Below, in pieces: positions 1 to 64,000 of a DNA stretch of 64,000 nucleotides; position 1 is the first letter of the stretch; each line of letters starts with the position of its first letter. The DNA is taken from the NCBI GenBank assembly GCA_035578155.1, contig JAPWDM010000016.1, forward strand, positions 7,500,005 to 7,564,004. The letters run 5' to 3'. Source of the stretch: Brachynemurus nebulosus (Eukaryota > Arthropoda > Insecta > Neuroptera > Myrmeleontidae). The notes below the pieces were generated by a model. The model searched no databases. It saw only the letters and a list, made by a program, of their open reading frames with translations, and had not been told where the DNA came from. The position numbers were made by a program, and so were the translations under genes.

Positions 1-1179
1 CTACGTTGGAAAACGTTCTGCGACATAAAAACATATTTTCAATAGACGTTAGACTTTTTGTTTTGCAATATTTACAACTATTATGTCTGGCCGAAATGAT
101 ATTTCCTGCGCACGTAAAAACAACGTTTTGCAACATTTTAAAACGTTACGTTATTACGAATATAACCATTGTCAGTCACATGCTCAGTTATATAACCTGA
201 TAAAATTTTCTTCCATTCTGATTGGAGTGCAAAATTAATTATAAATCAAAAAAATTCAAAATAAGTTTCCAAGTCCGATCCTGGCCACTTGGATAAAGTG
301 CAACCGCTAAAAAAAAATTAATTTTTTTTAAGTTTTTAATTTTTTTTGAAATGTCATTACAAAATTCTGTAGTGCAAAAAAGAGGCATACTTCGTCGTCG
401 TCTGTATACTGGTCAACTATGTGGAACGTCTGGTCACTTTAGATATGACGCTACTTAACTGAAGCTTTAAACCATAAAATAAATTTTACTATAGCCAAGC
501 CAATACGTTGAATACGTTGACAGCACATTTTGATAAGACCTTAAAATTACAGTCAATTAGTAAGATCTACAAGATATGTATTTAGAAACATAATTTTACT
601 GAAATTTTCTTTTAAAAGTTTCATTGTAACAATATTTATTACATTATCTACTTATAAATATTGATACTGATATCCTTTTTCGCAATACGTTACACATAAG
701 TAACATGAGCAAAAGTTCAAAATAAAAATAAAAGTAGGTAAGTAGGTATCACAATTCAATAGCAGTGGTGAAATAAAAAATAATATTATTAATATTAAAG
801 TTTTTGAAGTTATACTTGTTTAGGGACGTTACGAAAAAATTACTGTAACATCAAAATTAACAGCATGAAGTTAGTCGCTAAACAAAAGGTAGCGCATAGC
901 ATTTAATATATACCCTATTTCAAATACAATTGATCATGAGTCATCGTTAAAAAATTAAATAATTCTTATATTCGAAACAAATCAATATTCTATTCTTTTC
1001 TAAAAACAAACTGTAAATTTAAAATTTACGTAAATGCAATAATGAAAGAGATAAAGCCAAGAAAACGGAAATTATTTAAATTCATAAGTGATAAAGCATG
1101 GTTAAATTTAAGTGAAATGGACCATACCTTAATTCATTTCAAAGGAGTGACAAATGAATAACGAATACATATATTTAAT
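1..1179. other. AT-rich intergenic sequence
   Basis: No coding region, RNA gene or bounded mobile element is recognised here. Only short chance open frames occur. Confidence 0.5.
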
Positions 1180-3821
1180 ATGGAGATTAGACAAGGAGAC
1201 GAAAGTTATATGAGAGGAATTGACAAAATTGGTCAGGAAAATGGTAAATATTATATTACAACTCCCAGAAAAAAGTTAAGGTAATAAAATTTTGAAAAAA
1301 ATATGATTGGTTAAATAAGATGACAAGGATAAAAAAGCAGCTTGTACAGTGACAGTTCAATTTACTTATCTCTCTCACACAAAAATCTGTCAAACTAAGT
1401 CGGATTTACATAGCTAAAAAAAACTAGCATACGGTATTTTTAATGTGTCTCTCCATGGAGATAAGATACGGAGTCTTCACCTGATGGCAGATTTGTGGTA
1501 ACTGATAACTCTTACTGATTATACCGTGTCACCCTGGAGTTAGATATCTACAAATTCAATTCATTTTAGAAAACTATTAAGAAATTATTCCATTTTATGG
1601 AAAAATAAAGTAGAAATACATATAAGAAAACATTAAAAAGTTACTAGCATTATTTATAAGTAAAAATTAATAACAAACTTAGTTAAAATAAAAAAAAACA
1701 ACAAACACCACTCGAAAATTATAATTGAGAGGACAAATGCATGAAGAAGTTATGTGACATTTTTGTAATTTTACAGTACAACCATTTGAAAGTTTTTATT
1801 TACTTGTACTCCCTATGAAATAGCACATGTTTATTATTGAATTTGTTTGAAACTATTGGAAGTAATGAAACCAAATTTTTCTAGATGATATTTCAGGATA
1901 AAATATTTCTAAATTCTACAAAATCAAAAAAAGTAAACGAACAGTCAAAAATAAATATATTAAATTTTAAGAAAAGTTAAGTTTTGAAAAAATATTAATA
2001 CCATGACGATCATAACCTTTAATGACACAACGTCCAGTGGTACATTATTTTGACGTTTATACACTTCATGTGGATTTATTGACGTCGTGCAACGTGATAT
2101 GTGAGTTAGTAAAGTTTCAGTTGACGTCTTATGACGTCAGCCACCGTCAAGGTGTTACTTTAAATACATAATTTTAATTTTTAATATTTAACATTACATT
2201 TGACATATACATTTTTTTTAACATATACATTTGAAATCATAAAACAATTCGATAAAATTTAAATGGACAAAATCGTTAAAAGTGATGATATTAAAAATTG
2301 AAAATTAAACTTAATAAAATTAAAATTAATAAAAAAAATAATAATAAAACTAAGAAAACAGTGTTACACAAAATTTAGAAAAATGTTACAAAAGAATCAA
2401 AATTAATAACAATTAAAAATGAATCACGGGTGCTCGAAACAAAATAAATATATAAACAAAATGGCTTTAGTCTAATGGAAACAAAGTAGTGACTGTGGCG
2501 CTGTAGTCAAGTTGGGTAACCATTTTAATCTTTTAAGCCGCTTGTTAAACTGGACGGTTGCTGTTTTACATGCCAGCATCAAAAGTGTTGTGCAAATTAA
2601 ATTGGAATCTGTGTTACAAATAGAAGCTATATGGAGTTTACCCCATTTAAAATTTTGATATATGACAAGCACGATAGATAAAATGACGGCACAATCGACA
2701 AATGTCATCAACCTGAGTTAATTCGAGTTAACCGCTTAAGTGGCTAAAATTTTTGATCTTAACTCCCTGACGATTATAGGAATAATTCCGAAAAACTAAT
2801 TGATATAAGTTAAAAAATCAAGAATACACTATTTTGACAACTAGTACACTTTATATGGAACTGTTGACGCCGTTGACGCTGTTTACCGTTATGTATACAT
2901 TAGTTTTTTTTTATAATGTAAAGTGCAATTCTTTTTTTTTTTTTTATTTATAATATCCTGTGTATGTTTTAAGAACTGAATTATGTATTTTAATAATAAA
3001 TGAAATTCTTAATTTAATTACGCATTATAATTTAAAAAGTTAAATGAATGTATATAATTTTTAAAACTATAGTTTTAAATTATAATTTAATATTTCTAAA
3101 TCGTGTTTTGTATTACTATTTTCTATTTTTAATTGAAAAATAATATTTATGAATGTTGCTGCAAGAGGGCAGTTTCGTATTGAAAATAATTTATTTCATT
3201 TTTTGCTATAGTGTAAATCCAACTTGTAAAATTTTATTACGTTTACTTTTTTCTTAGAGTTGTAATACTATATAAGGTTTTATTTTTTACCACTCGCGGC
3301 GTTAAAATGCTCGAATATTGATGTGAATATAGTAACATAAAACGGATAAAACAAAATGTAAATACAGTACTTATTCTCAAATGGAAACACGTCGGGACTG
3401 GGAAAGTGAGTGTTTCCATCTGAGAATCACCAATGTCGGTTGATGATATTTAATAATAAGGAAATACATAGAAATTACATATCCATGAAATAAACTCTTA
3501 TAGTTTAAATTACTTTATATGGCGAATATCCAATGTTACTGACTCCGATTTTACGTAAAGACGTCAGCGAATTCTATAATATACAATATAAATGATGCGA
3601 CGAAAAATAAAAATTGTTAAGTCTATTTTAAAAACGATCGAAAAACCCACTTTTTTCAAAAGCTAACAAAGATAATATAGAAGCTCGCATTTCCATTTGA
3701 GAATGTTCCATTTGAGAATAAGTACTGTACCGCTTTCGTATCCGACGAACACGAGTGCCATCTTTGATATGGACACTTTTTTGAATACATTGAGTTTCGT
3801 CTCCTTGTCTAATCTCCATAA
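1180..3821. repeat. Family A dispersed repeat, possible 2.6-kb TIR element
   Basis: The left end reads TATGGAGATTAGACAAGGAG and the right end (3803-3821) is its reverse complement, so the segment could be one element with inverted ends of about 25 bases. The part next to the right end (3288-3364, continuing at 3728) recurs at 6341-6420 and 10186-10268, and another right end is at 34019-34205. No transposase is seen. The interior also contains TGACGT motifs near 2040-2145 and a block at 1395-1475 that is repeated inverted near 15525-15605. The pairing of these two ends is my inference; they could belong to separate insertions. Confidence 0.45.
3365..3727. mobile_element. Tc1/mariner- or pogo-type MITE, TA target site
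   Basis: The terminal inverted repeats begin CAGTACTTATTCTCAAATGG and are near identical at both ends, directly flanked by TA. The element is 363 bases with no coding capacity and sits inside the right arm of a family A repeat, so it is the younger insertion. Confidence 0.75.
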
Positions 3822-4580
3822 TATTTAAGTTGATGTAATAGACTAGCTGTTAATATAACCCCAGCAAGATTGCAATACTGAATGCGATTTTCTTCCGTTG
3901 TTGCTATGATTATATAATATGTTAATTACGAAATTCAAATTACATTTCTTTGTTACTGGCACTTTAACAAAAGAAATCTCGACTTTCCAAAAAAATTTAT
4001 TAAATTACGCATTTTTTATGAATAATTACAATAAAATTTTTCGTAAATTCGGCTCATGTCGCAATTTTATCTTCGTGAGTAATAGCTATCATTGCCAGCT
4101 CGTTGAATAATATATTTGTCATTATACTTATATACGTATATATTTAAGACTAATACACTAAATTATTTAATATTTAAAACAAATTTTGAATATAGTCAAG
4201 TACTCTATTTTACCTGCGATTTTACCTGAAATACCTCTTCAATAAGCCCAAACTTGCATATATACATACCAATAGAAAGTTCTTTAATAAAATGCTGCGC
4301 CAACTAAAGGTCTTCCTCTAACTGCTATAGTTTTCGAATAGTCAGATAAAATTTAAACTTTTCTCTAAATATGAGAGGTAATTTTACTGTTTAAATAGCT
4401 ACGATGGCCGATAAAAAATAAAAGTGTGTTATTTTTCTTTGTACTTTACATATCGTTACTTCTCTTTGTGAACCTCGTATCTGAAAACTCCCAATTTTTG
4501 GACACTAAAAACGTATTTAAATCTGTGTTTTCATCACTATGAACTTAAGATTTATGCTAATTACACTCTTTGATGTTGGC

Positions 4581-4584
<4 letters not shown>
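3822..4584. other. Intergenic sequence without a gene
   Basis: AT-rich sequence. The block at 4445-4580 (a reading of GTGAACCTCGTATCTGAAAA and what follows) is related to a repeat at 39200-39345. No gene is recognised. Confidence 0.45.

Positions 4585-4648
<64 letters not shown>
4585..4648. repeat. (TA)n microsatellite
   Basis: An uninterrupted TA dinucleotide run of about 64 bases, lying between two blocks of the repeat family seen again near 39.1-39.3 kb. Confidence 0.95.
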
Positions 4649-4650
<2 letters not shown>

Positions 4651-4665
4651 TAAGTAATATAATAT

Positions 4666-5203
<538 letters not shown>

Positions 5204-6254
5204 AATGCTACGAAAAGACGTAAAGATGGAATTAGAATTTCTTATTATTATGATGAAAATATATCTGTTCAATGTTTCATAATATAAATATCAAAACTAG
5301 CCATTTATTAAAATCAGAATATAGTATACATAGAATAATTGTTATAAACAATAATTGAACATGAACCTTTTATGGCATTTTACACATTTTTTATTGCTGA
5401 ATGATCAATAAAATATATTCTGAAGAAAAACTGCCCTAATTTTGTAAGCGATATAGCCTACGCCTGGACTATAAACCTATTTTTAATGTTTCATTTTTAA
5501 CTATTTAACTATTTTTTTATGTTCCAATCAACAAATAAAATTATAAAACTTTTCATTGTAGAAAAAAAAAATTATTATTTGTTCCTGTGTTCGGGAAAAT
5601 TAAAAAATTTTTTAAAAATATACTGTCACCAAATAGCCAGTGAATTGATTAATTAATTATTATAATTAATTAAATATATTTTTATTACTTATGTTTCATA
5701 GATTAAGAATCAAATTGTAATTTATTTTGCTAGTATAGAAAAAATTAAATAAACGTTCACAAATGAAAAAGATTACCTGTGGTTTTTATTTATTCGATAT
5801 TTAACATCTAAATGTTTTTGATTGGTTGTTAATTAAATTGTCTTTTTAATAAAATAAACGATAAAATTATTCAATTTATGGATTTGGAATAATTGATTTC
5901 TTTTAAACAAATCGAGGTAAGAGATAAGAAAAACGTGAATTTAACGTCTCCCAAAGCATTGGAATTCCCACAAAAAATTCAAGTAAATGGTTTGACCAAT
6001 TTTCACTAACAATAAATGTTATTCAAGCCCTTTTAAAATCTCGGAATAAATAAACGTCAGTTTAAAATTGATCCCCAGGAGTCTAAAGCAACAAAAATTA
6101 CGCAAAACTAAATGACCAAAAGTACTCCACTCCTAAAAATCTAAATAAGTATGGTTATCTACTGGAAAGTCACAAGCTGTTAAAATTAGGTACCCATATT
6201 TCTGAAATAAAAATTAAGGCTACGCTAGAGTCGTTTGACGAACAGAGCAACCAG
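5204..6254. other. AT-rich intergenic sequence
   Basis: No gene recognised. The end (about 6221-6250) contains a degraded block like the GACGAGCGGAGCGAG signature of the family B repeats. Confidence 0.45.
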
Positions 6255-6420
6255 GGACACTAAAGAAGGACATCAAACTTATATGAGAGGAATTGACACT
6301 ATTGGTCCGGAAAATGGTAAATATAAGGGCTTTCTTTTTTTACCACTCGCGGCGTTCATAATGCTCGTGTATTGATGTGAATATAGCGAATTATAATAAG
6401 ATAGACAGAATGTAAATAAA
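6255..6420. repeat. Family A repeat, second copy (left part)
   Basis: Sequence from about 6275 (TATATGAGAGGAATTGAC) matches 1210-1250, and 6341-6420 (ACCACTCGCGGCGTT) matches 3288-3364. The terminal repeat itself is degraded. The missing right end may be the block at 10186-10268, which would mean several kilobases were inserted in between. Confidence 0.5.
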
Positions 6421-7095
6421 CATGAAGTATCAAGCGTATCAAGTGAGCGTAACACACAGTTTTTGACAATTGAGAGGCCGTAATAAAAAATTAGTTAATA
6501 TAAAATTTCTATAATTTTCAGATTTATTTCAGCTGACCATGGATTTCACTACTTAAATCATACACTGATTTTATCAATACCTAATCACAACGTAACCAAC
6601 AAAATCATTGATATCAAGGATTGATGCCACGGAGACTAATTGATGCAATCAATTCAATAAATTATTTTTATTTTCAGTGGATTTTCAAACCTGCTGTTAT
6701 TGGATGGAGAGTTGAAGATTACAAATTGGATAAGCGTAACAACTCAAAAATTATCTATAATGAATGCTGGCTGAAGACGACAAATTACAAATAATACTAA
6801 CAGCTTTTATTACAATACTAATCGCCTTACTAATTTCTAAATGCTTTGTAGATTTATTAGATATCGTGAGTAATTTTATATTAACAATATGAAGCCCGGG
6901 CACTTCCACAGTAAACTTCCCCGGAAGCCGGTAGTATTTTTAATGAAACTTTATATAAACAAATACATAAAATGATTCAACATGTATGTGTAAACATACG
7001 TACGTACATATGTGGTGCCTCACAAATTAACCATTTACATTCCAAAATTCCAATATCCTTAACGACGTCTGATTTAATATCCATCAACATTTTAA

Positions 7096-8355
7096 TGTTC
7101 AATCATAAGAAGAACGTCTCGAAAATCCGCTCATCAAGAAACAACAGAAAACAATTATCAAGTAAAACATCAAATTCCAATACGGCGCCAACCATCTCCA
7201 CAACAATTTCCTCGTAAAAATACGATTTCAAAAAAAGCGACCCCTAGATCCAAATCCAAAAATCCTTTTCCAATATCTTCTAGTACAATATCTGGCTTCA
7301 AAGTTACTTTACAAGCAACATTAGAAATTTTATCTGAACTTCACAATAATTATGGATATGAATACCTTTTAACATCTCGCTTGACTCAAGATTATCTCGA
7401 GGTAATAGCCAAATTTTTTAAGTATTCATTGTTTATATTTTTATCAGTATTATTATGTATTTTACAGAGACTATTTTCAATTATGAGGTATTCTTGTGGT
7501 TCCAATGATCACCCAACCCCTCAGCAGTTTGGTCAAGTCTTTCGATTATATTGTTGCAATGCAATGATTAAACCTCCAAAAAGCTCGAACGTGACTGGAG
7601 TTGAATTACTGCAAACTTTAATGAAAACGAAAGATTCATTTGAAATGTCACGTCAACCGCGAATGGAGTGGTTGGAAAGTATTGACCGAATGTTAGAAAG
7701 TGCAGTACCAATTGATATTTGGCTAAATAATTCATCAAATGATGCCAATGAAAAAGACCTCGATGATTCATCTGACATATCAGAGATTTCTCTAAATCGA
7801 TCTGAATCATCAACTACTGAATCAACCCCTAAAACTTATAGAACTGACGACGCTCTCGAAGATCATGACTATGATGTTGTATCGACGAGCAGGGAAGTGC
7901 AAGCGTACATGGGTGGATACATTGTAAGAAAACTAAAATTAAAATGCAAATGCTTACTTTGCGTAGGAACTCTCGAATCATCTAAAGATGATTCGATGAG
8001 TCGTAATCGCTATATTGACTTAGTTGAAAAATATGGCGGTCTGTCGCGGCCGAGTGACAGTTTATTTAAACTGACAGTCCAATTAGAGGCAGTTTTCTTA
8101 GACGTTGTTAGAAGAGTGGGTGGGAGTTGTTTGGCTCAGGGACTTATTTATAAAATTTTGGGTAGAATTGGAAATATTTTACCACAATTATCGTTTGTTG
8201 GTTGTCCGATTCACCAACTAGAAATAACTAAAGATATTATAGATTTTTACATAACAATGCGACTGTATTTTCTGGGTCGAACATTTAATAAAAAAAGTCA
8301 ATTAAATCGAGAAAAAATGAAAAGTTTAAAAAAATTTTCAAAGTTAGTTACATAA
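7096..8355 (+). CDS. P-element-like (THAP9-like) transposase, C-terminal half
   Basis: A DNA transposase of the P superfamily, lacking its N-terminus. The frame is open from about 7096, and recognisable homology starts near 7282. The family hallmark Q-D-Y-L-E is followed, after removal of a 66-base intron at 7402-7467, by R-L-F-S-I-M-R and then G-S-N-D-H-P-T-P. Further on are the G-G-Y-I-V-R-K-L region (7912-7935), a Cys pair (K-C-K-C-L-L-C), G-G-L-S-R-P-S, and a basic tail ending at a natural stop. No THAP zinc finger is seen upstream, and family members are usually at least twice this length, so I call it a fragment. The surviving frame has no stop or frameshift, which suggests a fairly recent loss or retention under selection. 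No terminal repeats of its own were identified. Confidence 0.85.
   Translation, partial: CSIIRRTSRKSAHQETTENNYQVKHQIPIRRQPSPQQFPRKNTISKKATPRSKSKNPFPISSSTISGFKVTLQATLEILSELHNNYGYEYLLTSRLTQDYLEVIAKFFKYSLFIFLSVLLCILQRLFSIMRYSCGSNDHPTPQQFGQVFRLYCCNAMIKPPKSSNVTGVELLQTLMKTKDSFEMSRQPRMEWLESIDRMLESAVPIDIWLNNSSNDANEKDLDDSSDISEISLNRSESSTTESTPKTYRTDDALEDHDYDVVSTSREVQAYMGGYIVRKLKLKCKCLLCVGTLESSKDDSMSRNRYIDLVEKYGGLSRPSDSLFKLTVQLEAVFLDVVRRVGGSCLAQGLIYKILGRIGNILPQLSFVGCPIHQLEITKDIIDFYITMRLYFLGRTFNKKSQLNREKMKSLKKFSKLVT
7402..7467 (+). other. 66-base GT-AG intron in P-like transposase
   Basis: The donor GAG|GTAATA and the acceptor TTTTACAG|AGA join Y-L-E to R-L-F, restoring the conserved P-superfamily spacing. 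The intron is 22 codons long without a stop, so retention would add 22 hydrophobic residues instead of truncating the protein. Confidence 0.8.
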
Positions 8356-9352
8356 ATCAGGAGCTTATTTTCAAAAGTGGTAAACTCCAAATTTATAATT
8401 TTTCAACTGAAAGCGGTAGGTGGTACTTAATATCATTCTTCATAGTCTGTGACGTTCAAATTTAATCAAATCTCATACATAAGCATGTAAAGTATAAATT
8501 TATCTTTAGTTGATTTTCAATAGTAGCCAAATCCAGACGTCTAAGTTCGTAGAAGAAGTACTGCCTCATCAATTCAGGAAAAGAACAGCAACATTACAAA
8601 ATAGTAAACGCTTTCAAGCAACGAGGGAAAAATACGTTATTTTCATGCACTTATAATAGGTTCGAAAGATTAGGGTTGCACATTTTATGATAAAATTTTT
8701 TATTCTATAATAGGAATATAGTCATAATCATAAGTTTGTATATATTAGATTATTATTAATTTATATTAAATATTGTTATCAATGGATAATAGAAATAAAA
8801 TAATTATCAGATAATAGATTAATTTTTTTTTAATCTCTTATTATATTTAAATTTTTATTAAAAATTTCTTTTAAACTGTACAATATTCAAAAGTTAATAA
8901 AAATGTACATAAATGTACAAATTAAATATTTTAAGTTATTTGTTTTAATACAATTTTTTACAACCCTGATTCCAATTTAGATAGTATTCATGGTATTAAT
9001 TGAGAAAACGGTAACTACTTTACTTGCCTGCCTAGGAAGGTAAGTAAACTTTTTTATCTGTTATTTTCTTGTAACTATAGTAACTAACAGACAGAATACT
9101 AAGATATACGCTATGTAACAGCCAACTTACGATTTAGGTGATTGAAAATAACCATTTTCACTGTCAAAATTTTTTTGTCAATTTAATTAATATTTAATAA
9201 TACATTTATAATAAGGCAAATTATTATTATGTACTTAATTTATTTCCCTTATTTATATTTAAACAACCTATTAAGTGTATAACTTGATTTTTCAACAAAT
9301 TTATTTAATATAAAATATTAAACAACAACAAACTTAATCTTGAAAATATTGT
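8356..9352. other. AT-rich sequence between transposon remnants
   Basis: No gene recognised. It may be 3' sequence of the P-like element, but no right terminal repeat was found. Confidence 0.4.
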
Positions 9353-9955
9353 TCATTTTTTTCTATAACCTTGCGCCATCTGCGATAACATACGAATGCC
9401 GTGGCGAAAGAAACTTGCAGGTTTCGATGCGATAAAATAATCGATGAATTTACGCACATCGTCCAGTGTTTTCAACTGTACATCCACTAAGGCGTGCTGC
9501 GTTGATTGAAACAAATGGTAGTCGGATGGGGCCAACTCAGGTGAATATGCCGCATGCGGGAAAACCTCTCATCCCAAGTTTAAGATGCTCTTCTAAGTCA
9601 CAGAAGCACGTGAGGTCGAACGTTGTCATGCAGCAGTATGATTTTCCTGCATCCTTGCCTAGTAAACGGGCTTTTCTGATCAAGTTCTTCGCTCAGTTTA
9701 TTCAATTGTCGGCTGTAGCGTTCCGCTGTCACCGTCAGACCACTTTACAGCAGTCCGTAATACAGAACACCCTTCATGTCCTACCATATATACAAGGTCG
9801 AAGTTACCACTTTTGAACCAATAATTACACGTTTCATAAGACACAATTCCGTCACCCAGGACACTACAAATTGAATCCCAAGCTTTAGCAGCATTTTTTC
9901 CTTGTTGGAATTCGTATAAAATACAGTGTCGAATATGCTCTTCATTAGTTGTCAT
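9353..9955 (-). pseudogene. Decayed mariner transposase
   Basis: Read from 9955 leftwards, the N-terminal helix-turn-helix region is clear: E-H-I-R-H-C-I-L-Y-E-F, then an S-I-C-S-V-L-G block and T-C-x-Y-W-F-K-S-G. A frame change and an internal loss follow. A second catalytic-region block (H-D-N-V-R-P-H, near 9615-9635) survives in another frame, and the C-terminal block (A-P-S-D-Y-H-L-F through F-F-R-H-G-I-R) ends at 9353. The first aspartate motif of the mariner D,D34D triad is missing. Total length is about 600 bases, against roughly 1 kb for intact mariner genes. It is inactive. Confidence 0.9.
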
Positions 9956-10185
9956 TGTAAACTCTACTATTCTGAGAGGTTACGTACTTCACGTGAACCT
10001 GTCGTTCGGTGTTCTGAAACCTTTAGTTTGATCCTTTCAAAACCACAAAAGGCCGCGGAAATATTTTTATTTAAAATATAATTTTTTTTAGCTCGAAGAA
10101 AAAATCTGTAAAAATTAAGTTATACACCAAATAAATAACTTGTTTTATAATTTGAAATTATTATCTCTCTTTTAAATTACCACTT

Positions 10186-10270
10186 TTCGTACACGGTGAA
10201 CACGAGTGCCATCTTTGATTTAGACACTTTTTTGAATACATTGAGTTTGAACTCCTTGTCTAATCTCCCT
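10186..10270. repeat. Family A repeat, right end
   Basis: About 85 bases match 3735-3821: GAACACGAGTGCCATCTTTG through CTCCTTGTCTAATCTCC. This marks another terminus of the family that spans 1180-3821. Confidence 0.75.
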
Positions 10271-10319
10271 AAGAGCAACTTTCAAAAATTAGTTCATTGG
10301 TGGATACCTGATACCCTAT

Positions 10320-11131
10320 GTTCTAATATAGACTATTCTAAAGTAAGCGGCTGGACGAATCTCTACCAGATTTTGCTGAAATAGTATTGAGATCCTAAAA
10401 AATGAAAGCTCTCTAGAATGGATGGATCTTGACCAAATTTTGCTCAAACATTACTGAGGTCACGAAATAAACGAATGTGAAGTTGAAATGACCCCCTAGG
10501 GTGCTGGGGACCCAAAAATAATCTAAAAATGACGACGAATCTTGACTAAATTTTACTTAAACACTATTGATAGTTTGAAAAAATTAAATGAGATTAAAAT
10601 TATTAACTAGGATTCTGAAGTAATACAAAACGCAATAAATTAATGGCTGGACGAATTAATGCATGTTCAGAAATGTTCTCCAAAACACTCGGACTTCAAA
10701 AAAGTTTCGAAATTCAACTGCTTCTAAAGTTATCAATATGGATATTTACGGAAAGGTCTCAAGACATGAAAATTAAATACAGTAGAAACTCGACAATTCA
10801 TCATGCTCGGGATCGAAGGGGTGATGAATTACAGAAATAGACGAATTATGAAATATGTCTGAAAATGAAAAACAAAGAGAAAAATTAATTAAATATTTTT
10901 ACTTATTTAAAGAAAGATAACCCAATTATACGACACACTTTAATTTTTTTTCTCTTTAAATTTCAAAAGTTAATTAGAAAAATAACTACACTACGTATAA
11001 TTTTTTTTAGAAGCGAGGTATTGTTACAGAGTGACTGGAATATGATGAGTTACAGAGCGACAAAATATCGAGTTTCCACTGTACACAATAAATATGAATA
11101 TATCTATTTTAAGATCATTGGACGAGCGGAG
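10320..11131. repeat. Family B dispersed repeat, internally periodic
   Basis: Degenerate units of roughly 105-120 bases around the motif GGACGAATCTTGACCAAATT, then a GGACGAGCGGAGCGGA block at about 11120. Related copies are at 16340-16790, 37497-38190 and 38890-39010. A pogo-like MITE (10780-11081) interrupts this copy. No coding sequence is seen. Confidence 0.7.
10780..11081. mobile_element. pogo-like MITE nested in family B
   Basis: The ends CAGTAGAAACTCGA and TCGAGTTTCCACTG are inverted repeats flanked by TA. The flanks rejoin into the uninterrupted family B sequence present at about 37870-37890, which confirms a nested insertion. It is 302 bases and non-coding. Confidence 0.75.
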
Positions 11132-11704
11132 CGGAACACTAGAAGAAACTGATTTTATAAAGAAATTTAAAATCCGACAAAAACAGATATCTGAAGATAT
11201 CTGCAAAAATGGAGGCAAGTACATTGTCAGCTGGGTATTGGTTTGCAACATAGCTTACGTCAACTAAATAAATAAGCAAGAGGAAAAATTAAAAATAAAA
11301 AGACTAACATTATATAAATAATTACACAACTGCATTTAGTATTAGTATTTTAAAATTAAAAAAAAAAAATAGTTGAAATCGATTTTAAATACAAATTTAA
11401 AATTTGTATTTATTATAGTTATTACAATTATATTTATTTGTACTTGGCATAAGAATCGATTTCAACTATTTTTCTTTTAATTTTAAAATACTAATACTAA
11501 ATGCAGTAGTGTAATTATTTATATAATGTTAGTCTTTTTATTTTTAATTTTTCCTTTTGCTTATTTATTTAGTTGACATAAGCTATGTTGCAAACCAATA
11601 CCCAGCTGACAATGTACTTGCCTCCATTTTTGCAGATATCTTCAGATATCTGTTTTTGTCGGATTCTAAATTTCTTTATAAAATCAGTTTCTTCTAGTGT
11701 TCCG
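11132..11704. repeat. Long palindrome, arms about 260 bases
   Basis: 11132-11396 is repeated in reverse complement at 11449-11704 with few differences, around a loop of about 50 bases. Shared landmarks are CAGATATCTGAAGATATCTG and the ATAGTTGAAATCGATT block nearest the loop. The arm starts in family B sequence, so this is probably an inverted duplication of a family B tail. Confidence 0.85.
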
Positions 11705-12540
11705 ATAGTTTTAGAAATACTTTAAGCCCACTAAGTCTCTGGGAAAAATTTTTCATAAATTATTGACACTTTTATTGGTAATAATTTTTTTAAAAAAATT
11801 GTGAAAACAGGTAAAGTAAGGAGCGCTTATTTACTATCAAAAGACAATGCATTGTGTATTAAATACGTAGACAACAAAATAAGAATTGACAATACTATGA
11901 ATAAGAATACTAATTGATGAAATACATTAAATAACTGAGGCACTGTCGAGAAAAGGTAAAATGCTTCATGTGGACAAATTGTATCAGTGCGATTTTGTCC
12001 CAAACACATTCACTGTTTATAAAAATAATATAATTCATAATAAATTTATTTAATTTGAAATTACATCCTGTCCGATTTAAGAACACTGCACTATTTTCTC
12101 AACAGTCTTCAGTAGAATAGCTGAGCGGGTTCGGGAGCACCGTAAAACTAACCAACTTGAACCCTTTTGCCAGTGTTTGAAATCGTGTAACTTTACGGTA
12201 CTAGACATTCCGAACTGATGAGTCATCAAACTGTATCGATATGCAAACCTTAACCTTTGACCCGGCACGTACCTACTACATGTATTTAAAATTTGTTGTT
12301 GACATTTGACCCCAACACTCGCTCATACTGTTGGCGTTGAAACTCCAAAGACATGAGTCATCACCAGCAACCAAATTAATTTATGTTAACCCATTATGCA
12401 TCATCACAATTTACTTATAACAATTTGGTTTTGTGTTAACCCATTACCAGCCAGCACTAACGTAGTTTTTGAATGCAAACCTAACGCATGCGCAGACTGA
12501 ATTTAAGTACACAACGCATGCGCACTCTGAATTTTAGGCC
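11705..12540. other. Intergenic sequence without a gene
   Basis: No gene recognised. GTTAACCCATTA occurs twice (12386 and 12436 areas), and a related ACGCATGCGCA motif occurs twice near 12485-12530. Confidence 0.4.
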
Positions 12541-13430
12541 ACAATTTGATAGATGGGGTATACTACCGCGTCAAAAATGTGGGGATACCCTCCCTCGGGG
12601 TGGCCCCAAACTTTTGACACCGTACTGTACTTAATTTTTGGTACACTGCGGTGTCAAAAGTGTGGACCCCCTAACTGAAAAAGGTGTCCGATCACTTTTT
12701 GAAGCGTACTGTACGTGCAAACCTTGACCCCAACATGCGCTTGCCTTAATTGCGTCATTTTAAAAGAAAGGTACACTACCACTTCAAAAATGTGGGGAAT
12801 ACCCTAACCCAAGAGGTGGCCCCAAACTTTTGACACGGTAGTGTACTTAAATTTTTGGTACACTGCGGTGTCAAAAGTGCGGGCCCCCTAACCAAAAAGG
12901 TGTCCGATCACTTTTTGAAGCGTACTGTACGTGCAAACCTTGACCCCAACACGCGCTTGCCTTAATTGCGTCATTTTAAACGAAAGGTACACTACCACGT
13001 CAAAAATGTGGGGAATTCTCTAACTCGGGGGTGGCCCCAAACTTTTGCCACCGTACTGTACTTAAATTTTTGGTACACTACCGTGTCAAAAGTGCGGGCC
13101 CCCTAACCAAAAAGGTGTCCGATCACTTTTTGAAGCGTACTGTACGTGCAAACCTTGACCCCAACACGCGCTTGCCTTAATTGCGTCATTTTAAACGAAA
13201 GGTACACTACCACGTCAAAAATGTGGGGAATACCCTAACCCAAGGGGTGGCTCCAAACTTTTGACACCGTACTGTACTTAAATTTTTGGTACACTGCCAT
13301 GTCAGAAATGCGGACCCCCCTGACCAAAAAGGTATCCGATCACTTTTTGAAGCGTACTATGCTTATTACGTGCAAACCTTGAACCTCACTTAATTGCGTC
13401 ATCTTAAACGAAAATTGGGAGGCCGCTAAA
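12541..13430. repeat. Tandem array, about four units of 213-216 bases
   Basis: The landmark CAAAAATGTGGGGA recurs at 12572, 12785, 13001 and 13216, giving periods of 213, 216 and 215. Each unit also carries TGGCCCCAAACTTTTG, GTGTCCGATCACTTTTTGAA and GTACTGTACGTGCAAACC. The array is clearly more GC-rich than its surroundings, and its units differ at scattered positions. No open frame spans it. Confidence 0.95.
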
Positions 13431-14409
13431 TTTTGTGGGGGGCACTGTACCAACCGCTGCCGCAAAACTAACTTCAGTCTCCAAACTCCAGGTTTCTGAC
13501 CCCATATTTCCGACTCTAGCTTTCCGACTTCACATTTCCGACTCCAGAGTCCAGATTTCTGACCGCTACTGTACTGCCGGAAATTTGGGTGTCAATTGTA
13601 CTGCATAATATTTTTATATATAATTAACCTTGAAAAACTTATTAGTTTTAGAATTTTATCAGCTTAAAATAAGTTTGTTTTAGCTGAATGTTTATTTTAG
13701 CAGACCTTGAAAGCACATTGTAAAACATCATTTAAGAATTTTAGTATAACACAGAACTATTTACCGCACAATTTATAAATCAAATGAAAATTATATTAAT
13801 ACCTACACATCTGTATATTACGTATAAACCCTGTATATTAATAATAATACGTAGTATTCTATTTCTAATTTATGATTAGACTGAATCTAATTATAAAATA
13901 ATTTATAAATATTGCAAAAAATTTGTTTAATCAGCAAAATCAATGTATATCATTTTAATACTGATACATATTTATATTAGGGTATAATAGTATTGTATTT
14001 ATTTATATTTTAAACAGAATAAAAGTTCAATTTTTAGTTTTAAATTACTATAATTTAAACACGTCGCTTAATATAGAAATGATAACAGCATTGAGTTTTG
14101 CTAAATTTTTATAGATCAGTATCTATATTAGAGAATTCACATGTAAAATCATGTATATAACGGAAGTATATTTAGTATTTTTAATGAATGTTTTCTTATA
14201 CAGGGTGTATCATGAAATATGCTTTTCAATTTGAATAATAAATTTCATAAGATTTTTGTAAATACTTTTATAGGTTAACGAAAGTAACTTCTTGCTGTAA
14301 AAAATAGGGGAATTCAGGGTAATAATTAAATAAAACGCACATAATTTTTTTTTTTTAAATTTTTTTTTTATAGAAATTAAATTGCTTAAATCTATATATT
14401 ACATAAAAT
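13431..14409. other. Intergenic sequence with short degenerate repeats
   Basis: 13480-13600 contains several imperfect copies of TTTCCGACTCCAG. The rest is AT-rich and contains no recognised gene. A poly-T tract at 14347-14372 lies 3' of the minus-strand gene. Confidence 0.4.
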
Positions 14410-14898
14410 CTACTTATTTTCCATATAAAAATTTTTTAAAAGAATACAATTTTCTAATGAACAAATTTTGTCAGAATGAAGCATACAACGTCTTGAATAA
14501 TATTCATCTCGCAGATTGGAAATCTTCGGTATATCAAATATTTCCGCCAAATTCAAAATCCGCGGCTGGTTTTCGGTACCATCAAACAAATTTGAAATCC
14601 ATTTCTTCTTTTCACTGCCCTTGACGTATATGACATCATACTTCTTTAATATAGGTTTCAATATGGTATGAAGTTTTTTGTATGGAATAAATCCATACGA
14701 CCAAGGTATCCCATGCCAATTTCGACAAAACCAACGTGCAGCAGCCCGTTCATATTTCTTCGGCAACTCGTTGAAATCAAACGGTGCGTCGAATATAAGA
14801 TGTAATATTTCATCCGAATTTTTCGCAGCAATACCAACTTCTTTAAAATAAAATTCGTTGTTAGCTCCTTGATAGCCTTGTATGTCAAGAAACGCCAT
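14410..14898 (-). CDS. Uncharacterised DIQG-family protein, 162 aa
   Basis: An intronless gene of unknown function. I recognise the family as uncharacterised proteins of about 160-180 residues. Visible landmarks are D5-I-Q7-G8 in a hydrophobic N-terminal strand, F-K19-E20-V, A-R55-W56 with N60-W-H62-G63 and W66, I90-Y91-V-K93-G94-x-E96-K97, and a C-terminal C138-x2-H141-S-x3-C146-x2-E149-N150. All are conserved at the same spacing in the gene at 23328. There is no signal peptide or membrane segment, so it is probably nuclear or cytosolic. The start is the first Met, 22 bases after a good initiator. The order of elements resembles a DEDDh-type exonuclease fold with a D-x-Q in place of D-x-E; that is inference. 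It stands alone, with no operon-like neighbour. A relic of a mobile element is an alternative. Confidence 0.8.
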   Translation of the reverse strand: MAFLDIQGYQGANNEFYFKEVGIAAKNSDEILHLIFDAPFDFNELPKKYERAAARWFCRNWHGIPWSYGFIPYKKLHTILKPILKKYDVIYVKGSEKKKWISNLFDGTENQPRILNLAEIFDIPKISNLRDEYYSRRCMLHSDKICSLENCILLKNFYMENK

Positions 14899-14917
14899 TT
14901 TTTACCACCGTCGTAGA

Positions 14918-14952
14918 ACTGAATTTACTCACACAATCGACAACTTTATATA
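14918..14952 (-). promoter_or_regulatory. TATA box and initiator of the minus-strand DIQG gene
   Basis: On the minus strand TATATAAAG (14952-14944) lies 32 bases before the A of TCAGT (14922-14918), which is arthropod core promoter spacing. The predicted 5' leader is only 22 bases. Confidence 0.65.
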
Positions 14953-15196
14953 AAATAATTAAAATTGGTTAGGATAGTTAGTTAATTTGTGGGATGTATC
15001 CGAAAATGGATACTAATAGCTATTGCTAGTTGACCATCAAATTACAAACTGTTAATAATAATTAGCACATTGGTGAGTACCATGTTCTTTTCACTTTAAG
15101 ACCTAGTGATTTAAGGAATGCTAAATTTTCGGGTGAAATGTGTTGTCGCTTAAAAGTTTTACGTTTAATGATCCCTAGATTCAACATTCCCTAGAT

Positions 15197-15422
15197 CAGA
15201 GGTCGCCAAAGTTGCCTATATAGACCCGCAGGAGTCTATTTAACAAAAATAGGGGTCGATCTGAACTAGGGGGTACTTAATTATTAGATCCATAATAGAT
15301 ACTCTATTAGGTCCTAATAGATAGCTTTATTTTAATTAACTGAAAATTACTTATATGGGAATCGATAGAGATTTCGAAAAATTATATAGGGGTCGATAAC
15401 CAAAAAAGTTTGGCGACCCCTG
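15197..15422. mobile_element. hAT-type MITE
   Basis: The ends CAGAGGTCGCCAAAGTT and AGTTTGGCGACCCCTG are inverted repeats of hAT type. It is 226 bases and non-coding. No clean 8-base target duplication remains. Confidence 0.65.
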
Positions 15423-16339
15423 CCTTACACCAAACATTCCTTGTTCTTTGTTTGTTTATTATTTTTACAAATTTCCATATTGGACATTGTTTATTAATCT
15501 AATCTACCATTTAGTAATGTTGACTCCGTATCTCCATGGAGAAACAAATCAACAATACTATGGTTTAACTTTTTTAGCTGCGTAAATCCGACCTAAGTTG
15601 ACGTAAAAAAAAATTTATACATACATACACTTTGTCCAGTTTTACATTGTTGGCGGGTCACAAAATCGGCGCAGAAACCTATTTGTGTAAGTAGTATTCG
15701 TAGTATTGTAGTAGCATTTGTGTACTACACTCTGTGCATATGCTGGTACACACTAACACATATACAGATATGCGTGAGGTTGAAAATCTAGCCGCCAAGT
15801 AGAAATGAACAACCAATATCTTTTTCTTTCTCTTTTATTATTTGACAAGAACAACAACAGAAATAACGGATTATGTGAATTTCTAATATTTATAAATAAT
15901 TTATACATAAATGATATATAGAATAGAAATAGACTAATAAACTTAAACTATCCAGGATTACATCAGCCATTCTCCGCTTTTGGAATTAATATACTTTTAA
16001 AATAGGGGAGGAGCTTAATATTTAAATCAATTTATCTCATTAAAATACTAATTTACGGGGGGAATTAATAATTTACAGCCGATTATATAAGGTAACTAAG
16101 CATATTTCTGAATAAATTTTCCGATTTTATCCTATGTTTCGAAGTATTTTCGAAAAAGCATATAACAATGACGTCAGATCTGAAATCTAATGGGGATATA
16201 GAAAGTCGGTCGGTAGATATGATATGACATCGATTTATTTTTATTTTTTTTGTTTTTTCTTCCAAAGTACTTGCCCCGAATTGTCGACCGAAATTCTTGA
16301 TATCTAATTTAAATATATAGTAAGTTCAAAATTAACCCT
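15423..16339. other. Intergenic sequence with a shared repeat block
   Basis: About 15525-15605 (CTCCGTATCTCCATGGAGA) is an inverted relative of 1395-1475, showing a further dispersed repeat. No gene recognised. Confidence 0.45.
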
Positions 16340-16790
16340 CAACACTATCTAACAGGATTAAAATTAAACGGTTGGATTTTGAGAATATTTTATGAAAATT
16401 AAATATGCTATGGAAATATGAATATGGTTAATTTAGGGTTGTTAGGCGAGAATTATGCTCAGAATTTTAGAATATCAAATTTGAATGAACCCGGGGGTCA
16501 GAATTGTCCGTCAAGGTCATCAAATAAGACCCAAATTAATTGTGATATTAAAATTGTCCCCTACGGTCTTGGTGCCCCAAGCAAAGACTAAAATGGAAAT
16601 ACTCCTCAAACTACCTATTGATACGGGTATCTAGGTACATAAAGGTGCGGAAATTAGCCATAGTATTGAAATATGAAGATTGTTACTTTAGAATCGTTTG
16701 ACGAGCGGAGCGAGGCATTATAAATAATTGATGTTCTACAGAATTTCCGAACACCTAATTTACCCCTTTGCACTCGAACCATTTTTTAGT
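16340..16790. repeat. Family B dispersed repeat
   Basis: It carries the GTTTGACGAGCGGAGCGAGG block (16690 area) and the preceding degenerate units also found at 37.5-38.2 kb. Non-coding. Confidence 0.65.
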
Positions 16791-17382
16791 ATATGTACTC
16801 AGCTACTCGACAGTAGTTTTAAAACGCTGCAAACACTATTGTATTAGGAGAACATAATATCCATAATACAATATATCTATTAGTTAATTTTAGTAGTATG
16901 TATCACAATGTATTGTAGCAAAACGTCGCGTCGTTGTGTTGTATCATGTTTTCCTAATATAATAATTTTCAAATAAATGAAGAATGCTGAGAAACGGAGC
17001 GAAGTGGAATCAAAAACGTGTTCACTATCATCGATATAGGGTCTGATATCGCTCCGATAAAATATTATCTCAGTGGTATTGGTACTGGAGCGGTATTGAA
17101 GCGAGAGCGAACCATGACTGATATCGGACCGATATCAGAGCGATAATGTGAATACATTCATTATTTATTATGTAAGAATATTTTATCGAACCGGGAGCGG
17201 AGTGATATCGTACTGAGAGCGGAGCGTTAATGTAAATCGGGCCTTAGGTCCTCTAGCGTGTTGTAAATAATAAAATACGTACCTATTGTTTATGGCGCCG
17301 CTGCGGCGCCTAACGAGTGGAATTAATACAGCGTTCTCTTAAAATAAGCAAACCTAAAATAAGGAAATATTGTAAACAAACA
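16791..17382. other. Repeat-rich sequence with ATATCGGACCGATATC motifs
   Basis: 17030-17245 holds inverted short motifs such as GATATCGGACCGATATCAGA and GAGCGGAGTGATATCG and ends in CGGGCCTTA; it may be an old Harbinger-like MITE. 17294-17310 is a GGCGCCGCTGCGGCGCC palindrome. No gene recognised. Confidence 0.4.
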
Positions 17383-18805
17383 CCCAGTGAACATAGAATG
17401 TAAATGTGATGTAACAAGGAAATAACAAGTTACGCAACTTTTTTGACTTATGGGTGACATAACAATTATATAAAATTAGAGTTTTACGTTATATCCCTAA
17501 TTGGTACCTGTATGTTACGTAACAGTTACGTGCCATTGTGACTGTAATAAAATGTCACATTTGTGACTGCTATGTTACGTTTAGATGATGTATCAAGGTT
17601 GCTTCGATAAAACGTCACAGTGTGACTTTTATGTTATGTCTTCGCAACCTAACAATTTTACTTTAATAAAACCTCACAGAACTGACTCTTATGTTATGTT
17701 TTTGTGACGTATCAACGTTACTTTATTGAAATGTCACAATCATAACTCTTTTGTTATGTCCCGATGACCTAACAATGTTACTTTGAACAAAACGTCACAA
17801 CAGTACTCTTATGTTATGTTTTTGTGACGTATTAACTACAGGTATCTTTAAATTGATAACTCCTCGCGAATTGATACATTTAAAATTAATATGGTAACAA
17901 AACATTTCACAAAAGTGACAAGTGAAATGTTTTATTAATATTGACACGTCACAAAAACATAACAAAAGAGTCATGATTGTGACATTTCATTAAAAAAACG
18001 TTAATACGTCGTTAAAACAGTTAATTTTGTTATTAATTTAAAAATTAAACTCTTATGAAAATTCTTGTAAGGCTTTATTTACTATTTTGTGATATATATT
18101 AATATATAACGATGAGAATAAATAAGTCAGTTTGGTCTAGTCGTTAAGACTGTCGATAATTTAAATGATGCTTCAGCTTGGATAACGGTTCGAATCCTGT
18201 AACAGTCAACAAAAAAAAGAAAAAAAAACAATAATAATTTAGGTGTATGTATATGAACAAAGTTGGTATAGTTTTTCAACATTTAAATGAGATGACTTTT
18301 CAAGTACGGCAATAATCAGCAGTATTGTTCGCAGCATGATACCTACTTATCTATATTAATGCAAAAAGAAACCGTCGCTTGTAAAACAGGTAACAAATTT
18401 AAATACAATTGGAGTGAACATAGGGTGGTATTTGTTGTAAGCAATAAAATAATTTAACATCTTGAAAGTTTATGGTCACTAATAACACCCTCTCGAAAAG
18501 TCATTCCAAATATTGTTGGAAAAGGTATAATATGTGATGTAATGTTAATAAGAAACAAAAAAGGGGTATTTTGAATTTGCTTATTGCAAAAGAAGGCGTA
18601 AGGCGTATTTTTATCTATAAGGTAACATCAAAGTTATATTTTCCTGAAACGTAACAAGAACATAACAATGTTACGTCACATTGTTACGTTTATAAGTGGG
18701 AAATTGTAAGTTACATGTGAGTCATATGTGACTCATATTTTATGTAACAGGTGACTTTCAGTTCTGTCACTTTGACATAAAATTTACAGAAAAATGTTCA
18801 CTGGG
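17383..18805. mobile_element. 1.4-kb CCCAGTGAACAT element, copy 1
   Basis: Begins CCCAGTGAACAT and ends with its reverse complement. Inside are tandem units of roughly 60 bases around TTTGTGACGTATCAACGTTAC, then a core of about 100 bases (17838-17937), then units in the opposite orientation, a tRNA-like module (18126-18209) and a right arm. There is no transposase, so it is non-autonomous. A second copy lies at 29110-30562. The superfamily is unclear because target duplications could not be resolved. Confidence 0.85.
18126..18209 (+). repeat. tRNA-like SINE module inside the CCCAGTG element
   Basis: An A-box-like TGGTCTAGTCGTTAAG and a perfect B box GGTTCGAATCC (18187-18197) are followed by an A-rich tail. 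It resembles a tRNA-derived SINE head and could have an RNA polymerase III promoter. The same module sits at the same place in the second copy, so it was acquired before the element multiplied. Confidence 0.7.
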
Positions 18806-19403
18806 CACACACACATTCAAACATGTTTATATTAAAAAGTAATAAAAATATTGTCAAAAAAATAAAAAATATTAGTATAAATAGTGTGATAAATAATAAA
18901 ATGTTCATGAACTTTTTAATCATTTATTCAGAAAAATTAAAAATTTTGCAATTTGTACATTTACTTATGAGTTTGAAATGAAATGTTTAAAACGTCCAAA
19001 ATCCTACAATTGTCTATAATTCTATATAATTATGCATATATAAACATATCCATGATTTGATTATTTAATAGTATCAGGTAGTATGCATACATGCATATAA
19101 TGCTTGTGGATGTGTTGTTGGAACCGTTGAGACATTATGAAGTGGTGATAAATTAAAATTTAATAGCTTCTTTGACATTCACTTCACAATATGTATCTGT
19201 ACGTATTTACTTTTTGTTCTGTACTTAAACATTAGCAAAGATTATTCTTAAAATGGTCTCATTCGGAACATACAAACGTATTTTCTTATTAATAAATAAT
19301 TATCAATTTATTATATGTATTTATTGTGTACAGTTGTTATTTTAAATAGAAAAAGTTAATTACTTAATGTATGTAGTTAAGTTATGTACTTATTTTATAT
19401 AAC
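18806..19403. other. AT-rich intergenic sequence
   Basis: No gene or bounded repeat recognised. Confidence 0.4.
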
Positions 19404-20458
19404 CAGCGTTGGCAGCTCTTTAACAAGAATATATTGTACCAGGGTCTCTAAAATTATTGTATTTTTGTCTAAATTATTGTACAAAATTATTGTACTTTTG
19501 TCTAAATTATTACACTTTTTAATATGTATGCATGTTCGCTAGAACACCAGAAAATTTGCTTTCAAATTTTCCTTATTATTAGGCCTTTAAATAATTATAT
19601 CTCCCACAACGAAGATCGGAAATAAAAATAACGATTTATAATTTAAGAAATAAGAATTACTAAATAAGAAATATAATATTTAAGTTCTATTTATTTCAGT
19701 TTTGGTATTTTATTTGTATAAAACTAATAAAAAAGCGTTTTCAAAGTTGATAAGATCGATAAATTCCAAGTTGGGCTTTTATGTGCAAAAACTGCATAAT
19801 TTGAATAAAATCTCTATAAAAGTATAACTTTAAATTATATTAGAGTTAAATTAAAATTACATAAAATATACATTTTCGTAAACATTTTTTTATTATGTTT
19901 ATGACATCACATTAAGACATTTACTTCCAATGAGATTTGACCTATACGGGTATACACGTTATATTTTCTATTGCTTATTGGTGTATTCTATACACCAATA
20001 ATACACTGTATAGGAAAAAATACCAGACGATAGGAAAATACCATGCTTCGTGTAAAGACGTTGTATCCATGATATTGCGCGGAAAATTCATATTTTCATG
20101 TAGGTCAATTATAAATACATAGTTAATACTTATGTGAGTCATTTCAAAATATAAGGCCGCTATTACACTGTCATAGATATATGTCAAAGTTTTATTTAAT
20201 CAAAGAAATATTATAGTGTAATAAGTCAACTTTTATAATATAAATTTCTGTAACCATAGTTAAAGATACTTGTTAATATTTGATCATAGATTTGATCAAA
20301 GATCTTTGACATATATCTATGACAATGTAATAGCGGCCTAATACAAAAAAGCTAAAATATTTAAAATTATTGTATTATTGTAAAGCCAAGATTGTACATT
20401 GTACAAATGTCCAAATTATTATACGCGTACAATGATTATTGTACGGCTGCCAACGCTG
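19404..20458. mobile_element. Non-autonomous hAT element with exact 8-base target duplication
   Basis: The ends CAGCGTTGGCAGC and GCTGCCAACGCTG are perfect inverted repeats, flanked by TATATAAC on both sides (19396-19403 and 20459-20466). Both subterminal regions carry several ATTATTGTAC motifs, as expected for hAT transposase binding sites. It has no transposase frame. A Harbinger-type MITE (20155-20338) is nested inside. Confidence 0.9.
20155..20338. mobile_element. PIF/Harbinger-type MITE nested in the hAT element
   Basis: The inverted ends GGCCGCTATTACACTGTCAT and their complement are nearly identical for about 35 bases, flanked by TAA on both sides. It is 184 bases and non-coding. Confidence 0.85.
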
Positions 20459-20648
20459 TATATAACTAAATAAACTGTATTTTTAATATGACAGGGGTTA
20501 TTAAGAAAACATTTAACGTGAGAAAATAAATTAGAAATATTTGGAGAACTGGGCATCGCAGCATGTCTTAGCTTTTGGTTACGGTATATCAGTGACCTAG
20601 TAAATATATGTATATGCATATACATAGATATTTAATTCATCCTGTATG

Positions 20649-20705
20649 TTCCGCTTAAAATAGGGAAAGTGACTTGTTTACTATTCCCTATTTTGAGCGG
20701 AATCT
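20649..20705. repeat. Short hairpin
   Basis: GTTCCGCTTAAAATAGGGAA pairs with TTCCCTATTTTGAGCGGAA across a loop of about 17 bases. Directly downstream is a GC-rich CGCCGTGGCGGCGCC block. Confidence 0.7.
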
Positions 20706-20779
20706 GTATTTATTGTGTCGCCGTGGCGGCGCCCATCAAGTGCAAAGGGTTTCAAGTGCAAAGGCAGCTAAAAAAGTGC

Positions 20780-20970
20780 AAAGCGACTCAAAACCTCCTG
20801 TAGACACTAAAACCATAGGGATATTTTTTCGGGATTAAGTTGTATCCAATTAATTAGCCCTTTCCTGCTCAGCTTAGATCAGGAAAGGGCTAATTAATTG
20901 GATACAACTTAATCCCGAAAAAAAATTCCTATGGTTTTAGTGTCTACAGGAGGCTTTTAGTCGCTTTTTA
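20780..20970. repeat. Near-perfect palindrome of the CCTGTAGACACTAAAACC family
   Basis: Arms of about 90 bases are almost identical reverse complements, with a loop of about 12 bases at 20870-20880. Related sequence is in the MITE at 40632-41035 and, in part, at 21795-21815. Confidence 0.9.
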
Positions 20971-22671
20971 AAAACGATGAGAGTTATTTACTTTCCACCG
21001 TGTATACGCATTTATTCTTAAAGTATTAAATTACATTTTCAATTCGTTACTTACAATTAGAAACATTTTATATATAATTTTTTATTATTTACGTCTTGTA
21101 ACTGATAATTTTTTAAGTGTTTTTACAAAATTAAACTGCAAATAGTTTAAAAACATTTCACTATCCTGTAAAATTATTTCTTGAGTACGTGTTTAGAGTT
21201 GTATTTAAAGATATTAACAATATTGCACCTTTTTTTCATATTATTTCCTGCTTACATCTAGGAAAGCCAACTTGTATCAATTTGAGAAAGGGGTACTTTT
21301 GAGTTTATCTATTAGTTCGAAAGAATTTTTAACACTATGTGTAGAGCTGAACTGAGTTTCTGTTTTAAATAAAATGTCTAAATGTTTTGCTAATTTATGT
21401 GACGGACAACCGACATGGGAAACTGCAGGCCTTATTGGATTATCAGGTTTGTGTGTGTCTTTACGAGTCCGTACATTCTAGGAGCTTTTAGATTCATTTC
21501 CACTAAATAATGTCATTCTCTTTCAGAAAACATACTTTTATTATCATTAATTAGTTTTTTTAATTTCTTCATTACATTTATTAGCTGGATCGGTAAAAAG
21601 ACTTTTTTTCGTTTTTAGTTTACATTAACTTTCAAAATTTTTGTGTTTTAGTGGAAATTTAGTTATTTCCTTTTTAGAATTGAAAAAAAATTTAAATATG
21701 GCTCTGTATTGTGTGAGTAGTCTATATACGCAGTTAATCCCCAAGCTTACACGAAGAAAAATCCATCAAATTTAAGGTAACAAAGAGGGTGTTTACAACT
21801 TAATTCCGAAAAAAAAATTAAAATTTCATAGTCCAAATTAAAGTTTTCATCATCATTTTGGCAAACTTGTTAATATGTACATAGACATGACTCTTCAAGC
21901 AAATTTTTAATAATTAAACACATTTTATTTTATAAATAAAATTATAATAATATAATTAGTAGGTACATATTGAAGTATGTAAAAAATGCTGATTCGATGT
22001 TTGATAAAAAAGAATTTCTTGTTTAAGATATTACAGTCGTTTACAAAAACTAGAGGTAATTTAATACCTATAGGTATATTTAACTAATTTTTAATAATTA
22101 AACTAACAAGTAATAAATTTAACAAAAACAGATATATTGTTTCAGTAAATATAAAATATGGGAAAGAAATTTTTCTTAAAATATATGGAACATTGTGCTA
22201 TTAATTTAAGACTAAAAAAAATATCTATGAAGAGAAATTAATGTTTCAAAACTGTTTTAAATTCTTGATATTATTATTAAATATTAAGCTTTAAAAATAT
22301 TAAGATATATGATTTTTTTTAAAATATATTTATATTGTGAAATATGATTTTAACGCTGTAGAAATCCTTACTTTTAACAGAGTACTGTATAGTTTAAGTT
22401 TCAAATTTATCTTTTAATATGTACCTAAATGAAAAGAATGCTATAGAGTGGTTTAAACTATAGCGTGCACTTTAATTTCAAATTAAATTTTTATAACATT
22501 GCTAACAAAAATCTGTATATGAATAAGAAACTAATTCTTTTCCAACTAATAATCGTTTATTTAAATTACACAAGGTTAATAATAGCAAATATACATACAC
22601 ACAATTATGTGAATTTTATATCGAATTATAATATTCGAGTAATATTTGTACTATGAATAAAGCAAGTGATA
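20971..22671. other. AT-rich intergenic sequence
   Basis: No gene recognised. 20975-21005 (ATGAGAGTTATTTACTTTCC) resembles the terminus of the MITE at 40632. Confidence 0.4.
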
Positions 22672-22750
22672 ACATAATTTTTATTTTTACATATTAGACG
22701 GAAATTTTTCGTTCGTAGTATTAGTAGCAATAATCTTGTAATGACGTCAG
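22672..22750 (+). repeat. Direct repeat upstream of the plus-strand DIQG gene
   Basis: About 75 bases (CATATTAGACGGAAAT and following, ending TAATGACGTCAG) recur in the same orientation at 23952-24025, downstream of the gene. The pair brackets the gene about 1.28 kb apart. Confidence 0.75.
22742..22749. promoter_or_regulatory. CRE-type palindrome TGACGTCA
   Basis: A perfect consensus CREB/ATF site. Subtracting the hAT MITE and its target duplication (456 bases) would place it about 44 bases before the TATA box of the gene at 23328. Function is inferred from position only. Confidence 0.45.
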
Positions 22751-22768
22751 TAAAACATGCATACACAC

Positions 22769-23216
22769 TAGTGATGGAGAACTATCGATAGTCCCGACTA
22801 TCGATAGTTCTGACTATCGATAGTCCCGACTATCGATAGTTACGATAGTCGTGAAACAATCGATAGTTTTTGATACCCAAGTTGGGCGGCATTTAGATAC
22901 TTAGATTAGTTTTTTTTTTTTTTTGCTCCCGTACCCGGCGAGCAAAAAAAAAAAAAAAGAAAAAAAAAAGGTCGCCGGTTTTACGCTGGGGCGGAATTAT
23001 TCTTTTTTGCCCGGAAATTCCCTTAAAATGGTTGTTTTTATATCTCTGGCTATAATTTCTACGAAATTTTTATTATCTTTAGTATTTATAAGTAAACGAA
23101 ATGACTGAAAAAAAGTATCGAAAACTATCGAGAGTAAAAAAAAAAATATCGATAGTTTTCGATAGTCAAAACTATCGATAGTTATCGATAGTGCTATCGA
23201 TAGTTCTCCACCACTG
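22769..23216. mobile_element. hAT-type MITE with CTATCGATAG-repeat arms
   Basis: The ends TAGTGATGGAGAAC and GTTCTCCACCACTG are flanked by ATACACAC on both sides (22761-22768, 23217-23224), an exact 8-base hAT duplication. Both arms are arrays of ACTATCGATAGT. The middle has an A-rich stretch and sequence shared, inverted, with the element at 44592. It separates the DIQG gene's TATA box from upstream sequence. Confidence 0.92.
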
Positions 23217-23248
23217 ATACACACAACTTATTCAAGCAAGCTCACACC

Positions 23249-23286
23249 TATAAAAATCAGTTTTATTTTAAAGAAAATATTAGTTA
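23249..23286 (+). promoter_or_regulatory. TATA box and initiator-like site of the plus-strand DIQG gene
   Basis: TATAAAAA starts at 23249. TTAGT lies at 23279-23284, with its A about 33 bases downstream. The predicted leader to the ATG at 23328 is about 46 bases. Confidence 0.55.
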
Positions 23287-23327
23287 CTGAATTCTAAGCC
23301 GAACAGTTTGACTCTAGACTTCACATA

Positions 23328-23840
23328 ATGAAGACCGACGCTGCGATTGTTGATTTCCAAGGACTTGTAAACACAACAAAGGGGGAATTCTACATAAAGG
23401 AATTGGCACTGTTGAAATTCGATTCTTCCAAAGAAAATTATGGTGAAGATTATATACTAAAATACTATATTTTCAAATCACCAATACCGTTTTGCGGATT
23501 AAGTGAAAAAGATCAGCGCACAGCTCGTTGGTTGCGGCAAAATCATCATGGGTTTTCCTGGATGGATGGGCATATTGAATACGAGGAACTACAATGCATT
23601 TTAATAAACAATCTACATGGAACTCGAATCATCTATACGAAAGGAGTAGAAAAAGTGCGGTATTTGAAACGACTACTACTATCAGCGCTCATTATGAACT
23701 TTGAAGAAATAACAATTTGTCCCAAGTTGGGAATCATAACATCAACATACACTAGTCCTCGATGCGGCCATCATTCCGGAGCAACTTGCGCCATGGAAAA
23801 TGTTATATCCATATACAAATATTATTGTAATAACATTTAA
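23328..23840 (+). CDS. Uncharacterised DIQG-family protein, 170 aa
   Basis: An intronless paralogue of the gene at 14410-14898. Matching landmarks are V-D9-F-Q11-G12, E-F-Y-I-K24-E25-L, A-R67-W68 with N72-H-H74-G75 and W78, I-Y103-x-K105-G106-x-E108-K109, and C146-x2-H149-S-x3-C154-x2-E157-N158. The last motif has exactly the same spacing as in the other copy, although the two proteins are otherwise divergent. It has eight extra residues in the first third. No signal peptide or membrane span. The start is the only Met before the conserved strand and follows a TATA/initiator pair; AATAAA lies 29 bases after the stop. A hAT MITE sits in its upstream region and direct repeats bracket it. Function is unknown; a degenerate nuclease-like fold is possible. 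Confidence 0.82.
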   Translation: MKTDAAIVDFQGLVNTTKGEFYIKELALLKFDSSKENYGEDYILKYYIFKSPIPFCGLSEKDQRTARWLRQNHHGFSWMDGHIEYEELQCILINNLHGTRIIYTKGVEKVRYLKRLLLSALIMNFEEITICPKLGIITSTYTSPRCGHHSGATCAMENVISIYKYYCNNI

Positions 23841-23868
23841 ACATTTTTATTGTAAAATATTTCTTTTA

Positions 23869-23874
23869 AATAAA
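23869..23874 (+). terminator. Poly(A) signal AATAAA
   Basis: A canonical AATAAA shortly after the stop codon of the 170-residue gene. Confidence 0.6.
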
Positions 23875-23951
23875 TTTATTAAAATAAAAAATGTGTTTTC
23901 ATTTAGAGGAAAACCTGTATAAACCTGTTTCAGATAAAAATATATAATCAT

Positions 23952-24025
23952 ATGATAAAATTCATTTTTGCATATTAGACAGAAATCTCCGTTATTAATA
24001 TAAGTATACCTTCTAATGACGTCAG
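23952..24025 (+). repeat. Direct repeat downstream of the plus-strand DIQG gene
   Basis: Partner of 22672-22750: CATATTAGACAGAAAT and following, ending TAATGACGTCAG, with a second perfect TGACGTCA at 24017-24024. Confidence 0.75.
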
Positions 24026-26390
24026 CTGACAATTTATACAAGTTTAAACCTGTTTTCAGATAAAAATATGATAAAATTGTGAATCAAGGTACAGAGTTCC
24101 CGGTGGTTCAGACTAACAACGCCATCTTTTAACTATCAAAAAGAAATTTCGGTGCAATCTGTTGACAATTTATCAAACTTGCACACAGGGATCGCTATTA
24201 TCCAGACTACGAGCGCCATCTAGTAGTGAATTTACAGGGCTCAAAGGTGGCTGCGCCATCTATTAACAATTTTTCAAACTTACGTAGACCAAATTTCCTT
24301 AGGTTCTGTTAGGTTGGATCAAGTTCCATTGGGCTCAGTGGGGTTAGAAAAAATTTCACTAGATGTCGTTAGGTTTGAGACCAAATTTTGCTCCACCCAC
24401 CGCCAGAGGCTTCTAGAACCTCCCCGCTAGAGTTACTTCCTCCCGGGGTCGGTCAGAAAAGTCGGATGGTGGGCTCAGAATGCCCCAAAAGTAACTACTG
24501 ATATGTTTTTTTTTTCATTAAGATATTGTTATGGTTGCAAGCCATTATAACTTACGTTATTTACTGTATTATAATTTCTTACAATGCAATCTTCTATTGT
24601 GTTAAAACTTGTATATAAAGTAAAGATGAAGGCATTAAAAATGTTTATGGAAAGTCATCCACAAATTAAAAACAAATTCTCATAAATTCGCTAAAAGTTG
24701 CCAAAGCAAAGTTCAATACGTTAATTATATTTTAAATTTTACATGTAAAATTGAACAGTTAGTTTACCTAAAAATCATAAATTTATTTAGAAATCTAAGT
24801 TTATTCAGAAATCTTAATTTAATAAAAGATCAAAACAAAAAATTGAAATTATCCACTTAACATCTAAGGGTTTTTTTATTTTCATAAAATTGCGTATAAA
24901 AATTTTGATTATATGAAGTTTTCGATAATTAAACTTTAATATGTATAAAAACGAGATAAACCAATGCTTATTTACGCTTAAATGATGAATATAAACGGAA
25001 AAACCGTATTCCTATCCGAATTCGGACGACCGAATATATTAAATGATAGACTTACTTCTTTATTTCTTGAAAAACTAACTGAAAATCGAAACGAAGTCAG
25101 AGGTATCTAGATTCTAGAGACAATTAGAGATAAATCAATGTTCAATTATATGCTACCAGTAGAAGCTCGTTTTTTTGAACATCCTTTAAAAACGTCACAT
25201 TAAAATAGTAATCGGTTTCTAGAATTAATTTTTATACAATTCTTAACGTGATATTTCCCAAAAAGTTTTTGCCTATGTTTCAATTTACTTCTTGCTTAAA
25301 TTTTGTTAACGTAGTTGCTCTGAGATAGTCAGGTACAAAAGTATATCTCAAAATAAAAATTTTCTTTATCAAAAATTTAATAATGTACTAATATTCTTCA
25401 GTGATTATATTTGTATACCACTTGTTTGTTTTTTAATTTCCGCGCGCTTATGTTGTAGCAATATAAAAACATTATTGAAAAAGCGTTGTAAAAACGTTGT
25501 AAAATAATGTTTATAAATTATATTTATAAACGGCGTGGTGAATAATTTTTATTTCTTATCAAATATGGTTTGTAACTTTGTATTTTATAATATATTAAAT
25601 TTTGATCAAATTCCTGTGACACGTTTTCATTTTATTCAAAAAAAAAAAATAAAAAAAAAATAGGCTCGTATTATTGGTATTGAATTAAATAAATATCTAG
25701 AGAAGTTTCGTTAAAATCCTTTAAAAAAGTCGTTTTATCGACCAGCTACCTTAAATCAAACAATAAAATTTTTTTAAGCTAAAGTCACTTTATGTATTAC
25801 AGTTTTTCTATTCCTGTATGTAACAGACGGAAAAAATAATCTTGTTTTGTTCTATATTCACGCTTATAGTACAAACCAATAATTATAAACTGGTACAAGT
25901 ACAAAACAATAGTAAAAGTACAAAACAATAGTAAGGGAATATGGATCTATAGTTTAATTTTTGCAATCATGAGGATATCAATTATCATTTTACTCCGAAA
26001 TTCGAGGTCAGATTTCTATGAAATTGTATTGTATGACAACTAACTTATTTACAAGTAAAAAATTATTATCTATTTGATAATAAAATGTAAAATAAATAAG
26101 ATATGAATTTTTAAACTTTCAAATCGCAATATCTCAAAAGTAGAAAAAGTGGATATAGAACAGACCAATACTAGAGCAGCGATATATCATAGACATCTTA
26201 TATGTCTATGGTATATATTCATTAGGTAGTACAAGTGCAATCATCTGTGACAGATTTTTTGGAATATGGTAAAATTGTAAGTAATGTTCAATTTTACCGG
26301 CATAAGCTTGTAATTTCATTATTGACTTTATTTGGCGATAAAATACTCAATATTAAGACCAGCAAAAAAATAGAATTTTAAGCAATCTTA
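24026..26390. other. Intergenic sequence with short local repeats
   Basis: 24115-24285 has three degenerate blocks containing GCGCCATCT followed by AACAATTTNTCAAACTT. 24295-24400 repeats GTTAGGTT-like motifs. 26191-26217 is a small hairpin (ATCATAGACAT/ATGTCTATGGTAT). No gene recognised. Confidence 0.45.
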
Positions 26391-26394
26391 AACA

Positions 26395-26436
26395 TGTCGA
26401 CCGGTTTCGGTGTCTGAAAACACCATTCTCAAGACA
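26395..26436 (-). other. Hammerhead-like conserved fold motif
   Basis: On the minus strand CTTGAGAAT is followed by a GGTGT/ACACC hairpin and then GAAACCGGTCG. The order resembles a hammerhead core (CUGAUGA, stem II, GAAA), but the first box is altered. Such motifs are known in repeat elements. Activity is not implied. Confidence 0.3.
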
Positions 26437-26861
26437 AGAAAAATACAATGACAATTTAAAAAAAAAAAAAAAAAAAAAGTCCTATCAATAAATATAAGAA
26501 AAGAAAAGAAAAGAAATAAAAACCTTTTAATTTGGATCAAAAAACGAATCAACAATATCAAAAATACATGCATCCTCATAAATAACACACGAAAACTGAA
26601 ACATGAATCAATAAAACATCGATACACAAACTTGTAATCGAGAACAAAAAAGACAGAAAAACAAAGAAAAATCATTTTGAAAACATCTGTAAACACCAGT
26701 CACCCCTATGAATCGCCCAACTAAATCAGTACCATTGACCTTCGTCCAAAAAATACAATATGAAAAATGTTTTTATGAAGAAAAGACAAAATGTCTCTTG
26801 TCACAATTGTGACACTTAGATATCAATCAAATTTTAATTTGAGAATGATTTAAAAACAATA

Positions 26862-27786
<925 letters not shown>

Positions 27787-27788
27787 TA

Positions 27789-28510
27789 TATATTATGCGT
27801 ATTAATTGATTATCACCGTGAAATGTAAACGTATTTAGTTTTATCAGCCACCATATTTGTCAAAATTTTTAAAAATAACTTTAAAACTTTAATAAATAAT
27901 CATTTTAAAGAATTATAAAAAAAATTCTTTATTTAAGTCGAAATTACACTTTTAGAAAATAATTTTTGTGTATTAGATTTTAAAAAATAATTGAACACCA
28001 CGTAACTCGTGAAATGTTAAAAATATTAATGATCGAAAAATTTAAAAAACTATGCTTTCCATTTGGTTAAGACAAAAGGAACGACGCCCCACTTAAGTAC
28101 CAGGCCACGCATGCCTATTAACTAGATAAAAAGAGAGAAAAAAAGAGAGATAGTAAATTTATATTTAAGTATAAAAAATATGTTGTATATAGTGACATCT
28201 ATTATAACAAAGCAGAAAGAGTGACTTGTTAGAATGAATACCAATTTAATTAGGTTTGTGGATACGATCACCGACAAATTTCTAGTATATGAAGAAATTC
28301 CCGCGTGAGAGCCGTATATTCGGTTTAAAAAATGAAACAGATATAAAATAATCTACATTGATAGTAATTCAATTTTCGAGATTTACTTTGTGAAAATTTC
28401 CTTTACATACCGAAAAATAACTGAAGCCTCGACTACCCGTCATACCCACGAAATCAGTTATACCTACGTCATACCTACTGATCTCGTGGGTAAACGTGGG
28501 AAAACTTTAC
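27789..28510. other. AT-rich intergenic sequence
   Basis: No gene recognised. A short hairpin around TACCCACGAAATCAG and CTGATCTCGTGGGTA lies at 28443-28494. Confidence 0.4.
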
Positions 28511-29756
28511 ATTGACAAAATGTTACTTTTTAAAAGACCTATTCACCTGTATAGGTTAAACCAGGGTCTGGTTCATCAGAGGGGCTGGAGGAGCAAAAAT
28601 GTGGGTAAATTTTCTTGTACAGCCTGAATGGTTCAATGTATCAAATTTTTGCCATCATAAATAGAAATAGCACCAAAAATTAAGGGATACGTGTTTTTAC
28701 GTTTTCTCGAAATATGTGTGGTATCCGAGCCATATAAGGAAGAAAAAATAGGGTAGATTATATTGCATTATTGCTGATTGCAAATACCTTCTATATTTTT
28801 TTTATTTTTATGTTTATTTTCATCATGAAAAAGTAAATTTTTACTTTCCGGTAATGATTCATGTATTTTCAGTACTTACTTAATTGGAAATTTAGCCATT
28901 TATATATTTGGTCACTAATATTTGATATTTTTTATATACCTATTTCTACCAAAGTTCTCTGAACTGCAAGTGTTAATCAATGTTCAACAAGAAGCAATAA
29001 TCTTCAGTTCAACAACTGCCTTTATCTTCTTACAAACTCGTTTTTGACTAAATAAATGCGGTTTATTTCTTTCTCAACATTCAAACTATTTTTCATATTC
29101 TTTTTGTATCCCAGTGAACATAGAATGTAAATGTGATGTAACAAGGAAATAACAATTACGTAACTTTTTTGACCAATGGGTGACATAACAATTATATAAA
29201 ATTAGAGTTTTATACTTAATTGTTACTTGTATGTTACGTAACAGTGATATGCCATTGTGACTGTAATAAAATATCACATTTGTGACTGCTATGTTACGTG
29301 TAGATGATGTATCAAGGTTGCTTTGATAAAACGTCACAGTGTGACTCTTATGTTATGTCTTCGCAACCTAACAATGTTACTTTGATAAAACCTCACAGAA
29401 CTGACTCTTATGTTATGTTTTTGTGACGTATCAACGTTACTTTAATGAAATGTCACAACCATGACTCTTTTGTTTTGTCCTGATGACCTAACAACGTTAC
29501 TTTGAACAAAACGTCACAACAGTACTCTTATGTTACGTTTTTGTGACGTATTAACGTTGTTTTAATGAAATGTCACAATCATGACTCTTTTATTATGTTT
29601 TTGTGACGTATCAATATTAATAAAACATTTCACTTGTCACTTTTGTGAAATGTTTTGTTACCATATTAATTTTAAATGTATCAATTCGTGAGGAATTATC
29701 CATTTAAAGATTCCTGCAGTTTTTCAATCTATCCTCTATTGGCGTCTGATGTAATT

Positions 29757-29945
29757 AAATTTCATCCATCCATTTTTGTATAAGTTGATTTATGTTATTT
29801 GTTATATGGGTTATGGAGTTATATTATATAATATAACCCCATAATATATGATATAACCCCATAATATATATAATATAACCCCATAAGCCATATAACAAAT
29901 AACATAAATCGACTTATACAAAAATGGATGGATGAAATGGATGAA
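29757..29945. repeat. Hairpin segment inside copy 2
   Basis: Arms of about 55 bases (ATCCATCCATTTTTGTATAA and complement) enclose tandem ATATAACCCCATAATATAT units. Absent from copy 1. Confidence 0.8.
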
Positions 29946-30153
29946 TGAATGTTTTATTAATATTGATACGCCACAAAAACATAACAAAAGAGTCATGATT
30001 GCGACATTTCATTAAAACAACATTAATACGTCGTTAAAACAACGTTAATTTTGTTACATATTAATTTAAAAATGAAATTTTTATGAAAATTCTTGTAAGG
30101 CTTTATTTACTATTTTGTGATATATATTCATATATAACGATCAGAATAAATAA

Positions 30154-30237
30154 GTGAGTTTTGTCTAGTGGTTAAGACTGTTGATAATTTAAAAGATGCT
30201 TCAGCTTGGATAATGGATCGAATCCTGCAACAGTCAA
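30154..30237 (+). repeat. tRNA-like SINE module, second copy
   Basis: Equivalent to 18126-18209. The B box has changed to GGATCGAATCC (30215-30225), which may weaken it. An A-rich tail follows. Confidence 0.65.
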
Positions 30238-30989
30238 CAAAAAAAAATAAAAATAAAAAAAATAATAATTTAAGTGTATGTATATGTCAATAAGTTGGTA
30301 ATATGTGTATGTAATATTAATAAGAAACAAAAGAAAAAGGGAATTTTGAATTTGCTTTTTGCAAAAGAAGGCGTAAAGGTAACATCAAAGTTATATTTTC
30401 CTAAAACGTAACAAGAACATAACAATGTTAGGTCACATTGTTACGTTTATAAGTGGGAAATTGTAAGTTACATGTGAGTCATATGTGACTCACATGTTAT
30501 GTAACATGTGACTTTCAGTTCTGTCACTGTGACATAAAATTTACAGAAAAATGTTCACTGGGATGTTTTATAAGTGTCAACCCCATTTCCCAAATCGGAA
30601 ATTTTATTACAAAGCACCTGAACAGTGAGCGAAAGAGATTATTGCTTCTTGTCGAGCATTCATTGACACAAGCACACCAGAGAACTTTAACTTTCGCAGA
30701 AATAAGTATAAAAAATATCGAATATGAGTAACCAAATGTTCACGTAACCCAATGTTTCTTCCTTATATGGCTTGGATACCACAGATATTTCGAAAAATAG
30801 CAAAAACAGGTGTCCCCTAATTTTTGGTGCTCCTTCTATTTATGATGGCAAAAATTTGATACATTGAACCATTCAGGCTGTACAAGAAAATTTACCCACA
30901 TTTTCACTTCTCCAGCCCCTCTTATTAATCCGGCCCTGGTTTAACCCATACAGGTGAATAGATCTTTCAAAGAGTAACATTTCGTCAAT

Positions 30990-32721
30990 TTAGTTTTTCT
31001 CTATCTTTTATAGTTTTCGAGATATCTTAAGAAATACGATTTGAACCCCCAACTTTAGAGGCTGGTTTCACCCCCTAAACGTGGAAGATGACCGATAAAA
31101 AAAATACGGATCCCTTATTTTTTTTGCCTATTCTAAACACCAGCGAAGTTTCATCAAAATCCCGAATTTCACTCTGGGTGCATTTCCTTGTAAGTGGATG
31201 AAACAATTTTTTGAGGTATTCGTGTTAAAATTTCGTTAAGAAAATAAAATTCTCTACCCAAGAAATTAGAAAGTATTTGGATCAGTCAATTAAATTATGC
31301 AGTTGGCTGTCTGGATACTGTACTGTTTGAGCATTTTTTATCTCCTAAACATTTTTAGATTAAATTTTTTACTTTAAAAAAATCACTTAGATCATTCTGC
31401 TGATTATAAAATCTTTAAAGTTGTTTGGTTTGCGTTAATTATTGAAGAATACATGCCCAAACATGATCTTTTGGGCATTCTTCGTGAAAAAAATTAGTTT
31501 TTTTCCAAAATTTCCCCAAATTCAAGTTTTTATGACATTTTTTACACCATTAGAAAGAGGAAAAAAATCACATAGAAAAGGTTTTTGAACGTCTATATAA
31601 ACTGGTTTCCAAGAAAAACTAATTTTTATAAACTGAAATTCCCTATGTTATGCAGAATGCTACGACAGGGGTATTTATATTTATAAATGAAAAAAATATA
31701 ATATTCAAGATCTTTCTAAATTACGTCAGTTCAGTGTAAAGTTTTAAGTATCGTAGTCTGAACCTAGAAATAGGGATCCATCGAGTACATCGGTATCATT
31801 CTCATTTTGATTTTTGGATTTATTTTTCTTTCTTATTTTCTTTTTCATGTGGTAAATTATTATAAAACTCGTGGTATATTGAAGGGATATAAGGCTAGAG
31901 TTGCTGTACATTTTACTATTTTATGTTCGATAAATTCAGATGCTGATCATATAAAGCATAATGCTGATCATTGCTTTTCTAAATCAAACAAACTTAATGT
32001 CTTTGGTCGATCAGCTTCACGCAAGGAAAGTTCTTCGCTTTGATATGTTGGGGATAGTTCAAAATGAGCCGTTTTTTTATAAGAAAATTGAAAAAATTTA
32101 TCAACATATTTATAGATTTTGTGGATTTGAATATTTTTTTTTCCTGAGACTTTCAGTGGCTTTATTTATCAAATGTTCCATGACGTATTCAACAATAGTT
32201 CTATAACAAATAATAATTTGGACGCATGAACTCACAACAGCTTTATGAAAAATAGTATAATTTTATTATATTTTATCAAAAGGACTTTTCGGGGTAAAGA
32301 GGGGTATAAGTGCCTAAATGGGAAATTAAAAAACTAATAGTAGCATTAAGTGCGCTCTGTGATAATAAGTCTTATATACCAATATTAGGGTTTTAAAGGT
32401 AATCGTCTTTGAGTAAAACCACTTTAAGTGAAACTCGAATATTTCCATAAGAGTTCCAATAAGAATATTCCTATTGTCATTAAAAACGCAACTTATTTTC
32501 ATTAAAAAAATTCATTTAAGTGAATTAGCTAAATTCTAAATAATTAACAACACATTTTTTAAAAACTTTCACGTATTATTGTATTAACAAGAAATTGTAT
32601 CTAAAATCTAGTACAATATTACTCTTGTATTTAAATTAGTACTCTGCGAATAAAATCATATCGTGTACATCTCTATAATACGATGATTCTAGCATACATA
32701 GTTTATAGTACATACGTAGTA
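30990..32721. other. Intergenic sequence, in part an old repeat
   Basis: 31020-31200 (GACCGATAAAAAAAATACGG; GTTTCATCAAAATCCCGAAT) is related to the arms of the foldback element at 55.5-57.2 kb. The rest is AT-rich without a recognised gene. Confidence 0.45.
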
Positions 32722-33958
32722 CAGTAGACTCTCGATAACTTTCCTCTCGTTAACTTTCCGCATTAATCCTTTCCCCTTCACACGTACACTCACTAACACT
32801 AGCATGGTGTCCTCTCCACACATTATTCTGTGCTCCACACAACTGTTAGGTACGTACGCACTAATGTTATTTATATGTACATCATGTACATCAAGTCATC
32901 TCAATTCATGATTTTGCGTACCTAGTGATATTCAGAAATAACTATGTATGTATCAATGTATCATACAGTGGCACATAGTGGTTAAGTCAGAACTCTGTAT
33001 GAAGTTTCAGCTAAGATCTCATAGATGCTGACACTTCTTACGTATTATGGATATTATGTATTACGTTATTTTGAGAAGCTTTTAATCACATTCTAATAGT
33101 TTTAGTATTAAAAATTTAATAAAATGCAATAGTATATTAGCTACTATAAATAAATTAAGTCCAGAAAGAAAGTTTATAAATTATAAAGCGGTTTAGAAAT
33201 CAAATGTTCTAAAAAAATTAGATAAAAAAATGTAATGTGTTATAATTTATAAGTGAAATTGCTCTAAGATATAATATTGACGTGTACAATAATATAAAAT
33301 TGTAATTTAAAATAAAATTTTAATATAAATTTATAAATAAAATTTATTGCAACAGTGCATTACTGTGCCATTAATATTTCGAATTTTCTCGAAACATGTG
33401 TACAAGTGTTATAATTGTGGTTATAATGGTTATGATTTACAATAACGCAATCACATGATGTAATTCAATGTCCATGTAAGTCAATGATCACAACTTTAAA
33501 TTCCATAAAACTATTCCCAGATTTCTACCGGAAACTACTTACATTTTTTTATTTACATCGACTTAATAAATGTAATAATAGTGCAATTTTTTTGAAAGTG
33601 TGTTGAATAAGTTTAAAAATAAATGAAAATATGCCTTCAGAAAGTAATAGTTTTGATAAATTATGTGAATTTGTTTGAATGTAGATGATGAAATTTTTCT
33701 AAATTTACCAGGATTTTCTATCTTTATAATCAGTTTTCATAATTAATTTCATATCTTTCAATTATATCTCTGTTAAAACTGTTAAAATCGAAACCAGTGT
33801 CGACCATTTTGATAAATATTGGCACATTGCATATAGTGTTGTATAGGTATGTACCGCATGTATATAGATTAAAGAGTGGTGGCATTCGATAACTTTCCGT
33901 TTCCAAGAATTTTCTACCCCTACAGCCCCGTAATCGGAAAGTTATCGAGAGTCTACTG
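32722..33958. mobile_element. pogo/Tigger-like non-autonomous element
   Basis: The inverted ends CAGTAGACTCTCGATAACTT and complement (about 23 bases, identical) are flanked by TA. CGATAACTTTCCG-like motifs repeat just inside each end. The 1.24-kb interior has no transposase. Confidence 0.85.
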
Positions 33959-34031
33959 TAATAGCGTTCGGTATACATCATATACATACCTTCACCCTTC
34001 TCTCAAGAACATGGATCGTCTCCTTGTCTAA

Positions 34032-34195
34032 GGGCCCGTCCACACGCTCAAGCTTTACCACCGACTTACCTGCGCAAACCAGGTTTGTGCAAGTAAGTCG
34101 CTACGTTTTTTCCCGTCCATACGTACATGTTTACTTGCACAAACTGGTTTGCGCAAGTAAGTCGGTGGTAAAGCTTGTGTCGTGTGGACGGACCT
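34032..34195. mobile_element. PIF/Harbinger-type foldback MITE
   Basis: The ends GGGCCCGTCCACACG and CGTGTGGACGGACCT are flanked by TAA on both sides (34029-34031, 34196-34198). Almost the whole 164 bases are palindromic around TTTTTTCCCGTCC. It interrupts a family A right end, which rejoins as CCTTGTCTAATCTCCATAG. Confidence 0.88.
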
Positions 34196-34507
34196 TAATC
34201 TCCATAGTTCATACCGTTCATACTCACATTTTGTGGCAATATTCAACCTTTTAAAATCGTTTGATTGTAGCACTATCATTATAAATTTATTTTACTTTAT
34301 TATACTACTGTATTTTACTTTACGTATAGATATCTCATATTACATATATATTTAGCGAACTTCAATACTGTTTATTATTATAATTACTAAAAAAATTGCG
34401 TACAAATTTTAAAATACGTACCATGAATGAATGAAATAATTATACAAATCTTTAATTTTTGTCAATAATAAAGACATTTGTTTGCGATTTTAAAATCAAA
34501 ATAATTA

Positions 34508-35366
34508 AGGTAACGGGCCTAGTTTCTGACCTTTTAAGAGTGACGGCTGAGGTTAAACGACAGTAATAAATATAAGTTTCAACTTAAGAGACAATTAATA
34601 ATTTTATCAACTAGTTTATGGCTTTCAAAATAAAGCCATACAAGTAAAATAATTATTTGAATTGAATTAATAATTTAAATTAATGTTTTAAAAATTGACA
34701 AAAAGGACCCAGTTTCTGACCTTCAAAATTTCTCATGTGACAGTTTCTGACACTGACAGTGGCCTAGTTTCTGATTCTTAAATTTAAAAATACAGTTTTT
34801 TAAAATTTAATTTATAAATAATTTTTTATTGATAAAAATGAATGTTTAATGTTATATACGTTATGAAAAATAACAAAAACTAATCGAAGATAACTATAAA
34901 TAACAAAATAACTAACAAAAACTGGTTAGAATTTAACTGGGCCATACCACTTTAGAAGTGAGCCTAGTAATTGACCCTCATATTTTAATAATAAAAATCA
35001 TTCTAGGTATTTTATAAATATTTTAAAATAAATTTTAAACAAATATTAACCTGCTCATATATTTTTAATTAAGTTTTCATACTTACATGATGAATATTGC
35101 ACAGATCAAAATGAGTACTTTGTAACATAAACTGTTAAGAAACTACCAAAAAAATAATGTTTACACACATTTTAAACTTAAAATTTTTTTTTATTTAGTT
35201 AATATATTCTAAACTTTTTAAATTGCTGTTCATTAGACACAGAATAGATTACTTTAAATTAAGAATTTATTTTTTTTCTTATTTAAAATATAGTTTTTTT
35301 ATTAATTTATAACAAAGTTGAAAAGTTCAGAAACTGGGCCAGGGTCAATTACCGGGTCTTTTACCT
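34508..35366. mobile_element. MITE-like element with GTTTCTGACC arms
   Basis: AGGTAACGGGCCTAGTTTCTG at the left pairs imperfectly with the complement of GAAACTGGGCC...ACCT at the right. TA flanks both sides. CTAGTTTCTGA-like motifs are repeated inside the left arm (34525-34790). Non-coding; superfamily uncertain. Confidence 0.55.
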
Positions 35367-36751
35367 TAGATGATTGATATTTTTTTAAGTTTATCTGTCA
35401 AAAAGGTTCCATTTAATTTAAATTATTTAAAAATGAGTCGTAAATTTGACATATGGGTATTGATTTAGAGTATAAAAAATTGATTTTAATGAACTGAAAA
35501 CCAAAATAAACACCAAAATTGTCATTTTTATTCATTTAATAAAATATTTTTTTAAAATTTACATATATATTTAATGTAACAGCGAACGCCAAGGTTGACT
35601 TATTTTCAGGATAGGCGGTACAACAGTCGAATTTTAAAAGTACGCAGCTTGTCTGTACCTATTTTTTTATATATTATTTTTATGTTTTTATATATTTTAG
35701 TTTTTTTATTCTATCTTATTAAATTTGTATTATTGTTAAATTTTCTTTTATTTATTTATTTATTTATTTATTTTTTACTTATTTGTTAACCCACTTACTA
35801 CCGACAGAAGAAGAGAAAATAAGAAATACATAATATTAAAATAATAATCCTCATAATCTTTACTCAGTTTTATATCCGGCGTATAACGCGCACTACGAAA
35901 TTTGGATAATATTTTTTGAGTTCAAGGTGCACGTCATATGCAGGAAAATACGGTACTTACTGACTGATACATTCTTAAGAATGTGTACATAACATGTACA
36001 AGGTAACGTTTTCCTGTTTAAATTTTATAAAAATTGTTATTAATGGAAATTTTATAATTATAGTTCCTGAAGAGTTTTCAATAAACGAAATATATACCAA
36101 AAGAAATATTCTAAGTAAAATAAAAACATAGTTTTAATAAATATTGGTGACAATAACTTCAAAAAATAATTATCTAATTATTACATCATATCCACATAAA
36201 AATTATACTAAAATAAATTTTGACACCTCAAATTTTTTAAACTTATATCAGTTTAAGGTAATCGCAAAATAATCTATTGAAGCACCTGAGCAAAACAACT
36301 CAAGTAATTCTACCTGATGTTTATTCGTCTCACTTCATCGGAACAACTGCCTCTTATAGGGATTGGCCATATACTTCTTATACTACATAATATATATAAG
36401 TCAAATGACTGCCATTCACTCATTCACTCACTCACTCACCCATCACGAAATCTCCAGAACTATAACATATACAAACTTGAAATTTGGTATGTAGGTCCCT
36501 GTTGGGTCGCAAGAGCTCGCTAAGAAAGGGTTTTGCAAAATTTTTAGTCTAACCGTAGAAATTTACGAAAAACCGTAAAATATCAACTATTTATTACTGT
36601 ATAGGTATAGCAATCTATGAATTTATTTAAAAAATCATGCAAATTAATTACAGTTGCTAAGCATTTATGAAAAAATAATTTTGGAATTTTTGTAAGTATT
36701 AATAAATATTTCTATCGATTTCACCAATAAATAATATTTTTACCTATGACT
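35367..36751. other. Intergenic sequence with repeat fragments
   Basis: 35870-35955 (GCGTATAACGCGCACTACG and CACGTCATATGCAGG) looks like a decayed MITE. 36415-36510 has a CACT tandem run followed by ACAAACTTGAAATTTGGTA, a type of sequence I have seen repeated in insect genomes. No gene recognised. Confidence 0.4.
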
Positions 36752-37176
36752 TAGTGATGAGCAAATGCAAGACCAAGACCAAGACTTGGCAGTCTTGGTC
36801 TTGGTCTTGTTCTTGCATTAAGAATCTTGGTCTTGGTCTTGCTAGAGCAGTTTGAGTCTTGGTATTGGTCTTGGTATTGCTAAAAATCTTGCACTTTCTT
36901 GCATTTTTTTATTAGCGAATTTTTTTCTTCTAAAATCAGAATTTTCTCTCTTTACGGTATTAATTATACTTTTAAACTATTTAAATAATTTAGCAAGAGT
37001 CTTGCTTTTTTCTTGCTATAGTCTTGGTCTTGCTCACTTGAGTCTTGGTATTGGTCTTGCAGCCATACTTATAGTCTTGGTCTTGGTCTTGGAAAATGCA
37101 GTCTTGGTCTTGGTCTTGCAAAAAATGCAAGACCAAGACAAGACTGCAAGACCAAGACTAATTTTGCTCATCACTA
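36752..37176. mobile_element. hAT-type MITE with GTCTTG-repeat arms
   Basis: Begins TAGTGATGAGCAAA, ends with TTGCTCATCACTA, and is flanked by exact CTATGACT duplications (36744-36751, 37177-37184). The arms are arrays of CTTGGTCTTG, inverted between ends. The 129-codon open frame across it is an artefact of this repeat. Confidence 0.92.
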
Positions 37177-37496
37177 CTATGACTACTATGAAATTAATTA
37201 TTTACTGTGAAAAATACTATTTGTATCCTATAAAGAAATAAACAAGTGGACTGTCCAGTTATCATCAATTGACACGTCTGCTGTTCTCAGCAAATTCCAT
37301 ACAGATGAGATTTCCATCGAGCCGGGCTCGATCATCCTGATATTAAAAATGGAATATGGACTTAACTTATCTGTCCTCAGTAGTTTCGAGAAAACGGTAG
37401 CAGGTATCAAAAAAATGATGAAACAAGTATATAGGTAAAATTGGTAAACGAATCAAAAAAAAAAAACAAACGATGATAGTTATCCTGTAGGACCTG

Positions 37497-38190
37497 AGTA
37501 CTCCCAAGAAAACCTAAAGTAAACGACTGGACGTATTGTTATCAAATTTTTGGCTCTCCGAAGAAACCCAAAATAAATGGATGGATGGATCTTGACCAAA
37601 TTTTTCTTGAATAGTACTGAGATTCTGAAAAAAAATGGACATGAGGCTAAAATTTTCCCGTAGGCTTTTACGGACCCAAAAAACCCTTCAAATAAACGCT
37701 CAGACGGATTTTATCCAAATTTTTCTCAAATATTATTGAGATTCCGAAATAAATTAATGTGAATTCAGAAATATTCTCCAGAGCCCTGGGATCTCAAAAT
37801 GTCTCACAAATTACAGTGCTCTTAAAATTGTCAGTATGAATATCTTATTATCTACGATAAGATCTCAAGGTATGAAAATTAGATATGCTATAAAAATATG
37901 AATATGACTTGAAAATATGAATAATACTTTAGAGTCGTCGAGCGAGCGAAACGAAGCACATAAAGAACTGATTTTGTACAAAATTTCAGAATATCAAATT
38001 TAAATGGACGTGTGCTCACATTGTCTGTCAGTTACACCAAATAGGGCGCAAAATAAAAAGCTGAAGAAATTTGACAATTTTTACTCAAGTACTGTTGAGA
38101 TCTCTGTGAAAGATGAAAGTGACGTTAAAATGATTTCCCGGGACCTTGGTACCTTGAGGGGCCTAAAATAGAAACAATTTTAAAATTGCT
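37497..38190. repeat. Family B dispersed repeat, longest copy
   Basis: Degenerate units around GGATCTTGACCAAATTTTT (near 37520, 37580, 37705 and 38065), then the GTCGAGCGAGCGAAACGAAG block at 37936. The flanks of the 10780 MITE match here, giving the empty site. Non-coding. Confidence 0.7.
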
Positions 38191-38892
38191 GGTGTTGGCA
38201 GTGTGCGAAGTATATGGTGGGGACAGTCAAATCGATTGCAGCGTGAGTAGTGGAGAAAATAAGCATTAATACAGGCTCATATGTGTTTATAGTTTGATAA
38301 AAAATATTAAATAAAAATATTTACATTCATCCACTTTGATTATAGACGCAACTGCAACTAATATGTCGTTCCTTATTTATCTGTCAACGTCTACACGTCA
38401 ATCCATAAATACAGAATTAAAAATATTTGATGTATTTTAACTCACGTGCAATGATGTTTCATAACGGGTTCAAGTTGTTGATGTTTGTCTTATTACTCTA
38501 CATTCAACTAAATGACTTGTGCCAGCATTTCTTAATTCTCGACTCCCCTGACGTGCTTCACCAACATCAGCAACTTTTTCCTCTGCATAGTCCGGGATTG
38601 GAAGGAAATACTGTCTTGATAATTATATTCATGTTAACGTCGAGAATTGTTTAATTACTTTTTTAATACAACTATTATACTTCATTCAGTATTTTATCCC
38701 TCAAATTGTTCAAATTTATTTATAAAAAAAATTAATTGTAAATAGCAAATATTTGTATTCAGATTTTAGGTTTTTTTTTTTTTTTTAAATACTTTAAATT
38801 TATTTCCACGGTTACCATTATTTATATTCGTTAATGAACCTGAAAAAATGTATACTATAGATGTCGTTGCCATCACGCACCCAGCCACCCAG
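38191..38892. other. Intergenic sequence, one small open frame
   Basis: 38427-38654 (plus) could encode 75 residues whose start from the third Met looks like a signal peptide (L-L-M-F-V-L-L-L-Y-I). No homology, promoter or splice donor supports it. Nothing else is recognised. Confidence 0.35.
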
Positions 38893-39010
38893 CCAGTGCG
38901 GAAATTAGCCATGCTAGTAAAATATGAAGATAGTTATTGTAGAGTCGTTGGGCGAGCAGGGTAAAGTGCTATAAATAATTGATTTTGCACATTTTTTTGG
39001 AATATATGAT
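38890..39010. repeat. Family B fragment
   Basis: Contains GTGCGGAAATTAGCCAT and GAGTCGTTGGGCGAGCAGGG followed by ATAAATAATTGATTTTG, as at 16630-16740. Confidence 0.65.
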
Positions 39011-39110
39011 TGAATTGACCTATAATTTTTACCTATAATTCAGATAATTTTATGCAAGTGAAACCGCGGGTCGCAACTAGTACTACATATCGCGCGTTGG
39101 CTGTCTCTAC

Positions 39111-39345
39111 CTCGTACATCAAAAGCTACATGTTTTAGGACACACAAAAAACATATTAAATACTGTATTTACATATATACTTATCTATATATATTTATAT
39201 ATATGGGTAGCCAACATCAAAGGGTGTAATTAGCATGAATCTTAAGCTCATAGTGATGAAAACACGGATTTAAAATATGTTTTTTTTTTGTGTTCAAAAA
39301 TTGGGAGTTTTCAGATACGAGGTTGAGACAGAGTACGCGCGATAT
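39111..39345. repeat. Related copy of the repeat at 4.4-5.2 kb
   Basis: CTACATGTTTTAGGACACA and CAAAAATTGGGAGTTTTCAG match blocks at 4795-4815 and 4485-4505. The two blocks are separated here by a short AT-rich spacer instead of long TA runs. Confidence 0.7.
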
Positions 39346-39697
39346 ATGCCTTATCTACTGTAATTGTTACTGCCAGTACGGCATTTCGAAACAAAAAAAT
39401 TTTCTCTATGGTTAAAATAAAAGGTTAATTAACAGAAAGCTAGCCCGTAAACATATATTTCAATTTTAAGTAAAAATTGACAAATTAAATATTTTACCAT
39501 AATGTTTTTAAATCAAATTTTTAATTAAAAATGGACTAAAAAGTATAAAATAACCTTTGCGTGAATTAAGTTTAGCTAACAATAAGTTTGGTTACTACCA
39601 AGAAGTAATAATAGCTAAAGTAGATACGTACATCTGAGACGGAAATAATATCAGTAAAATAATGCCGCATGCTTTTATAAATTATGTGGAATTATTT
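39346..39697. other. AT-rich intergenic sequence
   Basis: No gene recognised. Confidence 0.4.
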
Positions 39698-40082
39698 CAG
39701 TTGGGGCGAATGTAGACGATTTTTTCAGTTTTTTGGCAATAAATGGTTTAGAGTTTATGTAAAAAATTCTAAAAAAATAATTTAAATGCTTTAATATCAC
39801 GAGCATATAGGGCAGTAATAAAAATATCAAAATTGGTACTGCAACATTTTTTTTTTTTTTTTTGGTTATATAGTGTCTAGATTCGCCCCTATGTGTGGGG
39901 CGAATCGAGACAGTGCTTTATTTGTAATATAAATCACATTTAGTCATGCACATGGGTAAAATCGGACATAAAAAGATCTGAAAATAGCTGAATTTCCAAT
40001 CTGAAAATTCGCTAAACTAAATAATAGAATCAGCGAATGACTTTTGATCGGTGGAATAAAACATTTTGGATTTAAATGAATT

Positions 40083-40540
40083 TTATTTCGATTTGCCTTT
40101 GAGTCTATCATGCAAAGTCGATTTGGTAACATGGAAATCTTCAGCAGCTTGTCTGAGCGATTTTCTTTTATTTTTAATATCGGAAAGCAGGGGCGCAACA
40201 ACTACGTATCTACAGGGGGTCCAACAAAAATTTAAATTATCAAATTATTTGATAACGAAGTTCTCCGATAACAATGGAAAATGTTGTAATAAAATGTCGT
40301 CTCCGAAGATTTGATTTTCAAATAAAAAATATTAGTATACCACTAAAAATTTTACTTTTTAATATAAATAAACTAAATTGAAGAAAAATTTCCAGTTACA
40401 ACTCCCAGGTAATTTTAGGGAGTCCGGACCCCCTGGACCTCCCCGGTTGTTACGCCTCTGTCGGAAAGAGCCCATTTTATGTTATCTAGACTACAGTTTA
40501 TGTAGTTTATACTCACTTTCTTTTTATACTGACGCAACAT
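40083..40540 (-). pseudogene. pogo/Tigger transposase N-terminus, split by a MITE
   Basis: Read leftwards from a Met at 40540, a short basic start (M-L-R-Q-Y-K-K-K) leads to D-N-I-K-W-A-L-S-D-I. The frame continues beyond the hAT MITE (40188-40460) and one copy of its target duplication into S-L-R-Q-A-A-E-D-F and K-S-T-L-H-D-R-L-K-G-K. That is the psq-type helix-turn-helix of pogo-family transposases, which binds element ends. A stop at 40083 and missing downstream domains show it is dead. Neither strand of the surrounding element holds a recognisable DDE domain. Confidence 0.85.
40188..40460. mobile_element. hAT-type MITE inside the pogo coding region
   Basis: The ends CAGGGGCGCAACAAC and GTTGTTACGCCTCTG are flanked by exact TCGGAAAG duplications (40180-40187, 40461-40468). 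It is 273 bases and non-coding. Excising it restores the transposase reading frame. Confidence 0.93.
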
Positions 40541-40631
40541 GGTGTATGAGTTCGCCTCACCTATAGACAATTTTTTTGTTAATCAAATTATAAAAAAAAT
40601 TAAGCACAATACAGCTTTCATTTTTGGTATA

Positions 40632-40784
40632 CAGGGTGTAAAACAAATAACTCTCGTCCTTTTGTGGGCTAACTCAGCATCCTGTAGACACTAAAACCGC
40701 AGGAATTTTTTCGGAATTAACAGTCGCGTCACCCTTCAAAAGGATAAGAGTTGTTTACATCCTGTATATAATATATATACACAC

Positions 40785-40871
<87 letters not shown>

Positions 40872-41035
40872 GTTTGTGTCTGTACATATTGTATACAGGG
40901 TGTAAAGCAAATAACTCTTATACTTTTGAGGGGTGACGCGACTGTTAATTCCGAAGAACTTCCTGCGGTTTTGGTGTCTACAGGGTGCTATGAGTCACCC
41001 CACAAAAGGACGAGAGTTATTTGTTTTACAGCCTG
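40632..41035. mobile_element. MITE with a (TA)n loop, CAGGGTGTAAAACAAAT ends
   Basis: Inverted arms of about 150 bases, flanked by TA, surround a TA microsatellite (40789-40871). The arms carry CCTGTAGACACTAAAACC and AAATAACTCTCGTCC, which relate it to the palindrome at 20780-20970. Confidence 0.8.
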
Positions 41036-41325
41036 TATATATTGCCAAAAAAACACCAAACATTTTGTTGCCAGTCTCTACTTTATATATATAACTGTTT
41101 TTTTTTTTGTACAGCAGTTTCTTTACAAGATTCCAAAACGCGCGTTATTTTTAAAAATTATAGACAATGCGCCTGTAAAATAACAAAATACAAAGATGTC
41201 ACGTTCGCCGCTTTTCTTTGACAATTGACAAAATTCAGTAGTATAAATTGATCTATGACCTTGTACGGTCATAACACTGACCGAGAAATATCGAAAGGCA
41301 GCTTTGTCTAGATTCGCCCCTACTG

Positions 41326-41666
41326 TCTTTTTAGTTCAGATGCAAAATTTTTTTAAAATAAAAAGAAACTACAACATATTTTATATTTATTTTATATTAT
41401 AAAAAATTTCTTTTTTATATACATAAAAATCAGAAGTTCCCATATTTGGAATTCCAGACCCAAAATAAATCTAAAATATTTTTATCACCCATAACAAATA
41501 ATTCTATCTATACAACTAATATTTTAATGTGTATGATATTAAATATTCACACACAAATCACCTATATTTAATGAACGCCAGTAGACATATATTAATTTGT
41601 TGCTGTTATAAAAAAAGGAATAGAAAGGAATAAATTATAATAGTTTTCCCAAATACATTTTTAAAA

Positions 41667-41669
<3 letters not shown>
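41326..41669. other. AT-rich intergenic sequence
   Basis: No gene recognised. Confidence 0.4.

Positions 41670-41747
<78 letters not shown>
41670..41747. repeat. (TA)n microsatellite
   Basis: An uninterrupted TA run. Confidence 0.95.
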
Positions 41748-41750
<3 letters not shown>

Positions 41751-42295
41751 AAAAGTTAGAATCAATTTAAGAACTTTTTCAGAACCACGGTGGCAGCATT
41801 TGAATTACTGCCTGAATACCTAAAACATGCATACCATTATAGTTCAATATTTCTACAGATTAAAGTTTTTTCTTTTTGTATTAAAAATATTTTAGGAAAT
41901 CAATAAGAATATTATTAACGTATGTCTACCCGATTTTTCCTTATTTTTATCACTGAAAATAAATACAAAAGTAGTCTTCATAATATTTGTTAAATTTGTA
42001 AAAGCTGTTAAATGTTATCTGTATCAGGGGGTCCCAAGTGTGAGTCCCTCATAATTAGCTTCAAGTGGATCATCAAAAGCTTTAATATTTCATTAACCAA
42101 GATTAGTTGTATAAATGGCTGTATACATACATATTATATAAATATTAACTATACTTTATGCATATTATTCACAAACAAAACAATTTTTTTATATACATTT
42201 TTACTTCAATTGTACCATAAGGCATTACTGTATTTTATTCACTAATATAAAAGAAGTGACGTAATAAGAATTTTCGAAAATTCCAAATTTTGTCT
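41748..42295. other. AT-rich intergenic sequence
   Basis: No gene recognised. Confidence 0.4.
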
Positions 42296-42303
42296 ATCTA
42301 AAA

Positions 42304-42551
42304 CATAGATTCCCAACGGGGGCGATGTCGCCCCCAAGTGGACGCTGGAGCCTTCCAGGGAAACGGTAGCGGATAAAGTTGTCAACAGGGGTTGGTCAAA
42401 TAAGTAAAGCACTTTACAGCCGACGAGCAAAAGAAAAAGGTCACCGGTTGTGAAAAATAGAACGAGTAAAAAAAAGCCCGCGGCGTTGCTAGGGGGCGTT
42501 GAAATCTCTGTGTAAAGGGGGCGGTGGTCCAGAAAAGGTTGGGAATCTATG
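42304..42551. mobile_element. hAT-type MITE
   Basis: The ends CATAGATTCCCAAC and GTTGGGAATCTATG are perfect inverted repeats, flanked by exact ATCTAAAA duplications (42296-42303, 42552-42559). The interior shares GAGCAAAAGAAAAAGGTC-like sequence with the MITE at 22769. It is GC-rich relative to its surroundings. Confidence 0.93.
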
Positions 42552-42834
42552 ATCTAAAAAATTCTAGGTACATACTATATTTATTTTATACAAAAGATGT
42601 ACATGTAATGTTCTACTCAGATGATAGTTGTAAAAGGGCAAATAAATTTGGCAAAAACAAGTTTTAGAACTATTTCTAGTAAGTTAATTACAATAAATAT
42701 TTTTATATGATTATTGCATCATGAACAAAAGAAGCAATGAACTATCCACATTTATTTGTTCATTACTAAAAACAAAAGAAGCAGTTTCATACTATTGTTT
42801 AATAATGCATAACTCCAAAATATAAAATTGATGT

Positions 42835-43540
42835 TAAAAAAATTTTTCAACCAAAAGTCCAATATAATGGACATGATAATCGGGAAATAAAATTATACCG
42901 AAATTCAAAAGAACTGAAAGTAATTACATATTTGTCTCTATCTAATTAATTTTATAATGTAACTAAGACCCCGAGCTGGTCTAGTGTCTAGCAACTCCGC
43001 TCTTGGTTGATAAGATCGTGAGTTCGGTACCAACCGGGGAAGATACGTCATCTACACTACCATACCTCATTATCCATCAATAATCATTCCAACCTCAAAA
43101 CTCAATAGTACATTACAAGGATACATATGACCTAAGCTGTTGCGTACCAAAAACCAATAGAAAAAAAAAAATGTAACTAAATTTAATTGATGTTTAACTA
43201 ATTTTGAAGTTAAAATATTTGCTTCATTTTTCTTTGAATCAATGTTGGAAGTTTATGACAATTACTATAGCTTGGTAATATTAATAAAATTAATTTAATA
43301 AAATTTGAACATAGTATCATTATACACCCGTTCTAGATAAACTTACATTGTAATTTGCAATTTATATTGTAATATTTTGTTATTCAGGTTTCACTGATGA
43401 AGGCACATAATTTGCTGAAATTTTGAATTTGAAAAAAGAAAAAATAAAATAAAAAATTCTTTTGGATTTCAATGTAACTTTATTTCTGACTATCCTGTCC
43501 ATTGTATTGGGTTTTTTGGTTGAAAAATTTTTTAACATTT
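42835..43540. repeat. Inverted repeat pair with a hammerhead-like core
   Basis: 42835-42925 and 43440-43540 are inverted copies (TTTTTCAACCAAAA; CAATATAATGGACATGATA). Just before the right arm are CTGATGA (43394-43400) and GAAA (43417-43420) around a possible stem, in hammerhead order. A SINE is inserted between the arms. Inverted terminal segments with such motifs occur in some Penelope-like elements, but no reverse transcriptase is seen. Confidence 0.5.
42967..43170 (+). mobile_element. tRNA-derived SINE with 10-base target duplication
   Basis: A tRNA-like head (A box around GAGCTGGTCTAGTGTC, B box around GTGAGTTCGGTACC), a unique body and an A11 tail. Flanked by ATGTAACTAA at 42957-42966 and 43171-43180. 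The clean duplication and tail suggest recent retroposition. Confidence 0.85.
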
Positions 43541-44395
43541 GATTAATTTATTCCCAGTTGACTTACTTATATGATAAAATATAAAATTGATAAATAATAA
43601 ACAAATATTTTTGCGAAGTAAAATATTTGTTTATTATTTACAAATATGGAATACCATAAAGTAACGCTCAAATCTATTAATATTATAAAATTAATGTTAT
43701 CATAGATTATTTTATTAACATACGTTATTTCTTAACACAAATTATTTCTTATCACTGATTTTTTTGATTTATTAAAGTGCTCCCAACGTAACATGTTTAA
43801 CATGATTGAACATATTTAACAAAGATTATGAAGCTACTGGCTACAAATTCTATAATAATTGAATTTTTAAATTGTTCTTACTCTAAAAAAAAGAAAAGAA
43901 AAACAAAATTAAAAACATTAATCTGATTATAGAATCTGTTCACAGAAGTATTTATTGTAAATTTTTTGTCATAAATTTTGCATTGCTTTAATAACGCATA
44001 TATAGAAAATATGGATTCAAGACATTTTATAATTTCATGTAAAAAAAAATATAATTTTAAGTAAAATGTGCCTATATTATTTAACTAGAGTACTTAAAAT
44101 AATCGCTAATAAATGTATTTTAAATCATGCATATCTCTAGTAAATTAACTATGGAGAAAATAGCGGAATGAAGAATTCATTGATGAAATTTGATTTGATT
44201 TGACAAAAAAAATTATAGAGTATTTTTATCGTTTGAAATTTTGAAACAAAAGAGAAGATGAGAAGAAAGGAGGAGATTTCGTATGAGCATTTGTCACTGA
44301 GAATTTTTCGTATGAGGAGTTATAATGTAAGCATACTTCTTGCGCATATTTTTCTGGTAACAAATGTTCATATAGACTAGCCACATACCACATAT
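43541..44395. other. AT-rich intergenic sequence
   Basis: No gene recognised. Confidence 0.4.
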
Positions 44396-45489
44396 AGACT
44401 AGCCGCAGCCACATACAATTTTTAGTTGAACAACTATTTAGTTGTATCTCAAAAGACTGGGATCCTATGGAAGTGCACATACTATCAATACGACAGTAGC
44501 TCGACAAAAAAATCAAAAAACCATATTGATCGTTTTTTGACTAAAAAGTCGGACAACTTAAACAACTATCGATCGACAGGTATATATGTACTAGTGGTGG
44601 AGAACTATCGATAGCACTATCGATAACTATCGATAGTTTTGACTATCGAAAACTATCGATATTTTTTTTTTTACTATCGATAGTTTCTTTCAGTCATTTC
44701 GTTTACTTATAAATACTAGCCGGTCTTTCAGTCGATTCGTTTACTTATAAATTATAACCAGAGATATAGAAACAACCATTTTAATGGAATTTCCGGGCGA
44801 AAAGGAATAACTACGCCCTTTTTTTGCTCGTCGGCTATCCAAATGCGGCCCAAGTCAAAAAACTGACTATCAAAAACTATCGATAGTTTCACGACTGACT
44901 ATCGGTAACTATCGATAGTCGGAACCATCGATAGTCGGGATTATCGATAGTTCTCAATCACTAATATGTACATTACTGTGTACTGAAGTGCACATACACT
45001 CAACTAAATAGTCGATCGAGTCGATCTGTAACCTGAAGATATAAATCTCTATGGTAAATTCTGTTGCATTTTATCTTTACTGTGCTACGTTTATGGAATG
45101 TACAGATTACCTTCTTTTCCTTTTTTATCGTACATTCTATATAAAGCAAAGCACAGGCAAATACTTTTCTATTAACCATTTTTGAATTCGATGATTGATA
45201 AGATCCTTAAAAAATTAAAAGCACAAAACATTCAAATAAGTTTCGAAAATCACCACCATAGATATAAGAGACGTGACAAATATAGAAACTATTATTTATA
45301 ATTGGTTCAGAAAAAGAGGATTACCCACGAATAGGAATAAATAAGCATACGAATAATTTTAAAATCACTGCACAACTAATTGATAGTATGCGCATCCTAC
45401 AACTAAACAGTTTAGTTGAATTGAAATTGTGAGGCTCATCGATTTCGACTAAACAGTTTAGTCGAGATAATAACTGAGTGTACACGCCA
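44396..45489. mobile_element. GACTAGCCGCATACAC element, copy 1 (with hAT insertion)
   Basis: Starts near GACTAGCCGCAGCCACATAC and ends GTGTACACGCCAAGCCTAA. Inside are inverted AACTATTTAGTTG/AACAGTTTAGTTG motifs. Without the 380 bases added by the hAT MITE it is about 710 bases, close to the adjacent copy. TAA at the junctions fits a PIF/Harbinger target site. Non-coding. Confidence 0.7.
44592..44963. mobile_element. hAT-type MITE, CTATCGATAG-arm family, second copy
   Basis: Flanked by exact ATATGTAC duplications (44584-44591, 44964-44971). The ends TAGTGGTGGAGAAC and GTTCTCAATCACTA match the element at 22769, and the interior is its inverted homologue. The neighbouring copy of the host repeat gives the empty site GGTATATGTACATTACTG at about 45680-45697. 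Confidence 0.95.
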
Positions 45490-46222
45490 AGCCTAAGACT
45501 AGCCGCATACACACAATTTTTAGTTGAACAACTGTTTAGTTGTATGTCAAAAGACTATGGGAACTTATGGAGGTGCGCATACTATCAACACGATAGTAGC
45601 TCGACAAAAAAATCATAAAACCATATCGATCGTTTTTTGACTAAAAAGTCGGACAACTTAAACAACTATCGATCGACAGGTATATGTACATTACTGTGTA
45701 TTGAAGTGCGTATACACTCAACTAAATAGTCGATCTGTAACCTGAACATATAATCTCTATGGTAAATTCTGGAGTATTTTATCTATGCTGTGATATACTA
45801 TGGGATGTACGAAATATCTCCTTTTCCTTTTCTTTGTCGTACGTTCTATATGAAGCAAAGTACAGACAAGTCCTTTTCTATTAACCATTTTTGAATTCGA
45901 TGATTGATAAGATCGTTAAAAAGTTAAAAACACAAAACATTCAACAAGTTTTGAAAATCATAGATATAATAAACATGACAGATATAGGATATTATTTATG
46001 ATTGGTTGCATTACATATATTATTTATGATTGGTTGAAAAAAAGAGGATTATGCACGAATAGGAATAAATAAGGGTAAGAATAATTTTAAAATCGCTGAA
46101 CAACTGATTGATAGTATGCGCATCCTACAACTAAACAGTTTAGTTGGGTTGAAATCATGAGGCTCATCGATTTCGACTAAACAGTTTAGTCGAGATACTA
46201 ATTGAGTGTATGCGCCAGGCCT
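45490..46222. mobile_element. GACTAGCCGCATACAC element, copy 2 (uninterrupted)
   Basis: A tandem neighbour of copy 1 in the same orientation, sharing most of its sequence. Ends at GTGTATGCGCCAGGCC followed by TAA; TAA also precedes the left end. Non-coding. Confidence 0.75.
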
Positions 46223-46324
46223 AAAGCGACACTAACCATAAATAGTTATCTATAGAAGTATTGGCGATGATAATATTCCCTAGCAACAAGTCGCGGAAAT
46301 AATATATGACATAACTTTCATATA

Positions 46325-46904
46325 CACACACCGGCATAATTAGCGGAACATAAAAAAAAAATATAAAAACCTATTTATTAAACAAAGTTGGCGGTATTTT
46401 TTCATTTTTACTTAAAATAATATTGAAGTAACGAATCAATTGACTTTCCATAGAATTGTTTTTATTTATTATTGATGCAATTCTTTTTAAGAAGTCTGTC
46501 ACTTTCGAATTCAAATACCGTTTTTTTCTCAATGTGGTCGAGCTTCAAACTACCGTAATTGAAGAATGGCAAAGACTGCCCCAGGAAACTATAGATAACA
46601 TCTTTCTGAGTATAGAAAAACGAATGGAAGCTTTGATAAGAGCACGGGAGGAATCAGGCGGGATTAAATCATTTTCTATTTGTTAAATAATCTTTAACTT
46701 GAATTATTCTTAGACGACATAAGATTCCAAAAATTTGCCATTTTATATGGTTACTTGTTTTGCTACCGAAAATAAATGTATATCGACTTGTGAACATGTA
46801 ATTTTAAGTGAATAATTAAATAAGATTAATATTTTCTTGAAATTAAATGGTTTGTTTGATTTTTACAGATATTTTGTATGTTCCGCTAATTCTGCCGGTG
46901 TGTG
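46325..46904 (+). mobile_element. Tc1-like element, deletion derivative
   Basis: The ends CACACACCGGCATAATTAGC and the complement match over 27 bases with one difference, flanked by TA. The 580-base body keeps only the last part of the transposase gene. Confidence 0.88.
46544..46686 (+). pseudogene. Tc1-like transposase C-terminal remnant
   Basis: I-E-E-W-Q-R-L-P-Q-E-T-I-D-N and S-I-E-K-R-M-E-A-L-I-R-A-R match the C-terminal helix region of Tc1-family transposases. The DNA-binding and DDE domains are gone. Upstream codons in the same frame do not resemble the family. Confidence 0.85.
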
Positions 46905-46982
46905 TAGTTGAATTTTCTAATAGCAAATTAATAAAGTTTTCACGTAAATTGTGCGTATAATTACGTGATTTAAAGTGTTGAG

Positions 46983-47204
46983 ATGAACACTAGTAAACAC
47001 AATAGAAAAGGGAGTATTTACTGCTATGTTCCACAGTGCAGGAACTACAAAAGAGAAGGACTGAGTTTTCATCGTTTTCCTACCAGTGTCAAACTTAAAA
47101 AACATTGGGAAACTATACTTAAAATGAAAACTTCATCAGTGTTTATGCGTGTTTACTCAGAACATTGTGAGGTGTCAACATTACATTCCACTTCATGTGG
47201 ATAA
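46983..47204 (+). pseudogene. Degenerate THAP zinc-finger fragment, 73 aa
   Basis: A THAP-type start: C-Y-V-P-Q-C (residues 14-19), L-S-F-H-R-F-P, K-K-H-W-E-T-I-L (residues 39-46). The closing C-x2-H-F of the C2CH zinc site reads V-Y-S-E-H-C: Cys to Tyr and Phe to Cys, each explained by one base change. Zinc binding should fail. The frame ends shortly after, without a transposase domain. It lies within the inverted ends at 46247-47446. A short host THAP exon is less likely. Confidence 0.7.
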
Positions 47205-47446
47205 CTTAATACTCTACAAGTTTGTGCAGCTAAACCTAGATATTTTATGTTACTTATATTTCGTTCTTTAACACCAACACAACTCGCGAAGAGGTCTCGC
47301 AGTATTTTTTACTCTTTCATAAATGTTCAACAAAGAAATCATCACAAAATTTTTATAAAGCAATGAAATAATATTAATCATATGCCATATACTAGTTCCA
47401 CAAACGCTCACCAGGGAAATTTTATCATCGCCAATAGACTACAGAT

Positions 47447-48482
47447 GCACACTACGAGTAATTTAACTAGCCTATGTGTTAGATAAATTAATTCATTTTG
47501 ATATTAAAGCAGCTAACAATTTCAAAAATAAACCAAAACCATATCAAAACAATATTTTCTTAGAAAAAGTAAAACAAAAATGTATGAAAATTAGACAGAG
47601 ATAAAAATACTCTTGTAATGTAATATACATAACATACGATTAGAATGAGGTATTTAACAGTAACAAGGAACAAACAATCAAAACAGTTGTTAATGAAAAT
47701 TTATAATAAAAAAAACAACAATTTATTATACTAATTCATCACAAATATTATTATTTAAATTAAAAATTTATTAAAAAGTAATTTTTTTAACTATTAACTA
47801 CGAAATCAGAAACGGATTGTAACGTCACGTTTTCTTATACTTCAACACTATCGCCACTAGGGTGACGCTAATGAAAGTTTTCGAGCAGATTTTGAAAACA
47901 AATATTAAATTATATTTTTCTAACAATTTTTGACATTTTTAAAAATTAAAAATACATACATATCTACTTAATGCTACATACATATGCGTATTTTAAAGTA
48001 GTTTCTCAAAATTAGTCAAATACCCCGTTCCAAGTATCCATAATATAAATCGTATAAATAATTCAATAATTAAAATAAATTTTTTCAGTTTAAAAATATC
48101 AATTATTTTTTATATTATTTAAATATAATTTTGATACAACTGTGCTAATTTACTATTAAAAGTTTTATTTTAGAAAATATCTATTACTTGAAATGTTTTC
48201 CTTATGTAATCTAGTAATTATTTAGAATTTTTTTATTTATCATCGAATTTAAAACCAGTTTAAAAAATTAATTGAAAAATCAACACATTTTACATTAAAA
48301 AAGAAATGATCAGTCCAAATAAGTCATTTCTAAATAGAAATAATTATAAAATTATATTACATAATTCGTCAAATATTAAACTGAATAACATATACAGTCC
48401 ATAGGTTTTTTAACCCCTTCACAACCTGTAGGAACACTATTATTGAAAGTTTCAACGAATGGATTTTATACTGAAAGGGTTT
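47447..48482. other. AT-rich intergenic sequence
   Basis: No gene recognised. Confidence 0.4.
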
Positions 48483-48486
48483 TTAA

Positions 48487-48635
48487 CACGTTGACGGCCA
48501 CGGACGTCGTATGCGATTAAGTGAAACTTGATTGCGAGATAATACTGTACCACGTCAACAATTCTATATAAGGTGTATTAGTTGTCGAAATAATGTACCA
48601 GTTTGGCATTTCGTTATATTATGACCGTCAATGTG
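48487..48635. mobile_element. piggyBac-like MITE
   Basis: The ends CACGTTGACGG and CCGTCAATGTG are inverted repeats. The left flank is TTAA and the right TTAG, a one-base decay of the piggyBac target. It is 149 bases. Confidence 0.6.
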
Positions 48636-48639
48636 TTAG

Positions 48640-49402
48640 ATATGCTGGAGTTGGTCAAAGTAATAGGAACACAATTTTGTTAATAGGATATTTCAAAAAC
48701 AATTAAACTAAGCATTAAATTATCCTTAAAAAATTTGAATCTAGAAAAAGTAAACAAGAAAAATCTTTAAAAATCTTCCTTCTGATTAAGAAATTGTGTT
48801 CTCAGGATTATTTTCAATAAAAAGTGAAATCTACTGATAAATTCATTACAAATATAATATTGAGTTTTCTATCGCACAGAAACCTTTGACTGAAATAAAA
48901 ATTATCTCAATTTATATTTCATCAAATTATATATCTCAATTCAAGACATGTGCTACCGTTATTCCAGATTAAAACTGATTCAGTAATTTAACTGAATAAT
49001 TTAGATATACCTATTATTTGTTTAAATTCAGTTCAGTAGTTTAAGCACTGAGGCAACAAACACGTATATAGGCTGCGAAACATAATTTTTCCTTTTGACT
49101 TAACCGTAAAATATTCTAAACCGATGAAGTATTCCTATTTTATTTAACCCAACTCCTGTACATTTTAATTGATCTACTTATTTAAAAAATTGAAAAAAGC
49201 TTTAGATACAATAAGAAAAGAAGCAGGTAATTGTCAAACACCTTTATAAAATTTCTATAAAAAACTAAAATAGAATGTAAGAGAGTAAAATCAAAATAAA
49301 CTCTTATAAAATAAGATTTTATTTTAAAAGTACGAATAAAATATGAGCGTCTAAGAAAAGAAGCATTTTCTTGTTGCAGCGTCTCAAAAACTAGTAAAAA
49401 GA
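48640..49402. other. 3' flank and probable 3' UTR of the ACBD-like gene
   Basis: On the minus strand this follows the stop codon at 49403. AATAAA is present at 49323-49318. No other gene is recognised. Confidence 0.45.
49318..49323 (-). terminator. Poly(A) signal AATAAA
   Basis: A canonical hexamer 80 bases beyond the stop codon of the minus-strand gene; others may also be used. Confidence 0.45.
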
Positions 49403-49822
49403 CTATTGTTTTGCAAATCGTCGTGTAAGACGTATCGCTACAAATGGCCAAATTAATAGGAAAGCTATCAGTGCCGGTGACAGATGATATATTGTAATCG
49501 GTTGTGATAATCTGGTGGATTTTGTATGTTGTTCTAATATTGTAAGACGTGTATCCAATGACCGAATGTCGGACTGAAGTGATGCAATCGTTCGTGCAAC
49601 TTCACTACTTATATCGACGGCAATCTTTTGCGTTTTATCTGCCATTTGTTTTGTTGTAGTTTGTTCGCGCGTTGCAACACCATTCATTAATGTATGATTA
49701 TTTATTGTGGCTGTCACAGCTGTCTCGTTTTTATTTGGAACTGGAATACCATTTGTTAATGGCTGTTGTGATTGTTTTACATTCTGCATATCAGCATCAT
49801 TTTTCATATTGTCTGGGTCATT
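49403..49822 (-). CDS. ACBD5: ACBD4/5-like protein, last exon (coiled coil and tail anchor)
   Basis: The last 139 codons of an acyl-CoA-binding-domain protein 4/5 homologue, a tail-anchored peroxisomal protein that binds long acyl-CoA and tethers peroxisomes to the ER. The acceptor TTTGTTTCTAG precedes A-A-T (N-D-P-D-N) at 49822, phase 0. A polar linker rich in Asn/Gln/Thr comes first. Then a predicted coiled coil (V-A-R-T-I-A-S-L-Q-S-D-I-R-S-L, exon residues about 77-97), a membrane span (A-L-I-A-F-L-L-I-W-P-F-V-A-I, about 114-127) and a basic tail, R-L-T-R-R-F-A-K-Q, typical of tail anchors. The L-I-W-P-F element matches the family as I know it. The exon continues from 51185. The assignment depends on this combination, because the acyl-CoA-binding domain is not visible. 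Confidence 0.8.
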   Translation of the reverse strand, partial: NDPDNMKNDADMQNVKQSQQPLTNGIPVPNKNETAVTATINNHTLMNGVATREQTTTKQMADKTQKIAVDISSEVARTIASLQSDIRSLDTRLTILEQHTKSTRLSQPITIYHLSPALIAFLLIWPFVAIRLTRRFAKQ

Positions 49823-51184
49823 CTAGAAACAAAAATGAAACAATGTATGTATACATTATGTAAGAGAAAGTAATATTTATTGTTATTAACGTATAGATTT
49901 ACAAAGTTAATACACAAATAATTTCATATATCATCAACGCCACTTCGTTAATTCTTTTAGTCTTTTTTAATTTTTTTTTTTTTAATATATTGAATACTAT
50001 TTATTATTAACTCTATTATTCGGAAATACTGTTCCTTAATACAGTCAAGTCTCCTATAACGCGATTAATTCGTACCGCGTTATATGGAAACCACGTTATA
50101 GGAGACTCAGAAATTAACTGATATCAGTAATGCGTTCTATGCGGTAAAAAAAAATGATGCCGCGTTATATGGAAATTTGGAGTTAATACAAATTAAGTGA
50201 ATCGTACTACAGTTATATGGAATCTCAAAAATAAAATAATAAATTGTACATAAATCAGACCTATAAAAATTTGCATTGTCAAAGTATCAAGTTGTGATTG
50301 TATTGATACGGTGATAACGAAATATGTAAACTTTTACATATTTAAATTTTGAAAATATCATTATTTTCGATATCGATAATTTTCGATTATGAAAACTGCA
50401 ATTTAATAAACCTAATATGTTTTGAATATCCACCACTTGCTTCGCTTCTACTTTCAAAAATTTCGTCATACTTTCACTACGACACACAGCTTAGGAGATA
50501 CGTTTTATTGCTGACCAGATCATTGTGGTTAACAGAGCCTAAATTAACCAGTTACATTGATAATTTACAGTATTTTACAGTACTGATAATTTTCGATAAC
50601 GAAAAGTAAGTTTTAAGTTTTAACAGTCGCAATATATTTGGAATACCTGCAACTTGCTTCGCTTAAGCCTTCAAAAATTTCGTTATTTTTTCGCTGTGAG
50701 ACGCTGTTTACAAGATATTTACAATCAAGAGTTTACGATAACGAAAAGTAACAAAAAGTATTAGTATTATATATAGTATTATTATATTAGTTTGAAATAC
50801 CTACAACTTGCTTCACCTATGCCTTCAAAAATTTCGTTATTTTTTCATTACGACACACGGTTTAGAAAATACTTACGATCACAATTTTCACCAACGACAA
50901 ATATCATTTATAAACAAACATAATAAAAAACAGGTACACTGTACATGTATCGAATAAGTGCTGGTATGAATAATTTTCTTTAAATCATTTGAGTTGTTGA
51001 AATTTTCCTGTACGAAAATCGCGTATTATGGAGACCGCGTTACATTTAAGAAAAAATAATTGAAAATTTGTCGGAAAAGTAATGTTTAAAATAAAATAAA
51101 CATTTAAATCCCAACCATAACATAATCAAAAATAAGGTCAACCATAACATAATCAGTAATAAAGAGTGAAAATAAAATTAGTAC
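49823..51184 (-). other. Intron of the ACBD-like gene, with a Tigger-like insertion
   Basis: A GT-AG intron, phase 0. 50042 to about 51046 looks like a non-autonomous pogo/Tigger element: CAAGTCTCCTATAACGCGAT at the left pairs with the complement of AAAATCGCGTATTATGGAGA at the right. Within it, a block around ACTTGCTTCGC and TTCAAAAATTTCGT is repeated three times (about 50430, 50650, 50805). Confidence 0.65.
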
Positions 51185-51394
51185 CTCCATAGTATCAATA
51201 TATTCCTCATCGTCTTCATCGTCCTCCTGCTGACCACCTATTGGTGGTGTCACGTTATTTGTTCTTGGATCCGGCGTGGATGGACGTGATGGTAACGGAC
51301 TACCCGGTTGACTTCGTACATATTGTAAACAATCACCAGCAATTAATTCTAAGTCGTCCATTGGTAGATTATTTAATACTTCTTGATCACCAGC
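51185..51394 (-). CDS. ACBD5: ACBD4/5-like protein, penultimate exon (acidic tract and FFAT-like motif)
   Basis: A 70-codon exon, phase 0 on both sides: acceptor ATATTTAG|GCT at 51394, donor GAG|GTACTA at 51185. It reads L-P-M-D-D-L-E-L-I-A-G-D, then a Ser/Pro segment (S-Q-P-G-S-P-L-P-S-R-P), an acidic run E-D-D-E-D-D-E, and E-Y-I-D-T-M-E as its last seven residues. The last element fits the FFAT-like VAP-binding consensus (acid tract, then E-F/Y-x-D-A/S/T-x-E) and closely resembles the ACBD5 motif Y-C-D-S-M-E. Upstream exons with the acyl-CoA-binding domain were not found up to 64 kb by eye, so they are either short and missed or outside the window. Confidence 0.8.
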
Positions 51395-51803
51395 CTAAAT
51401 ATTTATAAAAAATAGAATGTTGATCACAAGCAAGTATCAAATTTATAAAAAGAAAACTATGATTAACAAATATATTATTATTTATAATAAAAATATTTAT
51501 TTTCATACTGAAAATCTTTGGAATTTTGCAACAAATCTCATTAAAAATATACCTAAATATTGACAACTTTTTTAGCAAGTAACAATTTCAATTTATGTTT
51601 ATAAATAGGTATAAATTTAGAAAATACTAAATTTTTCAAATAAAAAAAGAGTAATGTTATCCAAGTAATAGGGCCATCCATAAACAACGTTACGTAAAAT
51701 TCGTGCATTTTTACCCCGTCACACTGTATCACATATTGTCGAACATCCGACCTAATATTACGTTACAAAACCTAGAGCCTCCAAAGGATTAATTAACGTA
51801 ATG
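51395..51803. other. Intronic or upstream sequence, no exon seen
   Basis: AT-rich. It probably belongs to the next intron of the ACBD-like gene. Confidence 0.4.
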
Positions 51804-52676
51804 CAGCCGTTTCCAAATTGGGGGGCGCGCAATGTTCACCAGGGGGCGCAGGTTAATTGCAAATATCGTCGTCGTTTTGATAAAATCATCGTTTTAAGAA
51901 TAAGCGCACAAACATAATTGCCAAATAATGAACATTTTATATTAAGGAGTTACATACATGGGTCTTTTTTAGCAAAAATAACACTATTTTTTCGATTTTT
52001 TAAAATATAAGAAAATATAATTTATTTCAACTTTTGGAATATTATTATATATTATTTTGAGACACAGTAAAAAAATTTTTATGAAAAAATAAATAATTAG
52101 GCCATTGACAAAATTTTTTCTATTAGTAGATGCTTATGGCTTGTACTTGAACGAAAAATTACTGTTTCCGTTCATTAGGTTTCATTTTACAAGTAGAAAA
52201 TCAACGAAAAACACGAAAATTTTTATCAAAAATCAAAATTGTTTGTTTAGAACACTGTCAAAAGTTAAAACTTCATTTTTTTTTAAATCCCTTTGTTCAA
52301 GTACAAGCCACAAGCATTTACTAATAGAAAAAAATTGCCAAAAGTTGGAATAAATTAGGTTTTCTTGCTAAACAAAAAAAGCCATGTAACCCCTTAACAC
52401 TGATTTTTCTGCTCACTACTGTACGTAATATTTTAACAATAACAATTCTCAAACGGTAAGAGTCACGTTAGCGCGTAAGTATCGAATAACGTGTCTGATC
52501 AACGGTTTCCTCTCAAGTGTCGTATAGACCTGTCGTTCGCCAAGAATATGAGTTTTTTCAGTAAAAAAAAAGTTTACGAAAATTTGTTTATAAATTTTTG
52601 CAAGAAGGGGGCGGCAGAAGTAAGATTTTTTATGGGGGGGGGCGGGGCGTTAGTGCACAAAGTTTGGAAACCGCTG
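51804..52676. mobile_element. Non-autonomous hAT element
   Basis: The ends CAGCCGTTTCCAAATTGG and AGTTTGGAAACCGCTG are inverted repeats, each followed inward by a G-rich GGGGGGCGCG-like tract. The flanks ACGTAATG and ATGTAATA agree at 6 of 8 positions. No transposase. Confidence 0.75.
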
Positions 52677-52679
52677 ATG

Positions 52680-55538
<2,859 letters not shown>

Positions 55539-57181
55539 TATTCACACTGAAGCGGTATGTACTAACAAGTAAAGGTTCCGAGGCCGGACCTATCGATTTT
55601 GATGAAACTTAGATATGTTGTAGAACACTAAAAAATAAGCGACACGTATTTTTTTTATCGGCGGAAAAACGGTTTGAAGGGGTGAAATCGCCCTCCAAAA
55701 ATTGGGGTAAAAATTTAATTTTTTAAATATCTCGAAAACGGTAAGAGATAGAGCAAAAGTTTAAATTGGCAGTATTGCTCTTCTTTAAAGAGATATCTAT
55801 TGGTATGCAATTCATTCAAATTGTGTCAACAGGGGTGGCTGGGGGTTAAAATTTAGGGGTTAATTTTGCAAAAAGGGGATGAAAATTAAACAATATAAAA
55901 ATTCTGTTTACAGATTTGAAATCTACGTCAGAAAATCTAATTGACCTGTTGTTGCTCAATGTCCTAATATTAAGTCTAGGGGTAGTTAACTAGGGGGTGA
56001 CTGTGTCGAATAGTCGTACTACTTGAGTAATTCAAGAAGTTGTTTTTCATGGAAAATAGTTTAAGACATTTAGAATAACGTAGAAATGAAATTTTCGATT
56101 TCAAAATTCAGTTTGAGCAACATTGGAGAGGGGGTGTGTCACCCTTTTAAATTACATACTAGTTAACATACACTCGTTTTAATATTGACACACTGACAGT
56201 AAGTAATAATATCACAATAAGTGGTTCTGAAGTTGGACTATCGTATGTAAGGTTTTTATTAGGTTTCCATTCATTTTGAAAATATCGTTATTTTCGGTAT
56301 CGATAATTATCGATAATGAAAACTGTAACATCCATTAAAAAACAAACCTTATAAAAACCTTACATACAGTCCAACAGTCCAACTTCAGAACCACTTATTG
56401 TGAGATTATTACCCACTGTCAGTGTGTTAATATTAAAAATGAGTGTATGTTAACTAGTATGTAATTTAAGAGGGTGACTCACCCCCTCTCCAATGTTGCT
56501 CAAACTGAATTTTAAAATCGAAAATTTCATTTCTACGTTATTCTAAATGTCTTAAGCCATTTTCCATGAAGAGAAACTTCTTGAACTACCCAAGTAGTAC
56601 GACTATTCGACACAGTCACCCCCTAGTTAACTACCTCTAGACTTAATATTAGGACATTGAGCAAAAACAGGTCAATTAGATTTTTTGACGTAGATTTCAA
56701 ATCTGTAAACAAAATTTTTATACTGTTTAATTTTCACCCCCTTTTTGCAAAATTAACCCCTAAATTTTAACCCCCAACCACCCCTGTTAATGTAATTTGA
56801 ACAAATTTAATATCAATAGATAGCTCCTTAAAAAAGAGCAATATCGCCAATTTAAACTTTTGCTCTATCTCTTACCGTTTCCAAGAATTTTAAAAAATTA
56901 AATTTTTATCCCAATTTTTGGAGGGCGATTTCAACCCTTCAAACCGTTTTTCCGCCGATAAAAAAAAATACGTGTCGCTTCTTTTTTAGTGTTCTACAAC
57001 ATATCTAAGTTTCATCGAAATCGATAAGTCCCGCCTCGGGCCCTTTACTTGTAAGTAGTCAATAGAATGCATAAATAAGACAAAAATATGACAGCGTGAT
57101 AAGCACATAAAGTAAGTAACCTACTTACATGCGTTTGCTTATTACTTTTACTACTTACTTACCGCTTCAGTGTAAACGAAT
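55539..57181. mobile_element. Large foldback element, arms about 730 bases
   Basis: 55541-56270 and about 56340-57180 are reverse complements with scattered differences. The outer ends share ACACTGAAGCGGTA. The right arm has about 110 extra bases near 57060-57160. The loop contains TATCGATAATTATCGATAAT, similar to the ACBD intron at 50370. Non-coding. A related arm fragment is at 31020-31200. Confidence 0.85.
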
Positions 57182-57452
57182 TATATCTGATAAAAATAAA
57201 ACATTTATATTTAATCCTAGATAACTAAACATTTGTTTAGTAGATTACCAACCCCTGCCAATTTTAGCATTTGTCAAAATTACAAAAACAAATTTTTACC
57301 ACTCTTCTATTTTTTGTAACACTTGAAGTTATGTATTATATTTTACTATTAATTTATAACACTTTAATTACACTAATTTGTTTAGATATAAAGATAAAAT
57401 AAAAATGTACATGTTTTTAATGTACTCCATTTGGTTTCCACTGGCGACTTTA

Positions 57453-58158
57453 CCGGAAAGAAGTTAACGCCGAAAGTTGAAAAATCTTTTTGTTTTTTAT
57501 GTGATTAAATTGCTCCCAAATTGTTCCTTTGAAATCAGTAATTGCTCTACCAGAACCTTAATTATTTAATTAGTTATTTATAAAGAAAAAATTTTTTCCG
57601 TTATTTAAATTATCAAAATCTCCCAAAATAATATTTTTTATATAATTTTTTTACGTCAATAAATTGCTCCCAATTTGTTCTATTTAATTTAAAAGCTAAG
57701 TATTAATTTTTCTGAATAATTATTAAAATATTTTGTTTTTTTATAATGTAATTTAACTGTCAAAATTCAATTATCCTTAAATATATCCACACGACTTAAA
57801 GGTATGTTGGATTGTCTACATGTTTTAATAATACATAACCTAATTGTAAATATTTTTTATTTTAATATATTTTAATTATTATTCAGAAAAATTAACACTT
57901 AACTTTCAAATTAGATGGATCAAATTGGGAGCTACTTTTTGATGTAAAGAAATTATATAAAAATGCATTATTTAACAAGATTTTGCTAATAGGAATAGTG
58001 AAACAAAAAAGTTTTTTTGCTTGTAAATAACTAATTAAATAACTAAGTTTCAGGTGGAGCAATTACTGATCTCAAAGGAGCAATTTGGGAGGAATTAAAC
58101 TATATAAAAAACAAAAAGATTTTCCAACTTTCAGCGCTAGCCGCTAACTTCTTTCCGG
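57453..58158. mobile_element. Foldback element with probable 9-base target duplication
   Basis: The arms start CCGGAAAGAAGTTA and extend about 280 bases inward from each end, with ATTGCTCCCAAATTGTTCC-type blocks. GGCGACTTT (57443-57451) and GGCAACTTT (58160-58168) flank it, 8 of 9 identical, which would suit a Mutator-like element. Non-coding. Confidence 0.7.
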
Positions 58159-58233
58159 TGGCAACTTTGTATTCATCAAGAGGGCTACATTAACCATCGA
58201 GCTTTTGAATCGCTGAATGTATGTATACTGCGT

Positions 58234-58709
58234 GTCCCGTTTGGATGTATACATACGATTTACATGTTAATTGATAACACTGAATTCCCATAAGGAAGCA
58301 GTTATGTTACAAGAGTGCCTTGAACAAACTAATAATACTAATTGAATATTATAACTATTGTTACTATCGCTTAACAACAATAATGCAGTAAAATAAAGAA
58401 ATAAATGTCGCAGTTTTCAAGCAATTTACATTTTCACATAATAAATATTTGTGTCATTTTGTGTAAATTCAAACAGCATTTTTTTATTTTCCTTTCAGAA
58501 AATAAATATTAAAATAATAAAAATACCAAAAAATATTCTGTTCAAGAAATAGTGCAGATAATTTGGAGGAAAAAAATTATTTTATAAAAGAAAATTACCA
58601 AAAATATAAAAATGTTTATCCAAAGCACTCTTGTGACATAACTTTATCCTTATGGGAATTCAATGTTATCAATGAACGTGTAAATCGTATGTATACATCC
58701 AAATGGGAC
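58234..58709. mobile_element. Foldback element, arms about 95 bases
   Basis: GTCCCGTTTGGATGTATACA at the left pairs with the complement at the right. The arms continue through GAATTCCCATAAGGA and AGAGTGC. The AT-rich interior is non-coding. No target duplication was resolved. Confidence 0.75.
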
Positions 58710-60386
58710 CCCCGTATAGCTAACATATAACCTACAAGCTATAACACTGATTTAGTTATCTAGAGTTAAGAAATACATAAAAATTAATTTTCTGTTATTG
58801 TCTTGGACATCACACAATATATCAAGCAAAAAATGAGTACTAACAAGGGGAGTGCCAAACTTGGGAATCACAGATTTCTTTAATTTTTATATATGTTGTA
58901 GAGTAAGTTCCTCTTAATAAAAATATAAAACAGCAGGACGCCATTCATTTTTATTTTTGGGAAAAATTAAAGTTTTCCATTAATTTTTGTGTACCTCTTA
59001 TAAGAATAATTTAGTATGTCCAATAACACGAGTTATGGTCTAGCGCTGGCTTAATAAACCGTAGGTCGGGGGTTCATATCCGACCTCGGAAAATCTTATA
59101 TTAGTTTTTTTTCTTGTTTATTTATTTTAAATACACAATTACATTTTTTAATTAATAAATAATTAACTCATTAATGTCTCAATTTCTTATATTACCAAAG
59201 ATGATATAAACACCAGATAAAAAAAAAAAAAAAAAAAAAAACATTGTTATATATTGGGAACTTCTTGTTTGAGATCACGTCCTAAGAAGGTTATAGACTG
59301 TTATGAGATGGAATATACATATATTCGTTCACATACACAATAGTTTATACAGTTTATGCACTAACACATTAATACATAAAAATATTAACCATCTATTAAT
59401 GTGTGTGTATGTGTAGTTAATCCGACCAGTTTTTTTTTGTAAATAATTTAAATATAATCACACTAAAAAAGATAAACCTATAAAACCTATAGTTATTTTT
59501 ATTTCCTGTCTCACATTTTGGTAGTGACTTTAAACTATAAGAAAAGATTTTTCAGTATACATATACATATATTATAATATTTAATGTACCTATGTTATTT
59601 TTCAAAATTTTAATTTAGTTTAAAAACTTAAAGTTTTTTTACTTGCAAATTTCTTAAAGTTTCTGCTTTATTTAGTGGAGATAAAATATGAAAGTAAAGA
59701 AAAGACTTCCTTCAGCTTACTGAATTAAAATTTTGACAATTTTTGAAATTATTTAAATAAACTTTATGACAAATACAATCGGCATAAACAGTAAGAAATA
59801 ACTGCGACAATCATGTAACTGATTATCACTGCTCAACTTACATTTGTATAAATTTGTTATTCTTCGATATTTTAAATTTAGTATACCAAAAACTAGCTTA
59901 AAATATTAAAAAAACCACTACATTTTTTTTTTTAAATTTATGTACAATAATTTTCGTTAACATAATTATTAAATTGAAATTTGAGGGCTAGAAAGAAAAA
60001 GCAGGAACTCTGAAGTCGCTACTAATTTCTACATTTACCTACAGGAGGGGAAGTGAATAACTAACTGAAATTTTTATGTACAAGAACGACTTCCTACATT
60101 TTTCTTCGAATGCATTCACATTCCTACTGGTACGGGAACAGATCTATTATCAACAAACTTTTTTTTTTTGTTAATTTCAACTGAAATTATTAAAGGAAAC
60201 TTGGTTGTTTCAGTACAGCATCTCAGAAAAGTGTTTAGACAAAAGTTTCTTTAAAGAAACTTAAAAATTTTATTTAATTTTTTACGAGAACTTTTGTACA
60301 AAGGAAAATAGAAATAAGGGAAATAAATTCCTCAAAATCTGTACTACAAAATCATACTAATTAAAATCATAGCAAATATTATGACC
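58710..60386. other. AT-rich intergenic or intronic sequence
   Basis: Holds one tRNA-like block (59027-59092) and an A20-type tract near 59220. No exon recognised. Confidence 0.4.
59027..59092 (+). repeat. tRNA-like sequence, probably a SINE head or tRNA pseudogene
   Basis: A-box-like TATGGTCTAGCGCTGG and B-box-like GGGTTCATATCC (59070-59081). The T arm pairs poorly for a functional tRNA and no clear anticodon arm forms. It shares GGTCTAG with the other SINE heads here. Confidence 0.45.
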
Positions 60387-60786
60387 AGGGATGTTACGGA
60401 TATCCGTAACCGTAACCGAAACTACCGGATATCCGAAATAATTACATATCCGAAACCGTATACGAAAATAAAAAGTTTCGGAATTCTTTCGGATAATAAC
60501 AGACAACTGCCTTTGGAAAACTGAGGTTAAATCGAAACACATTTTTGCTGCACATATTTCTTTTGATAGGATTTCCGGTGATTTGCGTTTGACGTTCGCT
60601 TTTTGGGGTAAAATTTTCCCTTTTTTTAAAAAAAAAATATTCACTAAAAGCAATTATCCGTAACCGTTACCGTATCCGAAACATATGCAATATTATTACA
60701 TATCCGTAACCGAAACCAAAACCGAAAAAAATGTTTTTAAATATCCGTATCCGTATCCGAAATTTCATATGCATAACATCCCTAAA
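60387..60786. mobile_element. hAT-like MITE with CCGTAACCGAAA-repeat arms
   Basis: The ends AGGGATGTTACGGATATCCG and AACATCCCT are inverted. Each arm is an array of ATCCGTAACCG-type units (60398-60490 and 60655-60765). The flanking 8 bases match only in part, so the boundary is less certain than in the other hAT MITEs. Confidence 0.6.
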
Positions 60787-62358
60787 GGACCCCTCCGGAT
60801 AAGATAGGTGAATCTGCCTAAGGCCCAAATTCGGTCGGGAGTGCGATGGTAGAGTTCGCCCTTGCACTTGTATTTCATAGCTGCAATATTAGGTCAAGGT
60901 AGCTTTGCGTTTTCGAGTTGTACCAAAATGTCCAATTTTGGACTTTTGACGATTTTCCACTTTCTTTCTCCCCAAGTGCATAAGTATTATATATATGCAT
61001 GTAGGGTTCTAAGAGCTCCATAAGACAGTGCACGCAGCTCTCCAAGACACGGTGTTTAGAAGAAGATATTTGCAAAAAATTCTAAATGACCTATAAAAAC
61101 ATACAAAACGCGACCTTGGACCAAAATGAGACATAGATTTTTGAAATCTACGCCTTTGAATTAGTAAATATATGTCTAAAAATATTTCGCAAAATTGGAC
61201 CAAGTAACGGTAATTTAAGAATTTAAATACAAGGGGCTCTAGTGACACTCGGTGTTGTAGCCACCTTAGTGGGCTTGTTTAGATATAAAATATGGCAACG
61301 CCTTCCTGTCACCCTTAAAAAAAGCAAGAGTGTGCGATTAAGGCTCATTACCAGTGTTTTCATCAGTATGGAAAGGTCTCACAAAATATCATAAATCTAA
61401 AAACAAAAGGTAAACTGGAAAGGTAAACTTGAATTTTTATCGCAGTTGGGGAACAGTTTCGTTAAGGACACATGCTTCTGAAGGTTTATTACCTCCAACT
61501 TATCTTTATCCACACTTAACGAGCCATGCCATTGTCTAGGAGGTAGGGCGAGGAGTTAGTGAGCGTGTTTTTTTTTTTTTTTTTTAATTTTTGATGTTTT
61601 GCAAGACCTTTTTAGCAGGAAGCACTGGTTATGAAATTTTATCACGCACAGTACACGTGCTTTTATTTAAAATGACAGGAAAGCTTTGTGATTTCCTATG
61701 GCTGGATATACCAATTAAAACGACTATAAAGCCGCGTGCCTAGAACTCCTGGCATTTACAGAGCACTTTCCCTTGTACAACACGAAAACACAAAGCTAGT
61801 TTGCCTCAACATTGCCAGATATTTTTTGATATTTTTTTACTAATTCGAAGCTATATTATGTCACCTATCCAGCCATAGGAAATCACAAAGCTTTTCTGTC
61901 ATTTTAAATGCGTTTATCCAGCCATACGAAATCACAAAGCTTTCCTGTCATTTTAAATAAAAGCACGTGTGCTGTGCGTGATAAAATCTCATAACTAGTG
62001 TTTCCTGCTAAAAAGGTCTTGCAAAACATCAAAAAATTTAAAAAAAACACGCTCACTAAGTCCTCGCTCTACGTCCTGGACAATGGCATGGCTCGTTAAG
62101 TGAGGATAAGGATAAGTTGGGGGTAAGGAACTTTCAGAAGCATGTGTCCTTAACGAAACTGTTCCCCAACTGCGATAAAAATTCAAGAATAACTTGTTTT
62201 TAACTTTCTAGTTTACCTTTTTGTGACGGCGGTTATGTTTTTTGATTTATGATATTTTGTGAGACATTTCCAGACTGATGAAAACACTGGTAATGAGCCT
62301 TAATCGCACACGCTTGCTTTTTTTAAGGGTGACAGGAAAGTGTCGCCATATTTTATAT

Positions 62359-63630
62359 TCAGGGTGACCACTTTTTCGCAAGATCAAAATTTCTCTGAAT
62401 TTTCTAGGTTTTCCAGACAATATTTTAGTTTTTCCCTGACTATACTTACATCATAAAACTACGAATAAAAAATGTAATTTGTAACGAATTTAAAAAAAAA
62501 AGAAGATTGTTTTGCTTTATACCGTGTAAATATATTGATGAGCAAAAAAAAAAAAAAAACAACATTTACAGAATGCCTAAATTATATTACGCCGGAGCCT
62601 GGACGGACCACCGCCCCCTTAGTCCACCTTATATAATATTATCTCGTTGACCACAGATAATATTATAGAAGTAGAATCTGACAAAAAGATGATAGGTCAA
62701 GAAACTGATATTTACTAAAAACAGATCCTTATTATATATATCCAATCAGGGCCGTACCTAGGTCCTGAGGGGCCCCGCGGCAGAAAGTACATTCGGGGCC
62801 CCTACGCCGCTCCGGGTAAAAACCAAAAATTCCGCCCAAAAAGCGGCCTTTTTTTGCTTTCCAGTCGTTTGCTGTCCTAATTTTACAGAAATACCGCCCT
62901 TAAAATTTGCCAAGAAATTTAAAATTTCTTGATTCTCTTCGAGGCCCCCTTTAGATGGGGGGCTCGGGGCAATGCTCCGACTGCCCCAGCCTAATTACGG
63001 ACCTGCATCCAATCAATCGAAAGTTATTGTATCTTACCTATAATAGATTCTCAAATTGAGCTTATAGAAAACAAATTATTTATATTTAGTTGATTTGCAT
63101 TTAATCACATCTGATAACCGAATAATCTCGCTGTCGTGCATTTGAAGGAGTAATTTTCTTATTAAAAATGCTAAACCTCAAGTTAATTTAATTTTTGCCT
63201 ATGTTATCAACATAAGTGATTGTACACATAAAATTTTTGTCTCCCTTTACTTTGTGTATTTTCGTATATAAAAGAGATGAAGATAATCGACATAATATCT
63301 ATTTTAAATTTTCTAAAAAAGAACAAAAATATAATATAGACATATTTTTAACAATGTATTGCTAAAACTGAAATTTATTTGTCGAAATTCGATAACGGTT
63401 AAATATTTGAATTTCAATTGTTACATTCTGTTTTTTTACTACTGGATTGGTTGTTAAAAAAAATACAATTATTTTAAAAAATATACTTATAATTCCTGTC
63501 TTAAAAATAACTCGAATATCAAAGATGAAAAAATTCCCTGAATTCAACGAAATTTCCCTGATATTTCCCTGACTACCTAAGTTCCCTGATTTTTCAAAGT
63601 TTTCCAGATTTTCCAGAAAGTGACCACCTG
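62359..63630. mobile_element. DNA transposon inserted in the foldback arm
   Basis: The ends TCAGGGTGACCACTTTTTCG and the complement of AGAAAGTGACCACCTG are inverted. The left arm of the foldback supplies the empty site (TATTTTATATCTAAAC), showing that TATAT was duplicated. The subterminal regions repeat TTTCCCTGA and TTTTCCAGA motifs. No transposase. Confidence 0.8.
62747..63005. mobile_element. hAT-type MITE, nested third level
   Basis: The ends CAGGGCCGTACCTAGG and the complement of CCTAATTACGGACCTG pair. The flanks TATCCAAT and CATCCAAT match at 7 of 8 bases. It is GC-rich (GGGGCCCC tracts) and non-coding. Confidence 0.8.
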
Positions 63631-63905
63631 TATATCTAAACAAGCCCACTAATGTGGCTACAACACCGAGTGCCACTAGAGCCCCTTGTATTTAAATCCT
63701 TAAATTAGACTTACTTGGCCCAATTTTGCGAAATATTTTTAGACATATATTTACTAACTCAAAGGCGTAGATTTCAAAAATCTATGTCTCATTTTGGTCC
63801 AAGGTCGCGTTTTGTATGTTTTTATAGGTCATTTAGAATTTTTTGCAAATATCTTCTTCTAAACACCATGTTTTGGAGCTCTTATGGAGCTCTTAGAACC
63901 CTACA

Positions 63906-63908
<3 letters not shown>

Positions 63909-63973
<65 letters not shown>
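63909..63973. repeat. (TA)n microsatellite
   Basis: An AT run abutting the outer end of the foldback's right arm. The left arm also ends in a short TATATAT run (60989-60996). Confidence 0.95.
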
Positions 63974-63976
<3 letters not shown>

Positions 63977-64000
63977 TAGCGGAAATAATTAAAGGATCAA

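Follow-up and report, generated by a model that had tools for sequence, protein, structure and literature searches.

The window analysed here, a 64,000-nucleotide stretch of the Brachynemurus nebulosus genome, contains two divergent, intronless DIQG genes, which raises the question of whether they are cellular paralogues or parts of something else. Both frames were confirmed to be intact, and the two proteins align with 35% identity over 169 columns (BLASTP E = 3e-26 in this single comparison), a similarity that, judged by sequence, is far beyond chance. The motifs listed in the preliminary description are borne out as invariant columns of this alignment, except for the I/F position, which had already been given as variable. 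In addition, H62, W66, K93, E96, and K97 are invariant. No third copy was detected in the window by tblastn at E below 0.9.

Sequence searches outside the genome returned little. The protein family has no Pfam match, and PF13017 was absent even at E values up to 10. In a 5.8-billion protein database, the first protein had no match at E ≤ 0.01 and the second had none at E ≤ 1, while in viral contigs the two-protein alignment matched by pattern 148 times and the second protein five times, none of these matches being confirmed. This absence says little because the collections are suspected to hold few insect viruses. Matches from a sequence search of the PDB were rejected as spurious.

Within the genome, the two genes are representatives of one gene carried by two high-copy Polinton/adintovirus-type families, and not cellular paralogues. 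DIQG-bearing elements number at least in the hundreds: the 150 scored matches of each protein are all full or near-full length, corresponding to at least 149 further copies each. Where neighbouring copies are no more than 20 kb apart, they face outward in 13 of 14 instances for the first protein and in 34 of 35 for the second. Polinton/Maverick elements are characterized by terminal inverted repeats with 5'-AG termini and by a 6-bp target site duplication as a hallmark. All eight elements that were read at both ends have AGTAG...CTACT termini and 6-bp target duplications (six from the eight arm-aligned rows plus two more; the aligned arms of L034 and L042 stop inside the element), a count that leaves aside L035, L036, L037, L041, and second-family pairs other than C99.

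The gene content of the elements points the same way. A 17-kb element (C48:5916653-5933804) carries pieces of a family B polymerase, and one of its three separate frame pieces matches PF03175 just below threshold (E = 1.1e-5, 24.9 bits vs. a cut-off of 25.8). In the second-family copy L046, a double-jelly-roll capsid gene (PF21738, E = 9.8e-121) lies directly ahead of the DIQG gene; no such capsid gene was noticed in the first-family stretches read. A candidate adenain/Ulp1-like protease showed a sub-threshold match to PF02902 (E = 0.0046) and resembled ASFV S273R (E = 6.3e-5) over 56 residues only. Apart from a Gypsy-like insertion in L052, no retroviral-type integrase or FtsK-like ATPase was noticed in the ORF lists of L031-L052; the Pfam scan covered 17 ORFs, 15 of them from these loci. 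The elements share with Polintons/Mavericks and adintoviruses the 6-bp duplications, the terminal inverted repeats, a double-jelly-roll capsid, and a family B polymerase, and may also share the protease; they are interpreted as endogenous adintovirus-like dsDNA viruses. Multiple copies and mobile or viral ancestry, both suggested by the preliminary description, are therefore strongly supported. Four first-family elements contain a 120-aa ORF that was considered as a single-strand-binding protein, an idea dropped for want of support.

Unlike Polintons/Mavericks, the paired copies fetched (12 of the first family and one whole second-family copy, selected for being pairs) have long arms in inverted orientation, about 1-4.5 kb each, that carry the DIQG gene twice, as if an inverted duplication of one element end had included this gene. 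Two second-family pairs, one of 16 kb and one of 18 kb, were read over 8.6 and 9.4 kb of their middles, respectively; neither integrase nor polymerase was found in these stretches, which hold C2H2 genes, a Gypsy-like insertion, and inverted repeats. The pair C48:5912816/5931520 was rejected as one paired element, as it comprises several nested insertions.

Both window copies are one-ended remnants of such elements (Table 1). The inner homology of the first-family arm to other copies stops at its listed boundary, and no second arm or partner end was found within the window. The left boundary of the second-family remnant is the limit of L049 homology, of which the last 70 nt are weak (L051 homology reaches 22032), and no capsid gene is left in it.

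Table 1. Features of the two DIQG loci, in window coordinates
Feature	Position	Strand	Remarks
First-family Polinton-type end arm	12111..15173	minus	outer end AGTAG at 12111, flank GTCTTC
Tandem repeat, 216 bp x 3.7	12557..13358		common to arms of other copies
First DIQG gene, 162 aa	14410..14898	minus	frame intact; predicted RNase H-like pseudo-exonuclease
TCAGTT initiator, first DIQG gene	14917..14922	minus	30 nt from TATA box
TATATAAA box, first DIQG gene	14945..14952	minus	pattern in 29/30 copies
Second-family Polinton-type right-end remnant	21926..24499	plus	right end CTACT at 24499, flank GATATG
TATAAAA, upstream of second DIQG gene	23249..23255	plus	
TTAGTT, initiator-like, second DIQG gene	23281..23286	plus	
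Second DIQG gene, 170 aa	23328..23840	plus	frame intact

The TATA box and initiator proposed for each gene were also recovered. Among 30 first-family loci chosen by protein similarity, the TCAGT initiator core is present at all 30 and the 30-nt spacing from the TATATAAA box is kept at 28; the spacing in L019 is 29 nt, and L015 has a variant TATA box that escaped the pattern search. In the second family, L046 keeps the capsid gene and L049/L050 retain the 3' end of that gene; in all three, TATAAAA overlaps the stop codon of the capsid gene and is followed by TCAGTT or a TCAG variant. The DIQG gene appears to be the outermost gene of the element, adjoining the terminal inverted repeat and read outward from its own TATA plus initiator promoter; its lack of introns would be as expected of a viral gene.

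A structural model, obtained for the first protein, predicted an RNase H-like fold with moderate quality (pLDDT 61.9, pTM 0.62). The best PDB match in Foldseek was Maelstrom, a host factor of the piRNA pathway that helps to silence transposons, at a marginal E value of 5.7e-3. The Maelstrom MAEL domain would share with DIQG the predicted fold, the strand-1 D-x-(N/Q), a strand-2 E at +15/16, the C-x2-H...C motif, and a non-acidic residue at C+4; DIQG differs in having no HMG box, a shorter H-to-C loop, and a mobile-element origin. Placed by motif order and spacing, the counterparts of the Maelstrom zinc residues are E20, C138, H141, and C146, all invariant between the two DIQG proteins, which suggests a Maelstrom-like zinc site. 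By sequence, local alignment of DIQG with host Maelstrom exons was not significant (within the shuffle range in 6/6), and no similarity to Maelstrom was detected among the PDB profile-search results.

Against predicted viral structures, Foldseek returned seven matches at E of 0.001 or better, including an adintovirus protein, apparently a fold-level relative, and four ichnovirus proteins (GfV-D6-ORF1, GfV-B38-ORF1, AsIV-cont00151-ORF1, and AsIV-cont00163-ORF1) with 28-31% identity over 92-126 columns. The latter, of 106-166 aa, come from wasp polydnaviruses, unlike the element-borne DIQG, and the literature found under four such gene names gives no function for them.

Taken together, we favour, with moderate confidence, the explanation that DIQG is an accessory gene of two Polinton/Maverick families, encoding a predicted dead enzyme of RNase H fold. 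The protein would most likely bind nucleic acid without cutting it, single-stranded RNA being the probable ligand by analogy with Maelstrom, and our leading guess is that it disturbs small-RNA silencing in the host and so shields the element. The host defence role raised earlier found no support here; a counter-defence role for the element is possible.

The main competing explanation, a substantial but minority prospect, is that DIQG is a structural or late virion or DNA-handling protein, which might for example bind the ends of the genome or single-stranded intermediates of its replication, and is unrelated to small RNAs. The second-family gene directly after the capsid gene, in a late-gene cluster beside the terminal repeat, is consistent with it, as are weak fold matches of the first protein to a fowlpox Holliday-junction resolvase and polymerase-type exonuclease domains. 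Against it stand the gene's own promoter and the fold-level ichnovirus relatives, which suggest use outside genome replication because, according to PMC7843510, ichnoviruses enter caterpillars without replicating in them.

It is somewhat unlikely that DIQG merely hitchhikes, without benefit, in inverted-arm derivatives as the gene nearest the duplicated end. Whichever end is duplicated would bring along its outermost genes, and the non-coding windows adjoining the gene are 92-95% conserved, nearly as much as the gene itself. However, pooled pN/pS was 0.156 for the first gene (300 pairs, biased low by ranking loci on protein score) and 0.07-0.23 for the second (0.073 for L046 vs. L049), and together with the conserved promoter spacing these values point to purifying selection among copies, which could still be confined to source copies. 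The first window gene itself looks relaxed because it has four private nonsynonymous and no private synonymous codons relative to 20 other equal-length copies. Of the two reasons offered earlier for the intact frames, selection or recent arrival, the copy number fits recent spread, but the first window copy itself looks relaxed. Between the families 65% of aligned positions differ, but the fast evolution proposed earlier is unsupported inside them.

An active exonuclease using non-canonical residues is improbable. The RNase H-like model and the invariant H62, W66, K93, E96, and K97 could allow another site, but the DEDD positions in DIQG are D5-Q7-K97-N150 (K97 from a hand alignment); we take the catalytic E, D, and D, placed by motif, to be replaced by Q, K, and N. 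Compared with DnaQ-type DEDD proofreading exonucleases, DIQG differs in these replacements and in an extra C-H-C motif, and a pseudo-exonuclease with a dead catalytic centre is predicted. PMC4408791 describes Bombyx Maelstrom, which keeps the first catalytic residue alone, as inactive, and a note in proof there assigns both ECHC and DEDD motifs to Lassa NP. The exonuclease domain of this arenavirus protein probably has the RNase H-like fold in common with DIQG (Foldseek probability 0.82, E = 0.032), but it keeps DEDD and is active.

Adoption of one or both window genes by the host, for which the intact frames and promoter-like sites might speak, is highly improbable and was rejected on copy number; in addition, the window copies are one-ended remnants and the private changes of the first are all nonsynonymous.

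An uncharacterised family without a Pfam match thereby gains a home as a Polinton/adintovirus accessory gene, with a testable fold and mechanism. The inverted-arm derivatives suggest fold-back copying of a linear genome as a simple route to high-copy non-autonomous forms. More speculatively, and doubtful in its full form, a Maelstrom-like, zinc-bound dead protein of animal Polintons and adintoviruses, and of ichnoviruses, may rival host Maelstrom or bind element transcripts, blocking silencing and letting palindromic one-end derivatives reach high copy number. If true, a mobile-element or viral protein sharing the fold of a silencing factor would offer direct access to the way in which Polintons evade the piRNA pathway.

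Both intact frames claimed in the preliminary description are present at the positions it gave, and the motifs it listed as shared are contained in the 57 invariant columns (hand count) of the two-protein alignment. The first and second DIQG proteins are 35% identical along their length (E 3e-26), and a Pfam scan of both yielded no significant match, the single sub-cut-off match falling in the second protein (E 0.061). The claim of a multicopy family was likewise upheld by a six-frame search of the 960-Mb genome (the window is C45:7500005-7564004), in which each protein had at least 150 scored matches, all 150 full or near-full length. The scored matches are the best-scoring ones, each set of 150 being drawn from a larger pool of first-look candidates (4042 with the first protein, 4275 with the second), and the copy counts are lower bounds. 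An internal stop was absent in 131 and 142 of these 150, respectively (hand count). Where a match to the first protein had a neighbour no more than 20 kb away, the two pointed outward as a pair in 13 of 14 cases; with the second protein, this held in 34 of 35. The remaining matches had no scored neighbour within 20 kb and most candidates were unscored, so the pair counts give no paired fraction.

The two versions of DIQG are carried by two families of Polinton/adintovirus-type elements. Twelve first-family pairs, chosen for being pairs, were fetched from the genome. Their longest aligned inverted arms measured 0.97–4.5 kb, with 92.9–99.97% identity and an inner gap of 94–3170 nt; in loci L036, L037, and L041, the aligned arm stops where the fetched sequence does. 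Both DIQG genes were open in 11 of the 12 pairs; in L040, only one was. An inner C2H2 zinc-finger ORF of at least 100 aa was found in 10 of the 12 (111 aa in L042) and was absent from L033 and L040. First-family elements end in 5'-AGTAG...CTACT-3', with exact 6-bp target duplications in six of eight rows (read by eye); the aligned arms of the remaining two end within the element. The inner genes of both families encode a single N-terminal C2H2 finger and acidic tails (288–390 aa in L031, L034, L048, and L052).

The second-family pair on contig C99 is a near-perfect palindrome, with an aligned arm of 3.9 kb (running until the first stretch ends), 99.5% identity, and a gap of 216 nt; the element ends are AGTAGTAGG and the target duplication is TCGGCT. 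Outward, each arm carries, in order, a frame of 128 aa, a putative protease (PF02902, E 0.0046; ASFV S273R, E 6.3e-5), a frame of 242 aa, a capsid frame of 449 aa (PF21738, E 9.8e-121), and DIQG. The 242-aa frame had no match in a Pfam scan and occupies the position upstream of MCP described for the penton protein in PMC4028283. This gene set is the Polinton late-gene cluster. The DIQG ATG lies 53 nt past the capsid stop, which is overlapped by TATAAAA, followed by TCAGTT, upstream of DIQG. Capsid genes were read in this one second-family element; in L049/L050, the capsid gene is reduced to its 3' end.

A larger first-family element on contig C48 has identical 30-nt ends, a terminal repeat roughly 0.8 kb long, and the target duplication TACCTA. 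It holds family B polymerase pieces (PF03175, E 1.1e-5, short of the curated cut-off), and its C2H2 gene survives as split remnants. A single DIQG copy, interrupted by an internal stop, lies inward of the right repeat; the matching place on the left side has no DIQG frame of at least 100 aa. DIQG is here a single-copy gene adjoining one end. Because DIQG lies near the right end only, each paired form resembles an inverted duplication of the DIQG-bearing end, as judged from one such element. Inverted-arm forms could, on this one example, arise if a linear, protein-primed genome were copied by fold-back (snap-back).

The capsid-less sequence upstream of the second window gene is common to second-family loci L049 and L051. 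No partner end for either window remnant was found within the 64-kb window, and the most plausible reading of the window copies is that each is a separate, one-ended insertion from a different family.

Positions of the DIQG genes, their elements, and other features observed
Location	Feature	Details
Window 14410-14898 (-)	First DIQG gene	162 aa
Window 12111-15173	First-family arm	Holds first DIQG gene
Window 23328-23840 (+)	Second DIQG gene	170 aa
Window ~21926-24499	Second-family right-end remnant	Holds second DIQG gene
Window 22781-23205	Repeated palindromes ACTATCGATAGT/TATCGATA	Immediately upstream of second gene
Window 11132-11704	Foldback/MITE-like repeat	236-nt inverted arms, 98% complementary, 101 nt between
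Window 27217-27702 (-)	ORF, probably part of a DNA transposon	DUF4817 helix-turn-helix, PF16087 E 1.3e-13
Window 7483-8355 (+)	290-aa ORF, probably a transposase remnant	TNP-like RNase H C-terminal match, marginal at E 0.04
Window 49403-49807 (-)	134-aa ORF	Hydrophobic tail at its end, which may resemble the C-terminus of acyl-CoA-binding protein ACBD5
C48:5916653-5933804	Larger first-family element	
L034:4519-4881	Conserved 120-aa ORF	Also in L035, L036, L037; no Pfam or PDB match
L043:5350-7374	N-terminal polymerase piece	Zinc-finger PF17772 E 2e-5, endonuclease VII-like PF02945 E 8.9e-4, both below cut-off
L052:3-3553 (-)	Gypsy-like gag-pol frames (judged by eye)	Within second-family element

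For the first gene, 30 loci gave 25 distinct coding sequences, with a pooled pN/pS of 0.156 over 300 pairs and a median dN/dS of 0.146 (282 pairs with dS >0.05), the ranking of loci by protein score having lowered dN. Mean identity among first-family loci was 95–96% in coding windows, 92–95% directly flanking them, and about 72–83% farther out in the arm. For the second gene, pN/pS was 0.175–0.228 for the window copy versus L046 and L049 and 0.073–0.078 for L046 versus L049 (L051 was missed by the motif used). The first window gene has four nonsynonymous and no synonymous private codons relative to 20 other equal-length copies, a comparison that left out nine loci with a 483-nt match.

Bombyx Maelstrom (MAEL) is described in PMC4408791 as a dead RNase H-fold RNA binder with zinc ligands E137, C290, H293, and C302 and a dead pocket of D122, N124, and R306. 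In the first DIQG protein, the candidate counterparts by motif order and spacing are D5-x-Q7, E20, C138-x2-H141, C146, and N150: D5 and E20 are 15 residues apart, as are MAEL 122 and 137, and N150 lies four residues past C146, as 306 does past 302. The EHHCHC motif described for MAEL in PMC2628886 may correspond, in the same order, to E20, H33, H62, C138, H141, and C146 of the first protein, whereas the second lacks the first His. The corresponding residues of the second protein are D9-x-Q11, E25, C146-x2-H149, C154, and N158, and E20 is not kept in every copy (G in L018). The third catalytic position is presumably K97 in the first protein, by hand alignment to DnaQ motifs. Host Maelstrom exons were located by PF13017 at C1:161096521 and 161100382 and read with a short flank. 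All six local alignment scores between DIQG and these exons were within the shuffled range (679 to 3367 of 5000 shuffles reached the score), a result that counts against the link and leaves shared descent with Maelstrom unsupported. DIQG and Maelstrom are predicted to share a superfamily fold with similar residue placement.

According to PMC8363768, adintoviruses 1 and 2 encode proteins that may be very distantly homologous to AsIV-cont00038 of an ichnovirus and MdSGHV056 of a hytrosavirus, with no function given there; a literature search on four such gene names yielded nothing beyond that paper. Titles and abstract beginnings among the matches listed gave no link between Polinton/adintovirus and Maelstrom; PMC11125864 has both sets of words, in separate contexts, and PMC12910113 also contains both.

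Most likely, DIQG would be a small accessory protein expressed from its own promoter, predicted to fold as a zinc-stabilised pseudo-exonuclease that may bind nucleic acid with no cutting. The main rival is a role in the virion or at DNA ends. Bombyx Maelstrom, likewise a dead RNA binder of the RNase H fold (PMC4408791), prompts the boldest reading, that DIQG may interfere with small-RNA silencing.
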